DNA of 64,000 nucleotides from Sunxiuqinia elliptica (GTDB taxonomy: Bacteria > Bacteroidota > Bacteroidia > Bacteroidales > Prolixibacteraceae): contig NZ_FONW01000013.1 of the NCBI RefSeq assembly GCF_900113005.1, positions 62,001 to 126,000 on the forward strand, given 5' to 3'. Shown here piece after piece: positions 1 to 64,000 of this stretch. The notes beneath the pieces are model-generated. The model was not told where the DNA came from. It saw only the letters and a list, made by a program, of their open reading frames with translations, and did not search any database. Position numbers and translations under genes: made by a program. Within the stretch, counting starts at the first letter, position 1, and each line of letters opens with the position of its first letter.

Positions 1-11
1 CTGCTAGCGTT

Positions 12-55
12 TGCTAGTGGGGCAGGCTACTCGATTGTAAAGCGTTATTTTTCTA
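12..55. repeat. 44-nt repeat, copy 1 of 2 (other copy at 62942-62985)
   Basis: This stretch matches 62942-62985 at about 36 of 44 positions by eye. It starts with TGCTAG followed by a GC-rich run and ends inside the last codons of the SUKH-like gene, so both copies contain the sequence encoding Leu-Glu-Lys-stop of two unrelated proteins. Only the right end of the element is inside the window here. It is probably the end of a recurring palindromic spacer. Confidence 0.6.
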
Positions 56-704
56 GCCATTTAACCCATTTGTCAAGTATACTTTTGTCGGACAATAATG
101 TCTTTGTTTCATAATTATAAAATGGTTCAAATTGCCAATCTTCCGTTCCAACACATCCAAGCCGAGTCCATTTGTCAATGAAGTCAATAAAGCTTTCTCC
201 GAGAATTTGACCATGAAAATCATCTCCTTCATGACTTAAATATACTACTTGATTACCCTTGTCTGTCTTTTCTCCGAAAGCAATCACATCTCCATTTGGT
301 ACATCTAAGAATGGAATTTTATTATACCAAACTTTATCATATTCATCTTCTGGATTTGAAAAACATTCATTAATCCACCCTTGAATGTTTTTGTAATCAT
401 CTCTTAAACTGTCAAAATCCCATAAATATCCACGACCTGCACCACAAAAAATTTCTTGAAATTCACCCTCTGGTTCTTCTCCCTCTATTTGCCAATCCAT
501 TAAAACAGCAGATGAATATTTGGTCAATACTTCTTTGAAATCAGAAGGATACTCTATATTCAATTCCTTTTCCAGTATTTCAAATGCTTTTTCTGAAACT
601 GGTTTCTTAATTGTCAATTCTGTATAATCCCAATTTCTTTTCTTAGCTATTTTAAGTATCCATTCGATTTTACTTATCCAAGTATTCCAAACTTCTATAT
701 TCAT
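45..704 (-). CDS. SMI1/KNR4 (SUKH) family protein
   Basis: The 219-residue product is soluble, with no signal peptide or membrane segment. The central and C-terminal parts look like the SUKH/SMI1-KNR4 fold: an early segment YPSDFKEVLTKYSS (about residues 53-66) and a later block with IPFLDVPNGDVIAFG and VVYLSHEGDDFHG (about residues 130-165), followed by an aromatic FIDFIDKW helix. In bacteria, SUKH proteins often act as immunity proteins against polymorphic toxins, but no toxin gene is adjacent, so the role here is only suggested by family. The gene stands alone on the minus strand in AT-rich DNA between two GC-rich spacers. Its last three codons and stop lie in a repeat shared with the right end of the window. 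The start ATG is preceded by A-rich DNA with no Shine-Dalgarno sequence. Confidence 0.75.
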   Translation of the reverse strand: MNIEVWNTWISKIEWILKIAKKRNWDYTELTIKKPVSEKAFEILEKELNIEYPSDFKEVLTKYSSAVLMDWQIEGEEPEGEFQEIFCGAGRGYLWDFDSLRDDYKNIQGWINECFSNPEDEYDKVWYNKIPFLDVPNGDVIAFGEKTDKGNQVVYLSHEGDDFHGQILGESFIDFIDKWTRLGCVGTEDWQFEPFYNYETKTLLSDKSILDKWVKWLEK

Positions 705-809
705 TTCTTTTGTCTTATTTTGAATATTACAAACCTTGGCAACGGTTTTATTTTATTAAAAGTCAAACTATTAAATGTAGTTGACTTAGGGATGTAGAGA
801 ATGCTTTAC

Positions 810-939
810 CGGTCACTTGTAAGTTGTCGGGGCGGATTTCGGAGAGCGTTCCTGTCCGGAGGACATGGAACTGCGAAACGAGAATCCGCAGTTGGCGTAC
901 CACCGAACCCCGCTCTGCAATATGTACTGTGTTATGCCC
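810..939. repeat. Palindromic GC-rich spacer element, type E1 (related to 3675-3800)
   Basis: The left edge reads CGGTCACTTGTAAGTTGTCG and the right edge contains CAATATGTACTGTGTTATGC. The element at 3675-3800 has closely similar edges in the same order, although the interiors differ. The two edges of each copy are roughly complementary, so each can fold as one long imperfect hairpin. GTTATGC at 931-937 overlaps the stop codon of the next gene, and the inverse GCATAAC occurs at 1461-1467, just beyond that gene's start. The layout resembles gene-cassette recombination sites, but no integrase is in the window. Confidence 0.55.
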
Positions 940-1444
940 TGGTTTTTATTTTTTTCATTATTTGTTTTCCTTGTCTGTTTATTGAAAATGTCGAAGCAAT
1001 CGAATTATGACTACTTGGGTGGTGAATAATATTCCACAGAATTTCTTTGTCTTTGAATCTTAGAGTCAACATGTCCAAACTAAAAACACTTCCTCTATAA
1101 GTTGCTTGTAAAAAGGTTTTGTTGTCGTAGTCAATTTCCCATTTGTTCTCTTTCAATAACTCTCTGACTTTTATTTTAAAATCTTCAAGTTCTCCTCCTA
1201 AATCAAACCTTTTAAATTTTAATCGCTTTCTCTGTCGGAGAATTAAAAAGAGTCCACTTAGTAGGCAGATTATTATATAGAATGCCAAGTCGGATATTTT
1301 ATTTGTTTGATTAAAATCTTTAATAAAAAAGAACAGTCCGATAAAACCGAGAATTAATAAAAATACAGGCAGTCCATAGAAATTCATCCATTCTAAAGAA
1401 CCAAACTTAAAACTAAGTCTATCAGCTTTTATAGTATCTCTCAT
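932..1444 (-). CDS. Small membrane protein of unknown function
   Basis: The 170-residue product has two hydrophobic helices (about residues 22-42 and 53-70) joined by a short polar loop, then a basic segment RQRKRLKFKR and a soluble C-terminal domain of about 95 residues rich in alternating charged and aromatic residues. By the positive-inside rule the C-terminal domain is probably cytoplasmic. I do not recognise the family. The gene is isolated, flanked by GTTATGC at its stop codon and GCATAAC about 20 bp upstream of its start, so it looks like a self-contained cassette within the AT-rich accessory region. The ATG at 1442-1444 is the natural start, since the first membrane helix follows it at a normal distance. 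Confidence 0.6.
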   Translation of the reverse strand: MRDTIKADRLSFKFGSLEWMNFYGLPVFLLILGFIGLFFFIKDFNQTNKISDLAFYIIICLLSGLFLILRQRKRLKFKRFDLGGELEDFKIKVRELLKENKWEIDYDNKTFLQATYRGSVFSLDMLTLRFKDKEILWNIIHHPSSHNSIASTFSINRQGKQIMKKIKTRA

Positions 1445-1460
1445 CTTTTTTCAAACTTGT

Positions 1461-1600
1461 GCATAACCAAGGGTTCGGCCATATGAAGTGGCCCGGGTTG
1501 CGTGTGGTATATTCGCTTTCTTGTTTGTGCCTAAGCTGGCGCGGGAGTCAAACTTCCATATCCCACCAAGGCCAGGGCTACTTTATGATGGCTTGTGTGT
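1461..1600. repeat. Palindromic GC-rich spacer element, type E2
   Basis: This gene-free stretch begins with GCATAAC (1461-1467). It contains a long-range inverted repeat: GGCCATATGAAGTGGCCC at 1477-1494 pairs with GGGCTACTTTATGATGGC at 1575-1592, allowing G-U pairs and one bulge. The loop of about 80 nt is GC-rich compared with the surrounding genes. It separates the membrane-protein gene from the ParA operon and has the same general design as the spacers at 810-939 and 3675-3800, though I see little direct sequence match to them. Confidence 0.45.
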
Positions 1601-1615
1601 GCAACATGTGCTTTA

Positions 1616-2326
1616 TTACATTTCATCCATTGCTTCAATATCTGATTCTCTCATCCTTTTCATTAGTAAATCTCTATTTTGAGTAGGAAAACTATTTACC
1701 TTTTCTCTGAAAAAGTATATGAACAATTTATTTAACAGATAAGTCGTTTTTAGATGATTCGATTTCCATTTCCCAAAATCTTCTCTCGTTATTTCCTTTG
1801 AAGCTGATGATTCTCTTTGGGTTTGAAAAAACACCGGTGCTTCAGCGTGGATGTGCTTGGAAAAAGTTATCCAATAACTCGTAATTTCACTAATTACATT
1901 TTCACATTTTTGATTTTTTAGAACTGGATGTTTCTTTAGATATTTTGTCAAAACATCATGTTTAATAACAAAATCAGCATCCTTCCATTGATTATATTCA
2001 ACTTCATGCTGAAGAAAATATATGAATTGCAATGATAGTTCAATTACACTTCTTAAGTGCATGTATGCAGAACGATAGTTGCCAAAATATGAATGAAAAA
2101 ATGAGGCGTTAATATCCTCATGCAATTCATTTAAAATTTCATCATTTCCATTTAACCCAATATGGTTTAATGAAATTTTCAAGTTTTTAAATAATAGAGT
2201 AGACAAATAACAATCTATTAAATCTTCATCTGTATAAAATTCAGTTGTTGAGTCCCAAAACTTTTTAAAATCATTAAAATATTCTGGGATATCACGTTTA
2301 GCATTTAAAAGAATCTGCGAATCCAT
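1616..2326 (-). CDS. HEPN-like helical protein (possible DUF5677-type)
   Basis: The 236-residue product is predicted almost wholly alpha-helical and soluble. The middle has YRSAYMHLRSVIE (residues 84-96) and, after about 60 residues, FSKHIHAEA (residues 155-163). An Arg-containing helix followed by a helix with a polar-His pair is what is seen in HEPN-type proteins such as DUF5677 and AbiV-like families, some of which are RNases in defence or toxin systems. The exact R-x4-6-H catalytic motif is not clearly present, so nuclease activity is uncertain. It is the third gene of a tight minus-strand operon, starting 2 nt after the stop of the preceding gene, with a ParA-like ATPase first. The family call is from motif appearance only. 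Confidence 0.5.
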   Translation of the reverse strand: MDSQILLNAKRDIPEYFNDFKKFWDSTTEFYTDEDLIDCYLSTLLFKNLKISLNHIGLNGNDEILNELHEDINASFFHSYFGNYRSAYMHLRSVIELSLQFIYFLQHEVEYNQWKDADFVIKHDVLTKYLKKHPVLKNQKCENVISEITSYWITFSKHIHAEAPVFFQTQRESSASKEITREDFGKWKSNHLKTTYLLNKLFIYFFREKVNSFPTQNRDLLMKRMRESDIEAMDEM

Positions 2327-2328
2327 AA

Positions 2329-2805
2329 TTAAATATTTTTAATGATATCTGCCCATTTACTAAAAGTCTCCGCACTAATTACTTCTTTCTTAGTTTTTGA
2401 GGATTTAATAGTATGCACCTTTTCATTACGAATTTCTAGAACTGCCTTTTTTAGCTTGTCTTTTAATTCCGGTTTTGATTTTATTCGCCCTATTATTCTT
2501 GATATTGTTACTTTACGTGATTCTTTTTGGTCCTTAAAACCTAAATCTAATTTATTATTTGCAAATTCAATTACAGAACCAATAGTTGGAAATGCCTTTT
2601 TATCTTCAAGAAATTTCTCAATTATCAAAAGTTTTTCCTCAAATGGAATAGGTTTTAGTTCATTAAAAATATCTTCATTGAGCTTTATAAACTCTTTGAA
2701 ATTCTTAATAAATATTTTTAGCGATGAAGAATCTAGCCCTTTACGCTCATAAATAGAAATTTCTTTCTGTATTTTCTCTAATTCGTTTAATATTCGATTT
2801 TCCAT
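2329..2805 (-). CDS. Small helical protein of unknown function, ParA partner
   Basis: The 158-residue product is charged (Lys/Glu rich), helical and soluble. The N-terminal half has a probable coiled-coil segment (about residues 1-30) and the middle contains TIGSVIEFANNKLDLGF (about residues 74-90) followed by basic segments. I do not recognise the family. Its ATG overlaps the stop codon of the ParA-like gene in the arrangement TAATG, so translation is probably coupled. In ParA systems the second gene usually encodes a DNA-binding adaptor (ParB-like) or cargo protein. The basic middle part would allow that role, but no ParB motif is visible. Confidence 0.55.
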   Translation of the reverse strand: MENRILNELEKIQKEISIYERKGLDSSSLKIFIKNFKEFIKLNEDIFNELKPIPFEEKLLIIEKFLEDKKAFPTIGSVIEFANNKLDLGFKDQKESRKVTISRIIGRIKSKPELKDKLKKAVLEIRNEKVHTIKSSKTKKEVISAETFSKWADIIKNI

Positions 2806-3620
2806 TATGAGTTTATTTTTCGTAGAATTTCTTTAACTAATGTTCTGTACGATTCAACACCATTACAGTATGGATGAGTCATTGTAGCTGGTTGGTTACT
2901 TGCTGCAGCTTTTCCTAAATCCGCATTTTGTGGAATAACTGTAGAGAAACAATCAATAACATCCTTTCTACGTAATGCATCCATTTGTTGCGAATGCATT
3001 GAATAACGACCATCAACTTTCGTAAATACAACTCCGAGAAACTCAACATTACACTCTCTAAAGCTTCTTTTCCATTTATGTACACGATTAACCAGTAAAG
3101 GTAATCCAATTGAAGGAAATATTTCCGGAACAACAGGCACAATTATGTAATCGCTAATTATTAAGGCATTTTGAGGAGCTAAGGTCAAATTCGGAGGACA
3201 GTCTATTAATATATAATCGTATTCAGTAGCTAAACCTTCAAGCTTGTTTTTCAAAACACTTTCTCTAGCGGGTACTGAAACTAAATCCAAATCTAAAAAT
3301 GTTAACTCTAAGTGTGATGGTATTAAGTCTAAATTATTAACCCCTCCAACATTTCTAACTATTGCATTATTTATATCGTATTCTTCCTCTCTAGAGGACA
3401 TACCTTTATTCATACCTAAGACATCTGCAATTGTTGAGCTATCCTTCAATTCTTCCCACTTTTCCAGTGAAATTAAAGATAGAGTTGAATTAGTTTGAGG
3501 GTCAATATCAATAATAAGCACTTTCTTATCATGTTCTTTCGCCAGTAATGCTCCTATTTCTACTGTTGAAGTTGTTTTACCAACTCCACCTTTCATGTTA
3601 ATGAATGATATTACTTTCAT
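2805..3620 (-). CDS. ParA/MinD-family ATPase
   Basis: This is a 271-residue deviant Walker-type ATPase. The deviant Walker A motif KGGVGKT is at residues 10-16 with the signature lysine at 10. The switch segment VLIIDIDPQ is at 34-42 and Walker B YILIDCPP at 136-143. The size fits small ParA proteins without an N-terminal DNA-binding extension. Such ATPases position plasmids, chromosomes or protein cargo by ATP-driven binding to the nucleoid. Here the gene leads a three-gene operon with a small helical protein and a HEPN-like protein, and no parB gene or centromere-like iteron is seen nearby, so it is not an ordinary partition locus. It may serve a mobile-element stability or defence function. 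The family is certain; the role is inferred. Confidence 0.9.
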   Translation of the reverse strand: MKVISFINMKGGVGKTTSTVEIGALLAKEHDKKVLIIDIDPQTNSTLSLISLEKWEELKDSSTIADVLGMNKGMSSREEEYDINNAIVRNVGGVNNLDLIPSHLELTFLDLDLVSVPARESVLKNKLEGLATEYDYILIDCPPNLTLAPQNALIISDYIIVPVVPEIFPSIGLPLLVNRVHKWKRSFRECNVEFLGVVFTKVDGRYSMHSQQMDALRRKDVIDCFSTVIPQNADLGKAAASNQPATMTHPYCNGVESYRTLVKEILRKINS

Positions 3621-3674
3621 ATTATTTAAATTAATTTCTCAATTTAGCAGACTATCATTTTGCATTGTTGCCAA

Positions 3675-3800
3675 CGGTCACTTGTATGTGGTCGGGCGGT
3701 CCCGATGCAATCGGGAGTGTCAGACCAGCAGGAAAGTGGGCGTAAGGTCTGACTTGTCAGACCGCTAAAACCCCCGCCTGGCATATACAATTTGTTAGGC
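3675..3800. repeat. Palindromic GC-rich spacer element, type E3 (related to 810-939)
   Basis: The left edge CGGTCACTTGTATGTGGTCG and the right edge CGCCTGGCATATACAA then GTTAGGC match those of the element at 810-939. Internal inverted repeats include TCCCGAT-GCA-ATCGGGA and GGTCTGAC-TT-GTCAGACC, the latter half also occurring a third time. GTTAGGC at 3794-3800 is mirrored by GCCTAAC at about 4379-4385, beyond the start of the next gene, so the lipoprotein gene between them is bracketed by a matching inverted pair. Confidence 0.55.
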
Positions 3801-3805
3801 TTTCG

Positions 3806-4354
3806 TTATTTATTCATTTTTATTGTCTTTACAATCTCCGCAACTAATTCCGATTGCTCGGTTGAAATTGAATCTCCAAAAATTGTTGCAGTCATTAATA
3901 TATGTCCTTTAATTGAATCTCCTTTTAGGATATACAAATACTGATTCCGTTGCATTTCTTCTGTCGAGTCGTAACCAGAGCTAAAATTAAAACTTGTTCG
4001 ATAATCACCTATTTTCCCACTTTTTTGCATTTGTGTTTTTAGTCCAACTGTTGCATTAAGAGAGTCAAGTGTTTGCTCCAGGTTAGGATTAATATAAACA
4101 GTATCTTGGTTCCAATTAATATTAACAATGATTGTGTTTTTCAATTCTCCCGTTGTGTCAGACGAGATAATCCCTGAAGAAAATTCGGTTGTATTAAATT
4201 CCTTTTTCCAATTATCGGGGAGTTTCACCTGAAATTTTCCATTCAAGTCAACAATGTTCCCCATTTTTAATTCAGATTCTTTATTCTCAGTCATGCATGA
4301 GAGCAAGAGAATAAAAATGATTAGAAACGATAATTTGAATGAAGGAATTCTCAC
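3806..4354 (-). CDS. Putative lipoprotein of unknown function
   Basis: The 182-residue product has an N-terminal signal with hydrophobic core FLIIFILLLSC and a lipobox cysteine at residue 20 followed by MTENKESE, so it is probably a lipoprotein. The mature part contains GKFQVKLPDNWKKEF (about residues 39-53) and long beta-strand-like stretches, resembling the PsbP/Mog1-like fold of DUF1795-type proteins. That resemblance is only structural guesswork. It stands alone on the minus strand, bracketed by GTTAGGC and GCCTAAC, and belongs to the accessory cassette-like region. Confidence 0.6.
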   Translation of the reverse strand: MRIPSFKLSFLIIFILLLSCMTENKESELKMGNIVDLNGKFQVKLPDNWKKEFNTTEFSSGIISSDTTGELKNTIIVNINWNQDTVYINPNLEQTLDSLNATVGLKTQMQKSGKIGDYRTSFNFSSGYDSTEEMQRNQYLYILKGDSIKGHILMTATIFGDSISTEQSELVAEIVKTIKMNK

Positions 4355-5115
4355 TGTTCTGTTTTTTTCATAATGAAGCCTAACTTACTTATCTGTTCAT
4401 ATTTTTCAACTCTACCCACCATATATTGCTGGATATGTTCATATTTTATGGTTTTACAGTTCAAAGTCCCCAAGCTACCGCGCGATTGCATCGCCTGGTA
4501 GCCGTTTATAACAAGATCATGATCCAAGCCCCTTCGCCACTCACCAAGCTTCCTCGCTGCTAAGGCTTATTCTCACCAACTCCCCAAGATACGCCTTTTC
4601 ATAAACTAAACAGTACGGGAATGCTCAGTTTTAGGGCACTGGGGCTGTTTGTCGGGCAGGGCAGGACTCGGGACCAGATTTAAACCTTTGCTATTATCTT
4701 CTTTTTCAGACTTTTCTAAAGCAGGCAATTGTTGGCATTATGTTGAAAAACATAAAATTATTGAGAGACAGTAGGCTTTACCGCTTCCCTTTCTTGTTCA
4801 TAATGATTATTTTTAATAAGTCGTTTCAAATCAGCTGCTTATTTATTCAGTTAGCCGTAAAACCAGAAAACACGCCTGAAAAGACATCCCCCTGAAGCTT
4901 GGAGACTCGCTTCGGGCTTGAAATGACTCTCCAAAGCATTGGATTCACCCAAAAAAGTTCTTTGACAAGCCAACCGACTGCTTCAATTGGTTTCCCGGGG
5001 GCTTAAACTGCCCGGCCTAGTGCTTGGTACACTGAAAAAAGCGGTCCGGATACTAAAAAAAGTGCTCCGGACGCTCAGCCGAGCAAAAAAGGAGTGTTTT
5101 AAGTGCTCGGAAATG
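4355..5115. other. Gene-poor stretch with inverted repeats
   Basis: I see no credible coding region here. It contains GCCTAAC next to the lipoprotein gene and an inverted repeat GCTACC (4475-4480) / GGTAGC (4498-4503) enclosing the near-palindrome CGATTGCATCG. A run of related GC-rich motifs (CGGTCCGGA, GCTCCGGAC, AGTGCTCGG) at about 5040-5110 leads into the 21-bp tandem repeat. The base composition changes from AT-rich accessory DNA to mixed DNA within this stretch, which may mark the edge of an inserted region. Confidence 0.45.
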
Positions 5116-5281
5116 TATGCAGACCACTCCGGATTGTATGCAGACTGCTCGGTTTTCTAGACAAACTACTCAGAAATTATGCAGACCGCTCGGAATTGTA
5201 TACAGACTGCCCCGATTCTTATGCAGACTACTCGGAATTGTATGCAGACTACTCCGATTCTTATACAAACTGACCGCAGCC
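5116..5281. repeat. 21-bp tandem repeat, about eight units
   Basis: Units start at 5116, 5137, 5158, 5178, 5199, 5220, 5241 and 5262. The consensus is roughly TATGCAGACTRCTCGGAATTG; two units are 20 bp. Units alternate somewhat between endings GGAATTG and CCGATTCT, so a 42-bp higher-order unit (two copies at 5178-5219 and 5220-5261) is visible. It lies about 90 bp upstream of the gene at 5373 and could be a phase-variable or protein-binding region, or simply a minisatellite. Confidence 0.75.
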
Positions 5282-5372
5282 TATACGGCCTTGCCTGACC
5301 TGCCAACAAATGGCTACTCTCCTGACTTAGAGCAAATATGCTAGCAATATATTAATCTAAAAATTCAAAAAG

Positions 5373-6083
5373 ATGAAGAAAAATTCTCCTAGACTCAAGT
5401 TTTCAATTGCACTAAGTGTGCTTTACACGATGGCCATGGCCAAGATCGGTTTTATGTTACGCGATTTGGTCGAGTTTATTAAGTATGGGGTTACCGAAGA
5501 AAAACTCAATGCCCTGAAAGCCATGCTGACTGACTTTGCCAACATTCCGACCGATGATGAGCTGGTAGGGGTGCAGGTAAGTGCCACCCAGGAAAAAGAC
5601 GAGGCAGCCATCCTGCTGCGCGATGCCATTGCCGAAATTATGCAGCGCGTAGAAAACAAGTTTGGTGCACAATCGGGCAACTACCGGAAGTTTGGCGTTT
5701 CGGGCGTCAGCGATCTGGACGGTGGCAAGCTGAGCTATGTGGCCCGGCGGGTGCACCGGGTAGCCGAAACCATGGCGCCCCAGCTGGAAAGCGAAGGGCT
5801 GACACCAGAACTACTGACCGAACTGAACTCCCGGCTGACCACCTATGAACAAGCACTAAGCAAGCAGGAAGATGCGATTGCCGATCGCGACATTGCCACC
5901 GAAAACCGCGTGGAAAAAGCCAACGAAATTTATGCCCTGCTGGTGAAATACTGCAATACCGGCAAGCAAATTTGGGAAGATACCAACCAAGCCAAATACA
6001 ACGACTACATTATTTACGACACCCCAACCGGCAAACCCAAAGATAAAGACAACCAGGAAGTCCTGAGCGAAACCGAACAGTAA
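5373..6083 (+). CDS. Conserved-looking hypothetical protein
   Basis: The 236-residue product is probably soluble and helical. A short hydrophobic stretch near the N-terminus (about residues 10-27) is too weak to be a clear signal or anchor. The middle contains EKDEAAILLRDAIAEIMQRVENKFG (described here only as a long amphipathic helix), and the later part has Glu/Ala/Lys-rich helices likely to form coiled coils. The C-terminus is acidic and disordered. Codon use is GC-richer than in the region to the left. I do not recognise the family. It stands alone downstream of a 21-bp tandem repeat and upstream of an array of hairpins, with no operon partners. Confidence 0.6.
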   Translation: MKKNSPRLKFSIALSVLYTMAMAKIGFMLRDLVEFIKYGVTEEKLNALKAMLTDFANIPTDDELVGVQVSATQEKDEAAILLRDAIAEIMQRVENKFGAQSGNYRKFGVSGVSDLDGGKLSYVARRVHRVAETMAPQLESEGLTPELLTELNSRLTTYEQALSKQEDAIADRDIATENRVEKANEIYALLVKYCNTGKQIWEDTNQAKYNDYIIYDTPTGKPKDKDNQEVLSETEQ

Positions 6084-6095
6084 GTTTACGTATTC

Positions 6096-6326
6096 TAGTT
6101 ACCAGGTGACTCCAAGTCACCTGGTAACTAAGCTTCATGACTGACTACTGAGGGTCTCACTTCGAGTGAGGCCCTCAGTCGCATCATATGGGTTTCAAAT
6201 TTGCGTCTCACTTCTTAGTGATCAGGTGACTCCAAGTCACCTGATCACTAGGATCCATGACCGTTAGGGTTTTATTCGAATCGAGTGAGTTCAAGTGAGG
6301 GTTTCACTTGAAGTGAAGCCTTCACT
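6096..6326. repeat. Array of four strong hairpins (two alternating types)
   Basis: Hairpin A (6096-6130) has a perfect 15-bp stem TAGTTACCAGGTGAC with loop TCCAA. Hairpin C (6216-6250) has a perfect 15-bp stem TAGTGATCAGGTGAC with the same loop. Between and after them lie B (6147-6179, stem ACTGAGGGTCTCACT with one G-T pair) and D (6294-6326, AGTGAGGGTTTCACTT with G-T pairs). A and C differ in the outer stem, but both arms changed together, so pairing is kept. The array separates two convergent genes and could end transcription from both sides, though there are no long T tracts. Confidence 0.75.
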
Positions 6327-6343
6327 ATCTATAGCCAACAACG

Positions 6344-6376
6344 AAGCACTTATATTGATGATTTAAGCGCTTCTTT
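6344..6376. repeat. 33-nt repeat, copy 1 (copy 2 at 18882-18914)
   Basis: This element has the form AAGC(A/G)CTT, three variable bases, then 22 identical bases ending GCGCTTCTTT. The second copy is at 18882-18914 in the same orientation. AAGCGCTT is itself palindromic and pairs with the first half to make a hairpin. This copy overlaps the 3' end of the AraC regulator gene. The two copies bracket the 12.5-kb activase/ABC/Suf block. Confidence 0.65.
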
Positions 6377-7343
6377 TTCGGTAAGCAGCAGGGCTGATCT
6401 GGAACTTGCGTTTGAAAGCGGTGGTAAAATGAGAGGCATGCTCATAGCCTGATTGTTCGGCTATTTCGGCTATTGTGTATGGTGTTTGTTTTAATAAGTT
6501 TCGGGCAATATTCATGCGATATTCATAGATGTAACCATATATTGTCATCCCAAAAAGAAGTTTGAAACTTGCTTTTAACAGGGTTGCACTCATGCCAACG
6601 GCTAATGCGAGCTCATGAATTGACGGGGGATTTTTGAACTGTTTTTCAATAATATCTTTTGCTTGGTTAATCTGATCATTATAGTGTTGGTATCGAACAC
6701 AGTTACAGCATTGTTGATTGTCCTTCTGCTGTAGCTGGAGTAAGAAAAGCTCTTGAACTTTTGTGTCAAAATATAAAGGAGCAGTTTTCCCCATGAGCTG
6801 ACAGTTTTTTATTTGCTCAATTACTTGTTGCATTTCGGGTGTTGTAACATAATGCTGTTCGTGTAACAGCAGCGGACATTCTCCTTTTAATAATTTCATG
6901 ATCGGCTTTAATAGCTCCGGGTATTGCTCTTTTAGATTAAAAACATACTCAAATGGAATAAAAACCTTGAAATATTCGTAGTGCTTATTGCTGTTAAAGA
7001 AATGGTTAACTTCTGCATTTTGTAAAACAAAAATAGTATTCGTGTTTTTCTCCATGGTGTACGACTTGTTTGCCCCGTACGTTAAAGAGGTATTTCCATT
7101 AGAAACAAAATGAAGCAAAAGCATGTCACTTTCTGTTTTCCGATCTATTTGCAATTCGTTTTCTGATTTTAGTTGAACAAACTGCGCTTTAAATTTTTGC
7201 GTTGTCCATCCCGTTATAGCCATTTTGATAGGAGGAGTCTCAATGGTATCTTGAATGCTACAAAAAGGAACCTCTTTTATTGAATTCAGATCGTTCGTTT
7301 GAAAAACGTTCTGAATGTCTGCTGAGTCAATACAATACTTCAT
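6363..7343 (-). CDS. AraC-family transcriptional regulator (PchR/YbtA-like)
   Basis: With the start at the ATG at 7341-7343 the protein has about 326 residues; an upstream in-frame ATG at 7407-7409 would add 22 unconserved-looking residues. The N-terminal two thirds resembles the sensor part of siderophore-type AraC regulators. The C-terminal 100 residues hold two helix-turn-helix motifs, the first around LALAVGMSATLLKASFKLLF and the second around IAEIAEQSGYEHASHFTTAF. Such regulators (PchR, YbtA) usually activate metal or siderophore uptake genes when bound to their ligand. The gene is divergent from the operon starting at 7628, with 284 bp between, and is its probable regulator. The 3' end lies within a 33-nt repeat. 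Confidence 0.85.
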   Translation of the reverse strand: MKYCIDSADIQNVFQTNDLNSIKEVPFCSIQDTIETPPIKMAITGWTTQKFKAQFVQLKSENELQIDRKTESDMLLLHFVSNGNTSLTYGANKSYTMEKNTNTIFVLQNAEVNHFFNSNKHYEYFKVFIPFEYVFNLKEQYPELLKPIMKLLKGECPLLLHEQHYVTTPEMQQVIEQIKNCQLMGKTAPLYFDTKVQELFLLQLQQKDNQQCCNCVRYQHYNDQINQAKDIIEKQFKNPPSIHELALAVGMSATLLKASFKLLFGMTIYGYIYEYRMNIARNLLKQTPYTIAEIAEQSGYEHASHFTTAFKRKFQISPAAYRKRSA

Positions 7344-7627
7344 GTGCTTATTCTTGAGTATAAAAAACGGCCTTTGATTAAAGAAAGGTGTCTGTTGGCG
7401 TAATAACACCCACTTTGGCGGGTGCTACATTTGCCTTGTCAATTTTAACTAAGTCTAAATAAGAATATAAAAATAGGAAAGACTTAAGAGATCTCAAATC
7501 ACCAATAGTAGGGATTTTGACATAAGCGAGAAGGACTGCAAGACTGTACTTCCCCTATCATCAGGTAAGTATCGGCTTCTTGTAGCCGTATTTTGAAAGC
7601 TAAAAAAACATCACAAAAAATATAAAA

Positions 7628-10600
7628 ATGAGTACCTATAGTATCGGAATTGATATCGGATATTCTGCTATAAAGATAGCAATCATAGATAGTCAAAATA
7701 ATGTTGTCTTTACTGAATACCAGACGCATAAAGGACAAGTGAAAGATACGCTCGAATTGCTTTTTCTCCGGATTGATGAGAAAATCAGTATCTCGGAAAT
7801 AAAGCATGGAGCAATGACCGGTAGTTTGGGGCGGAATAGGATACAAGGAAGACTAATCCATCGTGTAAACGAGGTTGCTGCGGCTATCGAAGGAAGCGTT
7901 TTCTTGAATCCGGAAGTAAAGTCTATTATTGAAATTGGAGGGCAAAGTGCCAGATACTATACCGGCCTTAGTGGGCAGCAAGGAAATATCTTAAGAATTT
8001 CGAAAAGAAATAGGTTGCAGATGGCATCGAACTCGGACTGTGCTGCAGGTACAGGTTCGTTTTTGGAAGAGCAGGCGTCGCGACTAAACATCGACATCAA
8101 TCATTATTCCGAGTTTGTTCAAAGGGCAAAAACGGTTCCTCGAATAGCGGGTCGATGCAGTGTTTTTGCCAAGACTGACATTATTCACCATCAGCAGGAA
8201 GGGCTTCCTTCAGAAGATATTTTAAAAGGGGTTGCCTATGCCATTGTTAAAAACTACAAAGGAGCAGTAATTCGCCGTCTACCTGTTGAATCGCCCATGT
8301 TATTTATCGGTGGAGTTGCAAAAAATCAGGCAATTGTTGATGCGCTGAGAGATGTGTTGCATAAAACGGAGTCGGAACTAATCGTTCCCAAACATTTCGA
8401 TATTGCCAATTCGATTGGGGCTGCATTGATTGCAAAAAAGGAAAACTTCAGGTTGAATTTTCGAAAGGTTTTTTGGGATTGCTTAACTTTTGAAGAGGCA
8501 GCTAAAAAGCCCAATGGCGAAGATTTGGTTCCACTATCCCGGCTTGCTCAGGAAGATATTACAACAAAGCATGTCATTTCCCCTCGAAAAATAAACTCTT
8601 CGGAACAAGCTTTCTTTTTGGGAGTAGATATAGGCTCCACAAGTACCAACTTGGTTTTAATCAATCCTGATAGAGAAGTGGTAACTTTCGAATACATCAG
8701 AACCAAGGGAAATCCACTGAAAGCGGTTCAGGAGGGTTTAAAAAAAATTAGAAGTACGTTAACAGGGGAGTTCAAAATTTCCGGAGTCGGGATAACGGGA
8801 TCAGGGCGTAATTTCATTGGTCAACAGATCGGGGCCGATGTTATTAAGGACGAAATTACGGCGCAAGCAAAAGCAGCGGTAAAAATAGATCCGGAAGTAG
8901 ATACCATTTTCGAAATCGGAGGCCAGGATTCAAAGTACATAAGCATTACTAACGGGAGGGTTACCGATTTCCAAATGAATAAGGTTTGTGCTGCAGGAAC
9001 AGGCTCCTTTCTGGATGAGCAGGCGCAGGAGTTCAATATCCCTGTTGATGAACTTGGAACCTTGGCCTTCAAAGGAGCGCATCCGGTTGCTTTGGGAGAG
9101 CGTTGCACCGTTTTTATTAAAACAAGCATTGCCTCCAGCCTGTCGAAAGGAGAAAAAACAGAAGATATTGTTGCTGGCTTGTGCTATTCCATTGCAAAAA
9201 ACTACCTGTACAGGGTTGTTGGGCAAAAAAAGATTGGCAACAAAATTATGCTACAGGGCGGAATTGCTTTTAACCAGGGCGTAGCAAATGCATTTCGGAT
9301 TCTAACTCAAAAGCCAATAAGCACCACTCCTTTTTTTAGTGTGACCGGCGCTTATGGCGCTGCCCTTATTGCCCGCGATGAAATGAGGGGAAGGGAAACA
9401 AGTTTCATTGGGATTGAAAAATTGGGGCTTTTATCTCAGGAAAATGAAATACAAAAAACAGCAATTGAAGAGACGAATTCCGGCAATTTCAACAAGAAAA
9501 TAGGAGAAACCATATTTGATGATTACGACAATACAATAGACCCAGCGAAAAAAACGGTAGGCATACCAAGGGCTTTGTTTACCTATGGAATGTTTCCCAT
9601 GTTCAATGCCATTTTCAAAAAACTGGGATTTAACGTGCTGCTGTCTGATTGGAGCAATGAAGATACCATCAGGCTGGGACAGGAATTTGCCATGGAAGAG
9701 ACTTGCTTTCCTGTAAAATTAATTACCGGACATGTCGCTGAACTGGTTTCCAAAGGTGTTGATTATCTATTTTTTCCTGATTTGTACACGATTGATCATC
9801 CCGGTTCGCAGTCGCGCCAAAACTATGGCTGTGCCTATATGCAGCTGGCTTTTAAGATTGTCAGTCATACGATGGAACTCGAAAAGAAAGGGATAAAACT
9901 GTTAGCACCAACCATTGCCTTTAATCTGGGAAAAGACTTTATGCGGAAATCGTTTTCTAATTTGGGCGAACTCCTTGGGAAAAACGAGGCGGAAACCAAT
10001 GCTGCCCTTCAAAAAGGGATGGAGGCATTTCATCGTTTTGAAGAAAGGATTGCCGCAAATGGAAAAAAGGCCATGGAAAAGCTGGATCCAGGCAAAATCA
10101 CCTTTGTTATTGTGTCCAAAATGTATGGCGTGTCTGATCCGGTTTTAAACTTGGGAATTCCAGACAAATTGATGGATATGGGCTACCAGGTTGTTCCCTT
10201 TTTCGACCTACCCGAAGGTGCTGATGTTTCTAAAGAACACCCCAATATGTACTGGCCGTTTGGGCAACACATCCTTGAACCGGCTTACATGGTGAGGGAG
10301 CATCCCAACATGTTTCCCATTTTGTTGAGTCATCATGGCTGCGGCCCCGATTCGGTGTTGATTCATTATTTCAAAGAAATTATGGGTGATAAACCTTTCC
10401 TGAATATTGAAATCGACGAACATGCATCAACCATTGGGGTAACTACACGAATTGAAGCCTTTGTGAACAGCTTGAAAGTCAGTCAAACAAAGGAATCAAA
10501 ATCCACAGCTCATTATTTGGGAAAAGTAAATTATAAAAACTTGAATATTAAGCATCATTTGGCCGAGCTAAGTCCTGTTGCAAAAATATACCTTCCCAAT

Positions 10601-11650
10601 ATTTATCCTTATTCTGAACTTTTTAAAGAGCTGCTCATACAGAAAGGCTATAACGTCGATATTCTGAAAACCAATGCTCAAACGATTGGGGAAGGACGAA
10701 AACATACCTTAACCAACGAGTATTATTCATTAAGCTCGTTGTTGGGCGACTGCTTTAGTGTTGTCGAAAATACACCCGACAAACAGGGAATTACTTTTCT
10801 AATTCCGCAAACCGAGGGGGCCGAAGTAGAAGGCCAGTTCAATCGGATGTTGAGGACTAAACTCGATGAACAAAACTATCATGAGATCGAAATTGCATCG
10901 CCCTTTCTGGAAGATGCTGTTTCATTGGAATACGATGAGCTGAAGGCTGTCTTTTATTGCATCCTGGCCGGAGATATTGTAAATGTTGCTGCACCAGATT
11001 ACAAAGAAACTTCTCTTCAGAAGTTTAAAAAGCTGATACGCGATAAACAGCTAAACATTTCAAGCCTGAAAACAGCAGCTGAAGAAGTTTATGCCGTATT
11101 GAAAAAACGAACATATTCCAAAAGGGTACTGGCTATTGGCGAACCACAAATTATTTTTAACGACTTCCTGAATAGCTACACTTTTAACGCTCTGGAAGAG
11201 CAAAAGCATAAAGTTGTTTATAGCCCGCTTTCTGAAGCTGTCTGGATGTTTTGGGATGATTTTGTTAAGCAAAACAGATCGGGAGATGCTGTCTTCGCCA
11301 GTAAGTTAAAGGCATTGAAAAATGATATGCAAAACATCGCCCGACAACTAAACGATGAGAGCCCTTTTACGCCTGAAATTGAAACTCTTGTAACTAAGGC
11401 AGATGAAACAATTGGCCTTTATGCCGGAGCTTTTGCCCGTTACAGACAAGCCAAAGTACTGTGCAATTCCATTAAAATTGACGGTATTATTACCGCAACA
11501 TCGATGTATGAGAATACCGGTATTTCCCTCAATATTCTACACAAAGGATTTTCAAACGGAGATTCAAAACCAATACTGAATTTAACTTTTGACGGAAACA
11601 GCAATGAAAATGACAGGACTAAGGTCGAGTCATTTATTTATTATTTGTAA
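7628..11650 (+). CDS. Fused CoA-dehydratase-type activase (two BadF ATPase domains) with HgdB/DUF2229-like region
   Basis: This is a 1340-residue multidomain protein. ATPase domain 1 (about 4-270) starts IGIDIGYSAIKIAIID and has cysteines C138 (CAAGTGSFLEEQ) and C177 (GRCSVFAKTD). Domain 2 (about 328-585) starts LGVDIGSTSTNLVL and has C454 (CAAGTGSFLDEQ) and C493 (GERCTVFIKTS). In HgdC-type activases a homodimer holds one [4Fe-4S] cluster with two cysteines from each subunit; here the tandem copies could make an intramolecular pair. From about residue 640 onward lies a DUF2229/HgdB-like region with C693 (ETCFPVK), C735 (NYGCAYMQ) and C905 (HHGCGPDS). Such proteins use ATP hydrolysis to drive low-potential electrons into a reductase. 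The real substrate is unknown. It is first in an operon with transport and Suf-like genes. Confidence 0.9.
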   Translation: MSTYSIGIDIGYSAIKIAIIDSQNNVVFTEYQTHKGQVKDTLELLFLRIDEKISISEIKHGAMTGSLGRNRIQGRLIHRVNEVAAAIEGSVFLNPEVKSIIEIGGQSARYYTGLSGQQGNILRISKRNRLQMASNSDCAAGTGSFLEEQASRLNIDINHYSEFVQRAKTVPRIAGRCSVFAKTDIIHHQQEGLPSEDILKGVAYAIVKNYKGAVIRRLPVESPMLFIGGVAKNQAIVDALRDVLHKTESELIVPKHFDIANSIGAALIAKKENFRLNFRKVFWDCLTFEEAAKKPNGEDLVPLSRLAQEDITTKHVISPRKINSSEQAFFLGVDIGSTSTNLVLINPDREVVTFEYIRTKGNPLKAVQEGLKKIRSTLTGEFKISGVGITGSGRNFIGQQIGADVIKDEITAQAKAAVKIDPEVDTIFEIGGQDSKYISITNGRVTDFQMNKVCAAGTGSFLDEQAQEFNIPVDELGTLAFKGAHPVALGERCTVFIKTSIASSLSKGEKTEDIVAGLCYSIAKNYLYRVVGQKKIGNKIMLQGGIAFNQGVANAFRILTQKPISTTPFFSVTGAYGAALIARDEMRGRETSFIGIEKLGLLSQENEIQKTAIEETNSGNFNKKIGETIFDDYDNTIDPAKKTVGIPRALFTYGMFPMFNAIFKKLGFNVLLSDWSNEDTIRLGQEFAMEETCFPVKLITGHVAELVSKGVDYLFFPDLYTIDHPGSQSRQNYGCAYMQLAFKIVSHTMELEKKGIKLLAPTIAFNLGKDFMRKSFSNLGELLGKNEAETNAALQKGMEAFHRFEERIAANGKKAMEKLDPGKITFVIVSKMYGVSDPVLNLGIPDKLMDMGYQVVPFFDLPEGADVSKEHPNMYWPFGQHILEPAYMVREHPNMFPILLSHHGCGPDSVLIHYFKEIMGDKPFLNIEIDEHASTIGVTTRIEAFVNSLKVSQTKESKSTAHYLGKVNYKNLNIKHHLAELSPVAKIYLPNIYPYSELFKELLIQKGYNVDILKTNAQTIGEGRKHTLTNEYYSLSSLLGDCFSVVENTPDKQGITFLIPQTEGAEVEGQFNRMLRTKLDEQNYHEIEIASPFLEDAVSLEYDELKAVFYCILAGDIVNVAAPDYKETSLQKFKKLIRDKQLNISSLKTAAEEVYAVLKKRTYSKRVLAIGEPQIIFNDFLNSYTFNALEEQKHKVVYSPLSEAVWMFWDDFVKQNRSGDAVFASKLKALKNDMQNIARQLNDESPFTPEIETLVTKADETIGLYAGAFARYRQAKVLCNSIKIDGIITATSMYENTGISLNILHKGFSNGDSKPILNLTFDGNSNENDRTKVESFIYYL

Positions 11651-11655
11651 CGAGT

Positions 11656-12165
11656 ATGCAAGCGAAGAAAACAATGGTAATAACAATAATGATAATAGGT
11701 GTGCTGGCTTTGTCCCTTTCGATTTGGGCATATACCAAAGGCGTTCACATTGCCGGTTTTAAGAGTGCCTTGAAAATGGGGTTGCGTATTTTCCCAATCA
11801 TGTTTTTCACTTTCATTATTATCGGGATGGTCAGCAGTATTGATTTAAGTAGCGGCATTCAGAAAACTTTAGGAAATGACTCAGGGATTTCAGGAATTGC
11901 AATTGCCTCTTTGGCGGGCATGTTAACTCCTGGTGGAACTTTCGTAGCACTATCGGTTGGCGGAACACTCATAAAATCAGGGGCAGGAATAAGTCCTGTT
12001 GTGGCCTATATGGTTGCTTTTTCGACATGGGATTTAACCCGTACTCCATTCGAAATCGGTTTTATGGGATGGAAATATGTGCTGGTAAAATGGTGCTGCA
12101 TTTTGATACTGCCGTTCATCGGTGGGCTGATTGCAAAGTTGTTGTTTTCATGGGTCAATTTTTAA
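11656..12165 (+). CDS. Small permease-like membrane protein
   Basis: The 169-residue product has four or five membrane helices (about residues 7-27, 40-62, 78-105, 112-130 and 143-166). The segment LAGMLTPGGTFVALSVGG at about residues 87-104 has the look of a half-size YraQ/DUF318-type permease, with a re-entrant Gly/Pro loop. The ATG follows the stop of the activase gene by only 5 nt, so the two are co-transcribed. It could carry a metal or small compound related to the neighbouring ABC transporter. The family assignment is tentative. Confidence 0.6.
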   Translation: MQAKKTMVITIMIIGVLALSLSIWAYTKGVHIAGFKSALKMGLRIFPIMFFTFIIIGMVSSIDLSSGIQKTLGNDSGISGIAIASLAGMLTPGGTFVALSVGGTLIKSGAGISPVVAYMVAFSTWDLTRTPFEIGFMGWKYVLVKWCCILILPFIGGLIAKLLFSWVNF

Positions 12166-12180
12166 AAAAAAACTAAAATC

Positions 12181-13965
12181 ATGTTCAAGAATAAATCATT
12201 AAAATTCCTGATTACAATTTCCCAAAGAGGGAAATACCGCCTGGGGACTGCGGCTTTGCTTATCTTTTTTAGTTCGATCTGTTCGCTGGGACCATATTAT
12301 ATTACTTATCTCATCATCGATAACATTATCAACCCGCCTTTTATAATGGCGGAATTGCTATCGCTCGGCGGAATTGCAGCTTTGTTCATTATCGGGCAAA
12401 TGATTTTTTCCGGCATCGCAATGACCCAGTCTCATATTGCGGCATACGATATTTTATTCGATTTGCGTGTTGCTCTTACTCAAAAATTAAGCCGGCTTCC
12501 ACTGGGGTATTATTCCAGTACCAGCTCTGGGACCATCAAGAAAATTATGATGGGAAATATTGAGGATATTGAAGAGTTTGTAGCACACAATCTGGTCGAT
12601 CTAATTTCGGTCGTTTTCCTCCCGATAATCATTTTTTTGTGGTTAGCTTCTTTTAGCCTTTCCTTGGCAATATTAAGCATCCTTCCGGTTCTTGTAGGAG
12701 TTGGCTTACAGCGGTTCCGAATGAAGCTGGAAGCGGGGAATATTCAAAAGTTCTTCAAAATAAAATCGGACATGAATACGACCATCATTGATTTTATTCG
12801 GGGGATGCCGGTGATAAAAGCTTTTAATCTTTCGGTTTTTTCGTTTAAAAAATACCGCGAAGAAGCCGACAGGTACAGCCAGTACTGGATTGATATGAAT
12901 AAAAAAGCTGCTGCTTTTTTTGCTACTTATGCTTTACTGATGGATTGCGGTGTGTTAGTGCTTCTTCCTGCTGGCGGATATATGTATGCTACGGGAAGAA
13001 TTGCATTGTCTACTTTTCTTATGTTCCTGTTTATTGGCATCGGGCTTACTCGCTTTATGAAGCAGTTAACAAGTTTCGGCTCAAATTTGACTCAAATTTT
13101 TAAAGGTGTTGATGAACTAAGGACGGTGTTGGAGGCAGCCGAAATCGACAACAACGGGTCAATTACTATACTGAAGAATTACGATCTTGATTTCAAGCAT
13201 GTTTCGTTTGGCTATGGCCGAAACTTGGTTCTTGATGATGTGTCGTTCCGATTGAAACAAGGAACCATTACAGCATTGGTGGGGCCATCGGGGGCCGGAA
13301 AAACCACTGTTGCCAGGTTAATCCCTCGTTTCTGGGATGTTACTCGAGGTGAAATTATCCTGGGGGGCCACAAGCTGAAAGACATTCAGGGAGATGTATT
13401 AATGAAGCATGTCAGTTTTGTTTTTCAGGATATTTTCATGTTCAACGATACGGTGATTGAGAATATCCGAATGGGGGATACTTCCATTTCTGAAGAAAAA
13501 GTAATAGAGATTGCCCAACAGGCGCAAGCTGATGAATTTATTCAGAAGCTGGGAAACGGGTACCACACGGTTATTGGAACAACAGGAGTTCATCTAAGTG
13601 GTGGCGAACAACAGCGCATCGCTATTGCTCGGGCATTGGCAAAAAACTCACCGGTAATTGTACTTGATGAAGCAACCAGCTATGCCGATACCGAGAATGA
13701 AGACAAAATTCAAAAGGCACTGAATGAGCTGTTAAAGGACAAAACCGTAATTGTGATTGCCCACAGGTTATCTACCATTCAGAATGTCAATCAAATCCTT
13801 TATATCGAAAAAGGAAAGATTATGGAACAAGGCAGTCATCAGCAGTTAATAAACGAAGGTGGCAGGTACAAACGAATGTGGGATTTACATATGGATGCTG
13901 TTCATTGGGGAATAAAACAAGCCACAGAATCAAAAAATAGAAGAAAGGAGGGAATCGCATGTTAG
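12181..13965 (+). CDS. ABC half transporter, exporter fold (first of pair; YbtP/IrtA-like)
   Basis: This 594-residue protein has an N-terminal domain of six membrane helices (about 20-320) and a C-terminal nucleotide-binding domain. Walker A GPSGAGKTT lies near residues 367-375, the signature LSGGEQQRIAIARAL near 472, and Walker B VIVLDEATSYAD just after. The D-loop sequence SYADTENE, with a shortened coupling region, resembles importer-type exporters of siderophore systems (YbtPQ, IrtAB). It pairs with the following gene, which overlaps its end by 7 nt, so the two probably form a heterodimer. Together with a PchR-like regulator this suggests movement of a metal chelate or peptide-like cofactor; direction cannot be told from sequence. 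Confidence 0.88.
   Translation: MFKNKSLKFLITISQRGKYRLGTAALLIFFSSICSLGPYYITYLIIDNIINPPFIMAELLSLGGIAALFIIGQMIFSGIAMTQSHIAAYDILFDLRVALTQKLSRLPLGYYSSTSSGTIKKIMMGNIEDIEEFVAHNLVDLISVVFLPIIIFLWLASFSLSLAILSILPVLVGVGLQRFRMKLEAGNIQKFFKIKSDMNTTIIDFIRGMPVIKAFNLSVFSFKKYREEADRYSQYWIDMNKKAAAFFATYALLMDCGVLVLLPAGGYMYATGRIALSTFLMFLFIGIGLTRFMKQLTSFGSNLTQIFKGVDELRTVLEAAEIDNNGSITILKNYDLDFKHVSFGYGRNLVLDDVSFRLKQGTITALVGPSGAGKTTVARLIPRFWDVTRGEIILGGHKLKDIQGDVLMKHVSFVFQDIFMFNDTVIENIRMGDTSISEEKVIEIAQQAQADEFIQKLGNGYHTVIGTTGVHLSGGEQQRIAIARALAKNSPVIVLDEATSYADTENEDKIQKALNELLKDKTVIVIAHRLSTIQNVNQILYIEKGKIMEQGSHQQLINEGGRYKRMWDLHMDAVHWGIKQATESKNRRKEGIAC
13945..13951 (+). promoter_or_regulatory. Strong Shine-Dalgarno sequence AAGGAGG
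   Basis: AAGGAGG lies 7 nt before the ATG of the second ABC half transporter, within the end of the first ABC gene. It fixes the start at 13959. Such strong sites are unusual in Bacteroidota, where most genes have none. Confidence 0.7.
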
Positions 13966-15686
13966 AAGTGATGAACTTAATTGCAGGGAAATACCATAAC
14001 CGCATGGTTCGGGTAACCTTGATATCAATTTTTGAGGCCATTTTAGGGGCTGTTCCGTTTGTCGTTTTGTATTTCCTTTTATGCAATATTATTGACCATA
14101 CATTTACCTTGCAAAAGCTTCAAGTGTACATTGGTTTTATTGCTGGAAGCGCTGTCTTTAGAATGTTGTTTTCTTATTTAAGTGTAACTGTTTCCCGTGC
14201 AGATGGGACTTTAATGGTTAAAGATTTAAGATTAAGACTGGGGGAACATATCCGAAAACTTCCATTGGGCTTCTTTAGCAGTCATGATACGGGCGAATTG
14301 TCCAATAAAACACTCGATCATGTAAATAAGGTAGAGCAAATTATAACCATGCTTTTGCCCGAATTCATCTCCACATTGGTACTGAGCATACTGGTCGCTA
14401 CGGGGCTGTTTTTCATCGATTATCGCATGGCGTTGGCAACAGTAATTACCATGCCTTTGGCTTTAGGCTTGTTGGTTTGGGCTAAAAAAATAATGCATGT
14501 AAGGGGCAAAGCTTTGTATGAATCTTCATCGGCTTTGGCCAACAGTATTATTGAATTTGTTAATGGCATCAAGTTTATTAAATCGTTCAACAATTCCCAC
14601 CAAAAAATGGACGATCTGGTCGGTAAAATGGACGATTTTAAAAAAAGAAGCCTGAAAGTTGAGGGGATCTTAAGCCCCGTGATGACCTTGTCTGGTATAT
14701 CCATCGATTTTGGACTCGTTATGTTGATATTAATGGGGGCGAGCTTTATGGCTGGTGGAAGCCTGAGTGGAAAAACGTTTATCGTTTTTGTTATTATCAG
14801 CTCCCGTTTTTTTGAGAATCTGAAATCTCTTTCAATCAATTATGTGAAAATACGTTACCTGCTAATTGCCGGTCAAACCATTCAAAGTTTGTTCAACGAA
14901 AAACAGCTTACCGGCAATAAAACCAATGTCGATTTAAGCAAACAAGACATTGTATTTGATGATGTTTCGTTTGGATACAATAAAACAAGAGTACTGAAGA
15001 GCATTAATGTTACCATTCCTCATGGTTCAATGACGGCATTGGTGGGGCCTTCCGGTTCCGGAAAATCGACTATGGCAAACCTTATTGCCCGATTTTACGA
15101 TGTAAACAACGGAAGTATTTGTATTGGAAATAATAAATTGGAAGATGTTGACCCTGAGAAAATTTTACAGGAAATAAGTATGGTGTTTCAAAAGGTTGTC
15201 TTGTTTAAAGATACCATTTACAACAATCTTAGGATTGGAAAACAGCATGCCAGCAGAGAAGAAGTGATTGATGCTGCTAAAAGGGCAAATTGTCACGAGT
15301 TTATTACCAAATTGCCTGATGGCTACGACACAATGGTTGATGAAAACGGAGGTAACTTGTCGGGTGGAGAACAGCTGCGGCTTTCCATTGCCCGGGCCAT
15401 GCTGAAGGATGCTCCCATTGTTCTGCTTGATGAGGCAACATCTTCATTGGACCCGGAAAACGAATTCTTTATTCAGGAAGCAATTTCCAATCTATTAGGA
15501 AATCGGACAGTGGTCGTCATTGCTCACCGGCTGAAAACCATTAAAAATGCCGATAAAATTATTGTACTCAGCAACGGGGAGATTTGCGAAGAAGGTACCC
15601 ACCGTAGCTTATTGAAGAAGCAAGGCTTGTACCATAAAATGTGGCAAACCCAGGAAAGCACCGTCGGCTGGAAGATTACAAACTAA
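13959..15686 (+). CDS. ABC half transporter, exporter fold (second of pair; YbtQ/IrtB-like)
   Basis: This 575-residue protein has six membrane helices (about 15-300) and an ATPase domain with Walker A GPSGSGKST near residue 362, signature LSGGEQLRLSIARAM near 467, and Walker B IVLLDEATSSLD. Its start codon lies inside the last codons of the preceding ABC gene (ATGTTAG, 7-nt overlap) and is preceded by AAGGAGG, which supports this start and coupled translation. With the upstream gene it should form a heterodimeric transporter in the inner membrane. No periplasmic binding protein or TonB receptor is encoded within the same operon. Confidence 0.88.
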   Translation: MLEVMNLIAGKYHNRMVRVTLISIFEAILGAVPFVVLYFLLCNIIDHTFTLQKLQVYIGFIAGSAVFRMLFSYLSVTVSRADGTLMVKDLRLRLGEHIRKLPLGFFSSHDTGELSNKTLDHVNKVEQIITMLLPEFISTLVLSILVATGLFFIDYRMALATVITMPLALGLLVWAKKIMHVRGKALYESSSALANSIIEFVNGIKFIKSFNNSHQKMDDLVGKMDDFKKRSLKVEGILSPVMTLSGISIDFGLVMLILMGASFMAGGSLSGKTFIVFVIISSRFFENLKSLSINYVKIRYLLIAGQTIQSLFNEKQLTGNKTNVDLSKQDIVFDDVSFGYNKTRVLKSINVTIPHGSMTALVGPSGSGKSTMANLIARFYDVNNGSICIGNNKLEDVDPEKILQEISMVFQKVVLFKDTIYNNLRIGKQHASREEVIDAAKRANCHEFITKLPDGYDTMVDENGGNLSGGEQLRLSIARAMLKDAPIVLLDEATSSLDPENEFFIQEAISNLLGNRTVVVIAHRLKTIKNADKIIVLSNGEICEEGTHRSLLKKQGLYHKMWQTQESTVGWKITN

Positions 15687-15754
15687 CAATGTGGTTACAT
15701 ACTAATTCTGACAAGTTGCTGAAATCAGTCAGGATTCCTAAATAATAAAATGTG

Positions 15755-16525
15755 ATGCTAACAATCAATAATTTACATGTAAGTGTGAAACAAAAGGAAG
15801 TGCTAGGAGGAGTTAATCTGAGTATTCCGGAAAATGAAGTCCACGCGCTTTTTGGAGCAAATGGCTCTGGGAAGAGTGTTTTAATCTCTACAATTATGGG
15901 GTATCCCGAATACAAAGTTACTCGTGGTGAAATTCTGTTTCGCGGACAAAATATTACGGAGCTAAACATCGATGAAAGAGTAAAGTTGGGGCTGGGTATT
16001 TCAGAGCAACGTCCTCCGACAATAAAAGGGGTAAAATTAGAGTACCTCGTAAATTTGCTTGCTCCCGAAAAGATGAACGATGAGACATTCAGGATAAAAA
16101 TGCTGGAGCATTTCGGAATGGATAAATTTCTTAATCGCAATATAAATGATGGCTTTTCGGGCGGAGAAATAAAAAAATCAGAGTTGTTTCTGTTGTTATT
16201 GACCAGACCGGATTTTTTAGTATTGGATGAACCAGACTCAGGGGTTGATCCTGAGCATCTAAAAATGATTGGGGCAATGATAACTGAAATATTGCAAAAG
16301 AAAAAACAGGAGGGAGAAAGGTGCAATCCGCAAGCTCGGAGCTCAGGCCTAATTGCTACCCATTCGGCTGAAATTCTAAACTATATCCATACCGATAAGG
16401 CTCATATTATGCTTGATGGGAAAATTTGTTGCAGTGGAAATCCGGCTGTTATGATGGAGCAAATAAGGGCACTGGGCTACAGTTATTGTATCGAATGTCA
16501 ACATGCTAATCAGGAGGAACACTAA
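15755..16525 (+). CDS. SufC-like ABC ATPase (Fe-S cluster assembly type)
   Basis: The 257-residue soluble ATPase, counted from the ATG at 15755 (a GTG one codon upstream is also possible), has Walker A GANGSGKS at residues 34-41, signature FSGGEIKKSE at 134-143 and Walker B FLVLDEPDSGVD at 154-165. The FSGGE-x-KK signature and DEPDSGVD are typical of SufC rather than transporter ATPases. Compared with standard SufC there is an insertion, rich in Lys and with a Cys, after Walker B (about residues 178-195). Its stop overlaps the start of a SufB/D-like gene as TAATG. In the Suf system SufC powers a SufB/SufD scaffold that builds Fe-S clusters. This compact pair is the minimal type seen in anaerobes, and other suf genes are absent from the window. 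Confidence 0.88.
   Translation: MLTINNLHVSVKQKEVLGGVNLSIPENEVHALFGANGSGKSVLISTIMGYPEYKVTRGEILFRGQNITELNIDERVKLGLGISEQRPPTIKGVKLEYLVNLLAPEKMNDETFRIKMLEHFGMDKFLNRNINDGFSGGEIKKSELFLLLLTRPDFLVLDEPDSGVDPEHLKMIGAMITEILQKKKQEGERCNPQARSSGLIATHSAEILNYIHTDKAHIMLDGKICCSGNPAVMMEQIRALGYSYCIECQHANQEEH
16512..16517 (+). promoter_or_regulatory. Strong Shine-Dalgarno sequence AGGAGG
   Basis: AGGAGG lies 7 nt before the ATG of the SufB/D-like gene, inside the end of the SufC-like gene. It decides the start codon at 16525. This is the second such site in the same operon. Confidence 0.7.
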
Positions 16526-17742
16526 TGGAACAATTCGCAGGAATAATGCAAGATGCAAAAATGCAAAAGAATGAGGCAGGCGTGGACTATTCCCGGTTTG
16601 ACAATATTGAAGAAGCTGGGAATTCTTTTAGTTCTTTTGAGAATTTATCATTAAATAATGAAGATCTAGGCTCGTTAAAAGCAGTAGGTATTCATTTGTT
16701 TGATAATGCTTCTCCTGGAAAGTTTTTAATGTATGGTGCTGATGTTTACAGGTCAATTCCTCAAATCCCCGGAGTTGAGATAATTCCTTTAAAAGAAGCA
16801 TTCAAAATTTACCCTGAAATAAAAGAGAAGTATTATTTCAGGGCAGTTGATAAAGAGCAGGATGAATTTACTCAAACCGCTTTTAACGAGGCGGCAAACG
16901 GCTATTTTATTCGCGTAAAAGAAAATGTGATTGTGGATGAACCGATGCAAACGGCCATGTTTATGCATCGGGAAATGAGTACCATGTGTATCCATAATAT
17001 TGTGGTATTGGAAGATGGGGCGCAACTGAATTTAATTACAGGCTGTACTTCGGGATGCTCGCTTAAAGGTGGATTGCATATTGCCGTAAGCGAACACTTT
17101 ATTGGCAAAGGGGCAAAATTAACCAACACGATGATTCACAACTGGGGGGCTGACTTTGTTGTGCATCCTCGAACAGCTACTATCGTTGACGAAAATGGTC
17201 GATTTGTTAGTAATTACTATTCAGTAAAACCTCCGAAATACATTGAAAATAATCCATCTACTTATTTGAGAGGAAAAGGTGCTAATGCCAAATATTTGAC
17301 CGTTTTGGCATCATTTCCTGGTACATACTGCGATATTGGGGGAACGGTTTTGATGGAAGGTGAAAATACCGGAGCTGAACTGGTCGCGAGAGCTGTGAAT
17401 CATGGCGGAACAGTCATTCAGACTGGCTTGTTGATCGGAGCCGCAAAAAACGCGAGGGCGCATGTCGACTGTTCTGGACTAATGTTGAGCGATAAGGGGA
17501 TTATAGAAGCAATTCCGGGCTTAAGAGCAGCTCATCCTGAAGCCAGAATGTCGCATGAAGCCGCTATTGGAAGAATTGATATGGGGGAAGTAAACTACCT
17601 GCAGTCGAAAGGACTGGACGAAATGCAGGCCATTGCTTTAATTGTCCGTGGATTTTTGGATGTCGACATCGAAGGAATGGATGATGAACTAAGGAAGACG
17701 ATTCGAGAGATATCGGAACTTTCGGGACATGGAGAAGACTAA
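16525..17742 (+). CDS. SufB/SufD-family scaffold-like protein
   Basis: The 405-residue protein has the SufB/D beta-helix core in its C-terminal half, with NHGGTVIQTGLLIGAAKNAR (about residues 292-311), a cysteine at 316 (AHVDCSGLML) and the diagnostic RMSHEAAIGRI (341-351, Glu345). A second family region VNYLQSKGLDEMQA follows. In E. coli the equivalent area of SufB supplies the cluster-forming Cys and Glu. Several extra cysteines occur earlier (155, 174, 178, 269). It overlaps the SufC-like gene by one base, so a SufC2-SufB2-like complex is expected. Because the pair lies in an activase operon, it may serve a dedicated client such as the upstream Fe-S ATPase rather than general cluster supply. 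That is inference. Confidence 0.88.
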   Translation: MEQFAGIMQDAKMQKNEAGVDYSRFDNIEEAGNSFSSFENLSLNNEDLGSLKAVGIHLFDNASPGKFLMYGADVYRSIPQIPGVEIIPLKEAFKIYPEIKEKYYFRAVDKEQDEFTQTAFNEAANGYFIRVKENVIVDEPMQTAMFMHREMSTMCIHNIVVLEDGAQLNLITGCTSGCSLKGGLHIAVSEHFIGKGAKLTNTMIHNWGADFVVHPRTATIVDENGRFVSNYYSVKPPKYIENNPSTYLRGKGANAKYLTVLASFPGTYCDIGGTVLMEGENTGAELVARAVNHGGTVIQTGLLIGAAKNARAHVDCSGLMLSDKGIIEAIPGLRAAHPEARMSHEAAIGRIDMGEVNYLQSKGLDEMQAIALIVRGFLDVDIEGMDDELRKTIREISELSGHGED

Positions 17743-17760
17743 AATTAAACTTCGAATACC

Positions 17761-18243
17761 ATGGAAAATTGTAATAAAATAGTTTTGGTTACTCATTGCC
17801 TGTTGACAAAGGGATTTTCGCCTCAATATCGAAATGACATGAAAGAGGTTTTGTACGAATTGCTTGATTGTGGGGCAGGAATCATTCAGATTCCATGCCC
17901 CCATTTGATCATGTTATGTGAGGGTAAGGAACGAAAAACCGGTTTCAATTCCTTATTGGGGAAGCTTTCAAGCCAGAGTTTAGACAATTTATATTCAAGA
18001 GCCTTGTCTCCTTTTGTAAAGGAAGTTGAAGAATATAAGAAACAAGGTTTTGAGATATGCGGAATAGTGGGAGTAAAAAATTCTCCTGCATGTGAAATAA
18101 AGGGTATAGAAGAGAACTCAAACTATAAGCAGGGGACATTTATGGAAATATTGAAACGGAAACTTAAAGAAAAAGCCATACAGACCAATATGGTAAATGT
18201 AAATATTCCTTCAGAATGCTATATCTCGGAAAATAATCAATAG
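17761..18243 (+). CDS. TudS-related putative Fe-S desulfidase (CD3072-like)
   Basis: The 160-residue soluble protein has THCLL near the N-terminus (C13), GIIQIPCPHL (C46) and GVKNSPACEIKG (C111). This spacing of three cysteines with HC, PCP and SPxC contexts matches the TudS/DUF523-related family, where three cysteines bind a [4Fe-4S] cluster that takes up sulfide from thiolated substrates such as thiouracil. The present protein belongs with the CD3072-like subgroup, whose substrate is not known. It is the seventh gene of the operon, 18 nt after the SufB/D-like gene, so yet another Fe-S protein is encoded by this cluster. Confidence 0.75.
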   Translation: MENCNKIVLVTHCLLTKGFSPQYRNDMKEVLYELLDCGAGIIQIPCPHLIMLCEGKERKTGFNSLLGKLSSQSLDNLYSRALSPFVKEVEEYKKQGFEICGIVGVKNSPACEIKGIEENSNYKQGTFMEILKRKLKEKAIQTNMVNVNIPSECYISENNQ

Positions 18244-18247
18244 AAAT

Positions 18248-18865
18248 ATGAAAAAATATAAACAAGAAAATCAGGCTGTTATACACAAACACCGGACACA
18301 CCGAAAACGAGGCCCTAGTAGTTTTAATATGCATGATTCAGCCTTAGTCTTTGAAAAATTAAACATTAAAAAAGCAGATGTTTTTGTAGACTTGGGCTGT
18401 GGCTCCGGGGATTATTCGTTATTGGCTGCCCAGCTAGTGAGCCCTTTGGGTAAAGTGTATGCGATGGATATTTGGAGCGGGATGCTTACTGAAATCGAAA
18501 ACGAAGCCAGTCGCTTGGAACTTGACAATGTAATAACAATTGAAAACGATATTTGCCAGACAATCCCCCTCGATGATAACTGTGCCGATCATTGCCTTCT
18601 AGCGACAGTAATGCATGCCCAAAAGTTGACAGCTAAATGCAAGCGTCTTTTTCCTGAAATAAGCAGAATACTAAAACCTGGAGCTCAGTTAGCAGTCATT
18701 GAGTGCAAAAAAGAGGAAATGCCTTTTGGACCTCCTCTAAGTATGCGCATTTCTCCTGAGGAGTTGGAAGTAAGACTTTCCCAATATGGGTTAAAGAAAA
18801 CTGCTTATATTGATTTGGGATGTAATTATATGCTGTTGTTTGAGTTGATAGCTGGTTTTGATTGA
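18248..18865 (+). CDS. Class I SAM-dependent methyltransferase
   Basis: The 205-residue protein has motif I VFVDLGCGSGDYS at residues 45-57, an acidic residue at the end of the second strand (YAMDIWSGML), and an NDICQTIPLDDNCAD segment for the third. This is a UbiE/type-11-like fold. A basic N-terminus (KHRTHRKRGP) precedes it. It starts 4 nt after the stop of the TudS-like gene and is the last gene of the operon. The substrate cannot be told; a thiol, arsenic, or cofactor-type substrate would be in keeping with the neighbours. The repeat at 18882-18914 with a hairpin follows 16 nt after the stop and may end the transcript. Confidence 0.85.
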   Translation: MKKYKQENQAVIHKHRTHRKRGPSSFNMHDSALVFEKLNIKKADVFVDLGCGSGDYSLLAAQLVSPLGKVYAMDIWSGMLTEIENEASRLELDNVITIENDICQTIPLDDNCADHCLLATVMHAQKLTAKCKRLFPEISRILKPGAQLAVIECKKEEMPFGPPLSMRISPEELEVRLSQYGLKKTAYIDLGCNYMLLFELIAGFD

Positions 18866-18881
18866 GTTTTGTGAAACAAAA

Positions 18882-18914
18882 AAGCGCTTGAGTTGATGAT
18901 TTAAGCGCTTCTTT
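18882..18914. repeat. 33-nt repeat, copy 2, terminator-like
   Basis: This is the second copy of the element at 6344-6376, in the same orientation. Here the arms AAGCGCTT and AAGCGCTT pair perfectly around a 13-nt loop and a CTTTGTTT tail follows, so it can act as a terminator for the methyltransferase operon. It lies 29 bp beyond the stop of the next, convergent gene. Confidence 0.65.
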
Positions 18915-18943
18915 GTTTGCTGTTACTGGCTTACTTTCCGAAC

Positions 18944-19684
18944 TTATCCTCTTCTGTTGTGTCTGTAGTTTAGTTTGATTTCGGCAATTTGAATAAGGCT
19001 TACGGCAACGCTGTTAACATCGCCATCGGTAATGATATTCCAGGAACTTTCAAAGCTTGAATTGACCAGGCCTTCCGGATTGGCGTATTTTACTTCTGAG
19101 TTTTGCTTGGTGATTTCCACCTGGTCGTTTAAATTTTCATTTTTAGTTTCAATGCGGTTTCCATCAGCGCCTTCAATGTCGGCATTGAAAAAGAAGTTGG
19201 CTTCCTCGGGCGCGTCAACATCGGTGGTAACAGTCCAGCCATGAACTTCGCAGGTCATCACCAATTCATCGTTGGGGGATTTTTCAAAATGAATGGGGAT
19301 CGAAAAGTTGAGGTTTCCTTGCTTGGCCGGCGTTTTGGCAATCTCTCTGATTAAATCAATTGTGGCGCCGCCCAAGCCTTTTACGGGTTGCATTAAGCCT
19401 GTTGGATCAAGGCCAATCGCTCCAATGGACGAAGCTTCCTCCAGTACGTTGTCCAGTAGGTCGTTGATACTATCGAGGGTTCCTTCTTTGCTTACAACAA
19501 TAACCATGTTGGGTTTGATGTTGACCTGAACGGTGTCATTCTCCGAGTTGTCGGGAGACACGCTTAGTCTATCTCCAATTCGTTTCAAATAGGTATTGAT
19601 GTCATCGCCTTCCATCAAGGCCGGTACAAAGTTTCGGATAATTGTTTCGTTTGCTTGAATAACTTCGTTTTTGCTGATTTTCAT
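18944..19684 (-). CDS. Hypothetical protein, beta-rich C-terminal half
   Basis: The 246-residue product is acidic, soluble, and has no signal peptide. Residues 1-40 look helical, a Gly-rich stretch with LGGATIDLIREIAKTPAK lies near the middle, and the second half contains alternating strands rich in Asn, Asp and Glu, including SFESSWNIITDGDVNSVAVS. I do not recognise the family. It stands alone on the minus strand between the methyltransferase gene and the rhamnose operon, with its own long upstream region. The codon use is like that of the rhamnose genes rather than of the AT-rich left end. Confidence 0.55.
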   Translation of the reverse strand: MKISKNEVIQANETIIRNFVPALMEGDDINTYLKRIGDRLSVSPDNSENDTVQVNIKPNMVIVVSKEGTLDSINDLLDNVLEEASSIGAIGLDPTGLMQPVKGLGGATIDLIREIAKTPAKQGNLNFSIPIHFEKSPNDELVMTCEVHGWTVTTDVDAPEEANFFFNADIEGADGNRIETKNENLNDQVEITKQNSEVKYANPEGLVNSSFESSWNIITDGDVNSVAVSLIQIAEIKLNYRHNRRG

Positions 19685-20120
19685 ACGTGTTCGTTTTAGT
19701 GGTTATACCTGAGTTGATTTAATCGAAACCAGGGGAGTGATTTGGGCTTAGTGGAAGCCTTGATTTTTGGTTGAAGGAAATGGGGCCTGGAAGTTTTCGT
19801 CTTCATTGGTTAAGCAATAGTTCGTTGAGTTTTTATAGTAGCCTCATATTTAATGCTTTATGGTCTTGTAGGGCGTTTTGTAATTTGCTTGAAATCAACA
19901 CATCGCAAATGTCTGACAGTCTGAAATCTAAAAATCTAACGATCTATTATTTTAATTAGACGTAGTTAAATTTTGAAAGGTTACCCGTAAGAAGGTTTTT
20001 TCTGAAAGGAGAAGCGTCTGTGGGGAGATCATTTACAGCAACAAAGGCCACCGATTGGCAGCCTTTGTTTTAGTATTTTGGGGTAGATCGAAATTTCAAA
20101 TACGACCTTTTTTATGAGCA
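19685..20120. other. 436-bp gene-free region
   Basis: I see no credible gene here. It holds the upstream region of the hypothetical gene at 18944-19684 and the 3' region of the rhaA operon, including the hairpin at 20040-20069. Confidence 0.5.
20040..20069 (-). terminator. Likely terminator of the rhamnose operon
   Basis: Arms AACAAAGGC and GCCTTTGTT enclose a 12-nt loop, about 50 nt beyond the rhaA stop codon. There is no full T tract on the minus strand; on the plus strand the T-rich tail is better, so direction is uncertain. Confidence 0.5.
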
Positions 20121-21392
20121 TTAAGCCTGGCGCTTACTCAATTGTTCAGTTTCATAGTGCTGAATGGTTTTGATAAAGTCTTCGCCTACGGGAACGCCTT
20201 CTTTGAGGCAATAGTAGTCCCAAATGGCTCCAAAAGGCTTGGTTTTAAGTTCCTCCAACAAGGCTAAGCGCTCAAAGAGTTGTCCTTTTTCTTCCAGCGA
20301 CTTTAGTTGGTCGGTTGGTTCAAGCAAGGCAATTAGAAATGCTTTTTGGGCAGCGCGCGTTCCAACCACATAAGCACCAATCCGGTTGATGGATGCATCG
20401 AAGAAATCGAGCCCAATGTTAACCCGGTCGAGGAAGTTGTTGCGAATCACTTCAGAAGCGATTAACTGCACTTCTTCATTTAGGGTCACCACATGATCCG
20501 AATCCCAGCGAACAGGACGGGTCAGGTGGAGGAGGACTTCATCAACAAACTGCAGGCAGGCGGATAGTTTGTCTCCAACTTGCTCTGTTGGGTGGAAGTG
20601 TCCGTTGTCCAGGCAAATCAGCTTGTTGTTTTGAATGGCATAGCCCAGGTAAAAGTCATGCGAGCCAACCGTCATTGATTCAGCACCAATCCCAAAGAGC
20701 TTGCTTTCAACGGCATCTTTCATGTATTCTTTGGGGTAGTCGATGCTCATCGCTTCATCGAGCGATTGTTTTAGCAGCGTCCGGTGTCCATTCCGGTCAA
20801 TGGGCGTGTCTTTTGATCCGTCCGGAATCCAGGTATTGTGAATGCATGGCGTGCCAAGTTGTTTCCCAACCTCAGCAGCTATTGCCCGGCATCGTTTGAC
20901 ATGTTCCACCCAAAAGCGGCGATTTACCTCGTTTTTGCTCGATAAGGTGAAGCCATCGGCAGCCTTGGGATGAGAAAAGCAGGTTGCGTTGAAATCCATG
21001 CCAATGCCTTGTTGTTTGCACCAATCAATCCAACTCTGAAAGTGTTTGGGGTCTATCTGATCGCGATCAACAAGCTCTCCACCGAAATCGCCGTAAATGG
21101 CGTGTAGGTTTAGGCGTTGGCTGCCGGGAAGCAAGGACAAGACTTTTTCCAGGTCTTGGCGCATTTCAGAAATCGAGCTCGCCTTACCCGGATAATTGCC
21201 CGTGGCCTGAATACCGCCGCCTGAAAGTGTCGCATCAGGAGTTTCAAAGCCCCCCACATCGTCGGTTTGCCAGCAGTGCAATGAAATAACAACCTGGTTT
21301 ATTTGTTCCAACACTGCATCGGTATCAACACCTAACTCAGCATAAGCCGTTTTGGCGAGTTGGTATGCTTTTTCAATCTGATTTTTATTCAT
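20121..21392 (-). CDS. rhaA: L-rhamnose isomerase
   Basis: The 423-residue enzyme converts L-rhamnose to L-rhamnulose in the cytoplasm. The sequence closely follows the RhaA family from end to end, including VISLHCWQTDDVGGFE, GGGIQATGNYPGKASS, DFNATCFSHPKAADGFTLSS, ESKLFGIGAESMTVGS, DNGHFHPTEQ and RPVRWDSDHVV, where His and Asp residues bind the metal ions. Length is as expected. It is the last gene of the minus-strand operon rhaT - GH78 - rhaA, 17 nt after the rhamnosidase gene, and is probably induced by the divergent AraC regulator. The next steps of the usual pathway (rhamnulokinase and aldolase) are not encoded in this window. Confidence 0.97.
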   Translation of the reverse strand: MNKNQIEKAYQLAKTAYAELGVDTDAVLEQINQVVISLHCWQTDDVGGFETPDATLSGGGIQATGNYPGKASSISEMRQDLEKVLSLLPGSQRLNLHAIYGDFGGELVDRDQIDPKHFQSWIDWCKQQGIGMDFNATCFSHPKAADGFTLSSKNEVNRRFWVEHVKRCRAIAAEVGKQLGTPCIHNTWIPDGSKDTPIDRNGHRTLLKQSLDEAMSIDYPKEYMKDAVESKLFGIGAESMTVGSHDFYLGYAIQNNKLICLDNGHFHPTEQVGDKLSACLQFVDEVLLHLTRPVRWDSDHVVTLNEEVQLIASEVIRNNFLDRVNIGLDFFDASINRIGAYVVGTRAAQKAFLIALLEPTDQLKSLEEKGQLFERLALLEELKTKPFGAIWDYYCLKEGVPVGEDFIKTIQHYETEQLSKRQA

Positions 21393-21409
21393 TTTTCTTG
21401 TTTTTGGGG

Positions 21410-24133
21410 TTATTCGTTTGTTTGCATTTGATAGTTGAACGTGTAGTGTCCGGAGCCAAGCGTTAAGCGGTTATGGCCTGTTGTTAGTTGCTTGGACAGG
21501 TTCTCTGGGAGTTGCTCACTATTAAGTTGAAGCGAATCATTGGTTAGCTGGGGAAAACTGACCGTGGCTGTTGTGTTGGCCGGAATGATAATTTCATATT
21601 GCATTTCCTGTTTGTTGATTTGCCAAGCTGATTTAATTTTTCCGTACATGGATTCTAACTCGGCTTCAGCATGCGTTAACCCACCTCCGGGATGAGGAGC
21701 TAAAAGAATGTGTTTGTAGCCAGGGTTGGCAGGATCAATATCGATTCCGGCAACGTAGCGATACAGCCATTCGCCTATTGCCCCATAAGCGTAGTGGTTA
21801 AAACTGTTCATCCCAATATCCTGAAAACTGCCATCAGGCTTTTGTCCGTCCCAACGCTCCCAAATGGTGGTTGCTCCTTGGGTTACCGGATAGAGCCAGG
21901 ATGGATATTTTTTCCGGTTTAACAGCATAAAGGCCAAATCTTCGTAACCATAGTTTGAAAGGGCCATGCAAAGTAGGGGAGTGCCAACAAATCCGGTTGT
22001 CAGGTGTCCCATTTTCTTGACATCTTCTGCCAGGTAGGCTGCGGCTTCAGGAACAAGGTCCTCTGGAAGAAGCTTAAACATCAAAGCCAGCGAGTAGGCA
22101 GTTTGGGTGTGTGAGACCAAACGGCCGGAAGGAGTCATAAACTCACCTTGGAATGCTTGTTTGATATCTTCGGCAAGTTTGGCGTAGGATTGAGCCTCAT
22201 CAGCTTTCCCTAGAATGCTTGCTATTTTGCCCAAAAGTTCGGTCGAGTGTGCAAAGTAGGCGGTTGCAATCAAATCCTTGTCTGTTGTAGCTCCCGGATA
22301 GTCTGATCGGTTGGTTGCAAAAGCCAGCCAGTCGCCAAAATGCGGATCTTTGGTCCAAAGCAGGTCTTTGCCCGCACGTTCCTGCATGTAGCCAATCCAG
22401 GCTTTCATGCTTGGGTACTGTTCTTCCAATATCTTCTTATCACCATAAGCGAGGTAGGTTGTCCAGGGAACAATTAAGGCAGCATCCGCCCAGGCTGTTG
22501 AGCCTCCGTCGCCTTTTAGAACATCCGGAATGACATGCGGAACGCGTCCGTTTTCGAGTTGGTCTGCAGCCAAATCTTTCATCCACTTGGTGTAAAAGGG
22601 AGCAACATTGAAATTAAAGGCAGCCGTCATGCTGAACACTTGAGCATCTCCCGTCCAGCCTAATCGCTCGTCACGTTGTGGACAGTCGGTAGGGACATCC
22701 AGAAAGTTCCCTTTTTGGCCCCATTGAATGTTGTGTTGTAATTGATTGATTAAAGGTTCGGAGCATGCAAAGGAACCGGTTTGAGGCATATCAGAATGAA
22801 TGACGATTCCGGTTATTTGGTCAAGCGTTGGTGGTGTTTTTAAGCCTTCGATCTTAACATAGCGAAAACCATGAAATGTAAAGTGTGGTTCATAAACTTC
22901 TTCGCCGTCACCATTCAGGATGTATACATCGGTGCATTTGGCCTTTCGAAGGTTGTCGGTGTAAAAATTACCGGCTTTATCAAGCACCTCAGCAAATTGA
23001 AGCGTGATTTTACTTCCTCGTTCGCCCTTAACTTTTAGTCGGACCCAGCCAACCATGTTTTGTCCCAAATCAAAAACAGTTTCGCCTTTTAGGGTTGTAA
23101 TTAGCTTGATGGGCCTTATTTCTTCGATGGCTTTTACGGGTTCTCCTTCCTGGGCAACCAGGTTCTTTTTAGTATGACTGTAAAGCTGTGCTTGTACCCA
23201 ATTGCTGTCGTCAAACGCCACCGAGTTCCAGCCTTGCATTGCTTTCCGGGCGTCGTAGGTTTCGCCATTGTAAATGTCGGAGAAAAGAATTGGCCCGTTG
23301 GAGGTTTTCCAACTGTTGTCGGAAATGATTTGTTCGCTGGTCCCATCCGTATAATTAATTTGGAGTTGAAGAAGTAAGGCAAGCCGGTCACCATAATAGT
23401 TTCGTTGATCATTCCATCCAATGTAGCCTCGGTACCATCCGTCACCGAGAATGGCTCCAAGAGCATTTTCCGACTGGATTAAAGACGTTACGTCATAAGT
23501 TTGGTATTGAAGCCTTTTGTTGTAGCTGGTCCAGCCTGGTGTAAACAGGTCGGTGCTGACTTTTTCTCCATTCAAAAAAAGTTGGTACAAGCCAAGGGAA
23601 GTGACATAAATTCGGGCAGACTCAATTTTCTTGGAAGCATCAAATTCCTTTCGGAAATAGGGGCTGGGCATCGATTTATTTTGCTTATGCGATTCGGTAT
23701 CGGTAATCCATGAAGCTGTCCATTGTTCGAGATTTAAGATTCCCATTTCCCAGGTGGCGGGATCACTCCATGAAGATGATTTACCGTCATTATCCCAAAC
23801 TTTTACTTGCCAGTACACGCGTTGTATCGATGCTAGTTCAGGCCCTTCATAGGCGACATTTACCGATTGATCGGACTTAATTTTGCCCGATCTCCAGATG
23901 GTCTTTCCCGATGGCTTTGCGTCGGTTACTTTGATTTCGTAGGCCGTTTGCATGACATTGTTGTCCGTGGAGATTAACTTCCAGCTTAACCGAGGATGCG
24001 TTACGTCAATGCCAATGGGATTGGTCTGGTATTCGCAAACCAAATCTTTAATTTCGGTTTTTGCCAATGTAACTAAATGGGCTACAATAAAAACAAATAA
24101 GAAATAAACTCGCTTTAGGATGAATCGTTTCAT
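21410..24133 (-). CDS. GH78 alpha-L-rhamnosidase, secreted
   Basis: The 907-residue enzyme has an N-terminal signal peptide (about residues 1-24, core FLFVFIVAHLVTLA) and so acts outside the cytoplasm. N-terminal beta domains (about 27-430) with IWRSGKIKSD and DLGQNMVGWVRLKVKG precede the (alpha/alpha)6 catalytic domain, where DCPQRDERLGWTGD (about residues 483-496) carries the acidic residues of family GH78. A C-terminal beta domain has HAEAELESMYGKIKSAW and ends in the strand-rich tail of the family. It releases terminal L-rhamnose from glycans or glycosides. It is the middle gene of the rhamnose operon, 20 nt after rhaT and 17 nt before rhaA, so it is induced with uptake and isomerisation. 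Confidence 0.95.
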   Translation of the reverse strand: MKRFILKRVYFLFVFIVAHLVTLAKTEIKDLVCEYQTNPIGIDVTHPRLSWKLISTDNNVMQTAYEIKVTDAKPSGKTIWRSGKIKSDQSVNVAYEGPELASIQRVYWQVKVWDNDGKSSSWSDPATWEMGILNLEQWTASWITDTESHKQNKSMPSPYFRKEFDASKKIESARIYVTSLGLYQLFLNGEKVSTDLFTPGWTSYNKRLQYQTYDVTSLIQSENALGAILGDGWYRGYIGWNDQRNYYGDRLALLLQLQINYTDGTSEQIISDNSWKTSNGPILFSDIYNGETYDARKAMQGWNSVAFDDSNWVQAQLYSHTKKNLVAQEGEPVKAIEEIRPIKLITTLKGETVFDLGQNMVGWVRLKVKGERGSKITLQFAEVLDKAGNFYTDNLRKAKCTDVYILNGDGEEVYEPHFTFHGFRYVKIEGLKTPPTLDQITGIVIHSDMPQTGSFACSEPLINQLQHNIQWGQKGNFLDVPTDCPQRDERLGWTGDAQVFSMTAAFNFNVAPFYTKWMKDLAADQLENGRVPHVIPDVLKGDGGSTAWADAALIVPWTTYLAYGDKKILEEQYPSMKAWIGYMQERAGKDLLWTKDPHFGDWLAFATNRSDYPGATTDKDLIATAYFAHSTELLGKIASILGKADEAQSYAKLAEDIKQAFQGEFMTPSGRLVSHTQTAYSLALMFKLLPEDLVPEAAAYLAEDVKKMGHLTTGFVGTPLLCMALSNYGYEDLAFMLLNRKKYPSWLYPVTQGATTIWERWDGQKPDGSFQDIGMNSFNHYAYGAIGEWLYRYVAGIDIDPANPGYKHILLAPHPGGGLTHAEAELESMYGKIKSAWQINKQEMQYEIIIPANTTATVSFPQLTNDSLQLNSEQLPENLSKQLTTGHNRLTLGSGHYTFNYQMQTNE

Positions 24134-24153
24134 ATGTTGTGTTATTTAGTTGG

Positions 24154-25182
24154 TTAGCTAAGGTTTACAACGAAGGTTGATAAAATAAGGACAATGATTC
24201 CGGTGATGAGGATAGCCATCGTTTTTTGACCAGCTCCTTTCCACTCGTTTAAGGCAATTCCCCAGATGTTTCCAAATGCAATGTTGAGTGCCATGAGGAT
24301 GCTCCAGGCAAAGGGGGCAATACTGGCCGGCAACTGGCTTTTCCCCATGCCATAAAAATGGAACTGAAGAAACCAGAGGACTCCTGCCAAAAACGTAAAA
24401 AATAGGTTGTTCAGGAGTGTCTGAGCAGGTACCGAAAAGTATTCTTTGTAGCTCTTATTTTTGATGTTTAGGTAAAGGCAGTAGATGAAGTTGGTGGCAA
24501 AACCTCCGGTCAGAATAAAAATTAGGGTTGGGTTACTCTGAAAAAGCGGATTGGTGCCATGTTTAATCGCAATGGCATCAATGGGTTTTCCAACTTCAAA
24601 GCCATAGCTAAAGGCCGCGCTCATCACACCGGCAAAGAATGCGATAATCAATCCCTTTTTTAGTGCAAATTCTTTGATGGCTGCTTTGCGCTCTTCTTCG
24701 CTTAACCCTTTGCTTTTTAATGCTCCGGCATAGCCAATAATGGCAATTCCTGCAATACAAACTCCAACGCCAAGAATCATGAGCAAACCTGAGGTGGACT
24801 GTAAAAGGTTTTCGCCTGCCACAATGGGGGGAATTAAAGTGCCGAATGCCGCGCAAAAACCCAAGGCGATGCTCTGTCCCATGGCAATGCCAAGGTGCCG
24901 GATGCTAAGCCCAAAAGTTAGCCCGCCAACTCCCCATAAAGCACCAAATAAGATGGCCAGCCATTTGGATGAAGTAGGGGCTTCGGATAGAATGGTCAGT
25001 AAAGTTCCCTCGGGAACCGTGAGCAAGGCTGAGATCCACGGAGCCAGGATCCATGCTGCAATCCCCTGTGTAAGCCAGTACGATTCCCACGACCAAACTT
25101 TAACTTTTTTAAACGGAACATAAAAGCTGGCAGCACCCATACTGCCCAGTGCGATCATGCCAATTGCGCTCAATGCATTCAT
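24154..25182 (-). CDS. rhaT: L-rhamnose/H+ symporter
   Basis: The 342-residue protein has about ten membrane helices and matches RhaT closely. The start has FYVPFKKVKVWSWESYW, corresponding to the well-conserved FYxPFKKVKxWSWE region of E. coli RhaT; later LGIAMGQSIALGFCAAFGTL is also typical. It imports L-rhamnose with protons across the inner membrane. It is the first gene of the minus-strand operon, and its start is 124 bp from the divergent AraC regulator. Confidence 0.95.
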   Translation of the reverse strand: MNALSAIGMIALGSMGAASFYVPFKKVKVWSWESYWLTQGIAAWILAPWISALLTVPEGTLLTILSEAPTSSKWLAILFGALWGVGGLTFGLSIRHLGIAMGQSIALGFCAAFGTLIPPIVAGENLLQSTSGLLMILGVGVCIAGIAIIGYAGALKSKGLSEEERKAAIKEFALKKGLIIAFFAGVMSAAFSYGFEVGKPIDAIAIKHGTNPLFQSNPTLIFILTGGFATNFIYCLYLNIKNKSYKEYFSVPAQTLLNNLFFTFLAGVLWFLQFHFYGMGKSQLPASIAPFAWSILMALNIAFGNIWGIALNEWKGAGQKTMAILITGIIVLILSTFVVNLS

Positions 25183-25306
25183 AGGTTTTGGTTTTATTTA
25201 GATTGTTTAGTTATTTTGATCTTAATTGAATTTTAAAGTTATTCATTGAAAAAGAGCTTATCAATGCATAATTTGATTTTGTTTTTGCACTTTTTGTCCT
25301 TCTTTT
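25183..25306. promoter_or_regulatory. Divergent control region between rhaT and the AraC gene
   Basis: This 124-bp AT-rich region must hold the promoters of both the rhaT operon (leftward) and the AraC regulator gene (rightward), and probably the operator. It contains T-rich tracts with TTTG elements, such as those of Bacteroidota promoters, but I could not fix one -7/-33 pair or a clear direct repeat for the regulator. Confidence 0.5.
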
Positions 25307-26170
25307 ATGAATGATTTTTTTAAATACCTAACAACCGGAGATGAAGATCGCAATTGGGGCCTGTATTTGAATGTGGCCGGTAAATCGCAGGTTGCCGCGG
25401 AGGTGGATTATCCTTCAGCTGATCATCCGACCGGTTATCATTTTTCGTGGGAGCAAGGGCGCATGCTGGATGAGTTTCAAATTAATTACATCACCGAAGG
25501 ATTTGGAGAGCTGGAAAATGAGTTTGGTAAAGCGATGATCAAACCGGGGACTTTGCTTATTACGCGTCCCGGAGTATGGCACCGGTATCGTCCGAATCGC
25601 AAAACCGGCTGGACCGAAAATTACATTGGGTTTGATGGGACGATTGCCAGACAGCTGTTGGCTCAACCGGTTTTTTCGATGGAGCAATCCTTGCTTTATT
25701 GTGGTGCTCACGAAGCCTTTATCGACACCTATTATAAGATTTTTGACTTGGTTTTGGCAGAGAAGCCAGGGTATCAGCAGATTGCCTCAGGATTGGTGGT
25801 TAAACTGTTGGGCTATATTGTGGCTTGGCAGAAGAATCGCAATTTTGAGGGCAAAGAAATTGAAGCGGTTATTCAAAAGATTCGGTTTACGCTTCGTGAA
25901 AATGTTGGGGAGATGATTGATGTCCGAATACTTGCCGAGGAGAACAATATTGGCTATTCTTATTTTCGGAAAATGTTTAAGAAATATACCGGCGTATCTC
26001 CACATCAGTATTACCTTGATTTAAAAATAATGCGAGCCAAAGAACTGCTGCTGACCACCAATAAAAGCATCAAGGAAATTAGCTATGAGCTGGGCTTCGA
26101 ATCCATTCATTATTTCAGTCGGTTCTTTAAAAAGAAAGTGGGCTATAGCCCGGGGAAGTTGAGAAAATAG
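25307..26170 (+). CDS. AraC-family regulator, probable rhamnose activator
   Basis: The 287-residue protein has an N-terminal cupin-like sensing domain (about residues 25-130; includes GTLLITRPGVWHRYRP) and a C-terminal AraC DNA-binding domain (about 190-285). Helix-turn-helix motifs are visible in ILAEENNIGYSYFRKMFKKY and IKEISYELGFESIHYFSRFF. This is the RhaS/RhaR architecture. It is divergent from rhaT-GH78-rhaA, so it most likely activates that operon when it binds rhamnose; that function rests on position and family. Confidence 0.88.
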   Translation: MNDFFKYLTTGDEDRNWGLYLNVAGKSQVAAEVDYPSADHPTGYHFSWEQGRMLDEFQINYITEGFGELENEFGKAMIKPGTLLITRPGVWHRYRPNRKTGWTENYIGFDGTIARQLLAQPVFSMEQSLLYCGAHEAFIDTYYKIFDLVLAEKPGYQQIASGLVVKLLGYIVAWQKNRNFEGKEIEAVIQKIRFTLRENVGEMIDVRILAEENNIGYSYFRKMFKKYTGVSPHQYYLDLKIMRAKELLLTTNKSIKEISYELGFESIHYFSRFFKKKVGYSPGKLRK

Positions 26171-26409
26171 ATTTATTTAGCCGTCAAGGGGTATCGCGTA
26201 GTTCTTGATTATGAGGATGGGATGTCGACCTTTTTTCTTACCCATGATTTAATTATCAATAACTCCTAAGGGTATGAGTGTTGTCGTTTATGAGTTTCTT
26301 TAAGTTCATGTGGCTTGTTTTATAGAATATTATTTTATTGAGTTTGTTTTGGGGCTTAGGCAAAAGTTCGTAATATTGTTAGTTATATTTCCTGAGAATA
26401 GATGACCGA

Positions 26410-26973
26410 ATGCCCCACGATTGGAAAGAAATACAAGCTGGCGATGAAGAGGTTTTTAAAAAAGTATTTGATAGTTATTATCAACCACTCTGTCTTTATG
26501 CGAATAAAATTCTAAATGATATAGACCTTGCTCAAGATTTAGTAAGTGAGTGTTTTATTAATTTCTGGGAAAAACGTACTTCTATTGAAATAAGAACCTC
26601 TTTTAAAAATTATTTACTACTATCGGTTCGCAATATTTCTTTAATGCATCTACGTAAATCAGGAGAGAAACTTGGGAATAGTCAATTTGTGATTCAGGAG
26701 TTGGAGTATGTTGAGGATTATGTAAATGAATTAGAAGAAGAAAAGCAAATTGTTCGTGTACATCAAGCAATCAATAAACTACCAGAACAGCGAAGAAAAA
26801 TTCTTCAACTAGCCGTCTATAATAATTTGTCTTATAAAGAAATTGCTACTTTTTTAGGTATTTCTGTAAATACTGTTAAAACACAGATGGGGCGAGCTTA
26901 TCGTTTTTTAAAAGAGGAACTTAAAGACGATCAGTTAACTTTGTTTTTGTTGTTCGGTAGCAATTTTGAGTAA
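26410..26973 (+). CDS. ECF RNA polymerase sigma factor
   Basis: The 187-residue protein has sigma region 2 in VFDSYYQPLCLYANKIL and DLVSECFINFWEK (about residues 17-55) and region 4 in LPEQRRKILQLAVYNNLSYK and FLGISVNTVKTQMGRAYRFL (about residues 120-168). It is a Bacteroidota sigma-70-like ECF factor of the kind that pairs with FecR antisigma. The FecR gene follows at once, and SusC with an STN domain follows that. Together they form the usual trans-envelope signalling set: substrate bound at SusC alters FecR and frees the sigma factor to transcribe the utilisation locus. Confidence 0.93.
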   Translation: MPHDWKEIQAGDEEVFKKVFDSYYQPLCLYANKILNDIDLAQDLVSECFINFWEKRTSIEIRTSFKNYLLLSVRNISLMHLRKSGEKLGNSQFVIQELEYVEDYVNELEEEKQIVRVHQAINKLPEQRRKILQLAVYNNLSYKEIATFLGISVNTVKTQMGRAYRFLKEELKDDQLTLFLLFGSNFE

Positions 26974-27040
26974 TCGAAAAAAAAAGATAGTATACTGTCA
27001 CCCTTTCACTCTGTTTTTGCATCCTTTAATTGAAACGACA

Positions 27041-28063
27041 ATGATCATGCAAAATAAGAGAGAGGAAAAAGAGTGGGATTTAATTGCCGCCAAGTTGAAT
27101 GGCGAGTTGAATGCAATTGAGGAAAATATTTTTGAAAGTTGGTTGAGCAAAACAGAAAATCGCCAGGTTTATGAGCACTCAGAAAAGCTTCATCAGCAAA
27201 TTCAACAAACAAAGTTTTTTGACCAGATTGATGCTGAAAAGGCCTGGAAAAACGTCGCTCAAAAGAGTTGGGTTACAACGCAGATTTCTAGAAAACTCAT
27301 GCCTTGGCTAGGGTATGCCGCGATTTTTCTGCTTGCTCTTTTCATTGGTTCTTTGCTGGGGAGGAAGGGGTATTTAAATTCTTCAAAAGAAATGTGTAGT
27401 GTAACTGTTCCTTATGGGCAAACGAGTGTAGTTAACTTACCAGATAGCTCAAAAGTATGGTTGAATTCAGGGGCAGAACTTCAATATAGTAAGTCGTTTA
27501 ATGACAGAAAACGGGAGGTATGGATTAGTGGCGAAGCTTTTTTTGTAGTGGCTCATCAGCAAGAAAAACCATTTAGAGTAAAGAACGCGAAGGGGATTAT
27601 TGAGGTACTAGGAACTTCATTTAATGTCGAATCGTATGATGATGATTCTATAATTTCGGTTACACTAGAAGAAGGGAGTGTACAGTTTAAAAATACACAA
27701 GGGAAACTTTTACAAACCCTGAAACCATCTGAACAGATGACGCTAGATGTATCAACACACCAAATAGAAGTAAAAGAAGTTCAGACTGATTTGTTAACCA
27801 GTTGGAAAGATGGGAAGTTAGAAATGGATAAAGCCAGGTTGGCAGATGTGGTCAGAAAGCTGGAGAGATGGTATAACGTTGATATTCATTTTGGGACTCC
27901 GGAAATTGCTGATAATAAGATTACTGGGACTATTCTTAGGGATCGACCATTGGAGCAAATTCTGAAAGTGTTTGAGAAACTCTATGGCTATAGCTATAAA
28001 TTTACTGTTAACACCGATAAAAAAAGAGAGATAATATTAGATGTTAAAACCTTAAAAAAATAA
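27041..28063 (+). CDS. FecR-family anti-sigma factor
   Basis: The start is taken at the ATG at 27041, giving about 340 residues; an upstream TTG start overlapping the sigma gene would add an unlikely 25 residues. The N-terminal cytoplasmic part (about 1-85) should bind the sigma factor, a single membrane helix follows (PWLGYAAIFLLALFIGSL, about 88-105), then the periplasmic FecR domain with VPYGQTSVVNLPDSSKVWLN and FRVKNAKGIIEVLGTSFNV, and a C-terminal DUF4974-type domain (LADVVRKLERWYNVDIHF, about 258-275) that contacts the STN domain of SusC. It sits between sigma factor and SusC as usual. Confidence 0.93.
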   Translation: MIMQNKREEKEWDLIAAKLNGELNAIEENIFESWLSKTENRQVYEHSEKLHQQIQQTKFFDQIDAEKAWKNVAQKSWVTTQISRKLMPWLGYAAIFLLALFIGSLLGRKGYLNSSKEMCSVTVPYGQTSVVNLPDSSKVWLNSGAELQYSKSFNDRKREVWISGEAFFVVAHQQEKPFRVKNAKGIIEVLGTSFNVESYDDDSIISVTLEEGSVQFKNTQGKLLQTLKPSEQMTLDVSTHQIEVKEVQTDLLTSWKDGKLEMDKARLADVVRKLERWYNVDIHFGTPEIADNKITGTILRDRPLEQILKVFEKLYGYSYKFTVNTDKKREIILDVKTLKK

Positions 28064-28119
28064 TTGCCCATGTAGCAAACTTAAAGAAAGAATAAACTAA
28101 CTAATGACAAAACACAAAA

Positions 28120-28152
28120 AAGCGATGGAATGCGGCAACATTACCATCGCTT
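28120..28152 (+). terminator. Hairpin between fecR and susC, possible attenuator
   Basis: Arms AAGCGATGG and CCATCGCTT enclose a 15-nt loop, 57 nt after the fecR stop and 52 nt before the susC start. The downstream DNA has no T tract right behind the stem (ATAAGGTGTTTT), so it may be a weak terminator or a hairpin that tunes the levels of the regulator genes against susC. Confidence 0.5.
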
Positions 28153-28203
28153 ATAAGGTGTTTTGAAAAACTTGATGAGTATTAATCAAAACATTCCAAA
28201 TTT

Positions 28204-31200
28204 ATGAAAAAATTATTGACGTTCTATTGTCGACCAGGACGATGGAGAAAAATTTTACTAACCATGAAACTGGTTTTATTTTTTTTGTTTGGGAGCTTAA
28301 TGGTAGTACATGCTTCCTCCTTCTCACAAAATTCAAAGCTTAACCTGGATCTGAAAAAGGTTTCTATTCGTTCAGCCTTGAATGAAATTGAAGAGCAAAC
28401 GGATTACTACTTTTTTTACAATGAAGAAGAATTTGATGTAGAAAGGGAAGTGTCTGTAAGTATAAAAGACGCTTCTGTTAGTCTTGTGCTGGAACGTATC
28501 CTTCAAAATTCCGGTATGAAATATGAAGTTGTAGATAACTATGTCGTGATTCGAAAACAGGACGTTGGAACTACTCAAGAAAGGCTGTACGATAAAAAGC
28601 AACAAGGAGAAGTTCCACTACAGATAAGAGGTAAGGTGACAGATGGAGATGGGCAGCCCATACCTGGTGCAAATGTGACTATTCAAGGAACCTTAAAAGG
28701 GACAATTACGGATAATGAAGGCTATTATGTTATTCAAGCAAAAAAGGGAGATATTCTTGTATTCTCTTTTATTGGATTTGAGGCTCAGACGGTTGAGGTA
28801 TCAGATAAACTAGCGATAGATGTAACATTAAAAGAAGCGGTTACATTATTAGAAGAAGCTGTTGTTGTTGGGATGGGCTCTCAACGAAAAGCTAGTGTTA
28901 TTGGGTCTATCTCTTCTATCAAAACGCAAGAACTTGCAGTTCCTCAACGTTCTCTTGTGTCAACACTTTCGGGAAGAATTGCAGGCGCAACTATTGTTCA
29001 GAGATCGGGAGAACCAGGTTATGATAATGCTTCTTTTTGGGTGCGTGGTATTGCAACGCTGGGATCAAATAAAAGTCCCTTGGTCTTGGTAGACGGCGTG
29101 GAAAGAGATATGACTAACATTGCGGTTGAAGAGATTGAATCGATATCGATATTGAAAGATGCGTCAGCAACAGCTGTTTATGGAGTTCGAGCAGCTAATG
29201 GAGTCGTATTGGTAACAACTCGCAAGGGGGTAGCACAAAAGCCAGTTGTTGAGTTCAAATTGGAATCAGGAATATCTGACTTACCGAATATGCCGAAATT
29301 TGTTGGAGGAGCTGATTATGCTAGACTTTATAATGAAGCATTTGGTCAGGAAAATTATTCGGAAGAATATATCAATTATCTAGAACGAGATGTGAACCGT
29401 TTTCTTTACCCAAATGTGAATTGGTTTGATCAGATCTTCAAAAAATGGTCAAATAATACTAACGCGAACTTAACAATTCGAGGTGGCGGAGAAAGAGCCC
29501 GTTATTTTATAAGTGGAGGTTTTATTCAAGATAATGGGAACTTTAAAGATTATGGATTAAATGATTACAACACAAATATTAATTTAAAACGATATAATTT
29601 TCGTTCAAATATTGATATTACGGTTACAAAATCTACAATCGTAAACCTGGAAATTGGTGCTAACTTGATAGATATTCATGAGCCAGGAGTAGGTAACAGA
29701 TCTCACTATGGCAGATGGTTTGGAAGTCCTTCTGATGAGCTATTTTATTGGGCATATCAATCAACCCCTTTGTCAAGTCCCGTGCGCCTGCCTATAGGAA
29801 GAGAACCAGATGGTTCCATCGAGTGGGGATGGGGAGCTCCCAGTCAGGTGGGCGAGTTAAATCCTGCAGAACGTTTACATGGCTCTGGTTATAATACGCG
29901 ATTTAATACACAAATAACGAGTCAGGTGGTGTTGAATCAAGATCTGTCGATGTTGGTGGATGGACTGAATTTTAAAGGATTTTTCTCTTTTGATTCAAAT
30001 AATAATACGATACAGCGTCGAAATAAGCTTTCATCAACTTATTCAGTTGATGGGGTAGATGATGATACAGGTGATTTAATTGTAAAAGAGGTAAATACAG
30101 GACAAGAATTTCTGAGGTATTCAAGTAGTTCAGGCGCTAATAGAGCTATTGAAGCAAAAGCTCAGTTAAATTACGATAAGTCGTTCAATACAAATCATCG
30201 AGTAGGAGGAATGTTTATGTATTACCAGCGAGACTATATTGATGGGACTGCAGGTAGTTCAATAATGGCATTGCCTTATCGAAAACAAGGTATTGCCTTT
30301 AGGGGAACTTATTCATATCGAGATATCTACTTTGGTGAGTTTAACCTTGGATATAACGGATCTGAGAACTTCCCTAAAGACAATCGTTTTGGTCTTTTCC
30401 CTGCGGGGGCAATTGGTTATCTTATTTCAAACGAATCATTTTGGAATTCAGAGGTTGTTAACTTATTTAAAATTAGGGCTTCTGTTGGATTAGTGGGGTC
30501 AGATGCTCTCCCTAATAATTATCGTTATGGGTACTTGTCTACTTGGGGAAATGGTCTAGGTAGTTATGGTTTTGGGTTTAATCCAACTATAATAGGTGGT
30601 ATTGGAGAAGATCAAATTGGAGTGTCGAGTTTGACATGGGAAAAGGGATTAAAGAAGAACGTAGGTTTTGAACTTGGGTTGTTTGAAAATGCATTTTCGA
30701 TGGATGTCGACTTTTTCCATGAAAGAAGATCTGATATTTTAATACAGCGGGGGTCTATGCCTGCAGTTGCAGGGCTTAACCAAACTCCATATGCAAATAT
30801 GGGAGTTATGGAGAATCAAGGATTTGAAACAACATTGGAGCTAAATAATTCTATTGATAAGTTTTCCTACCGTTTGTACGGAAACTTTACTTTCACGCGG
30901 AATAAAGTAATAGAAATGGATGAACCTCTGATGGAATATGAATACCGAATGAGGACAGGACATCCGTTGGGTCAACGATTTGGTTTAATTGCTGAAGGAT
31001 TATTTAGAGATCAAGCTGAGATAGATAACAGTCCAGAGCAGAAGTTTGGAGTTGTACGTCCGGGAGATGTGAAGTACAAAGACATCAATAACGATGGTGT
31101 GATTGACATTAACGATGAAACTGCCATTGGCTATACGAATGTACCTGAAATTATTTATGGCTTTGGTGCGCAGCTTATGTGGAGAGGTATTGATTTTGGT

Positions 31201-31629
31201 GTGTTTTTTCGAGGTCAGGCAAGAGTTACTTATGCTTTGGGAGGAAACACATTTATTCCATTTAGTGAAGGTGTAGGTAAAGGAAATGTCTTTGAGAAAG
31301 CTTTGGATAGGTGGACTGAAGAGAATCCAGATCCCAATGCATTTTACCCCCGACACTCCAATGGACGATCAAGTAATAACTGGCAGGCTTCTACTCGGAA
31401 TATTTATGATGGAAGTTTACTTCGGTTGGCAGACATGGAGTTAGGTTATACATTCGATAAGAAGCTTGTTTCACGTATTGGACTTGAATCCGTTAGGATA
31501 CATGTGTTAGCTACTAACCTTGCAGTGTTCTCTCATTGGGATATGTGGGACCCAGAAACGGCAACTCCAAATGGGAATAGATACCCAATTCCTAGAAAAA
31601 TTAATTTCGGTATTAGAACAACATTTTAA
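28204..31629 (+). CDS. SusC-type TonB-dependent transporter with STN domain
   Basis: The 1141-residue outer-membrane transporter starts with a cytoplasmic-type N-terminus followed by a signal core (about residues 19-40). An STN domain (about 47-115, LDLKKVSIRSALNEIEEQTD) precedes a carboxypeptidase-regulatory-like domain (about 139-215, IRGKVTDGDGQPIPGANVTI). The plug starts near VVVGMGSQRKASVIGSIS and includes LVLVDGVERDM and ILKDASATAVYGVRAANG. The rest is the 22-strand barrel, ending in the aromatic GIRTTF. It imports oligosaccharides with its SusD lid, using TonB energy. The STN domain shows that it also signals to the FecR upstream, unlike the second SusC at 41681. Confidence 0.95.
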   Translation: MKKLLTFYCRPGRWRKILLTMKLVLFFLFGSLMVVHASSFSQNSKLNLDLKKVSIRSALNEIEEQTDYYFFYNEEEFDVEREVSVSIKDASVSLVLERILQNSGMKYEVVDNYVVIRKQDVGTTQERLYDKKQQGEVPLQIRGKVTDGDGQPIPGANVTIQGTLKGTITDNEGYYVIQAKKGDILVFSFIGFEAQTVEVSDKLAIDVTLKEAVTLLEEAVVVGMGSQRKASVIGSISSIKTQELAVPQRSLVSTLSGRIAGATIVQRSGEPGYDNASFWVRGIATLGSNKSPLVLVDGVERDMTNIAVEEIESISILKDASATAVYGVRAANGVVLVTTRKGVAQKPVVEFKLESGISDLPNMPKFVGGADYARLYNEAFGQENYSEEYINYLERDVNRFLYPNVNWFDQIFKKWSNNTNANLTIRGGGERARYFISGGFIQDNGNFKDYGLNDYNTNINLKRYNFRSNIDITVTKSTIVNLEIGANLIDIHEPGVGNRSHYGRWFGSPSDELFYWAYQSTPLSSPVRLPIGREPDGSIEWGWGAPSQVGELNPAERLHGSGYNTRFNTQITSQVVLNQDLSMLVDGLNFKGFFSFDSNNNTIQRRNKLSSTYSVDGVDDDTGDLIVKEVNTGQEFLRYSSSSGANRAIEAKAQLNYDKSFNTNHRVGGMFMYYQRDYIDGTAGSSIMALPYRKQGIAFRGTYSYRDIYFGEFNLGYNGSENFPKDNRFGLFPAGAIGYLISNESFWNSEVVNLFKIRASVGLVGSDALPNNYRYGYLSTWGNGLGSYGFGFNPTIIGGIGEDQIGVSSLTWEKGLKKNVGFELGLFENAFSMDVDFFHERRSDILIQRGSMPAVAGLNQTPYANMGVMENQGFETTLELNNSIDKFSYRLYGNFTFTRNKVIEMDEPLMEYEYRMRTGHPLGQRFGLIAEGLFRDQAEIDNSPEQKFGVVRPGDVKYKDINNDGVIDINDETAIGYTNVPEIIYGFGAQLMWRGIDFGVFFRGQARVTYALGGNTFIPFSEGVGKGNVFEKALDRWTEENPDPNAFYPRHSNGRSSNNWQASTRNIYDGSLLRLADMELGYTFDKKLVSRIGLESVRIHVLATNLAVFSHWDMWDPETATPNGNRYPIPRKINFGIRTTF

Positions 31630-31641
31630 GCAAAAGGAAAG

Positions 31642-33615
31642 ATGAAAAAAATTATAATAGGTATATTTTTAATTCAGTTGGTTTTCTTTTCAGGCTGTTC
31701 AGACTTTTTGGATAAACTGCCAGATGATATGAAAACAGATGAGATGGTGTGGAGTTCTAGAGTAGAAGTTGAGAAATATCTTGCTAATGTATATGCAACA
31801 ATCCCTGGGCACAGACTGCATCAGGACGATCCGTGGTTGGGGATGTCTGATGAAATCGATTTGAGTTGGACCGTTTATCCTACTTATGGGCTTAATTTTG
31901 GAAATTGGACTCCTTCTTTAAATTATTATCATGGTTTTTACGAAAAGCTTTATCGGGCGATTAGGGCTTCTTTCGTATTTGAAAATAACGTTGATAAATG
32001 CGCAGAATTAAGTGAAGACTTAAAGGTTCAATATAAAGCTGAATCAAAATTCTTACGCGGGTACTATTATTGGTTACTTCTACGTCAGTGGGGACCATTT
32101 GTATTGATCAAAGAGCTTCAACCAAATGATGCAGACTTTGCTAATATGGGGCGTGCTCATTTTGATGACTGTGTAAACTACATAGTAGAAATGATGGATG
32201 AGGCAGAAAAAGATTTACCGCTCCATTGGCAAAATAATACCACATGGATGGGAAAGCCGAATAAGATTGTTTGTAAATCGGTAAAATCAACTGTGCTTAC
32301 CTTTGCTGCTAGTCCGCAATGGAATGGTAATTTAGAGTATGCCAATTTTAAAAATCCAGATGGGACTCCGTTAGTAAATATAGCGTATGATGAATCAAAA
32401 TGGGAAAGAGCTGCGGAGGCTAGTCGGGAAGTAATCAAGATATCGGAAAACAATCCAGAAGCTAATCTTCGTTTATATAAGAATAATGAGAGCGGTGATG
32501 GGGAGTTTAATCCATATAAATCATGTGTAGATGTTCACTTAAAAAAGTGGAATAGTGAAGTTATTTGGGGAAAATATAGTGTGGGCAACACGAATGCCTG
32601 GATGATACACACTACTCCAGGACCGAAAACGCTTGGTGGAGTTGGCCCAACACAACGTTTGGTGGATGCTTTCTTAATGGAAAACGGAAAGACCATTGAT
32701 GATCCAACATCGGGATATGTGGAAAGTGGTTTTGCTACATCTCCTAATCCTCACTGGAATCCTAATGAGAGAGCAGTTGGTACCGAAGAAGGTCGCAAAC
32801 AAATGATCGCAGATATTCGCGAATGTGAAGCGTGGGGACATTGGGAAGGGGATTGGAATATGTATGCCAATCGTGAACCACGTTTTTATGCATCAATACT
32901 TTATAATAGGCGGGTAATCCCTCAAATTCCGGATGACATTAATAAAAGAAATTTTTATAATTCTGAAGGACAGAAGGATGGTTATGCGCGTGCTGAGCTG
33001 TATTATGGGGGAGTTTCTCGTCAATCAGGTTCTTATACATTCTTTTCAAGAACAGGGTATTTAGCGCAAAAGAGAGTTGATCCTATGGCGAATATGTATG
33101 ATCGTGCTTATCCACAGGACTATATGGATGTTTTTATACGCTATGCTCAAATCTTGTTAGACTACATTGAAGCTCTGAATGAATATGATCCAAGTAATGC
33201 TGATATTCGCAAATATTGGGATATGATTCGGGAGAGAGCAGGTGTGCCAAGTGCGTTCGTATCAAATCCCGAAATTTCGGGAGATAAAGAACTTCAGCGC
33301 GAGTTTATTTTAAGAGAAAGGCAAATCGAGCTGTGCATGGAAGGTGACCGCTATTTTACTTCGCGCAGAAGATGGTTGGCTCATACTGTAGATGAAGATG
33401 GTACAGTTGATAATCGTCGATGGGGTGATGGAGGACGTATGTGGGGTATGGCTATAAGTGCAGGTGATGCTGCTTCAAATGATTTTTCTTTTACAGGTTT
33501 TTATGAAAGAATTCCTTTTGAAACTCGTGTGTTTAAAAGAGAATTTTATTTGTTCCCAATACCTGAAAATGAAATTAATAAGAGTTATAATTTGGCTCAA
33601 AATCCTTGGTGGTAA
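31642..33615 (+). CDS. SusD/RagB-family glycan-binding lipoprotein
   Basis: The 657-residue lipoprotein has a signal with lipobox FFSGC and continues SDFLDKLPDD, typical of SusD N-termini. Tetratricopeptide-like helices are seen in KFLRGYYYWLLLRQWGPFVL and the later RYAQILLDYIEALNEY segment, and the C-terminus has FYLFPIPENEINKS-like SusD ending. It forms the lid of the SusC barrel and captures oligosaccharides at the cell surface. It starts 12 nt after the susC stop and is longer than usual for the family (about 500-650). Confidence 0.93.
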   Translation: MKKIIIGIFLIQLVFFSGCSDFLDKLPDDMKTDEMVWSSRVEVEKYLANVYATIPGHRLHQDDPWLGMSDEIDLSWTVYPTYGLNFGNWTPSLNYYHGFYEKLYRAIRASFVFENNVDKCAELSEDLKVQYKAESKFLRGYYYWLLLRQWGPFVLIKELQPNDADFANMGRAHFDDCVNYIVEMMDEAEKDLPLHWQNNTTWMGKPNKIVCKSVKSTVLTFAASPQWNGNLEYANFKNPDGTPLVNIAYDESKWERAAEASREVIKISENNPEANLRLYKNNESGDGEFNPYKSCVDVHLKKWNSEVIWGKYSVGNTNAWMIHTTPGPKTLGGVGPTQRLVDAFLMENGKTIDDPTSGYVESGFATSPNPHWNPNERAVGTEEGRKQMIADIRECEAWGHWEGDWNMYANREPRFYASILYNRRVIPQIPDDINKRNFYNSEGQKDGYARAELYYGGVSRQSGSYTFFSRTGYLAQKRVDPMANMYDRAYPQDYMDVFIRYAQILLDYIEALNEYDPSNADIRKYWDMIRERAGVPSAFVSNPEISGDKELQREFILRERQIELCMEGDRYFTSRRRWLAHTVDEDGTVDNRRWGDGGRMWGMAISAGDAASNDFSFTGFYERIPFETRVFKREFYLFPIPENEINKSYNLAQNPWW

Positions 33616-33636
33616 CAAAATAATAAAGGAATTAAC

Positions 33637-34530
33637 ATGAAAAAAGTATTTCTCTATTGGAGTATTATATTTTGTAGTGGAATTGTTCTCTTATCAGCTT
33701 GCAACGATGATAAGTTGGATGAATCAATTCCTGTCAACCCAGTATTAACACCTTTTAAAGCTGTAACTGCAGAAGATGGACCTCAAATTGTGAGCGCTGA
33801 GATTTCCGATAAGAATAGAACAATTACTCTGGAATTATTCAACTTAAAAAGCTTAAAGGAAGTAAAAGTAAATCTAAGTGTTTCCAAAAGAGCAAAACTT
33901 CTTGCTCCTGTGGATACCATTTTAACACTGGACTTAACTGAACCATATGAAATAGCGGTTAATAATATTTATGATGATCTTATATATACTGTAACTGCAA
34001 CAATTCCGGAGTTCATAACAGTTGATAAATCTCAATTTAAAGCTAATAATCTGGATAACGATTCGCCTCGGGGAGGAGACCCGATGAGTGTGTTATGGGA
34101 TGGAGGTTACATGTCTAAACCAGAAGACTACGTTTCAATAGGTTATCGAAATTATTGGACTACAAGTTCTTTTACTTTTGATATTGGTACACGCTTTGAC
34201 GGAAGTTATTATGATTTAAAACAAGTCAAAGTTCATTTGTATTGGGCTTATACTCATACGTGTCCTAAAGAATATGAACTATGGGGCTATATGTTGCCAG
34301 GAGAGCCTCCTGCTAGTGGTGATTGGGCAGATTGGACCAAGCTAGCTGATATTGATAATTCTTCATCGACTTTAGCTGATTTTGCTGAAGGAGATAATGT
34401 TCACTTTGAAAAGGATGATAGTCCGAGTGTGAGGTATTTACGGATAATTAATAGAAAAAACTGGAGAACTTCTCCTCCACTCACTAACATCTCAATTTGT
34501 GAGTTGTCTTTATGGGCATGGAATAAATAG
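33637..34530 (+). CDS. Surface lipoprotein, DUF5000/discoidin-like (probable glycan-binding)
   Basis: The 297-residue lipoprotein has signal and lipobox VLLSAC, then an N-terminal beta domain (about 45-125; PQIVSAEISDKNRTITLEL, with VTATIPEF closing it) and a C-terminal discoidin/DUF5000-like domain (about 150-297) with SFTFDIGTRFD, KVHLYWAY, YELWGYMLPGEPPASGDWAD and VRYLRIINRKNW. Third proteins of this type downstream of susCD commonly serve as extra surface glycan-binding proteins. It starts 21 nt after susD and ends in front of a very strong hairpin at 34541, so it closes the first operon. Confidence 0.8.
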   Translation: MKKVFLYWSIIFCSGIVLLSACNDDKLDESIPVNPVLTPFKAVTAEDGPQIVSAEISDKNRTITLELFNLKSLKEVKVNLSVSKRAKLLAPVDTILTLDLTEPYEIAVNNIYDDLIYTVTATIPEFITVDKSQFKANNLDNDSPRGGDPMSVLWDGGYMSKPEDYVSIGYRNYWTTSSFTFDIGTRFDGSYYDLKQVKVHLYWAYTHTCPKEYELWGYMLPGEPPASGDWADWTKLADIDNSSSTLADFAEGDNVHFEKDDSPSVRYLRIINRKNWRTSPPLTNISICELSLWAWNK

Positions 34531-34540
34531 CATTTGGATT

Positions 34541-34582
34541 TTTCAAGTAACATGAAATAATATTATTTCATGTTACTTGAAA
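34541..34582. terminator. Strong 20-bp-arm hairpin terminator
   Basis: Arms TTTCAAGTAACATGAAATAA and its exact complement meet around a 2-nt centre, so 20 bp match perfectly. It lies 10 nt after the stop of the third susCD-operon gene. It is followed by TT-rich sequence and probably ends the operon. Confidence 0.85.
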
Positions 34583-34795
34583 TTTTACAGGAGTATGTGG
34601 AAATTTAATATTGTTTGTATTTGAATGTTTATTAAACATTCGGGAATTATAAAAATATCTTAATTAAGATCTAGGTTAGAATAATGGGATGCGAGTGAGT
34701 CTTTGTATTTTTATATGGAGACTATAGGAGTTTGTCAAATGGATATATACAATACTATTTCCATAGATATCTTATTATTCTATAAGTAATATTCA

Positions 34796-35920
34796 ATGAA
34801 AAAAATAATAACTCGTTCTTTAGTCGTATTCACGATATGCTTTTTGCTTTTCGCTTGTTCGGAGAATGAACCCAATGAAATTTCGCCTCTTCCTCCAGAA
34901 GAAGAGGAAGAAGAGTCAGTATATGAATGGGAGAAAAACAGAACTGAACTTTTAGAAAATAACGACATGGTTCTTCTGTACGCCGGAGGCTCGCACCGGG
35001 GGCATGAATGGAGCGAGGAATATGTAGAGCCATACGTGACCTATACTGATGAATCGGGCAAAGAACATTGGATGTTTGATTCATTCCTGTTTTTAGAAAT
35101 CCACAATGGAGAGGGGAAAACATTTGCTTCAGGATATACTTCGGTTCCGGCCAATCAATACGAATGGAAACAGCTGGTTGAATACTATTTTCGGTCGCGT
35201 TATTGCATAGGGGCATTGAACAGGTCTATTGAGAGCGCCAAGGAACGCTTGGGAGAACCTGCCGAAAAACGAAAAGTGGTGATCGGAATTCCGGAGCCAA
35301 TAAAAACGCAAAAAGATTGGGGAAGCCTAAAAAACGGAGTCATGTTAGACTTCTCAAAGGTAACTGACAGGGTTGATGCTTGTAAATGGTATATCGATTA
35401 TGTGAGAAAGAAATTTAAAGAGATGAACTATAAAAATATTGAATTGGCTGGTTTTTACTGGATTGCAGAAGAGGCTACCAATTCAAGGGGGATACTGGCG
35501 GATCTTTCAGCCTATCTGAACGATTTGAAATACAGTTTTGTCTGGATTCCTTATAATGGTTCCGATGGGGCGTTTGAGTGGAAACGACTCACCTTTAATT
35601 ATGCCTATTACCAACCCAATTACTTTTTCAATGCAAATACGCCTCTTTCATCTCTAAACAAAGCGTGTGAAGATGCTAAAAACTATGGCATGGATATGGA
35701 AATAGAGTTTGACGACAGAGCGATGATTGACCGTGGTAACTGGGGGTACCGACTTGAAAACTATATGAAAGCTTTTAAAGAATATGGAATATGGGAATCA
35801 AAAAGACTGGCCTATTACCAAGGAAACAGAACCCTGTATGAGCTTTCAAAATCAAGTGCAGAAGAAGACAGGCAACTTTACTATAAATTCTGCAAGTTTG
35901 TGTCAGAACGGTCGAACTAA
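34796..35920 (+). CDS. DUF4855-family lipoprotein, putative TIM-barrel glycosidase
   Basis: The 374-residue protein has a signal with a lipobox LLFAC, an acidic linker (PPEEEEEESVYEW), then one DUF4855 domain (about residues 55-370). Its start is MVLLYAGGSHRGHEW and it has GFYWIAEEATNS (219-230; Glu225) and MEIEFDDRA (301-309; Glu302/Glu304). The same two motifs recur in all three DUF4855 copies here. Their strand-like setting and about 78-residue separation are what one would expect for the acid/base and nucleophile of a TIM-barrel glycosidase. That function is inference, not shown. Its 265-bp upstream region includes the terminator at 34541, so it probably has its own promoter, yet it belongs to the utilisation locus by position. 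Confidence 0.82.
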   Translation: MKKIITRSLVVFTICFLLFACSENEPNEISPLPPEEEEEESVYEWEKNRTELLENNDMVLLYAGGSHRGHEWSEEYVEPYVTYTDESGKEHWMFDSFLFLEIHNGEGKTFASGYTSVPANQYEWKQLVEYYFRSRYCIGALNRSIESAKERLGEPAEKRKVVIGIPEPIKTQKDWGSLKNGVMLDFSKVTDRVDACKWYIDYVRKKFKEMNYKNIELAGFYWIAEEATNSRGILADLSAYLNDLKYSFVWIPYNGSDGAFEWKRLTFNYAYYQPNYFFNANTPLSSLNKACEDAKNYGMDMEIEFDDRAMIDRGNWGYRLENYMKAFKEYGIWESKRLAYYQGNRTLYELSKSSAEEDRQLYYKFCKFVSERSN

Positions 35921-36271
35921 TATTTTAATATACTATTTAAGATCTTGAAATTAGGAGTGGTGGAGTGGTGGTTCTGTTTTATCAAATTTGTGTTTATTCT
36001 TTGCCTTTGCCTTTTTTCAAAACGAAAAATAACGAGACGGTGGGGATTTTCAGACTTTTCTGCGTTCAAATTAAATTGGAATGTAGTAAATGAGAAGTGA
36101 GCTCACTCACCTATATCTTGAATACACTATGATCGTTTAATTCGATTTCAGAATACTATTGCCGTTTTTGAAAGTTTACTGTTGCCAAAGGATACTGTTG
36201 AATAATCTTTGGACTTATAGAGAGCTACTCACCCTGATTACAATTAAATCATATTAAAGACTAAATAAACT
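35921..36271. other. 351-bp gene-free region
   Basis: No credible gene is seen. It contains a 12-bp perfect palindrome AGTGAGCTCACT at 36096-36107, which could be an operator, and presumably the promoter of the tandem DUF4855 gene at 36272. Confidence 0.4.
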
Positions 36272-38374
36272 ATGCTTAAAATTAGAATTGCTTACAAGCT
36301 TTTATTTTCATTACTATTGGTTGCGGCAGGAATTTCGTTTAATTCATGCGCCTCGAAACAAGATCTGACCATACGCGATATGGTGTTGATTTATGATGGT
36401 GGGGCACACCGAAGTATTAAATGGGACAAAGAACATTTTGCACCATATGTTTCTCTTGAAAATGAAGATGGAACTAAAGACTGGCTATTTGATGGATTTC
36501 TGTTCCTGGAAATTCATGACGGTACAAGGGGCTTTGCTTCCTATTACAAAGACTTAGCTGCACGCAAAGTGGAGTGGAAAAAATTGATCGACAACTATTT
36601 TTGCGAAGGGAATGCCATTATGGCTTTGAACAGTCAGATTTCGGATGTGTTGGAGAGTTCAGGGACAAAAATGCCCACGAAACGCAAAGTGGTAATCACA
36701 GTTCCAGAACCAATACCCAACCAAACCGATTGGGGCGAAATAGACGGTAAGTCCATGGATTTCTCGAAAAAAGAAGACCGGCTGGAAGCCTGTAAATGGT
36801 TTATTGATTATGCCCTGGAGAGTTTTGAGAAAGCAAACCCTGAAAATCTGGAATTAGCTGGTTTTTATTGGGTGGCTGAGGAGGCCACCAATAGCCGGGA
36901 TCTGGTGAAACATGTGGCTGATTACACGAAAATGCACGGACGTAGATTATATTGGATACCGTATTTCAATTCAGACGGTTACAACGAGTGGGAAGAACTG
37001 GGTTTCGATCAGGCTTTTTATCAGCCTAATTACTTCTTCAATGAAGAGAGACCGATATCGCAAATTGTAAAGGCCTGCGAAAATGCCATGAAGTATGGCA
37101 TGAGCATGGAAATGGAATTTGACGATCGTGCCTTGGCTAAAAACGGATGGGGCTATCGAATGAGAGATTACATTCGCATATTCGATCAGCATGGCGTTTG
37201 GGACAAAATGGAGGTGGCTTATTATCAGGGCGGAGATGCATTCTACAAATTGTATCATTCGGACAAAGCAGAAGATAACGAGCTTTATATGCTTTTGGCA
37301 AAGATAATTGCTAAAAGGCAGAAAGTGGATTTGGAAGAAAATCAGGACCAAATAGCTGAGGAGCGAGTCGTTGAGTCGAGCTATGGTAAAACGGATGTTG
37401 CAGACTTGGTTCTTATTTATCAGGGAGGCGTTCATCGTCCGATGGAATGGGACAAAGATCAGTTTCTTCCTTATGTTGTCCATGAAGATCAACAAGGAAA
37501 TAAAGAGTGGCTTTTTGATGGGTTTCTTTTCCTGGAATTTAAAGATGGAAAGGGATATGATTTTGCTCCAGGTTATTCGCCAAACAAGGCACGGCGCCAG
37601 GAGTGGGAATGGCTGCTGGACAGAAGGTTCGAAAAAGGGAAAGCTATTTCGGCCCTTAATGCATGCATTGAAGAACAGAAAGAAGTTATTGGAGAACCAG
37701 AATTTAAACATAAATTAATCTCAGGTATTCCATCGCCTATTTTAGAGCAAAAAGACTGGGGCAAATTGAATGGGAAAACACTTGATTTCTCTGTAGCTGA
37801 TGATCGCTTGGAAGCCGGACGTTGGTATATTGACCAGTTTTTGGAGCGCTATGAAAGTGAAGGTTATGACAATCTTGAGCTTAAAGGCTTCTATTGGGTT
37901 GATGAGGATGTTCGGCGTTGTGCTGATATTTTGGTACCACTTGGAGACTATATTCGTTCGAAAGGACTTAAGTTTTACTGGATTCCTTATTGGGGAGCAA
38001 AAGGATATAATGACTGGGAGAAATACCAATTTGATTTTGCCTGGATACAGCCCAATTACTTCTTTCACGATTTAAAGGAACAGCATCTTAACAACGTTTG
38101 TAATCATGGTTATAGCAAAGGAATGGGGCTGGAAATGGAATTTGATGCCAGGGCTCTTAGTAGTAGTGATGATAACCGGAGGGATAAACTGGTTGACTAC
38201 ATTAATGCTTTTGAGAATAATGGCGTTTACAAAAATGCATCAATAGCTTATTATGAGGGGGGCAATGGCATTTACAACTTTTATAAATCGACTAACTCCG
38301 AGGACAAGCAGTTGATCGACAGAATGGCCAAATTGATTATTGAGCACCGAAAGACTTTTTTCCAGAAAAATTAA
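36272..38374 (+). CDS. Tandem DUF4855 protein (two domain copies), exported
   Basis: This 700-residue protein has a signal with a Cys-Ala-Ser lipobox region (ISFNSCASK) and two DUF4855 domains, about residues 32-345 and 380-695. Copy 1 has MVLIYDGGAHRSIKWD, GFYWVAEEATNS and MEMEFDDRA. Copy 2 has LVLIYQGGVHRPMEWD, GFYWVDEDVRRC and LEMEFDARA. The Glu after Ala/Asp in the first motif and both Glu residues of the second motif are kept in all three copies of the region, consistent with catalysis. The two halves and the single-domain protein before it appear to derive from duplication. A strong terminator follows at 38439. Confidence 0.82.
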   Translation: MLKIRIAYKLLFSLLLVAAGISFNSCASKQDLTIRDMVLIYDGGAHRSIKWDKEHFAPYVSLENEDGTKDWLFDGFLFLEIHDGTRGFASYYKDLAARKVEWKKLIDNYFCEGNAIMALNSQISDVLESSGTKMPTKRKVVITVPEPIPNQTDWGEIDGKSMDFSKKEDRLEACKWFIDYALESFEKANPENLELAGFYWVAEEATNSRDLVKHVADYTKMHGRRLYWIPYFNSDGYNEWEELGFDQAFYQPNYFFNEERPISQIVKACENAMKYGMSMEMEFDDRALAKNGWGYRMRDYIRIFDQHGVWDKMEVAYYQGGDAFYKLYHSDKAEDNELYMLLAKIIAKRQKVDLEENQDQIAEERVVESSYGKTDVADLVLIYQGGVHRPMEWDKDQFLPYVVHEDQQGNKEWLFDGFLFLEFKDGKGYDFAPGYSPNKARRQEWEWLLDRRFEKGKAISALNACIEEQKEVIGEPEFKHKLISGIPSPILEQKDWGKLNGKTLDFSVADDRLEAGRWYIDQFLERYESEGYDNLELKGFYWVDEDVRRCADILVPLGDYIRSKGLKFYWIPYWGAKGYNDWEKYQFDFAWIQPNYFFHDLKEQHLNNVCNHGYSKGMGLEMEFDARALSSSDDNRRDKLVDYINAFENNGVYKNASIAYYEGGNGIYNFYKSTNSEDKQLIDRMAKLIIEHRKTFFQKN

Positions 38375-38438
38375 TAATATAGGATTGTAGATTATGACTG
38401 TTTATTATTCGTAGTAGTTCCAGACATGGTGATTAGTT

Positions 38439-38478
38439 AAAAAGCAGTTCCTCTCGAAAAGAGGAACTGCTTTTTTTT
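38439..38478 (+). terminator. Rho-independent terminator
   Basis: Arms AAAAAGCAGTTCCTCT and AGAGGAACTGCTTTTT pair perfectly around CGAAA and are followed by a run of eight T residues in total. It ends the DUF4855 transcription unit about 65 nt after the stop. Confidence 0.93.
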
Positions 38479-38660
38479 ACTAAATAGTTTGTCAATAGAT
38501 TTTGCTTATTACCCGTAACTCACATAGGCTACTCGAAGTTTATTCTTTTTGGTAAGCACTAGTTTTGAAAATAAATTTTAAAAATGTTGATTAACATGTG
38601 CGTGGTTTATAAAAAATTTAATAAACTTGCATTATCAATTTAATTTGAACAATAAAGAGG

Positions 38661-39872
38661 ATGGAGCTATTTCGAACACAACACAACGGAACTGATATGG
38701 AAAGTAAGCAATTTGCACAAAAGCGCAAAATGGTTGCTTTTTTGAATAAGTCAGAAGATCCGTTGGCGATACCTGCAATTTGTCGTCGGCTTCGGTTGAG
38801 TGTACCTACCGGAACGAAGTTGGTGAATGAATTAATTGCGGATGGTATTGTGGTTGAAGTTGGTAAAATGGAAACCGATAACGGGCGTCGGCCTGTTGTG
38901 TACAAAATTAATCCGGAATATGCCTATACGATTGGTGTCGAGATTTTGTTAAAGCGAATTTCAGTTTCTGTCTTCAATATGGAAATGGTTGAGGTTTTTC
39001 AGAAAAAGGATAATGAGTTTGTGTTGGAAAATACGCCGGAATGCCTCAGCTTTGTTGTCGATTTTATCGGTCAGTGTCTTGAAGAGCTGGATGAAAAGAA
39101 AACCCGTGTTTTGGGAATGGGACTTGGTATTACTGGAAGGGTCAACTCAAAAACAGGAGAATCTTATAACTACTTCAATTTCTTGGAAGAAACCTTGACC
39201 GAACACTTGTCTTCGAAATTTGAACTTCCAATATTTTTAGATAATGACACCCATGTAATGGGAATGGCTGAACGGTTTTTCGGAAAAGCCAGGAAAGAGA
39301 AAAATGCCTTAATCGTGAATTTAAGTCGTGGCTTGGGGATGACTGTTATTTCCAACGGAAAGGTTGTTCTAGGCAATCAGGGCTTTGCTGGCGAATTTGG
39401 GCATATGCAGTTTGGCGAATCAAGCAAACTATGTATTTGTGGTAAACGCGGGTGTCTGGGAATGGAAGTGTCTGGTTATGCTTTAGAGGAGAATTTTAAG
39501 GAATATGTCAAAAATGGTGAGAAAACCTTGCTGCTTCCTGAAGGTGAGTTGAGAAAGGTGAGGTATGACAATATTCTACAGGCTGCTAGAAAGGGAGATG
39601 CTTTGTCTATTGCTTTGTTGCATGATATCGGATTTAAGTTAGGTAAAGCTTTGGGGAATGTCATTAATTTACTAAACCCAGGATCGATAATTCTTGGTGG
39701 AAAATTTGTGGTGGCGAGCGATATTTTAGCAGATTCAGTAAAGTCGGGAATGACTCATACTGCTTTATCACAGCCTCTGAGAACCTGTGATTTGTTGTTT
39801 TCTGAAGCAGGAGACGAGTCTGGAGGGAAAGGAGCGGCAGCGCAGGTTTTATACCATTACGACTTGATTTGA
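38661..39872 (+). CDS. ROK-family transcriptional regulator/sugar kinase-like
   Basis: The 403-residue protein has an N-terminal winged-helix DNA-binding part (about residues 13-90; ICRRLRLSVPTGTKLVNELI) and a C-terminal ROK domain. The domain has the family signature GFAGEFGHMQFG and the zinc-site region CICGKRGCLGMEVSG, and ends in the usual INLLNPGSIILGG. Such NagC/XylR-type proteins repress sugar genes until their sugar ligand binds. It lies between the two SusCD loci and is the nearest regulator for the second one, which lacks ECF sigma and STN. The start may be 36 bp further on (Met13). Confidence 0.85.
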   Translation: MELFRTQHNGTDMESKQFAQKRKMVAFLNKSEDPLAIPAICRRLRLSVPTGTKLVNELIADGIVVEVGKMETDNGRRPVVYKINPEYAYTIGVEILLKRISVSVFNMEMVEVFQKKDNEFVLENTPECLSFVVDFIGQCLEELDEKKTRVLGMGLGITGRVNSKTGESYNYFNFLEETLTEHLSSKFELPIFLDNDTHVMGMAERFFGKARKEKNALIVNLSRGLGMTVISNGKVVLGNQGFAGEFGHMQFGESSKLCICGKRGCLGMEVSGYALEENFKEYVKNGEKTLLLPEGELRKVRYDNILQAARKGDALSIALLHDIGFKLGKALGNVINLLNPGSIILGGKFVVASDILADSVKSGMTHTALSQPLRTCDLLFSEAGDESGGKGAAAQVLYHYDLI

Positions 39873-40398
39873 CAACAAACCTAAATACAACAAAATATGT
39901 AACGAAATTTTATGAAGAGGGATTCTTTTTCAGAAGCCCGTTGCCAGGCTTGGCGGCACTGACAATATTGGGCTTTTGAAGTAATAATTGTATTAAATCG
40001 TACTGCAAAGTTACTTCAATTCTCTGAAAAGTAAATTTTTCCTGCTCATTTTTCTATCTGAGGTCTTTGGATATGACCAGTTTGCTTGATGAAAGAATAG
40101 CGCTGCTTACTTTTAATAGCCTTTATTTTGTGCGCTTAAAGGCTTTAATCGAAGTTTCGTTTTTTGTTGAGTTGATTAAGGAGCGATAGAGTGGAAGAGA
40201 GACTATAGGCAATGATCAACACACCCATGATTCATCCGTTTGGTATTTCAAATTTCTTCAGACTAAATCTTGTGAATAGTCCAGATTAAGAAAAAGAACG
40301 AGGGCTACCCAGAGATAAATGTAGGATAAAACAGACCTAAACAAGAGTAAACAAAGCTCCTATAATAGAGTACATAACTAACCAAATTTTTATTCAAC
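39873..40398. other. 526-bp gene-free region with terminator
   Basis: No credible gene is seen. A terminator-like inverted repeat AGAAGCCC (39932-39939) / GGGCTTTT (39970-39977) with the inner hairpin GCCA-GGCT-TGGC follows the ROK gene. The rest is AT-rich with no obvious open frame and must hold the promoter, and probably the ROK operator, of the operon beginning at 40399. Confidence 0.5.
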
Positions 40399-41625
40399 AT
40401 GAGAAGATACATTGTATACCTATCGGTATTGATCGTATTATCGCTTTTTACAAATTGTAAAGAGGATAAGTTGTATATCACGGATGAACCCGGATATACA
40501 TTTGAGACCGTTGAGACAACAGAGTTGGAGAACGGATCGAAATTGTTGCATATTCAGGAGGATAAAACCCCCTGGAACATCTATGCAATAGAAATTGATT
40601 TGACAAATCCCAAAAACCAGATTGAATTAGCTCCGGCTAACGATATGGCAGCGTGGGGAGAAATTGTAAACAAAGAAACTTTAGCAAGCATTGTTGAGCG
40701 CAAAGAAGCCAATGGTGAAAAAGTTATTGCCGGTATTAATGGCGATTTCTTCCACATGGAGCTGGGGTTACAGTTTGTAACAACAGTGCACAATGGAGAC
40801 ATCTATAGCTCTGGAATTACAACTCAGCCACATGCTGCATTATTCGTCGATGACCAAGGTGTTCCTTACATTAATTTGGCAAACCTTCAAAGCAAGCTGC
40901 TGATTGGAAACAAAGAGCGTTTGATTAATTCGTACAATGGTACGCGTTTGGCTGACTACCTAGTCGTCTATGATGGAAAAATGAAAGACGGAAACAACCA
41001 GTCAGGGGCCAACAAATGGGGAGCAGAGGTGTTGGTTGAACAGGTTGGAAGCAAGGCTGACTATGTAAATTCAACAACAGAGTATAAGGTGCTTGAAGTT
41101 GATAACACCATGGATGATGTGCGTATTACCATGACAGATCCTGAAAAACAGCTAATTCTTTCTGGTCATGGAACTGCTCGGGAGTACATCATGAATTTGA
41201 CAGCTGGCGAAGTGGTTAAAATTGAGAACAGCTATGCAGGAATGGATGAAAGCATCAAAATCCGTGAAGTTGCCGGAGGATGGGGGCACATCGTAAAAGA
41301 AGGCATGAATAATTCAATCCAGGCGATTCAGATTGAGGGTACTATGGCTCACGAGAATCAACGCCATCCAAGATCTTGTATCGCTTACAACAAAGACAAA
41401 ACCAAATTTTACATGGTCGTCATTGAAGGACGTTCAGAGTTAAGCAAAGGAATGAGTCTGGATGAAATGGCTTATTTCCTGAATAAAAAATTCGACGTTT
41501 GGGATGCTTTGAATCTTGATGGAGGAGGTTCATCTACGCTCATGCACGGTTCGGAAACGATCAATGCTTTAAGTGATGGAGCTCAGCGAGCTACTGCGAA
41601 CTCGATTATTGTTGTAAGCAAATAA
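40399..41625 (+). CDS. Phosphodiester glycosidase-family (NAGPA-domain) lipoprotein
   Basis: The 408-residue lipoprotein (lipobox LFTNC, residues about 16-20) has an NAGPA/PF09992-type domain. Its marks are IAGINGDFFHMELGL, PRSCIAYNKDKTKFYMVVIEG and the C-terminal WDALNLDGGGSSTLMHG, which is the signature of the family. NAGPA enzymes cleave GlcNAc-1-phospho-6-mannose diesters in the human pathway; bacterial members act on phosphodiester-linked sugars in walls and capsules or on polymer ends. It is the first gene of the second operon, 55 nt before susC. Substrate cannot be told, but a phosphodiester bond in the target glycan is a reasonable guess. Confidence 0.85.
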   Translation: MRRYIVYLSVLIVLSLFTNCKEDKLYITDEPGYTFETVETTELENGSKLLHIQEDKTPWNIYAIEIDLTNPKNQIELAPANDMAAWGEIVNKETLASIVERKEANGEKVIAGINGDFFHMELGLQFVTTVHNGDIYSSGITTQPHAALFVDDQGVPYINLANLQSKLLIGNKERLINSYNGTRLADYLVVYDGKMKDGNNQSGANKWGAEVLVEQVGSKADYVNSTTEYKVLEVDNTMDDVRITMTDPEKQLILSGHGTAREYIMNLTAGEVVKIENSYAGMDESIKIREVAGGWGHIVKEGMNNSIQAIQIEGTMAHENQRHPRSCIAYNKDKTKFYMVVIEGRSELSKGMSLDEMAYFLNKKFDVWDALNLDGGGSSTLMHGSETINALSDGAQRATANSIIVVSK

Positions 41626-41680
41626 CTAATTCTAATTATGAGGCTGCACCTCTGCAGCATATCCAGTAAATACGATTGTT

Positions 41681-44600
41681 ATGAAAAAAATACAAACCGT
41701 GCGTTATTGGTTAACGCATGTTGAAAAAATAATTCCCATACGATTATTATCGGCATCATTTTTATTGATGTGCCTCACTGTACTGAGTGCCTATGCCCAG
41801 GAAGGTGACATTAAAGTAACAGGAAAAGTAACTGACTCACGCCAAGAAGCTCTGCCAGGCGTTAGTGTTTCGGTTAAAGGAACCTACGAAGGTACAGTAA
41901 CTGACCAGGATGGTGTTTACACAATCAGCAAGCTTTCAAAATCAGACGTTTTGGTTTTCTCTTTTATTGGAACCACAACGCAGGAAATTGAAGTTGGTAA
42001 CCAAACCACGATCGATGTTGTGTTAGAAAACAGTATGGTTGAATTGGAAGAAATTGTTGCCGTTGGTTATGGTACCACGAAAAAGGAAAACCTGACAGGT
42101 GCGATTACAACCGTTTCGGCTGAAGTTATCGAAAATCGTCCGGTAACGAGTGTTGCACAAGCTTTACAGGGGGTAATCCCCGGGTTGGTTGTTACTCGTA
42201 GTGCCAATGGTGGTAAACCTGGAGTTGATCTGTTAATGAATATCCGTGGTGCTGGTAGTCCTTACATCCTGATTGACGGAGTTGAAGGGTCTATTTCTGA
42301 TTTGAACCCTGCGGATGTGGAGTCAATGACGGTTCTAAAAGATGCTGCATCAGCTTCTATTTATGGTGCAAAAGCTGCCTATGGTGTAGTTTTGATTACA
42401 ACTAGAGAAGGTAAAAAAGGTGTTCGTGTTAATTACTCAAACAACTTCTCATTCTCTGCTCCAATCAAATTGCCAGAGCAAGCCAACTCTTATGCTTATG
42501 CACAATATTTCAATGCTGCGTCGGTAAATGGTGGCGGACTTCCTTTAGTTTCAGTGGAAACACTTGAGCGTATCAAACGCTACATCAACGAAGGCGACAT
42601 TCCTGGAACAATTCCAAACCCAAAGGATCCAACAAAATGGGCCAATACCGAGTATGCCAATGCGAATACCGATTGGTTTGATTTTCACTTTAAAGATTGG
42701 GCTTTGCAAGAAACACACAACCTAAGTGTAAGTGGAGCTTCAGAAAAGACAGATTACTACATTTCTGGAAGTAATTTGAATCAGGAAGGGATTATCACTT
42801 TTGGTGATGATAGTTTCGAAAAACAAACAATCAGTACAAAAGTAAAATCGAAATTGTACGATTGGTTAACTGTGAATAGTAACATGCGTTACTCTTCAAG
42901 AGTTGTGGATATGCCTACTTTCTTGTTGATGAATGGAAACATGCTTCACCGCATTGCACAGGCTCGTTGGCCGTCTAACCCGATTAAAGACCCTAACGGA
43001 CATTACATGCGTGTGTCTGACGTGACAGAGATTGAAGAGGGGGGCCGAACAATGGATAAAAACACTGGCTACATGATGACGCTGGGCGCCAAAATTGAAC
43101 CAATTAAAGACTGGGTGACAGAGATTGGCTACGACTGGAACAATTCTACTTGGGAGCAACAATTTACACACAACCCAACTTTTACTTACTACGGTGTTGG
43201 CGAACGCGAATTCCAATATGGTAGCATCGAAAATAGCCGCTACTATACCTATACTGGAACAACTGAATACAAATCCCCGAAAGTGTTTTCAACCTACACG
43301 AAAGTGATCAATGATCATAACTTCAAGATCATGGGTGGTTTTCAACAGGCTAAACAAGAATACAGCCGGCATAATGTAAGTCGGAAGCACTTGCAATCGC
43401 CATTAATTCCGTCTATTAATACTGCTATTGGAGAGATCACTGGAGGAGAATCTAAAGGACATTATGCTACGCGTAGTTTCTTTGGGCGTTTCAACTATAA
43501 CTATAAGGAAAAATACCTGCTAGAGGTGAACTGGCGTGCTGATGGTAGCTCTTACTTTCAGGAGGGCAAACGTTGGGGATCATTCCCTTCATTCTCCTTG
43601 GGTTATAATTTGGCCAAAGAAGATTTTATGGAAGCTCACCGTTACTATGTTGGACAGTTGAAATTCAGAACTTCTTACGGATCATTGGGTAACCAAACAG
43701 GATATCCTTATGCATACCTGGAAACCTATATGATTGGCAGTAATTACCCTTGGTTGATGGGGGGAAACTCAAAACCGAATGTGGTCTATATGCCAGCTGT
43801 TCCAAGCCCTGACTTGACTTGGGAAACCGTATCGATGTTAACCTTTGGTCTTGATGGTGCTTTCTTGAACAACCGCTTAACAATGACTTTTGACTGGTAC
43901 AAACGTGATCGTAAAGACTTGTTAGGACCTGCAGAAACTCCTCCTGCAACTTATGGTGGAAATGTTCCTCGGTTGAACAATGTGGATATTGAAACAAAAG
44001 GATTTGAGTTGTCTTTAGGATGGAAAAATACAATTGGTGATTTTTCATACTATGTGAAAGGAACACTTTCTAACTACAAGAGTGTTTATAAAAAATTCAA
44101 TAACCCAACAGGTTCTCTTTGGACTGAATATGTTGGAAAAGAAGTTGGTACAATTTGGGGATTTACTTCAAACGGCTTGTTTCAATCCGAAGACGAAGTT
44201 AATAACGCACCTGATTTGTCTGAAATCAGTAACGACCGTTGGTACCCTGGCGACGTAAAATACGAGGATATTGATGGGGATGGAAAAATATCCAGAGGTG
44301 CTTCTACTGTCGATGATCATGGTGATTTGTCGATTATCGGAAACTGGGTGCCACAATTCCAGTACGGTTTTAATGCTGGTTTTAACTGGAGAAATCTTGA
44401 CTTCTCTATGTTCTGGCAAGGAGTTGGTAAAAAAGATGTTTGGTTAAATGGTAACTTCTTCTTTGGATCGGCAAGTTCTCGCTGGCAAACAACGGTGTTG
44501 GAACAACACCTGGACTACTGGACAAAAGACAATCCAGATGCTTATTATCCACGTCCTTATTTGACGAAAGCTGGTGTCGATAAAAACCAACAGGTATCTA

Positions 44601-44854
44601 CACGTTACTTGCAAGACGCTTCATACTTGCGTTTGAAAAACGTACAGTTGGGCTATACGCTTCCTGAAAAACTAATGGAAGACTTCTGGTTGAAGAAAGT
44701 GAATGTCTATGTATCAGCTGAGAACTTGCTGACCATTACTAAGCTGAATGACATTTTTGATCCAGAAGCTTTGACTGGTATGAATAACCAGACTGCCGGT
44801 AAAACTTATCCAATGCAGAGAACTTTGTCTGTAGGGGTTAATGTAACCTTCTAA
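41681..44854 (+). CDS. SusC-type TonB-dependent transporter (no STN domain)
   Basis: The 1057-residue outer-membrane protein has a signal (about 1-41; LLSASFLLMCLTVLSAYA), a carboxypeptidase-regulatory-like domain (about 45-125; VTGKVTDSRQEALPGVSVSV), and a plug with VAVGYGTTKKENLTGAITTV, YILIDGVEGSI and VLKDAASASIYGAKAAYG. The barrel ends in an aromatic VTF. There is no STN domain, so it is not wired to a FecR-type antisigma; regulation is more likely through the ROK protein. It transports oligosaccharides with the SusD encoded downstream. Confidence 0.95.
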   Translation: MKKIQTVRYWLTHVEKIIPIRLLSASFLLMCLTVLSAYAQEGDIKVTGKVTDSRQEALPGVSVSVKGTYEGTVTDQDGVYTISKLSKSDVLVFSFIGTTTQEIEVGNQTTIDVVLENSMVELEEIVAVGYGTTKKENLTGAITTVSAEVIENRPVTSVAQALQGVIPGLVVTRSANGGKPGVDLLMNIRGAGSPYILIDGVEGSISDLNPADVESMTVLKDAASASIYGAKAAYGVVLITTREGKKGVRVNYSNNFSFSAPIKLPEQANSYAYAQYFNAASVNGGGLPLVSVETLERIKRYINEGDIPGTIPNPKDPTKWANTEYANANTDWFDFHFKDWALQETHNLSVSGASEKTDYYISGSNLNQEGIITFGDDSFEKQTISTKVKSKLYDWLTVNSNMRYSSRVVDMPTFLLMNGNMLHRIAQARWPSNPIKDPNGHYMRVSDVTEIEEGGRTMDKNTGYMMTLGAKIEPIKDWVTEIGYDWNNSTWEQQFTHNPTFTYYGVGEREFQYGSIENSRYYTYTGTTEYKSPKVFSTYTKVINDHNFKIMGGFQQAKQEYSRHNVSRKHLQSPLIPSINTAIGEITGGESKGHYATRSFFGRFNYNYKEKYLLEVNWRADGSSYFQEGKRWGSFPSFSLGYNLAKEDFMEAHRYYVGQLKFRTSYGSLGNQTGYPYAYLETYMIGSNYPWLMGGNSKPNVVYMPAVPSPDLTWETVSMLTFGLDGAFLNNRLTMTFDWYKRDRKDLLGPAETPPATYGGNVPRLNNVDIETKGFELSLGWKNTIGDFSYYVKGTLSNYKSVYKKFNNPTGSLWTEYVGKEVGTIWGFTSNGLFQSEDEVNNAPDLSEISNDRWYPGDVKYEDIDGDGKISRGASTVDDHGDLSIIGNWVPQFQYGFNAGFNWRNLDFSMFWQGVGKKDVWLNGNFFFGSASSRWQTTVLEQHLDYWTKDNPDAYYPRPYLTKAGVDKNQQVSTRYLQDASYLRLKNVQLGYTLPEKLMEDFWLKKVNVYVSAENLLTITKLNDIFDPEALTGMNNQTAGKTYPMQRTLSVGVNVTF

Positions 44855-44875
44855 TTTTATTGAAGATGACAAATA

Positions 44876-45055
44876 CGATCAACAGTTGACTTGGAGTCGA
44901 AATTGTTGATCGGTAACATAAGTTTTATAGATGAAATAAAAAAGAAGATCGTGAGTAGCATGAGAAAGAAAGCATCGACCGAATTCCAACTTAAGGAAAA
45001 AGAAAGATTGCTTTTCATGCGAATCTCCTGATGGTTTTATCGGAATCGATCTTCT
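44876..45055 (+). ncRNA. Candidate structured RNA in the susC-susD spacer
   Basis: The unusually long 229-bp spacer holds a hairpin CGATCAACA (44876-44884) / TGTTGATCG (44904-44912). It also holds a nested pair: outer arms AGAAGATCG (44943-44951) and CGATCTTCT (45047-45055), inner arms about GCATGAGAAAG and CTTTTCATGC. Together they could form a multi-stem RNA that governs susD expression or stability. No homologous RNA family is known to me. Folding by thermodynamic prediction was not run. Confidence 0.45.
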
Positions 45056-45083
45056 ACAATAGAAATAAACAATTTTAAAAGAG

Positions 45084-46811
45084 ATGAAAAATCTAAAAAT
45101 ATTAATCATATTGGCAGCCGTAATCACTGGCTTTGTTTCCTGCGATAGTGATTACCTGGATTTGTATCCGACTGACAGATTTACTAAAAATCAGTACTGG
45201 AAGAGCGTTACCGACCTTGAACTGTATTGTAACCACTATTATTCGTCATCATCCTTTAGTGTTCATGGAGGATGGTGGGCTTCATTTTATAGCGAGAACA
45301 ATAGCGACAACTTAATTCCAGAGATTCCTGATACGCGTTTAAATGGGACAGGCATCGTACCTACTACTGGCGGAAGCTGGTATTGGGGGAGAATTCGTGA
45401 CGTGAACTACTTTTTAACCAATTATCATACTGTTGAAGGTGTTCAGGCTGATGTGGACCATTATGTTGGAGAAGCTTATTTCTTTAAAGCTTACTTCTAC
45501 TATACTTTGTTGAAAAATTTCGGCGATTTACCTTGGTTGAATGAGGTTCATGGTCCTCGTGACGAAGCTTTGTTTCAAGCTCGTTTGCCTCGTAATGTGG
45601 TGGCTGATTCAATCGTTTCAACCATTGATAAAGCAATTGCTTTGTTGAAAACGAAAGGCGAAGCAAAAGATTTCCGCATTAACCGCGAAATCGCTCTTTT
45701 GATTAAATCTCGTATTTGTTTGTACGAAGGTACTTGGGAAAAATACCATGCCGGAACTCCTTTTGGGATTTCAGGACAAGATGGTTCTAAATTTCTTCGT
45801 TTGGCCAAAGAGGCTGCAGAGGAAGTGATAAACAGCAACAAGTATAGCTTGTATACTTCAGGTGACCCAAGTAATTCTTACTGGCGTTTATTTAATCAAA
45901 CAGACTTAAGCAGTAACCCTGAGGTAATGTTGTGGAAGAAGTTTAATATTGGTCAAGGAATTACGCATAATATTCAGCGGATGCTTCCATGGAGAGGTGA
46001 AGGTTCTGGAATTTCTTTAGGATTGGTGGAATCTTATCTTAAAAAGGATGGAACCTTGGCAACTGACGTTGACTATTCCAGCTTAACAACCATGGCTGCT
46101 GATCGTGACCCTCGTTTAGCGCAGACTGTTTTATTGCCCGGAGATGTTTTGACAAATGTGGGCTATGAAGCAACGGTTCAGCGTGTATTCACCGTTCCTT
46201 ATATCGACCAAACAGGTACTTACCGCAATACAACCGGATTCATGCTTTATAAAGGAATCGATCCGGATCCTGCACAGCAAAAGAATCAGGAAGGTATTGG
46301 TATAACAGCTTCTATTATTTTCAGATATGCAGAAGTATTGCTGAACTATGCGGAAGCTTGTGCTGAGCTTGGAGAATTGGATCAGGCAGCTGCCGACCGT
46401 TCAATCAACCAGCTTCGCAATCGTGTTGATGTGGGCAACCTGAATGTAGGTAATGTTCCATCTGATCCAAACAATATTTATGGTGTGTCTGACTTGATTT
46501 ACGAGGTGAGAAGAGAGCGTCGTGTTGAGTTGGCTTTGGAAAACCTGAGGTTTGATGACCTGATGCGCTGGCGTGCTCATAAAGGTTTTGCCGGAAAACG
46601 TCCGAAAGGAATGAAGTACTACGGTTCAGATCTGGAAAATTCATTTACCGGTTTTTATCCTCTTGTTGATGAAGATGGATTCCTGGAGCCATATCAAGAG
46701 TCTCTGCCACAAGGCTTCGGATTTAATCCGGAACGTGACTACTTGTTACCAATTCCGTCACAGGAAATTACCCTTAACCCGAACTTGGTTCAAAATCCCG
46801 GCTGGGATTAA
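45084..46811 (+). CDS. SusD/RagB-family glycan-binding lipoprotein
   Basis: The 575-residue protein has a signal with lipobox GFVSC (residues about 16-20) followed by DSDYLDLYPTDRFTKNQYWK, typical of SusD. Helical repeats include YFFKAYFYYTLLKNFGDLPW, and the C-terminus has DYLLPIPSQEITLNPNLVQN, the usual SusD ending. It covers the SusC barrel at the cell surface. It is unusually separated from susC by 229 bp of structured spacer, whereas in the first pair the gap is 12 bp. A terminator at 46828 follows, so the glycosidase genes beyond may depend partly on read-through or own promoters. Confidence 0.95.
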   Translation: MKNLKILIILAAVITGFVSCDSDYLDLYPTDRFTKNQYWKSVTDLELYCNHYYSSSSFSVHGGWWASFYSENNSDNLIPEIPDTRLNGTGIVPTTGGSWYWGRIRDVNYFLTNYHTVEGVQADVDHYVGEAYFFKAYFYYTLLKNFGDLPWLNEVHGPRDEALFQARLPRNVVADSIVSTIDKAIALLKTKGEAKDFRINREIALLIKSRICLYEGTWEKYHAGTPFGISGQDGSKFLRLAKEAAEEVINSNKYSLYTSGDPSNSYWRLFNQTDLSSNPEVMLWKKFNIGQGITHNIQRMLPWRGEGSGISLGLVESYLKKDGTLATDVDYSSLTTMAADRDPRLAQTVLLPGDVLTNVGYEATVQRVFTVPYIDQTGTYRNTTGFMLYKGIDPDPAQQKNQEGIGITASIIFRYAEVLLNYAEACAELGELDQAAADRSINQLRNRVDVGNLNVGNVPSDPNNIYGVSDLIYEVRRERRVELALENLRFDDLMRWRAHKGFAGKRPKGMKYYGSDLENSFTGFYPLVDEDGFLEPYQESLPQGFGFNPERDYLLPIPSQEITLNPNLVQNPGWD

Positions 46812-46827
46812 GTTTACATAGAGAGAG

Positions 46828-46867
46828 AAGTGCTTGAGGATACCCAATCCTTGGGCACTTACTTTTT
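46828..46867 (+). terminator. Terminator after susD
   Basis: Arms AAGTGCTTGAGGA and TCCTTGGGCACTT pair with a few G-T pairs around a short loop and are followed by ACTTTTTC. It lies 17 nt after the susD stop. Confidence 0.75.
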
Positions 46868-46934
46868 CAAGAAAATGGTCACTTGTATTTTTTTTACAGG
46901 TGATTTTGAATTACTGACTTAGCAAAAAATAATC

Positions 46935-48605
46935 ATGAAGTATAATCTGTTAACAGGAATTGCTTTACTTTTCATAGCGATGGGATGTCAACCCAAAGTA
47001 AGCTGGGTGAATAAAGAGTTGTCAACGGCAATATACCGTGAAGCAGGTTCAAAGGAGTTGACTGCTGTTGACCCGGAAAAAGTGGGCTTTCCCGGAGGCC
47101 GTGGACCTGACCATTTGGTTGCCTATACACCCGCTTTTGGTGAGCAAACCGGAACGAATGAATGGGGAAGTGAAGCGATTATTCGAAATGGCATAGTCGT
47201 CAGCGTAGGAGGAAACAACTCGGCAATCCCTGCCGATGGATTTGTTATCTCTGGAAATGAAAGCGCGAGTCTTTGGATTAGCCAAAATTTAAATGTAGGT
47301 ATGGAAATCAGGCTTGAGGGAAATACATTGCAGTACGCCACAACCGAAAATACCTTCATAGTTCAGGCTCGCCAAACTTATGAAAAGGTGTTGCAACGCT
47401 TTGAAACGGGTAAAATGACTGATGGTCAGGCGATCAAAGATTTTGAAGAGTTGGTGCAAGCTGATTTCGATGCGTTGGAAAATGCTCGGGAACAACAACA
47501 TATCGACATGGCTTTGATGTATGGCAAGCAGTTGTTGGATCGCTCACGAAAACTATATTATAGTTCTTTCGAGCCCCGTGAGAATGAATTCCGGGGAGTC
47601 TGGGTGCGTCTTGCTGATAAAACGCCAGAGGAGCTTAAAGCAACAATTAAGCGAATGGCTGATGCCGGAATCAATGCTATTTTGCCTGAAACCATTTACA
47701 ATGGTTATGCCATTTATCCAAGTGCCCATCCTTTATTGCCTCAATTACCTCAGTTTAAAGGTTGGGATCCAATGCAAATTATGGTGGAAGAGTGTGCCAA
47801 ATATGGGATGCAGGTAATCCCTTGGTGCGAAATGTTTTTCATTGGGGGAGCGCAATCACCTTTGGTTAAGCAAAAACCAGAATGGGTTGGTAAATTCCGA
47901 CACGGAGAGATTTTTGCCGTACTGGAACCAGGCTTTCATTATTTCTGTCCATCACGTCCTGAGGTGGCCGACTTCTTGTTAACCACCATCGATACCATGC
48001 TGCAACGTTATCCGATCCCGGAAGTGCAGCTTGACTACATTCGCTATTCCCTAAGTGAGCCTTGGGATAAAGGCTTCTGCTATTGCGACTATTGCCGCAA
48101 AAATGTAAAAAAGAAATTGAACTTTGACATTATGGCTATTTCTCCAGATGATAAAGCTGAGTGGGAGCAATGGAATAATTATCGTGCCAATAATGTGACT
48201 CGTTTTGTGGAGCAGGTTAACGAGCTGCTTCAAGGAAAACATCAGCATGTGGGGCTGTCGGTTGATGTGGTTCCACACCCGGTTAAAAGCCTCGAACTTA
48301 AGTTTCAGGATTGGGGAACTTGGGTGAAAAAAGATCAGGTGGATGCTGTTTATATCATGTCTTATGCTTTTGATAATATGACGGTAAGCAATGATGCTGA
48401 AAGCCTTAAAGAGATTGTTGCCGGAACCGATGTCAGTCAGATCGTGGGCTTAGGACCATATATGGGCTTTAAGCCGGAAACCTTGCTGGAACAAATTGAA
48501 ATTTCGAGAGAAAAAGGAGCCGATGGCGTGTGCCTGTTCTCATTCAATGCCTTGAGTGACGAGCAGATTGAAGCATTAAAATATGGTCCATTTAGAAGTT
48601 TGTAG
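46935..48605 (+). CDS. GHL10-type (DUF187) glycoside hydrolase-like lipoprotein
   Basis: The 556-residue protein has a signal and lipobox FIAMGC at about residue 18. Residues about 30-140 resemble the front half of a phosphodiester-glycosidase-like domain (TNEWGSEAIIRNGIVVSVGG, IPADGFVISG). The TIM barrel (about 215-540) begins EFRGVWVRLADKTPEEL and has VIPWCEMFFIGG, VQLDYIRYSL and DVVPHPVKS, as in GHL10/YngK proteins, some of which act on beta-glucosamine-type polymers. Its cytosolic relatives are rare; the lipobox places this one in the envelope. It follows a terminator and starts the third group of second-locus genes. Activity is inferred. Confidence 0.85.
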   Translation: MKYNLLTGIALLFIAMGCQPKVSWVNKELSTAIYREAGSKELTAVDPEKVGFPGGRGPDHLVAYTPAFGEQTGTNEWGSEAIIRNGIVVSVGGNNSAIPADGFVISGNESASLWISQNLNVGMEIRLEGNTLQYATTENTFIVQARQTYEKVLQRFETGKMTDGQAIKDFEELVQADFDALENAREQQHIDMALMYGKQLLDRSRKLYYSSFEPRENEFRGVWVRLADKTPEELKATIKRMADAGINAILPETIYNGYAIYPSAHPLLPQLPQFKGWDPMQIMVEECAKYGMQVIPWCEMFFIGGAQSPLVKQKPEWVGKFRHGEIFAVLEPGFHYFCPSRPEVADFLLTTIDTMLQRYPIPEVQLDYIRYSLSEPWDKGFCYCDYCRKNVKKKLNFDIMAISPDDKAEWEQWNNYRANNVTRFVEQVNELLQGKHQHVGLSVDVVPHPVKSLELKFQDWGTWVKKDQVDAVYIMSYAFDNMTVSNDAESLKEIVAGTDVSQIVGLGPYMGFKPETLLEQIEISREKGADGVCLFSFNALSDEQIEALKYGPFRSL

Positions 48606-48656
48606 ATAGCATTATAACTTATGCTTAGATTTTTTGAAAGAGAATGATGAATACGA

Positions 48657-48683
48657 AAGGATAGGGATTCGTTTCCTATCCTT
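48657..48683 (+). terminator. Hairpin after the GHL10 gene
   Basis: Arms AAGGATAGG and CCTATCCTT enclose a 9-nt loop 51 nt after the stop. A short pyrimidine stretch follows rather than a full T run, so termination may be weak. Confidence 0.55.
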
Positions 48684-48770
48684 CTGTTCATCAAACCTAA
48701 TTGGAGCGATATGTTCAGTTACTCATTAAGAAGTAAGCTGCGACAATTGTAAATTGAGATTTTAGAACAG

Positions 48771-50096
48771 ATGAAACGAGTGAAAGAGGGGATCAGAAGT
48801 TTTTTGTGGGTTTTGTTGTTTGGAGGAGTTTGTTTGCTTGCTTCATGTAATGAGCAAAACAAGGAGTTGCCGGATCCGGATCCAGAGCCGGAAACCACCA
48901 TCAAACCAAAATATTTGTGGTTTGATGCTTCTGCTAATTTTGAGCGGTTCAGCTATCAGGATTCCATTCAATATTACCTTGATAAGTGTGTGGAGATTGG
49001 TATAACAGATTTGGTTGTCGACGTACGTCCAGTGAGTGGCGATGTCCTCTACAAAAGCGAACTGGTTGATCCTTTGATTGACTGGAAAGGTTTTCATCGC
49101 GACATTGATTGGGATTACCTGGATGTGTTTATTCAGGAAGGTCATCAGCGCAAGTTGCGGGTTCATGCTTCGGTTAACGTATTTTCCGGTGGACACAATT
49201 ATTTCGATGCCGGTGTTGTCTATCGCGATCCAGAGTTTGCGGCCCTAACAACGCTATTGAACAAGCCGGAGGGAATGGTGGATATTAAAACACAGAAATC
49301 GAAGTATGCAGCTTTCTTTAATCCGGCCCATCCTAAAGTGCAGGCGTATTGTCTGAGCATTATTGAAGAATTGGTTGACGGATACGACTTGGATGGCATT
49401 ATCTTGGACCGGTGTCGCTTTGACGGACTGGACAGTGATTTCTCAGAGCTTTCCCGCGAACTTTTTGAAGCTTATATTGGACAAAAACTACAGCGTTTCC
49501 CGGCTGATATTTTTCATTGGAAAAAGCTGGCCAATGGTGATTGGGGGCGCGAAGCAGGTACCTTTTATCCCCAATGGCTTGAGTGGCGGGCCAAACTAAT
49601 CCACGACTTTTTTGCAACTGCCCGCGAACGGGTAAAACAACTTAAACCAAATATAGACTTCGGAACCTACACGGGGGCTTGGTACCCTTCCTACTATGAG
49701 TTTGGGGTGAATTGGGCCAGCAAAGAATACGATCCCCTGACGGATAACTACACCAACTGGATGTTTACGCCCAACTACAAGAATTTTGGTTACGCCGATC
49801 TGCTGGACACCTACATGACAGGTGTGTATTATAAGCAAGTATATGGCGCAGGATGGTACACCATTGAAGGAGGGCTTTGGAAAGCCAAAGTGCTGACCAA
49901 GAAAGAAGTTCCGGTGATTGGCAGTTTGTATGCCGATATATACAAAGAAGAACCTTGGAATATGACTGAAGCTGTTGAGTTGTGCTTAACGCTGGGCGAT
50001 GGCCTCATGGTTTTTGATATCGTTCAGGTGATTCAGTATGATTTGTGGGATGAGATTGAATTGGGCATTGAGAAAGCAGAACAAAAAGCAGGATAA
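48771..50096 (+). CDS. GHL10-like TIM-barrel lipoprotein, second member
   Basis: The 441-residue protein has a signal with lipobox LLASC, then a Pro/Asp/Glu linker (ELPDPDPEPETT), and a TIM barrel from about residue 43. Motifs are YLWFDASANFERF, DLVVDVRPVSGDVLY, RVHASVNVFSGGH, DGIILDRCRFDGL (place of the DYIRYP-type motif) and DFGTYTGAWYPSYYEFGVNW. These follow the layout of GHL10/DUF187 proteins, but overall similarity to the 46935 gene product is low, so it could belong to another glycosidase-like family. It is next to GHL10 and DUF4434 genes in the same operon region. Confidence 0.72.
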   Translation: MKRVKEGIRSFLWVLLFGGVCLLASCNEQNKELPDPDPEPETTIKPKYLWFDASANFERFSYQDSIQYYLDKCVEIGITDLVVDVRPVSGDVLYKSELVDPLIDWKGFHRDIDWDYLDVFIQEGHQRKLRVHASVNVFSGGHNYFDAGVVYRDPEFAALTTLLNKPEGMVDIKTQKSKYAAFFNPAHPKVQAYCLSIIEELVDGYDLDGIILDRCRFDGLDSDFSELSRELFEAYIGQKLQRFPADIFHWKKLANGDWGREAGTFYPQWLEWRAKLIHDFFATARERVKQLKPNIDFGTYTGAWYPSYYEFGVNWASKEYDPLTDNYTNWMFTPNYKNFGYADLLDTYMTGVYYKQVYGAGWYTIEGGLWKAKVLTKKEVPVIGSLYADIYKEEPWNMTEAVELCLTLGDGLMVFDIVQVIQYDLWDEIELGIEKAEQKAG

Positions 50097-50179
50097 ACAA
50101 GTAAAAACTAGAAAACTGAAATCAAGATAAAACAAGGAAGACAAAATAACACGGATTTATTAATACAACGATAGCTTAC

Positions 50180-51109
50180 ATGAAGATTAAAGGAACGTTT
50201 CTTGACGAAATTAGCCACGATATACCGCACCAAAACTGGGGGCGCAAGGAATGGGAAAAGGATTTTGTGAATATGAGAAATGCCGGCATTGACACGGTTA
50301 TTCTTATTCGGAGTGGGTACCAAAAGTGGCAAACTTTTGACTCCAACGTTTTGGGCAGTGAAATGGGGGCGCACCGCCCTCCGGTTGATTTGGTTCAAAT
50401 GTACCTGGAACTGAGCGAACAATATGAGATGGATTTCTATTTCGGAACCTATGACTCGGGGAAGTATTGGGTGAATGGAGATTACCGGAAAGAAGTCGAA
50501 TTGAATAAACGATTGATTGACGAAGTCTGGTCAAAATATGGCGAGCAAAAAGCCTTTAAAGGATGGTATATTTCGCAGGAATGTAGCCGGAAAACCGGGC
50601 AGATTATTGATCTCTACGCCAGCTTGGGAGAACATTGCAAGGCTGTTTCAAATGACCTGCCAACCATAATTTCACCCTACATTGATGGGGTTAAAAACAT
50701 TAGTCAGTACGTAACCACCACCGAAAAGGAAGGAGGCGTTTCGCTCAGCAAACACGAGCAGGAGTGGAGTGAGATTTTCGATGGGATTAAGCACGCAATT
50801 GACATCGTCGCGTTCCAGGACGGACATGTGAGTTTTGATGAACTAACGGACTTTCTGAAATTGAATAAGCAGCTGGCTGATCGTTATGGACTGGCTTGTT
50901 GGACCAATACCGAAACCTTTGACCGTGATATGCCGATAAAGTTTTTGCCGATTAAGTGGGAAAAGCTTTGGATGAAACTGGAAGCGGCAGCAAAAGCAGG
51001 AATTGAAGACGCCATCACGTTTGAGTTTTCCCATTTTATGAGTCCGCAAAGTGCTTATTTGCAGGCCGGACATTTATACAATCGCTACATGGAGTACCTC
51101 CGGAATTAG
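50180..51109 (+). CDS. DUF4434-type TIM-barrel protein, cytoplasmic
   Basis: The 309-residue protein has no signal peptide: it starts MKIKGTFLDEISHDIPHQNW directly. It resembles DUF4434, a TIM-barrel domain found in Bacteroidota utilisation loci. Motifs are GIDTVILIRSGYQKW, FYFGTYDSGKYW, GWYISQECSR (probable acid/base Glu) and ACWTNTETFDRDMP (possible second acidic residue), about 100 residues apart. The absence of a signal in a run of exported proteins is odd; either it works on imported oligosaccharides in the cytoplasm, or a start upstream was missed, although 84 bp of spacer holds no in-frame extension that looks like a signal. Function is inferred from the family. Confidence 0.72.
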   Translation: MKIKGTFLDEISHDIPHQNWGRKEWEKDFVNMRNAGIDTVILIRSGYQKWQTFDSNVLGSEMGAHRPPVDLVQMYLELSEQYEMDFYFGTYDSGKYWVNGDYRKEVELNKRLIDEVWSKYGEQKAFKGWYISQECSRKTGQIIDLYASLGEHCKAVSNDLPTIISPYIDGVKNISQYVTTTEKEGGVSLSKHEQEWSEIFDGIKHAIDIVAFQDGHVSFDELTDFLKLNKQLADRYGLACWTNTETFDRDMPIKFLPIKWEKLWMKLEAAAKAGIEDAITFEFSHFMSPQSAYLQAGHLYNRYMEYLRN

Positions 51110-51165
51110 TTGGTAGCGACACAACAGCGGATTCGTTAGATCCCATTTTAATGCTCAATACCATT

Positions 51166-51203
51166 CCGGGCCGGTGCTACTTATAGTTGCTGGTCCGGTT
51201 TTA
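51166..51203 (+). terminator. Terminator-like hairpin after the DUF4434 gene
   Basis: CCGGGCCGGTGCTAC and AGTTGCTGGTCCGG can pair with G-T pairs around TTAT, and TTTTA follows. It lies about 57 nt beyond the stop of the DUF4434 gene and 30 nt before the next start. Confidence 0.5.
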
Positions 51204-51232
51204 CTTTCCAAAATGAAATAAACGAACTGAAT

Positions 51233-53128
51233 ATGCAAATAAAAAGATTAGTTGCCCTTTTGATATTACTAAATACATGGGCAAGTTACGGACAGCTAAA
51301 TAGCTCGGTTCAAAAGGTTGATGTTTTGATTGTTGGCGCTGGCGCAAGTGGAACGATGGCCGGAATCCAGTCGGCCCGGTTGGGGGCAAAAACATTGCTT
51401 ATTGATGAAGGCCCTTGGTTGGGAGGCATGTTGACCTCGGCTGGGGTAAGTGCCATCGATGGAAATCACCAGTTGCATTCAGGCTTGTGGAATGAGTTTC
51501 GTCAACATCTCTACGATCATTATGGAGGCCCGAAAGCGGTAAAAACAGGCTGGGTGAGTAATGTCCTTTTCGAGCCATCGGTGGGACAGCAGATCCTCAG
51601 ACGAATGGTTTCTGCTGAGAAAGAATTACAGGTATGGCACAATTGTCGGTTAAGTTGGATCAAAAAAGAAGAGCAAGGCTGGTCGGTTTTCATCACGGAT
51701 GGAACACAGGAGGTCGAGCTTTACACCAAGGTCTTAATTGATGGTACTGAACTTGGCGATGTGGCTAAAGAAGCCGGAGTACCTTATCGCATAGGGATGG
51801 ATCGTCGTGCAGAAACGGGAGAGGAAATTGCCTCGGAAAGTGGAAACGACATTATCCAGGATTTGACTTACGTTGCGGTGTTGCAGGATTTTGGAACTGG
51901 AACTGACAAAACAATTGCCCGCCCTGAGAACTATGATCCAAGTCCGTTCATTTGCACTTGTGCCGGACGGTGCGATGCCGATACGGTGGAAGCTACTTTA
52001 TGGGAATGTGATTTCATGATGAACTATGGGGAGTTACCCAATCAGAAATATATGATTAACTGGCCAATCTATGGTAACGACTATTATTTGAACCTGATTG
52101 AATTGTCGGCCAAAGAACGTCAGAAAGAGCTGGAAAAAGCCAAGTGGTTTACCCGCTGTTACGTTTATTACCTGCAAACCGAGTTGGGCTACAAAAACAT
52201 TGGAATTGCAGAGAATGAATTTCCAACGGAAGATGGGCTGCCTTTAATTCCATACCATCGTGAATCCCGAAGAATAAAAGGAGAAGTCCTGTTCACCGTA
52301 AATGATTTAGCACGTCCTTTTGAGCAAAATGATCCTCTGTATCGCACAGGAGTTGCAGTTGGAGATTATCCGATTGACCATCATCATGCCGCTTATCATG
52401 GCAACGAAGAATTGCCCGACATTCATTTTTATCCCGTACCAAGTTATTCCTTGCCTATGGGGACGTTGCTTCCGGCTGAAGTTGAGGACCTGATTGTTGC
52501 CGAAAAGTCAATTTCGGTGACTAACATTGTAAACGGAACAACACGCTTGCAACCGGTGTGTATCTTGAATGGACAGGCGGCTGGAGCCATTGCGGCTATT
52601 GCTGTGCGTGAAGCTTGCAAGCCGGGAGAGGTTTCGGTACGGCAGGTTCAGAGTGAGCTGCTAAAGGCTGGGGCTTACCTGATGCCTTATTGCGATGTTC
52701 AACCTAATGAAAAGGAGTTTGCAGCGATTCAGCGCATTGGAGCTACCGGAATCTTGAAGGGAGAAGGGAAGAATGTTGGCTGGCAAAACCTGACCCTTTT
52801 TCACCCGGATTCAGTGCTCATAGTGGAAGCGATAGCGAATGGTTTGGAAGACTTGGGGATTCACTCAGTGGTAAGATCAGCGGGAGAAAGTTTTAGTTTG
52901 AAGGAGACCATTTCGTTGCTGAAGGAGATTCAGAAAACGCAAGGGAAAAAACGATTGAACAAGAAAGCTGTTGAGGCGTATTGGGCGGAGTTGGCTTACG
53001 GTGCTTTCAACGAGGATGCGATGGTGAGCAGAAGGCAGTTTGCAGCCTTGCTCGATCACTTTTGCGATCCGTTTCATTATTGGGAAGTGGATATTAAAGG
53101 GCATGTTTTGCCATCCAAAAAGCATTAA
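51233..53128 (+). CDS. Exported FAD-dependent oxidoreductase
   Basis: The 631-residue protein has a signal peptide (about residues 1-20; LVALLILLNTWASYG). The Rossmann FAD-binding segment VLIVGAGASGTMAGIQSARLG is at about residues 32-52, then DEGPWLGGMLTSAGVSA; a second FAD contact lies in TKVLIDGTELGDVAKEAG. It belongs to the PF12831-type FAD oxidoreductases common in Bacteroidota utilisation loci and sometimes labelled xanthan lyase by error. Two close cysteines FICTCAGRCD (about residues 242-251) are notable. It may oxidise a sugar or a released aglycone in the periplasm. It is convergent to the GH92 gene, with a hairpin between. Confidence 0.82.
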   Translation: MQIKRLVALLILLNTWASYGQLNSSVQKVDVLIVGAGASGTMAGIQSARLGAKTLLIDEGPWLGGMLTSAGVSAIDGNHQLHSGLWNEFRQHLYDHYGGPKAVKTGWVSNVLFEPSVGQQILRRMVSAEKELQVWHNCRLSWIKKEEQGWSVFITDGTQEVELYTKVLIDGTELGDVAKEAGVPYRIGMDRRAETGEEIASESGNDIIQDLTYVAVLQDFGTGTDKTIARPENYDPSPFICTCAGRCDADTVEATLWECDFMMNYGELPNQKYMINWPIYGNDYYLNLIELSAKERQKELEKAKWFTRCYVYYLQTELGYKNIGIAENEFPTEDGLPLIPYHRESRRIKGEVLFTVNDLARPFEQNDPLYRTGVAVGDYPIDHHHAAYHGNEELPDIHFYPVPSYSLPMGTLLPAEVEDLIVAEKSISVTNIVNGTTRLQPVCILNGQAAGAIAAIAVREACKPGEVSVRQVQSELLKAGAYLMPYCDVQPNEKEFAAIQRIGATGILKGEGKNVGWQNLTLFHPDSVLIVEAIANGLEDLGIHSVVRSAGESFSLKETISLLKEIQKTQGKKRLNKKAVEAYWAELAYGAFNEDAMVSRRQFAALLDHFCDPFHYWEVDIKGHVLPSKKH

Positions 53129-53136
53129 ATAAACAC

Positions 53137-53168
53137 CAAGGTCGGGTGACAAATTGTGCCCGACCTTG
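53137..53168. terminator. Hairpin between convergent genes
   Basis: Arms CAAGGTCGGG and CCCGACCTTG enclose a 12-nt loop, midway between the stop codons of the FAD oxidoreductase gene and the GH92 gene, so it can serve both directions. Confidence 0.7.
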
Positions 53169-53188
53169 ATGATCATAGGTGCTAATTT

Positions 53189-55570
53189 TTATTGGCGATC
53201 TGAAAGAGATGGGGGAGCGGACTGAGGACCGTTTCCCCATTTTTTGTTTGGCCTTGGTCCCATCTCAAAAATCAACTCTCCACCCTTGGTGATTTCTTCG
53301 TGGCTAATCCAGGTTCGGTTAAAGGTTTGTCCGTTTAAGGAGGCCGATTGGATGTAGCAGTTTTCCTTCGAGTTATTGTGGGCTTTGATTGTAAAATGGC
53401 GCTTGTTTTTCACTTGCAGGCTTACCTGGTCGAGCAGGGGGCTTCCAATGACGTAAACAGGAATTCCGGGTGTGACGGCGTAAAGACCCATCGCACTTAA
53501 AACGTACCAGGACGAAAGCGATCCCATATCTTCATTGCCACACAAGCCTCCGGGACCGGTTCGGTATAATTCTTCGCACACTTGCCGCACTCGTTGTTGG
53601 GTTTTCCAAGGCTGCCCGGAGTAATTGTATAAATAAGCAACATGATGCGAAGGTTGATTGCCATGGACATATTGCCCGATGGTGCCAACCACGCCAACAT
53701 ACTTGGGAGGCGTAATTACCGGGCTCATCTCAAAAAAGGTATCCAGCTTATCGGTAAATCGATGCGTCCCTCCAAAAAGATTGATCAGTCCTTTTATATC
53801 GTGTTGAACAGACCAAATGTATTGCCAGGCATTGGATTCGGTGTAATAACGATTGGGGCGTCTGCCAACCAGCAGCGGATCAAAATAGCGATAGTAGCTG
53901 TGATCGCCATGCTGAACAACTTCCTGCTCGTTTTCTCCCAAAGCTTCGAGCCAGCTTTTGTCAGCTTTCTTGGGGCGCATAAAGCGTGTTTCGGCATCCC
54001 AAAGGTTTTGGTAATTATGAGCACGCTGTGTAAAATACTTGTAGTCTTTTTCATGGCCAAGCTCTTGCGCCAGCTGTGCGATGCACCAGTCATCATAAGC
54101 GAGTTCCAGCGTGTTGGGAACTGACTCTGTGACTTGATCTACCGGGGTGTAGCCTAATTCCAGGTAGTAGTCCAGGCCTGAGCGCCCCGCATGTGCTGGC
54201 ACTGGCGGTTGTGGATTCTCTGTTGCCTTCTTCCGCATGGCTTTGTACAGCTTTTCAATATCGAAATCGCGATAGCCTTTCTGGTAGGCATCAACAATGA
54301 CTGGGATAAGGTGGTCGCCAACCATCGACTCACCAAAGACATTCAGAAAATGCTGGGCAGGTAGCCATTGGTAATGGTCAACCTTGGCCTCAATCGATTT
54401 GATAAAGTCGTTGATGTGCTCTGGTGCAGTTAGGGTAAGCAGGGGATGCTGCGACCGATAGGTATCCCAGCAACTGAAAGAGCCATAAAAATCAAAGTCT
54501 TTGGCTGTATGAATTTTTCCGTCTGATCCCAGGTATTTTCCATCCACATCCTGAGAAATGTATTGCGCCAAAAAAGAACGGTACAGCGAAGTGTAGAAGA
54601 TCTCTTTCTTCTCTTTATCAGTTGTTTGGATCTGAATTTTACTCAGTTCGTTGCTCCACACCGTTTCTGCATCTGTTCTGGTTTGATCAAAGTCCCAGTG
54701 CGGAATTTCCGCCTGCAGGTTTTTGCGAGCTCCTTCAATACTGGTGTACGAAAGGCCCACTTTGACCAGTATTTGTTCTCCTTCTGCTGTTTGAAAGGAA
54801 ACGAAGGCGCCAACTTGATCGCCCTGCTCGGCATTTTTATAGGGAAATAAGCTGCTTCCGGATTCGGGCGTTGCATACGACGAATCAAAGGTTCCATAGT
54901 AGCGGAATGCTTTGCTAAACTCGGCCACAAAATAAATTTTGCCCAAGCCGGCACTTTTGGCTCCTTCGATCCGGTTGTTGTTTAAAATTTTTAGTTCTGA
55001 GATGTCAGTGCTAGGCATATCCCCAATTTGATGCCCTAAATCCAAAATGATGTGGGCATCGTCCGTTTTTGGGAAAGTGTACCGATGAAAACCGGCACGT
55101 TTGGTTGCGGTCAGCTCAACTTCAACCTGATAATCGCTCAGCATAACCGAATAGTAGCCGGGCGAGGCCGTTTCCTCCTTGTGGCTGAAGCGGGAGCGAT
55201 AACCCGAGTCCGGAGCATCTTTCGTGCCGGGAACAACCTGTAGCTGCTGGCTAACGGTGGGCATCAGCAAAACATCTCCGCCATTGACCATGCCAACACC
55301 GCTCCAATGAGTATGGCTAAACCCGATGATTGACTCATCGGAGTAGGCATAGCCTGAGCAGTAAGTCCAACCCTCCGTGCCTGTGTCAGGACTGAGATGA
55401 ACCAAAGCATATGGTAAGCATGGTCCGGGAAAGGTGTGTCCAAAAAAATCCGTTCCAAGAAATGGATCTACCCATTCTGCCGGTGCTTTACTGGGGGCTT
55501 GGGCAGGGCTGTTTAAAGGGAGAACAAAGGGAATGAAAAACAGGAATAGTGCGGCAATGATCGTTTTCAT
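53189..55570 (-). CDS. GH92 alpha-mannosidase, secreted
   Basis: The 793-residue enzyme has a signal peptide (about residues 1-23; ending at LNSPAQA). The start of the mature part, DPFLGTDFFGHTFPGPCLPY and EGWTYCSGYAYSD with GFSHTHWSGVG, is characteristic of GH92. The C-terminal (alpha/alpha)6 domain has CGNEDMGSLSSWYVLSAMGL, around the catalytic acidic residues (about residue 675), and GIPVYVIGSPLLD. GH92 enzymes are calcium-dependent inverting exo-alpha-mannosidases on N-glycans or alpha-mannans; some accept mannose-phosphate-mannose. It is divergent from the GH2 gene and convergent with the FAD gene, with its own promoter in 55571-55775. Confidence 0.93.
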   Translation of the reverse strand: MKTIIAALFLFFIPFVLPLNSPAQAPSKAPAEWVDPFLGTDFFGHTFPGPCLPYALVHLSPDTGTEGWTYCSGYAYSDESIIGFSHTHWSGVGMVNGGDVLLMPTVSQQLQVVPGTKDAPDSGYRSRFSHKEETASPGYYSVMLSDYQVEVELTATKRAGFHRYTFPKTDDAHIILDLGHQIGDMPSTDISELKILNNNRIEGAKSAGLGKIYFVAEFSKAFRYYGTFDSSYATPESGSSLFPYKNAEQGDQVGAFVSFQTAEGEQILVKVGLSYTSIEGARKNLQAEIPHWDFDQTRTDAETVWSNELSKIQIQTTDKEKKEIFYTSLYRSFLAQYISQDVDGKYLGSDGKIHTAKDFDFYGSFSCWDTYRSQHPLLTLTAPEHINDFIKSIEAKVDHYQWLPAQHFLNVFGESMVGDHLIPVIVDAYQKGYRDFDIEKLYKAMRKKATENPQPPVPAHAGRSGLDYYLELGYTPVDQVTESVPNTLELAYDDWCIAQLAQELGHEKDYKYFTQRAHNYQNLWDAETRFMRPKKADKSWLEALGENEQEVVQHGDHSYYRYFDPLLVGRRPNRYYTESNAWQYIWSVQHDIKGLINLFGGTHRFTDKLDTFFEMSPVITPPKYVGVVGTIGQYVHGNQPSHHVAYLYNYSGQPWKTQQRVRQVCEELYRTGPGGLCGNEDMGSLSSWYVLSAMGLYAVTPGIPVYVIGSPLLDQVSLQVKNKRHFTIKAHNNSKENCYIQSASLNGQTFNRTWISHEEITKGGELIFEMGPRPNKKWGNGPQSAPPSLSDRQ

Positions 55571-55775
55571 TTTATCTTGAGTTTAGTGTATTGTTAGTTG
55601 TAAGAATTTTAACCTGTTTTGCGAATTTAGATTTTAAAATATAAATGGAAGGTTGATATATCATGCAAATTGAATAAAATAACAGAAGTTTTTTTGGTTT
55701 AACTAGCTTTTCTTTGCTAACATCTGGAACTTTGCCAAAGAACTTAACACTTAACGATATACCAATATCCTAATC
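55571..55775. promoter_or_regulatory. Divergent promoter region, GH92 and GH2
   Basis: This 205-bp AT-rich region separates two divergent glycosidase genes and must contain the promoters of both. I found no definite inverted repeat or promoter pair by eye. Confidence 0.45.
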
Positions 55776-58472
55776 ATGAAAAACCGACAAATAACTTCGA
55801 CAAAATACGCATTCATTCTTCTGAGTGTGTTGTGTCTTTTTTCCTGTTCCAGTCCGGAGTATCCACTTACTTCCAAAGTTGAAAACCTCAATGCTAACTG
55901 GACCATGCAGTCCAGCGAAAAGTTGACAGAAGCAGATGAAAGTCTGATTTCCCAAAACAACTACGATGACGACAATTGGCTGGAAGCTATTGTGCCAGGA
56001 ACGGTTTTAGGAAGCATGGCCACAACCGGGAAAATTAAAGATCCTTATTTTGGAATTAATATGCAACAGGTTGATCCGGCGCAGTTTCAAAAACCGTGGT
56101 GGTTTCGAACTTCGTTTGAACTGAACGGCGATGATTTGGAAAAGCAGGTTTCACTTCGGTTTAACGGAATCAATTACCGGGCTGATCTTTGGGTGAACGG
56201 GCAGAAGGTGGCTGGGAAGAATGAATTTGCCGGCACTTACCGCATGTTTACTTTCAACATTAATGACTATGTGCAGTCGGGAAAAAATACGCTTGCCTTG
56301 AAAATGTGGCAGCATGCTGATGGCGAATATTCAATTGGCTTTGTTGATTGGAATCCTTTGCCACGCGATCGGAACCTGGGAATTTTTCGCGAGGTTTTTC
56401 TGGAAGTAAATGAAGGTGTGAAAATTCGCAGTCCTTTTGTGTATGCCAAGGTGGATAAGAAAAGCTTGGATGCAGCCGATCTTTTCATCCAAGTGGAGCT
56501 GGAAAATGGCTCGGAGAAGGATCAGCAAGGTGTTTTGCGGGTTGATTATGAGTTGGGAGTCGTTGAGCAGGCGGTCACGGTTAAGGCGGGTGAAAGTCGT
56601 TCGTGCCGTTTTAGCCCGGAAGACTTTCAGCAACTGGCTGTTCAAGATGTAAAGTTGTGGTGGCCCAATGGCATGGGCGATCCCAACTTGTATCGGTTGA
56701 AAGTTGATTTTATCTCCGACAAGTCCTTGATGGATCAAGTGAGTAGCCGCTACGGCATTCGGGAAATTGATAGCTATTTGAATGATGATCAGAATCGAGT
56801 GTTTGAGGTGAACGGAAAGTTTGTGTTGCCCAAAGGGGGCGGTTGGGTCGATGACCTTCTGCTGCAAGATACGAAAGAGTCGGTGGAAGCCCAGCTTAAG
56901 TATGTTCACCATATGAACCTGAACAGCATTCGTTGCGAAGGTTTCTGGGGAAAGACCGAAGGGCTTTATGACCTATGTGATGAGTATGGTATTTTGGTGA
57001 TGATTGGCTGGAATTGCCATTGGGAGTGGGAGGAGTACTTGCTTAAACCAACACACGAAAAGTATGGCGGAGCGGTGTCGGATGAGGATATTGAATTGAT
57101 GGCGGCCATGTGGAAAGATCAACTATTGTGGTTGCGCAATCATCCGAGTATATACGTGTGGATGTTGGGAAGCGACAAGCTACCAGCACCTAAACTGGAA
57201 CACCAATACATCGAATTATTCAAGAAATATGATCCCTCGCGGACGTATGTCACTTCGGCTGGAGGGGCCGGAACCGAGGACAACAACATTGTTGCTGAAG
57301 TCCCCTTGGTGAGTGACATCAGCGGTCCCACAGGCATGAAGATGTTGGGCCCCTATGCGTATACGCCTCCTGTTTACTGGTTTACCGATAGCTTGTTGGG
57401 GGGTGGTTATGGGTTCAATACCGAAACCTGTCCCGGGCCAAGCATTCCGCCTTTATCTTCCTTGAAAAGAATGTTGCCAGAGGAAAGTTTGTGGCCCATT
57501 GACACCACGTATTGGGAATACCATACCGGACGAAATGCATTCAAAACGCTGGATCGTTTCCGGAAAGCCATGAATGAGCGCTATGGCGAGTCGCAAAGTG
57601 TTGAGGAGTTCGCGTTTAAATCGCAGGTAAGTAATTACGAATTGATGCGGCCGATGTTTGAAGCTTTTATTGCGCACAAACCTAAAAGTACCGGCTTGGT
57701 ACAGTGGATGTTGAATTCGGCCTGGCCGGAGCTGTACTGGCAATTGTATGATACCTATTTGCAGCCCAATGGTTCGTTTTATGGTGTGCGGAAAGCTTGT
57801 AATCCGCTGCATGCCATTTACCGCTATGGTTTCGACGATATTTACCTGGCAAATGAGCAGCTGAATGCCGCTGAAGAGGTGACTGTAAAAATACGCGCCT
57901 TTGATATTCAGTCGAAGGAGATTTTCTCCGATAGCTGGACCGGATCCATTGCGACCAATACCTCGAAGCAGATTTACCAGTTGCCGGAAATTAAAAGCCG
58001 GACGGACGTTTGGTTCCTTGATCTGCGAGTTTACAACAAGGATCAGGAGGAAGTGGATAACAACTTGTATTGGTTGTCGCTCAAGGAAGATGAGCTGGAT
58101 TATGAGGCGGCCAAAAAGTTGGAATGGCCTTACTACACGCCTCCCAAAGGCTACGCCGATTTCACTGCGCTTGACCAGCTGGGAAAGGTGCAGCTGAAGT
58201 ACGATTACCTGTACACCAAAGAGGGTGAAAACGGCGTGGTGAAGCTAACCCTTAAAAATCCGGGCAACACGATTGCTTTCTTTACTTATTTCGATCTGCT
58301 GGATCCGCAGTCGGAGCAACCGATATTGCCTGTGTACTGGAGCGACAATTATTGCACCTTGCTTCCGGGAGAAGAACGTACTTACACGGCTCGTTATTCA
58401 CTGAGCAATTCCAATGCGGGCAAGCCCACTTTAAAGGTGAAGGCGTGGAATGTCGATGAAGTAAGTCTCTAA
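55776..58472 (+). CDS. GH2 glycosidase lipoprotein, exo-beta-D-glucosaminidase/mannosidase type
   Basis: The 898-residue lipoprotein has a signal with lipobox LFSCSS (Cys about residue 24). Order: sandwich domain (about 35-200; NANWTMQ, WWFRTSFEL, GKNTLALKMWQHADGE), immunoglobulin-like (about 205-330), TIM barrel (about 340-640; LNSIRCEGFWGKTEGLYDLC) and C-terminal beta domains. In the CsxA-type subfamily the acid is Asp and the nucleophile Glu; here GSDKLP has Asp467 and FNTETCPGPSIPP has Glu550. That pattern favours exo-beta-D-glucosaminidase-like enzymes, though beta-mannosidase-type members share it only partly. It follows a divergent promoter and is the first of a four-gene rightward run. 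Confidence 0.9.
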   Translation: MKNRQITSTKYAFILLSVLCLFSCSSPEYPLTSKVENLNANWTMQSSEKLTEADESLISQNNYDDDNWLEAIVPGTVLGSMATTGKIKDPYFGINMQQVDPAQFQKPWWFRTSFELNGDDLEKQVSLRFNGINYRADLWVNGQKVAGKNEFAGTYRMFTFNINDYVQSGKNTLALKMWQHADGEYSIGFVDWNPLPRDRNLGIFREVFLEVNEGVKIRSPFVYAKVDKKSLDAADLFIQVELENGSEKDQQGVLRVDYELGVVEQAVTVKAGESRSCRFSPEDFQQLAVQDVKLWWPNGMGDPNLYRLKVDFISDKSLMDQVSSRYGIREIDSYLNDDQNRVFEVNGKFVLPKGGGWVDDLLLQDTKESVEAQLKYVHHMNLNSIRCEGFWGKTEGLYDLCDEYGILVMIGWNCHWEWEEYLLKPTHEKYGGAVSDEDIELMAAMWKDQLLWLRNHPSIYVWMLGSDKLPAPKLEHQYIELFKKYDPSRTYVTSAGGAGTEDNNIVAEVPLVSDISGPTGMKMLGPYAYTPPVYWFTDSLLGGGYGFNTETCPGPSIPPLSSLKRMLPEESLWPIDTTYWEYHTGRNAFKTLDRFRKAMNERYGESQSVEEFAFKSQVSNYELMRPMFEAFIAHKPKSTGLVQWMLNSAWPELYWQLYDTYLQPNGSFYGVRKACNPLHAIYRYGFDDIYLANEQLNAAEEVTVKIRAFDIQSKEIFSDSWTGSIATNTSKQIYQLPEIKSRTDVWFLDLRVYNKDQEEVDNNLYWLSLKEDELDYEAAKKLEWPYYTPPKGYADFTALDQLGKVQLKYDYLYTKEGENGVVKLTLKNPGNTIAFFTYFDLLDPQSEQPILPVYWSDNYCTLLPGEERTYTARYSLSNSNAGKPTLKVKAWNVDEVSL

Positions 58473-58569
58473 CGCCTTCGGTCTGGAAAGAATGTAAATG
58501 GATGAAAATCTAACGTCTGAAAGTCTAACGGATCAATAATAAATGGTAAAACCTAAACATTGAAAGATC

Positions 58570-59994
58570 ATGGAACAAAATAGAGCGTATAAAAAGTGGA
58601 TGTTTATTCTATTGCCGGCCTTGGCCATGTCGCTGGGATGGGGCCTGCGCGGACATATTGGTGGTGGCCCTTATGGAGCAATGATTCCCGGGGCTATGGT
58701 AGCCCTCAGTATTTGTTTGCTGCTTGAATTGCCTAGAACCTTTTCGGCGTTGGTGGTCGTGTTTGGCGTGGCTGGCGTGGGGATTGGTGGCGAGATGACC
58801 TATGGCCAAACACTCGGTTTTTTGCGAAACATGGACACGGTTTGGTGGGGGACCTTCGGCACCACGGTGAAAGGAGCTACCTGGGGATTCCTTGGCGGTA
58901 TGATCCTTTCCTTGGGGTTTTTGCACCGGCAAATTCCCTTGAAAACACTGCTTTATGCCTACCTGTGGTTGTTTGTCGGAATGGTAATTGGCTTTAAACT
59001 GATTAACGATCCGATGGTTTTGTATTTCTCTTATCCGGAGAAACCACGCCCCGAGTCGTGGGCTGCCCTGTTGGTGGGGGGAATCGCCATGCTGACCTAC
59101 CTGCGTTTCAAACTGCCAACGGTAAGCCGTCAGTTGGTAACCCGCTTTAGTTTGTGGGGACTCTTAGGCGGCGGCTTAGGTTTTGGGCTTGGAGGCTTCT
59201 GGTTTGTCGTTGGCGGCAAGCTGGGAGACGCTGTGATTTACCATGATTGGTGGAAAGCCATGGAGTTTTCGTTTGGCGCTTTGCTTGGGGCAGCTTTGGG
59301 CTTTGCAGCTTGGCTAAGCCGCAGGACGATTCAAGAGCTTGCCCAGGAAAAGTCAGATCTTGAAAACGAACATGGATGGGTTTACCAGGAGCTGTTGATT
59401 GGCTTGGGGGCTGGTTTGCTAATTTACTGGCTGGTGCCTTATACCCTGGAACCCTTTGCAGATGGAGCTTCCGGCACAGATTCTTTCATGATGGTGGGCT
59501 TGAGAACCGTCGCCACGATTTTGGTCAACTATGCTTTCTTTGGATTGATTCTGATTCTTATTGCTTTAAAGTTCCCGTGGGCAGCCTGGCAACTCGGAAT
59601 TACCTTGACCTTTTGCCATGCCGCAATCGACTTGATACGGGACTTTTACCCGGATACCAATAGGTGGACGCCATTCACCATGTACTTCTTGTTTGTATTT
59701 TTACTGACTGCCAATGTTGGGGTGCTGGTAAGCTATTACAAGCAAAACGAACGGCTTGTCCGCAATCTGTTTTTGCTGTTGATCTGGGCGTGTATGCTGA
59801 TTTCATTTGGACGCTGGGCACTTCATCCTGAACGCTTAAATATTGACGGGTTATCCTTCATGCAGGTTTTATTTGGGCGATTTGCTGTCGACCTGATTTT
59901 CTTTTCGGAGGCTGTGATTTTGACAGTCTTATTGAAAAGGTGGTTTGGCGATACCAAGCCTGAGCGCATCAAGGTAGCGAGCTATTCCCAATGA
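58570..59994 (+). CDS. Polytopic membrane protein of unknown function
   Basis: The 474-residue protein has about 12 membrane helices and several Gly-rich helices (GWGLRGHIGGGPYGAMIPGA, GLGFGLGGFWFVVGGKLG). No nucleotide-binding or transporter motif is seen, and I do not know the family; related proteins sit near sugar-degradation genes in other Bacteroidota. It follows the GH2 gene by 97 bp and precedes the ceramidase-like gene by 85 bp on the same strand, so the four genes of this run may be co-transcribed. It may move a product of the enzymes, which is only a guess. Confidence 0.7.
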   Translation: MEQNRAYKKWMFILLPALAMSLGWGLRGHIGGGPYGAMIPGAMVALSICLLLELPRTFSALVVVFGVAGVGIGGEMTYGQTLGFLRNMDTVWWGTFGTTVKGATWGFLGGMILSLGFLHRQIPLKTLLYAYLWLFVGMVIGFKLINDPMVLYFSYPEKPRPESWAALLVGGIAMLTYLRFKLPTVSRQLVTRFSLWGLLGGGLGFGLGGFWFVVGGKLGDAVIYHDWWKAMEFSFGALLGAALGFAAWLSRRTIQELAQEKSDLENEHGWVYQELLIGLGAGLLIYWLVPYTLEPFADGASGTDSFMMVGLRTVATILVNYAFFGLILILIALKFPWAAWQLGITLTFCHAAIDLIRDFYPDTNRWTPFTMYFLFVFLLTANVGVLVSYYKQNERLVRNLFLLLIWACMLISFGRWALHPERLNIDGLSFMQVLFGRFAVDLIFFSEAVILTVLLKRWFGDTKPERIKVASYSQ

Positions 59995-60079
59995 CGGCGT
60001 TGTTTTTTTACCTACTTTCGATGAGAATGGCATGAAATCTTTTCGATGGTCTTGTTTGTTGTAGGAAATAATTCTGTTT

Positions 60080-61639
60080 ATGATGAAGAAAGGGGTAAAG
60101 ATAGCTTTGGGCGTTGTGCTGTTTCTTTTTGCAGCGAGCTTGGTGTGGGCTTATCTCAATATGGTTGACCGGCACCGTGGATATCGTGCTGATGTAAAAA
60201 TAATTGAGCAAGAGCCTAGTCAGCTGCGGGTGGGATTTTCAGCGCTTCCGATTACACCCGATGTGCCAGACCGTTGGGAGGATGTCAACCAAGATGCCCG
60301 GTATGTGCCGGCAGATGGCGATTCATTTACCGATGGCAATGGAAATGGGAAGTTTGATCCGGTTTGGATTGCCGGATTCAGCAATCGGCGGGCTGCCAAC
60401 GGAGTGCACGATGATTTGTGGGCCCGAACCATGGTCATTGAGGATGATCACACGCGCATTGCCTTGGTGGTGATTGATGCCATTGGTTTCATGCACGATG
60501 ATGTGGTGGCCGTTCGAAAAAGCTTGCCGGATTCGCTGGAGCTTGACTATCTCATCATTGCATCCACCCATACGCATGAGGGGCCCGATTTGCTGGGCTT
60601 GTGGGGGAGTTCCTACCTGAAAAGCGGCGTTTCATCGGCTTACTTATCCTTTGTCAAAAAACAAATTGCGCAGTCGGTGGCTGATGCTGTTGAGCATCGG
60701 AAACCGGCTCGGTTGGAGTTGTCGCAGGACTTAACTGGCGCGGCACACCTGGTTAAAGATACCCGAAAACCCGAGGTGTTTGACTCGGGCATACGCCTGA
60801 TTCGTGCGGTGGACAGCCGGACTGGTGAAACGTTGGGGACACTGATGAACTGGGCAGATCATCCGGAAACCTTATGGAGTCGAAACTTATTGATCTCATC
60901 GGACTTTCCTCATTTTGTGCGCGAAGGGATTGAAAAAGGTGTTTATCATGAGGGCAAATTGAAGAAAAAAGGGCTTGGCGGTATTACCCTCTATGCCAAT
61001 GGAGCGTTGGGCGGCCTGATGGCGACACATCCGAGTTTGGCGGTCCGGGATCCGTTTACTGACGAAGAATACAAAGAACCATCTTTTGAGAAAGCGCATG
61101 CGCAAGGACAACAACTGGCTTTGCTGGCCCTGAATGCGATGGAGCAACCGGAGGCAGTGATTGAAAAAGCGGCTATTTCGCTGGTGGTTCGAACCATCAA
61201 ACTCCCAATTGCCAACACCTTGTTTAAGTTGGGAACTGCATTTGGAGTTTTAAACCGGGGAACCGCCGGTTGGATGACCATGCGCTCGGAAGTGGCTGCC
61301 ATTCAGATTGGGCCGCTTAGCCTGGTAACTATTCCCGGTGAGATTTATCCGGAGCTGGTTAATGGAGGGGTGGAAGCCCCGGATGGTGGCGATTACCAGA
61401 TTGCACCACTGGAAGTTCCTCCAATTCGCGAGATGATGCCGGGAACCTACAAGTTTGTACTGGGGCTGGCTAACGATGAAATTGGGTACATCATTCCCAA
61501 AAGCCAGTGGGATGTTGAGGCTCCCTATACCTATGGGCGCGACAATTCGCCCTATGGCGAGGAGAATTCGCCTGGCCCTGAAACGGCACCTCTGATTCAT
61601 CAAAACCTGAAGGAAATACTGGATGAACTGAAACAGTAA
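60080..61639 (+). CDS. Neutral/alkaline ceramidase-like protein, membrane-anchored
   Basis: The 519-residue protein has an N-terminal membrane helix (about 8-25) as anchor or signal, then the neutral/alkaline non-lysosomal ceramidase N-domain: ITPDVPDRWEDV (58-69), a polar metal-type linker (DGNGNGKFDP), GVHDDLWARTMVI (108-120) with His110, and ASTHTHEGPD (161-170) with His164 and His166, which are the zinc-ligand and catalytic regions in ceramidases. The C-terminus lacks the long beta domain of true ceramidases and the length is shorter than usual (about 650-750). Substrate is therefore uncertain; other members of the superfamily are found in sugar loci. Confidence 0.8.
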   Translation: MMKKGVKIALGVVLFLFAASLVWAYLNMVDRHRGYRADVKIIEQEPSQLRVGFSALPITPDVPDRWEDVNQDARYVPADGDSFTDGNGNGKFDPVWIAGFSNRRAANGVHDDLWARTMVIEDDHTRIALVVIDAIGFMHDDVVAVRKSLPDSLELDYLIIASTHTHEGPDLLGLWGSSYLKSGVSSAYLSFVKKQIAQSVADAVEHRKPARLELSQDLTGAAHLVKDTRKPEVFDSGIRLIRAVDSRTGETLGTLMNWADHPETLWSRNLLISSDFPHFVREGIEKGVYHEGKLKKKGLGGITLYANGALGGLMATHPSLAVRDPFTDEEYKEPSFEKAHAQGQQLALLALNAMEQPEAVIEKAAISLVVRTIKLPIANTLFKLGTAFGVLNRGTAGWMTMRSEVAAIQIGPLSLVTIPGEIYPELVNGGVEAPDGGDYQIAPLEVPPIREMMPGTYKFVLGLANDEIGYIIPKSQWDVEAPYTYGRDNSPYGEENSPGPETAPLIHQNLKEILDELKQ

Positions 61640-61764
61640 GTGAAGGTGAGATTGGCCTTGATGGAATCATGCTTCGCGGCTTAAATGAGCGCAAACAAAC
61701 GGTGTAAACCTGACTTTGTATTATTCGTATATCGAATTGGTGTTTAATCTACTTTTCCTTTGGA

Positions 61765-62739
61765 ATGAAGAAATTTTGGGTAAAACGGATGTTCAAACTA
61801 CTTCTCACGCTGGTGCTGTTGTTTGTATTTGTGATGAGCTCACCGCGTTTATTGGGCTGGCTGTATCCCAATAGAGCACCAGTTGGGTATCATTTTGAGG
61901 AACTCGACTACCTGGCTGTAGGAGTTGGATTGGAAAGTTTGGTTGAACGAAAGCCGACTGTACCGTATGCCATTCACGAAATCAAGAACATTGAATACAA
62001 ACGGGTGGGAGAGCGCTCCTTGCAACTCGATTTGTACTTGCCCAAACAACTCAACGAGCAAGCTCCGCTCTTGGTGTTTATTCATGGTGGAGGCTGGCGT
62101 AGTGGAAAACGAGCCGATTATTTGCCTTACCTGATCGACTTTGCCGAGAAAGGTTATGCCACGGCAACTGTTTCCTACCGCTTGGTGAAAGACAGCATTT
62201 ACCTGGCCTGCGTTGAAGATATTCAGGATGCCATGCATTGGGTTTTTCAGAATGGGGAAAGCTACGGTTACGACACCTCGCGCGTGGCTTTGATTGGCGG
62301 ATCGGCTGGTGCCCACCTGGCCATGTTGGCGGCCTATGGTTGGTATCGGGGTGAGGACAAACCGGCTAAATTTCCAATTAAAGCGGTGGTTGACATTTAT
62401 GGACCAGTGGATTTCCGTACCGAGTATGCTCAAACTCAGCCCTTGGTGACCGACTTTATCGGGCATGCCTATGACGAAAAACCTGAACTGTATTGGGAGG
62501 CATCGCCAGCCCGCTACCTGAGTGCCGACGACCCGCCAACCCTGATTTTGCAAGGAACCTCTGATCAGTTGTTACCACCCAGCCAGTCGGATTGGCTGAA
62601 AGAAGAACTCGATCGCTTGGGTGTGCCTTGCGAGTATTACCGCTTTCCACTTTGGCCCCACGCCATGGATGTGGTCCAACGCGTAAATGACTACGCACAA
62701 CTAAGAATGGACGCCTTCTTTGAGAGGTACTTGCTGTGA
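61765..62739 (+). CDS. Alpha/beta hydrolase, esterase/BD-FAE type
   Basis: The 324-residue protein has an N-terminal membrane/signal helix (about residues 9-25). The hydrolase domain has FIHGGGW (105-111) for the oxyanion hole, LIGGSAGAH with nucleophile Ser180, Asp267 in LQGTSDQLLPP and His299 in LWPHAMD, a complete catalytic triad of the hormone-sensitive lipase/carboxylesterase type. It may remove acetyl or other acyl groups from the glycan or a ceramidase-type substrate. It is the last gene of the rightward run, with 125 bp between it and the ceramidase-like gene. A spacer element begins beyond its stop. Confidence 0.85.
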   Translation: MKKFWVKRMFKLLLTLVLLFVFVMSSPRLLGWLYPNRAPVGYHFEELDYLAVGVGLESLVERKPTVPYAIHEIKNIEYKRVGERSLQLDLYLPKQLNEQAPLLVFIHGGGWRSGKRADYLPYLIDFAEKGYATATVSYRLVKDSIYLACVEDIQDAMHWVFQNGESYGYDTSRVALIGGSAGAHLAMLAAYGWYRGEDKPAKFPIKAVVDIYGPVDFRTEYAQTQPLVTDFIGHAYDEKPELYWEASPARYLSADDPPTLILQGTSDQLLPPSQSDWLKEELDRLGVPCEYYRFPLWPHAMDVVQRVNDYAQLRMDAFFERYLL

Positions 62740-62941
62740 GCCTGTTTTGGCTCGTTACTATGCGGCCCCATGCTTTCGTCCCTGTTTACAAGTGTGGTAA
62801 CATTTCTTTATCGGATCTTTACAATCAGGTGAAACCAAGTACGGTTTTGTGTTTTAGGACTTAGCGAAGCGACCAGTATGTGCCTGATATTTGAGTGCCC
62901 TATGAACATTCAGATAGAAAGGGAGTACCGAAGCTCGTATA

Positions 62942-62985
62942 TGCTAGCGGGGCGGGCTATTCAATTATAACCAGTTATTTTTCTA
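62942..62985. repeat. 44-nt repeat, copy 2 (copy 1 at 12-55)
   Basis: This copy matches 12-55 at about 36 of 44 positions. It overlaps the last codons (Leu-Glu-Lys-stop) of the thioredoxin-like gene. The DNA from 62740 to here is a GC-rich gene-free spacer of the sort found between the genes at the left end of the window. Confidence 0.6.
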
Positions 62986-64000
62986 ATTCAGTCATTAACT
63001 GTTCAATATCATTTTTAAAATTTTCAGAGTATCCATCTGATTTATATCGTATAATTCCTTCTCTATCAATTAGCATTATCGTTGGTAAACTTCCCTTTTC
63101 GAATATATTCCCAAACCTAAACAGATCAAATTCTGCATTATGTTTGATTCTAAAGTTCTCAATGTCTGAATCTTTATCCGCATTCAACGCATTAGCATAT
63201 AGAATTTTTAGTCCTTGGTCTTTATATTTGTTATGCAAATAATTAAATGTTGGAATAGATTTTATACAATACTGGCAGTGTACAAACCAAAATTCAAGAA
63301 GCAATAAGTTATTTTGGCATAAGTCCTTTAACATAGTCTTGTCGTTATTGTTTGGCACGTTATAAACACACCAATTTGGTATTTTATCTCCCACTTTCAG
63401 TTGACCTATGTATTGATGATTGGTGATATCAATTGATTTGTCAATTGACTCTTTCGAGAAGATCTGTAACTCATAACTGTTTAAAACATTGATATTGGAA
63501 AAAAAGATTTCTTTAGTCATGTTTTCACCATTTCCTATAGAAATTATTTTTTGTTTTATTGGTAAGAAAGTTTGTTCGTCAAATAAGATTTCAATTGAAG
63601 TATTTACACCAGTTTTATCAACAAGCCTACCATAATGCGCAACATCTTTTGCATGTATTTTTATCACATTATCATTTTCTTCAATTTCAAATTTTTCATC
63701 ATTCTGTGCTTTAGTTAATTCCCAAAATATTGATATATAGGACTCTGGGCAACTAACGTTGCGTTCTTTCCATTCTGGCATTTGATTTAGGTCAACAACT
63801 GTAGCATTTCGCTTTTCTTTTTCCACAATGATATATTCTGTGCCATTATATTTATACAGTTTGTCTGAATAATCTGTATGAAAGTACGCTCCCATTAATT
63901 CATCTTTGCTTGTAAATAGTAGATTATGTATACCATCTGTCATGAAGGTATCTAAACTATTTTTCAAGATTAGTTTTGTCTGTACATGATACTCAACTTG
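62975..64000 (-). CDS. TlpA-like thiol-disulfide oxidoreductase, partial (5' end beyond the window)
   Basis: At least 340 residues are visible and the reading frame is open to the right edge, without an ATG near the edge, so the start and any signal peptide lie outside. The first 190 residues or so form a beta-rich domain; the C-terminal 150 are a thioredoxin-like domain with VGDKIPNWCVYNVPN, then FWFVHCQYCIKSIPTF, whose active site Cys-Gln-Tyr-Cys is encoded at 63266-63277, and SLPTIMLIDREGIIRY with the cis-Pro. It fits the TlpA/AhpC-TSA-type proteins common in Bacteroidota, which reduce disulfides outside the cytoplasm. It stands alone in AT-rich DNA like the left-end genes. Confidence 0.85.
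   Translation of the reverse strand, partial: QVEYHVQTKLILKNSLDTFMTDGIHNLLFTSKDELMGAYFHTDYSDKLYKYNGTEYIIVEKEKRNATVVDLNQMPEWKERNVSCPESYISIFWELTKAQNDEKFEIEENDNVIKIHAKDVAHYGRLVDKTGVNTSIEILFDEQTFLPIKQKIISIGNGENMTKEIFFSNINVLNSYELQIFSKESIDKSIDITNHQYIGQLKVGDKIPNWCVYNVPNNNDKTMLKDLCQNNLLLLEFWFVHCQYCIKSIPTFNYLHNKYKDQGLKILYANALNADKDSDIENFRIKHNAEFDLFRFGNIFEKGSLPTIMLIDREGIIRYKSDGYSENFKNDIEQLMTELEK

Follow-up and report, generated by a model that had tools for sequence, protein, structure and literature searches.

A Bacteroidales operon joining an activase fusion, a YbtPQ-type ABC pair and an SMS-type Fe-S scaffold is a candidate system for the uptake and processing of a metal- or sulfur-bearing complex

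Introduction

What could a bacterium do with a single operon that encodes a giant activase fusion, an ABC transporter, a scaffold pair for Fe-S cluster assembly, a TudS-related protein and a methyltransferase? The question is raised by a locus of Sunxiuqinia elliptica, located in a stretch of 64,000 nucleotides that was analysed as a whole (the window), and it bears on how anaerobes build clusters from iron and sulfur that are locked in complexes. No paper on this gene set was found in the open-licence text of PMC. The explanation that we favour, though with a little less than even confidence, is that these genes together take up and process a complex bearing metal, sulfur or both; we infer its substrate and chemistry from the sequences.

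Results and Discussion

The operon is conserved in four Bacteroidales genomes

Eight open reading frames follow one another on the forward strand from position 7628 to position 18865 of the window, together with a divergent regulator gene, as an earlier note on this DNA had described. That note also had several of the genes overlapping by 1–7 nt: overlaps are present, but at two of the seven junctions only, the distances being 5, 15, −7, 65, −1, 18 and 4 nt in the 5′ to 3′ order of the genes. The regulator (6363–7409, reverse strand) belongs to the AraC family by its HTH (HTH_18, 81.4 bits), the sole part of the protein that matches Pfam; as judged by eye from a relative (locus L035), its true start probably lies 22 codons downstream of the GTG at 7409. 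A terminator-like hairpin of 13 pairs followed by a T-rich tail (18882–18910, forward strand) stands just 3′ of the last stop codon at 18865; because the region holds 14 such sites against 11.9 expected, this hairpin alone is weak evidence. No RNA family was found at gathering score within the window.

The core gene order recurs in three further Bacteroidales genomes (four including the window) and is thus conserved beyond one species. This conservation rules out chance neighbours and bears out the proposal that the transport and Fe-S proteins form one functional unit. Relative to the window counterparts, identity in the operon genomes is 79–84% for the ABC pair, 70–76% for the SmsC- and SmsB-type proteins and 56–64% for the activase fusion (hereafter ACT); the permease is 54–58% identical in the three relatives. 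The methyltransferase gene is found in all four operons, and the TudS-related gene is absent from one of them (G456). In three of the four, the operon starts with genes for a TonB-dependent receptor and an AhpD-like CMD protein, both missing from the window, and orthologues of the AraC regulator are encoded divergently from the receptor gene in G002 (55% identity) and G455 (45%). In the genome of the window strain, the best receptor elsewhere is about 30% identical, over parts only. Compared with ZnuD and with heme and siderophore receptors, the operon receptor shows weak likeness, over the plug, with 72 bits at best. No relative was found in the viral contigs searched.

The ABC pair resembles a metallophore importer

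The two ABC genes (ABC1, 12181–13965, and ABC2, 13959–15686, both on the forward strand) encode half-transporters that had been proposed to be of the metallophore type. This assignment held: among the half-transporters in the PDB matches listed, ABC1 best fits YbtP (6p6i chain A, 317.8 bits) and ABC2 best fits YbtQ (6p6i chain B, 307.6 bits), in a ranking that covers half-transporters, two-domain P-glycoproteins having higher total scores. For both, Sav1866 and MsbA are poorer matches than the importer YbtPQ. YbtP is likewise the best fit of the ABC1-type genes at loci L041 and L042 (359.1 and 367 bits), and the second half-transporter of L042 matches TM_0288 (273.5) slightly above YbtQ (270.1). 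YbtPQ is presented in part of PMC10967856 as the importer of yersiniabactin, a ligand of Fe, Cu, Co and Ni. The likeness to YbtPQ (and IrtAB) extends to the arrangement as two adjacent half-transporter genes, each best matching its counterpart, and to the TonB receptor of three of the four operons, a role that FyuA has for YbtPQ. In contrast, identity is only about 34% (ABC1 against plasmid-borne ybtP/ybtQ), the operon is without siderophore synthesis genes (scans of the operon genes gave none for metallophore synthesis), and it is coupled to Fe-S genes. Because a TonB receptor and CMD open the operon in three relatives, an uptake system is the best reading.

The type IV exporter fold of the ABC pair could alternatively serve detoxification: the transporter, the ArsP-like permease and the methyltransferase would expel metal(loid)s or thiol adducts, and the Fe-S parts would repair damage. 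ArsP_1 permeases export organoarsenicals, and the half-size permease of the operon (169 aa; 11656–12165, forward strand), which carries a TPGGxF motif, matches ArsP_1 (PF03773) with 33.8 bits for a cut-off of 32.3. An ArsP-family permease combined with ABC transport is also reminiscent of the SAO (selenocysteine-assisted organometallic) system; however, the SaoE match is 26 bits against a cut-off of 325, a superfamily likeness only. The product of the last gene (18248–18865, forward strand) is a class I SAM methyltransferase (PF13847, 60.8 bits) whose match to arsenite methyltransferase (PRK11873) is 59.5 bits against a cut-off of 263. The SaoE and arsenite methyltransferase matches, weak as they are, point towards detoxification, but both scores are far below their cut-offs, the TonB receptor of three operons favours import, and both half-transporters are closer to YbtPQ than to Sav1866 or MsbA. 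We consider detoxification quite unlikely.

The scaffold pair is SMS-type and is linked to the importer

The two genes that follow had been described as a SufC and SufB/D pair. The protein families stand: the SufC-like ATPase (15752–16525, forward strand) scores 197.6 bits with TIGR01978, below the cut-off of 212.8, and its partner (16525–17742, forward strand) scores 124.6 bits with SUFBD_core (cut-off 27). The SUF type does not, as (i) the ATPase bears a C-terminal CX18CX2C motif (C227, C246 and C249), present in six of six members, and (ii) in a tree of the partner, the operon clade of six (support 100/100) groups among bacterial SmsB, with the SUF rows separate (100/99). This tree has 21 rows, 9 of 15 SUF loci having yielded a usable one, and the program warns of long branches. 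The partner also matches 4dn7 (E 1.3e-79) and MJ0034 (E 5e-19). The cysteine motif and the tree rule out a SUF duplicate. We name the pair SMS-type, and not certified SmsB, because the curated NCBIfam SmsB profile gives 163.5 bits against a cut-off of 650.

SMS has been described as a general cluster machine kept mostly in archaea. The operon pair is similar to SmsC2B2 in comprising just two genes, in the C-terminal CXnCXXC of SmsC, and in having neither a SufD partner nor a desulfurase in the operon (profile scans found no cysteine desulfurase among its genes). It differs in lying inside an uptake operon, in forming its own clade and in coexisting with a further SufC-type gene, of which each of the six genomes of the clade has one. 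In the five Bacteroidota, the final 60 residues of this further protein contain no cysteine; in G458, the tail of the protein is SMS-like. The cysteines that hold the cluster in methanogen SufC are spaced as in CX18CX2C, as given in part of PMC12584684, and a portion of PMC12192291 states that M. jannaschii SMS takes sulfide and needs no cysteine desulfurase.

Members of the SmsCB clade have an ABC pair akin to ABC1/ABC2 no more than about 1.5 kb away in all six genomes; for plain SmsCB in the phylum to which G458 belongs, this holds at none of six loci. At two of the six loci, the related ABC pair is present but no activase (G457 has no activase fusion at E 1e-10, and G458 has other fusions elsewhere in its genome). 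The bond of SmsCB with the importer is therefore at least as strong as that with the activase, and these two loci speak against applying to the activase the suggestion of the earlier note that this pair loads the clusters; SmsCB may work for the cell as a whole. Since six genomes link this bacterial pair to an ABC importer, it offers a direct way to ask whether a dedicated transporter can feed cluster assembly.

The activase fusion of the operon forms a separate subfamily

ACT (1340 aa; 7628–11650, forward strand) is an activase/DUF2229/HgdB-like fusion with two activase domains (two BcrAD_BadFG stretches), DUF2229 and modules A and B. A role as activase for some known 2-hydroxyacyl-CoA dehydratase with its subunits elsewhere is ruled out: the genome has no HGD-D match at E 0.001 and no other activase above the cut-off. 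ACT keeps the activase and DUF2229 cysteines, and module A has Cys693, Cys735 and Cys905. In module B, for which homology extends over the full length, all three family cysteines are lost, with Tyr1032, Glu1066 and Glu1295 (Tyr/Glu/Glu) in their place: they are present in none of the four operon proteins, against 12 of 12 stand-alone fusions. From column invariance, an invariant Tyr/Glu/Glu in four related proteins is expected by chance about 1 time in 20. Four linker cysteines are also lost from all four operon proteins; Cys1042 and Cys1111 of module B are gained in all four, so that this module may still hold a different cluster.

Non-operon fusions occur in 25 genomes; 14 neighbourhoods were examined and 12 entered the cysteine count, from which L064 (on a 3.6-kb contig) and L103 (a split gene) were left out. 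Neither SmsCB nor the ABC pair was found in any of these 14 neighbourhoods (one on the contig of only 3.6 kb); L100 and L102 each gave one ABC-ATPase match, of a different kind. On these sequence comparisons, the operon ACT is a distinct subfamily with its own cysteine pattern. This separation in four of four operons, and the lack of SmsCB and the ABC pair around the other fusions, indicate that ACT evolved with the operon. The same observations argue against a stress or starvation backup, that is, an iron-uptake operon carrying SmsCB as a second Fe-S machine for iron-poor or sulfide-rich times, with ACT as an unrelated small-molecule reductase sharing the regulator. Such a backup would fit the further SufC-type gene of each of the six genomes, the divergent AraC regulator and the gene for a ZnuA-type metal-binding protein (246.3 bits) after SmsB in L042; it appears decidedly unlikely. 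The ZnuA-type gene also speaks for the uptake reading that we favour.

An AlphaFold model of the C-terminal half of ACT, from a four-row alignment, is poor, with a mean pLDDT of 53. With this model, Foldseek ranked an unrelated lyase first, with no match under E 0.001, followed by 2-hydroxyisocaproyl-CoA dehydratase (3o3m_B, probability 0.99) and BzdNO (8s02_B, 0.96); we do not take this ranking as proof. No hhalign match was obtained between operon modules A and B, or between the TudS-like proteins and the ACT modules. ACT shares with the family of DCCP and its reductase, benzoyl-CoA reductase and 2-hydroxyacyl-CoA dehydratase the activase cysteines, the three-Cys site of module A and, in its stand-alone relatives, the two HgdB-like modules; it differs in joining all parts in one chain and in the loss of the module B and linker cysteines. 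With its lost cluster site, ACT is a natural experiment on the gain of new substrates in the benzoyl-CoA reductase/DCCP family.

This kinship speaks for a catabolic reductase: the ABC pair would import a thiolated or aromatic organic compound, the fusion would reduce it in the manner of benzoyl-CoA reductase, with steps by the TudS-like protein and the methyltransferase, and SmsCB would merely mature Fe-S enzymes. There is precedent in the benzoyl-CoA reductase family, of which TudS is a partial relative and in which sub-cluster loss created new active sites, as set out in part of PMC11971306. However, SmsCB and the related ABC pair occur together without ACT at two of six loci, the ABC pair is YbtPQ-type, and the operon genes include no CoA ligase and no further catabolic gene. 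A catabolic role thus seems unlikely.

The TudS-related protein and a proposed route

The TudS-related gene (17761–18243, forward strand) encodes a CD3072-like protein (TudS_rel_CD3072, NF045597; 94.2 bits, below the cut-off of 130). The cluster cysteines C13, C46 and C111, equivalent to Cys10, Cys43 and Cys104 of TudS, are retained in three of three TudS-like proteins. When placed by eye on the cysteine spacing, the catalytic Glu45 of TudS is replaced by His48 in all three operon proteins, Ser101 is kept as Ser108, and the equivalent of Ser103 is not conserved. Relatives of CD3072-TudS adjoin the importer component CD3073 in four of four records, in Cetobacterium with a TonB receptor as well. 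CD3072-TudS and the ECF importer component CD3073 (Cetobacterium, Enterococcus, Acetoanaerobium) also link a TudS-related protein with an importer. Unlike in the operon, their transporter is of another class and their annotated neighbours are without SmsCB or activase; the operon protein has PCPH for PCPE.

In the uptake-and-processing system that we favour, the complex would cross the outer membrane via the TonB receptor, or via a different one in the window strain, and then the inner membrane via ABC1/ABC2. The two activase domains would use ATP to deliver low-potential electrons via a bridging [4Fe-4S] to the module A cluster. Module B, presumably without the usual cluster owing to its Tyr/Glu/Glu, would bind the imported complex, which would be reduced and opened. 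The freed iron would pass to SmsC2B2, along with sulfide provided that the TudS-like protein remains able to desulfurise. Capping and export of the spent ligand would fall to the methyltransferase and the ArsP-like half permease. Several observations count against this scheme: the receptor gene missing from the window strain, the weak likeness of the operon receptor to characterised ones, the lack of metallophore synthesis genes, the altered catalytic residues of the TudS-like protein and its absence from G456, the cysteines gained by module B, the chance level of Tyr/Glu/Glu invariance and the slight preference for TM_0288 in L042. A closed version of this scheme, leading from import to cluster, would start from a thio-metal compound (a thiolated metallophore or a soluble iron-sulfide complex) and combine receptor and YbtPQ-type uptake, ATP-driven metal reduction by a reductase whose second cluster site would have turned into an oxygen-ligand metal-binding site, sulfide release by the TudS-like protein and [4Fe-4S] assembly on a private SmsC2B2. 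We hold this full route to be improbable; if true, it would, within the literature searched, couple a dedicated importer genetically with a dedicated Fe-S scaffold for the first time.

HydG was rejected as a part of the system, as it is found in one of the four operons (G456) and its nearest relative, in G458, lies in an apparently ordinary hydrogenase-maturation cluster (judged by eye). This second HydG of G456 is real, the other copy in that genome being 45% identical. HypB is present in the G455 operon.

Conservation and rarity of the operon

The positions that the earlier note had given for eight rightward genes (7628-18865) and a divergent AraC regulator (6363..7409, minus strand) were confirmed, and its family names agree with the family scans. 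The operon proteins score below the curated cut-offs of the NCBIfam models for SufC, SufB, SufD, SmsB and TudS-related proteins, and above the Pfam cut-off for SUFBD_core. Successive genes are joined at junctions of 5, 15, -7, 65, -1, 18 and 4 nt, and a 13-pair hairpin with a T-rich tail lies 3' of the last stop codon, such sites being without clear excess in the region.

The same note had proposed a search for this gene set in other genomes. A one-genome-per-species collection (84,980 species, from which the window's own genome may have been excluded) was scanned with two SmsB peptide motifs, yielding 52 stretches and five relatives: three further Bacteroidales that carry the operon (G002, listed in the window's genus, G455 and G456), a Bacteroidetes MAG (G457, locus L041) and a Spirochaetes-labelled MAG (G458, locus L042). 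Identity to the window is 80–84% for the half-transporter ABC1 and 79–83% for ABC2, 70–76% for SmsC and 71–73% for SmsB, 56–64% for the activase fusion (ACT), 54–58% for the permease, 39–51% for the methyltransferase and 35–36% for the TudS-like protein, whose gene is present in three of the six genomes and absent from G456, G457 and G458.

In G002, G455 and G456, ACT is preceded by genes for a TonB-dependent receptor of 740–758 aa and a CMD protein of 114 aa; the G455 and G456 receptors are both 65% identical to the one in G002. The receptor and AraC genes diverge in G002 and G455; in the stretch read for G456 no AraC match was found, a MarR gene lying upstream instead. The window has neither a receptor nor a CMD gene between AraC and ACT, and no orthologue of the receptor was found in its genome, the best match reaching ∼30% over parts. 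PepSY_TM genes lie downstream of the operon in G002 and upstream in G456. Additional genes in G455 encode a PEMT-like protein and the hydrogenase nickel insertion GTPase HypB (L039:12512-13273; TIGR00073, 276.6 bits for a cut-off of 121.2), the HypB gene lying between the PEMT-like gene and the TudS-like gene, which comes after it. Those in G456 encode HydG (433.6 bits, cut-off 312), TetR, PEMT-like and ferredoxin-like proteins. G456 has two HydG genes (L040:11873-13399 and G456:C43:83277-84656), one directly 3' of the operon methyltransferase, with the PEMT-like and ferredoxin-like genes further along; this operon-side HydG is nearest (62%) to that of G458.

Apart from the window's genome, SmsB of this clade was found in 1 of 60 near relatives (G002). 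A sample of 392 further genomes of the order yielded no match at E 1e-60, and a sample of 394 further genomes of the phylum a single one at E 1e-30, with 29% identity. The operon is accessory and patchy. As the five other carriers all bear MAG in their titles, binning error is possible, particularly for L042, whose contig is 19.6 kb long.

The ABC pair resembles YbtPQ

In the PDB listings, where two-domain P-glycoproteins reach higher total scores, the half-transporter that best matches ABC1 is YbtP (6p6i chain A, 317.8 bits), followed by IrtA (281), Sav1866 (268), MsbA (257) and YbtQ (252), and the one that best matches ABC2 is YbtQ (6p6i chain B, 307.6 bits), followed by a bacteriocin exporter (289), Sav1866 (284), IrtA (261) and YbtP (258). 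The pairs at the activase-free loci are 41–42% (L041) and 35–41% (L042) identical to ABC1 and ABC2. YbtP is again the best match of their ABC1-type proteins (359.1 and 367 bits), and the L042 ABC2-type protein matches TM_0288 (273.5 bits) and YbtQ (270.1) nearly equally; in L042 a single small gene separates the pair from SmsC. The TonB-dependent receptor matches ZnuD over the plug (72 bits) and receptors for heme, enterobactin and copper with lower scores, which by sequence points at most to a metal or metal complex. Because the ABC pair fits YbtPQ and the relatives' operons include a TonB receptor, import is favoured, and an import role of the operon is fairly well supported.

The Spirochaetes-labelled contig (L117) bears two ABC1/ABC2-related pairs (378-3988 and 11630-15140) on the same side of SmsCB, and a ZnuA-type gene lies 3' of its SmsB.

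A distinct SMS-type scaffold pair

The solved protein nearest to SmsB is 4dn7 (E 1.3e-79), a Methanosarcina protein whose entry gives no more than ABC transporter protein as its name; it is followed by MJ0034 of M. jannaschii (E 5e-19) and by SufB entries. The ATPase body of SmsC scores higher with solved SufC 2d2e (162 bits) than with M. jannaschii MJ0035 (134 bits), and what marks SmsC as SMS-like is its tail, CX18CX2C (C227, C246, C249), invariant in all six proteins. In archaeal SmsC/SufC, three C-terminal cysteines bind [4Fe-4S], by structure or mutants, and M. jannaschii SMS functions with sulfide in E. coli, as described in two 2025 papers (PMC12192291, PMC12584684).

Each of the six genomes has one further SufC-type gene (E 1e-25), whose product has no cysteine in its tail in the five Bacteroidota. 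That of G458 (L141, G458:C64) has its own SMS-like cysteine tail, and therefore G458 may use SMS in place of SUF. In a 21-row tree, for which the program gave a long-branch warning, the six operon-type SmsB form one clade (100/100) within bacterial SmsB, with the SUF rows apart. In the phylum to which G458 belongs, SmsB was detected at E 1e-45 in 7 of 296 genomes. Apart from G458, these carry plain SmsCB pairs, with no match to a half-transporter pair, ACT, TudS-like protein or methyltransferase within the 12–20 kb read, and two of these six loci (L114, L115) have an ABC ATPase of a different kind nearby.

Cysteine sets of the activase fusion and the TudS-like protein

ACT (1340 aa) was compared with 12 stand-alone fusions from the same bacterial family. 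The activase cysteines (138, 177, 454, 493) and three cysteines of the DUF2229 module, module A (693, 735, 905), are retained in all four operon proteins and all 12 stand-alone ones. The C-terminal module B is homologous over its full length (hhalign 99.7%, 350 columns, 17% identity), and three cysteines found there in 12/12 stand-alone proteins correspond to Tyr1032, Glu1066 and Glu1295 in 4/4 operon proteins, an invariance that alone is weak evidence because these four agree in 37% of module B columns. Four linker cysteines are gone from the operon proteins, and Cys519, Cys1042 and Cys1111 are new in all four; as two of these lie within module B, another metal site there is possible. Modules A and B of the stand-alone proteins are mutually homologous (94.8%), whereas homology between those of the operon proteins is no longer detectable with hhalign. 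In benzoyl-CoA reductase, BzdO holds its cluster through Cys95, Cys128 and Cys380; the authors of that study attribute new functions of the family to sub-cluster loss (PMC11971306). By analogy with the BzdO pattern, the three-cysteine sets of ACT would hold clusters.

At E 1e-60, ACT occurs in 27 of 140 genomes of the family, the window's included. None of 14 neighbourhoods read, out of 25 of non-operon type, has SmsCB, the ABC pair, a TudS-like gene or the methyltransferase near ACT, one contig being too short to tell.

Cys13, Cys46 and Cys111 of the TudS-like protein have the spacing of the TudS cluster ligands Cys10, 43 and 104. However, the catalytic Glu45 of TudS is His48 in all three operon proteins, and the Ser103 equivalent is unconserved (TudS residues as numbered in PMC10611767). 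Relatives were found in nine plasmid records; in the four that were read, the TudS-related gene adjoins a CD3073 ECF importer component (annotated in three records, a 56% match in Acetoanaerobium), and TudS-related proteins of the CD3072 kind therefore accompany importers. Two Enterococcus records show the CD3072/CD3073 pair within a selenocysteine gene cluster with selA, selB, selD and yedF, which hints that the substrate of such importers is possibly a sulfur or selenium compound. On a Cetobacterium plasmid (L149:11444-17031), an ECF importer operon with a CD3072 TudS-related gene is followed by a convergent TonB-dependent receptor gene.

A putative uptake and delivery function

The most economical account is that the operon takes up a metal- and/or sulfur-bearing complex, reduces it and delivers the products to a scaffold. 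The imported complex would be processed by an ATP-driven reductase, and its products would be handed to a private scaffold requiring iron and sulfide only. Support is moderate for the reductase role of ACT and weak for a sulfide role of the TudS-like protein; that the permease and methyltransferase export the ligand is a guess. Several observations speak against this account: the window strain lacks the receptor, the operon contains no genes for metallophore synthesis, the TudS-like protein has an altered site and is not encoded in one operon genome, and module B has new cysteines. Within the limits of the open literature collection searched, no paper on the gene set as such was found.

The window is part of a genome of 5.09 Mb in 26 contigs and spans 62001-126000 of contig C22. 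Upstream of the operon, positions 1-4000 have low GC (32–34%) and carry SMI1/KNR4 (SUKH) and ParA-type genes, possibly representing mobile or island DNA. Adjacent to the operon on the other side lie L-rhamnose utilisation genes (20121-25182, minus strand; RhaA, alpha-L-rhamnosidase, RhaT), and beyond them a glycan utilisation region (26410-58472) with an ECF sigma factor, a TonB-linked receptor, SusD, GH92 and GH2.
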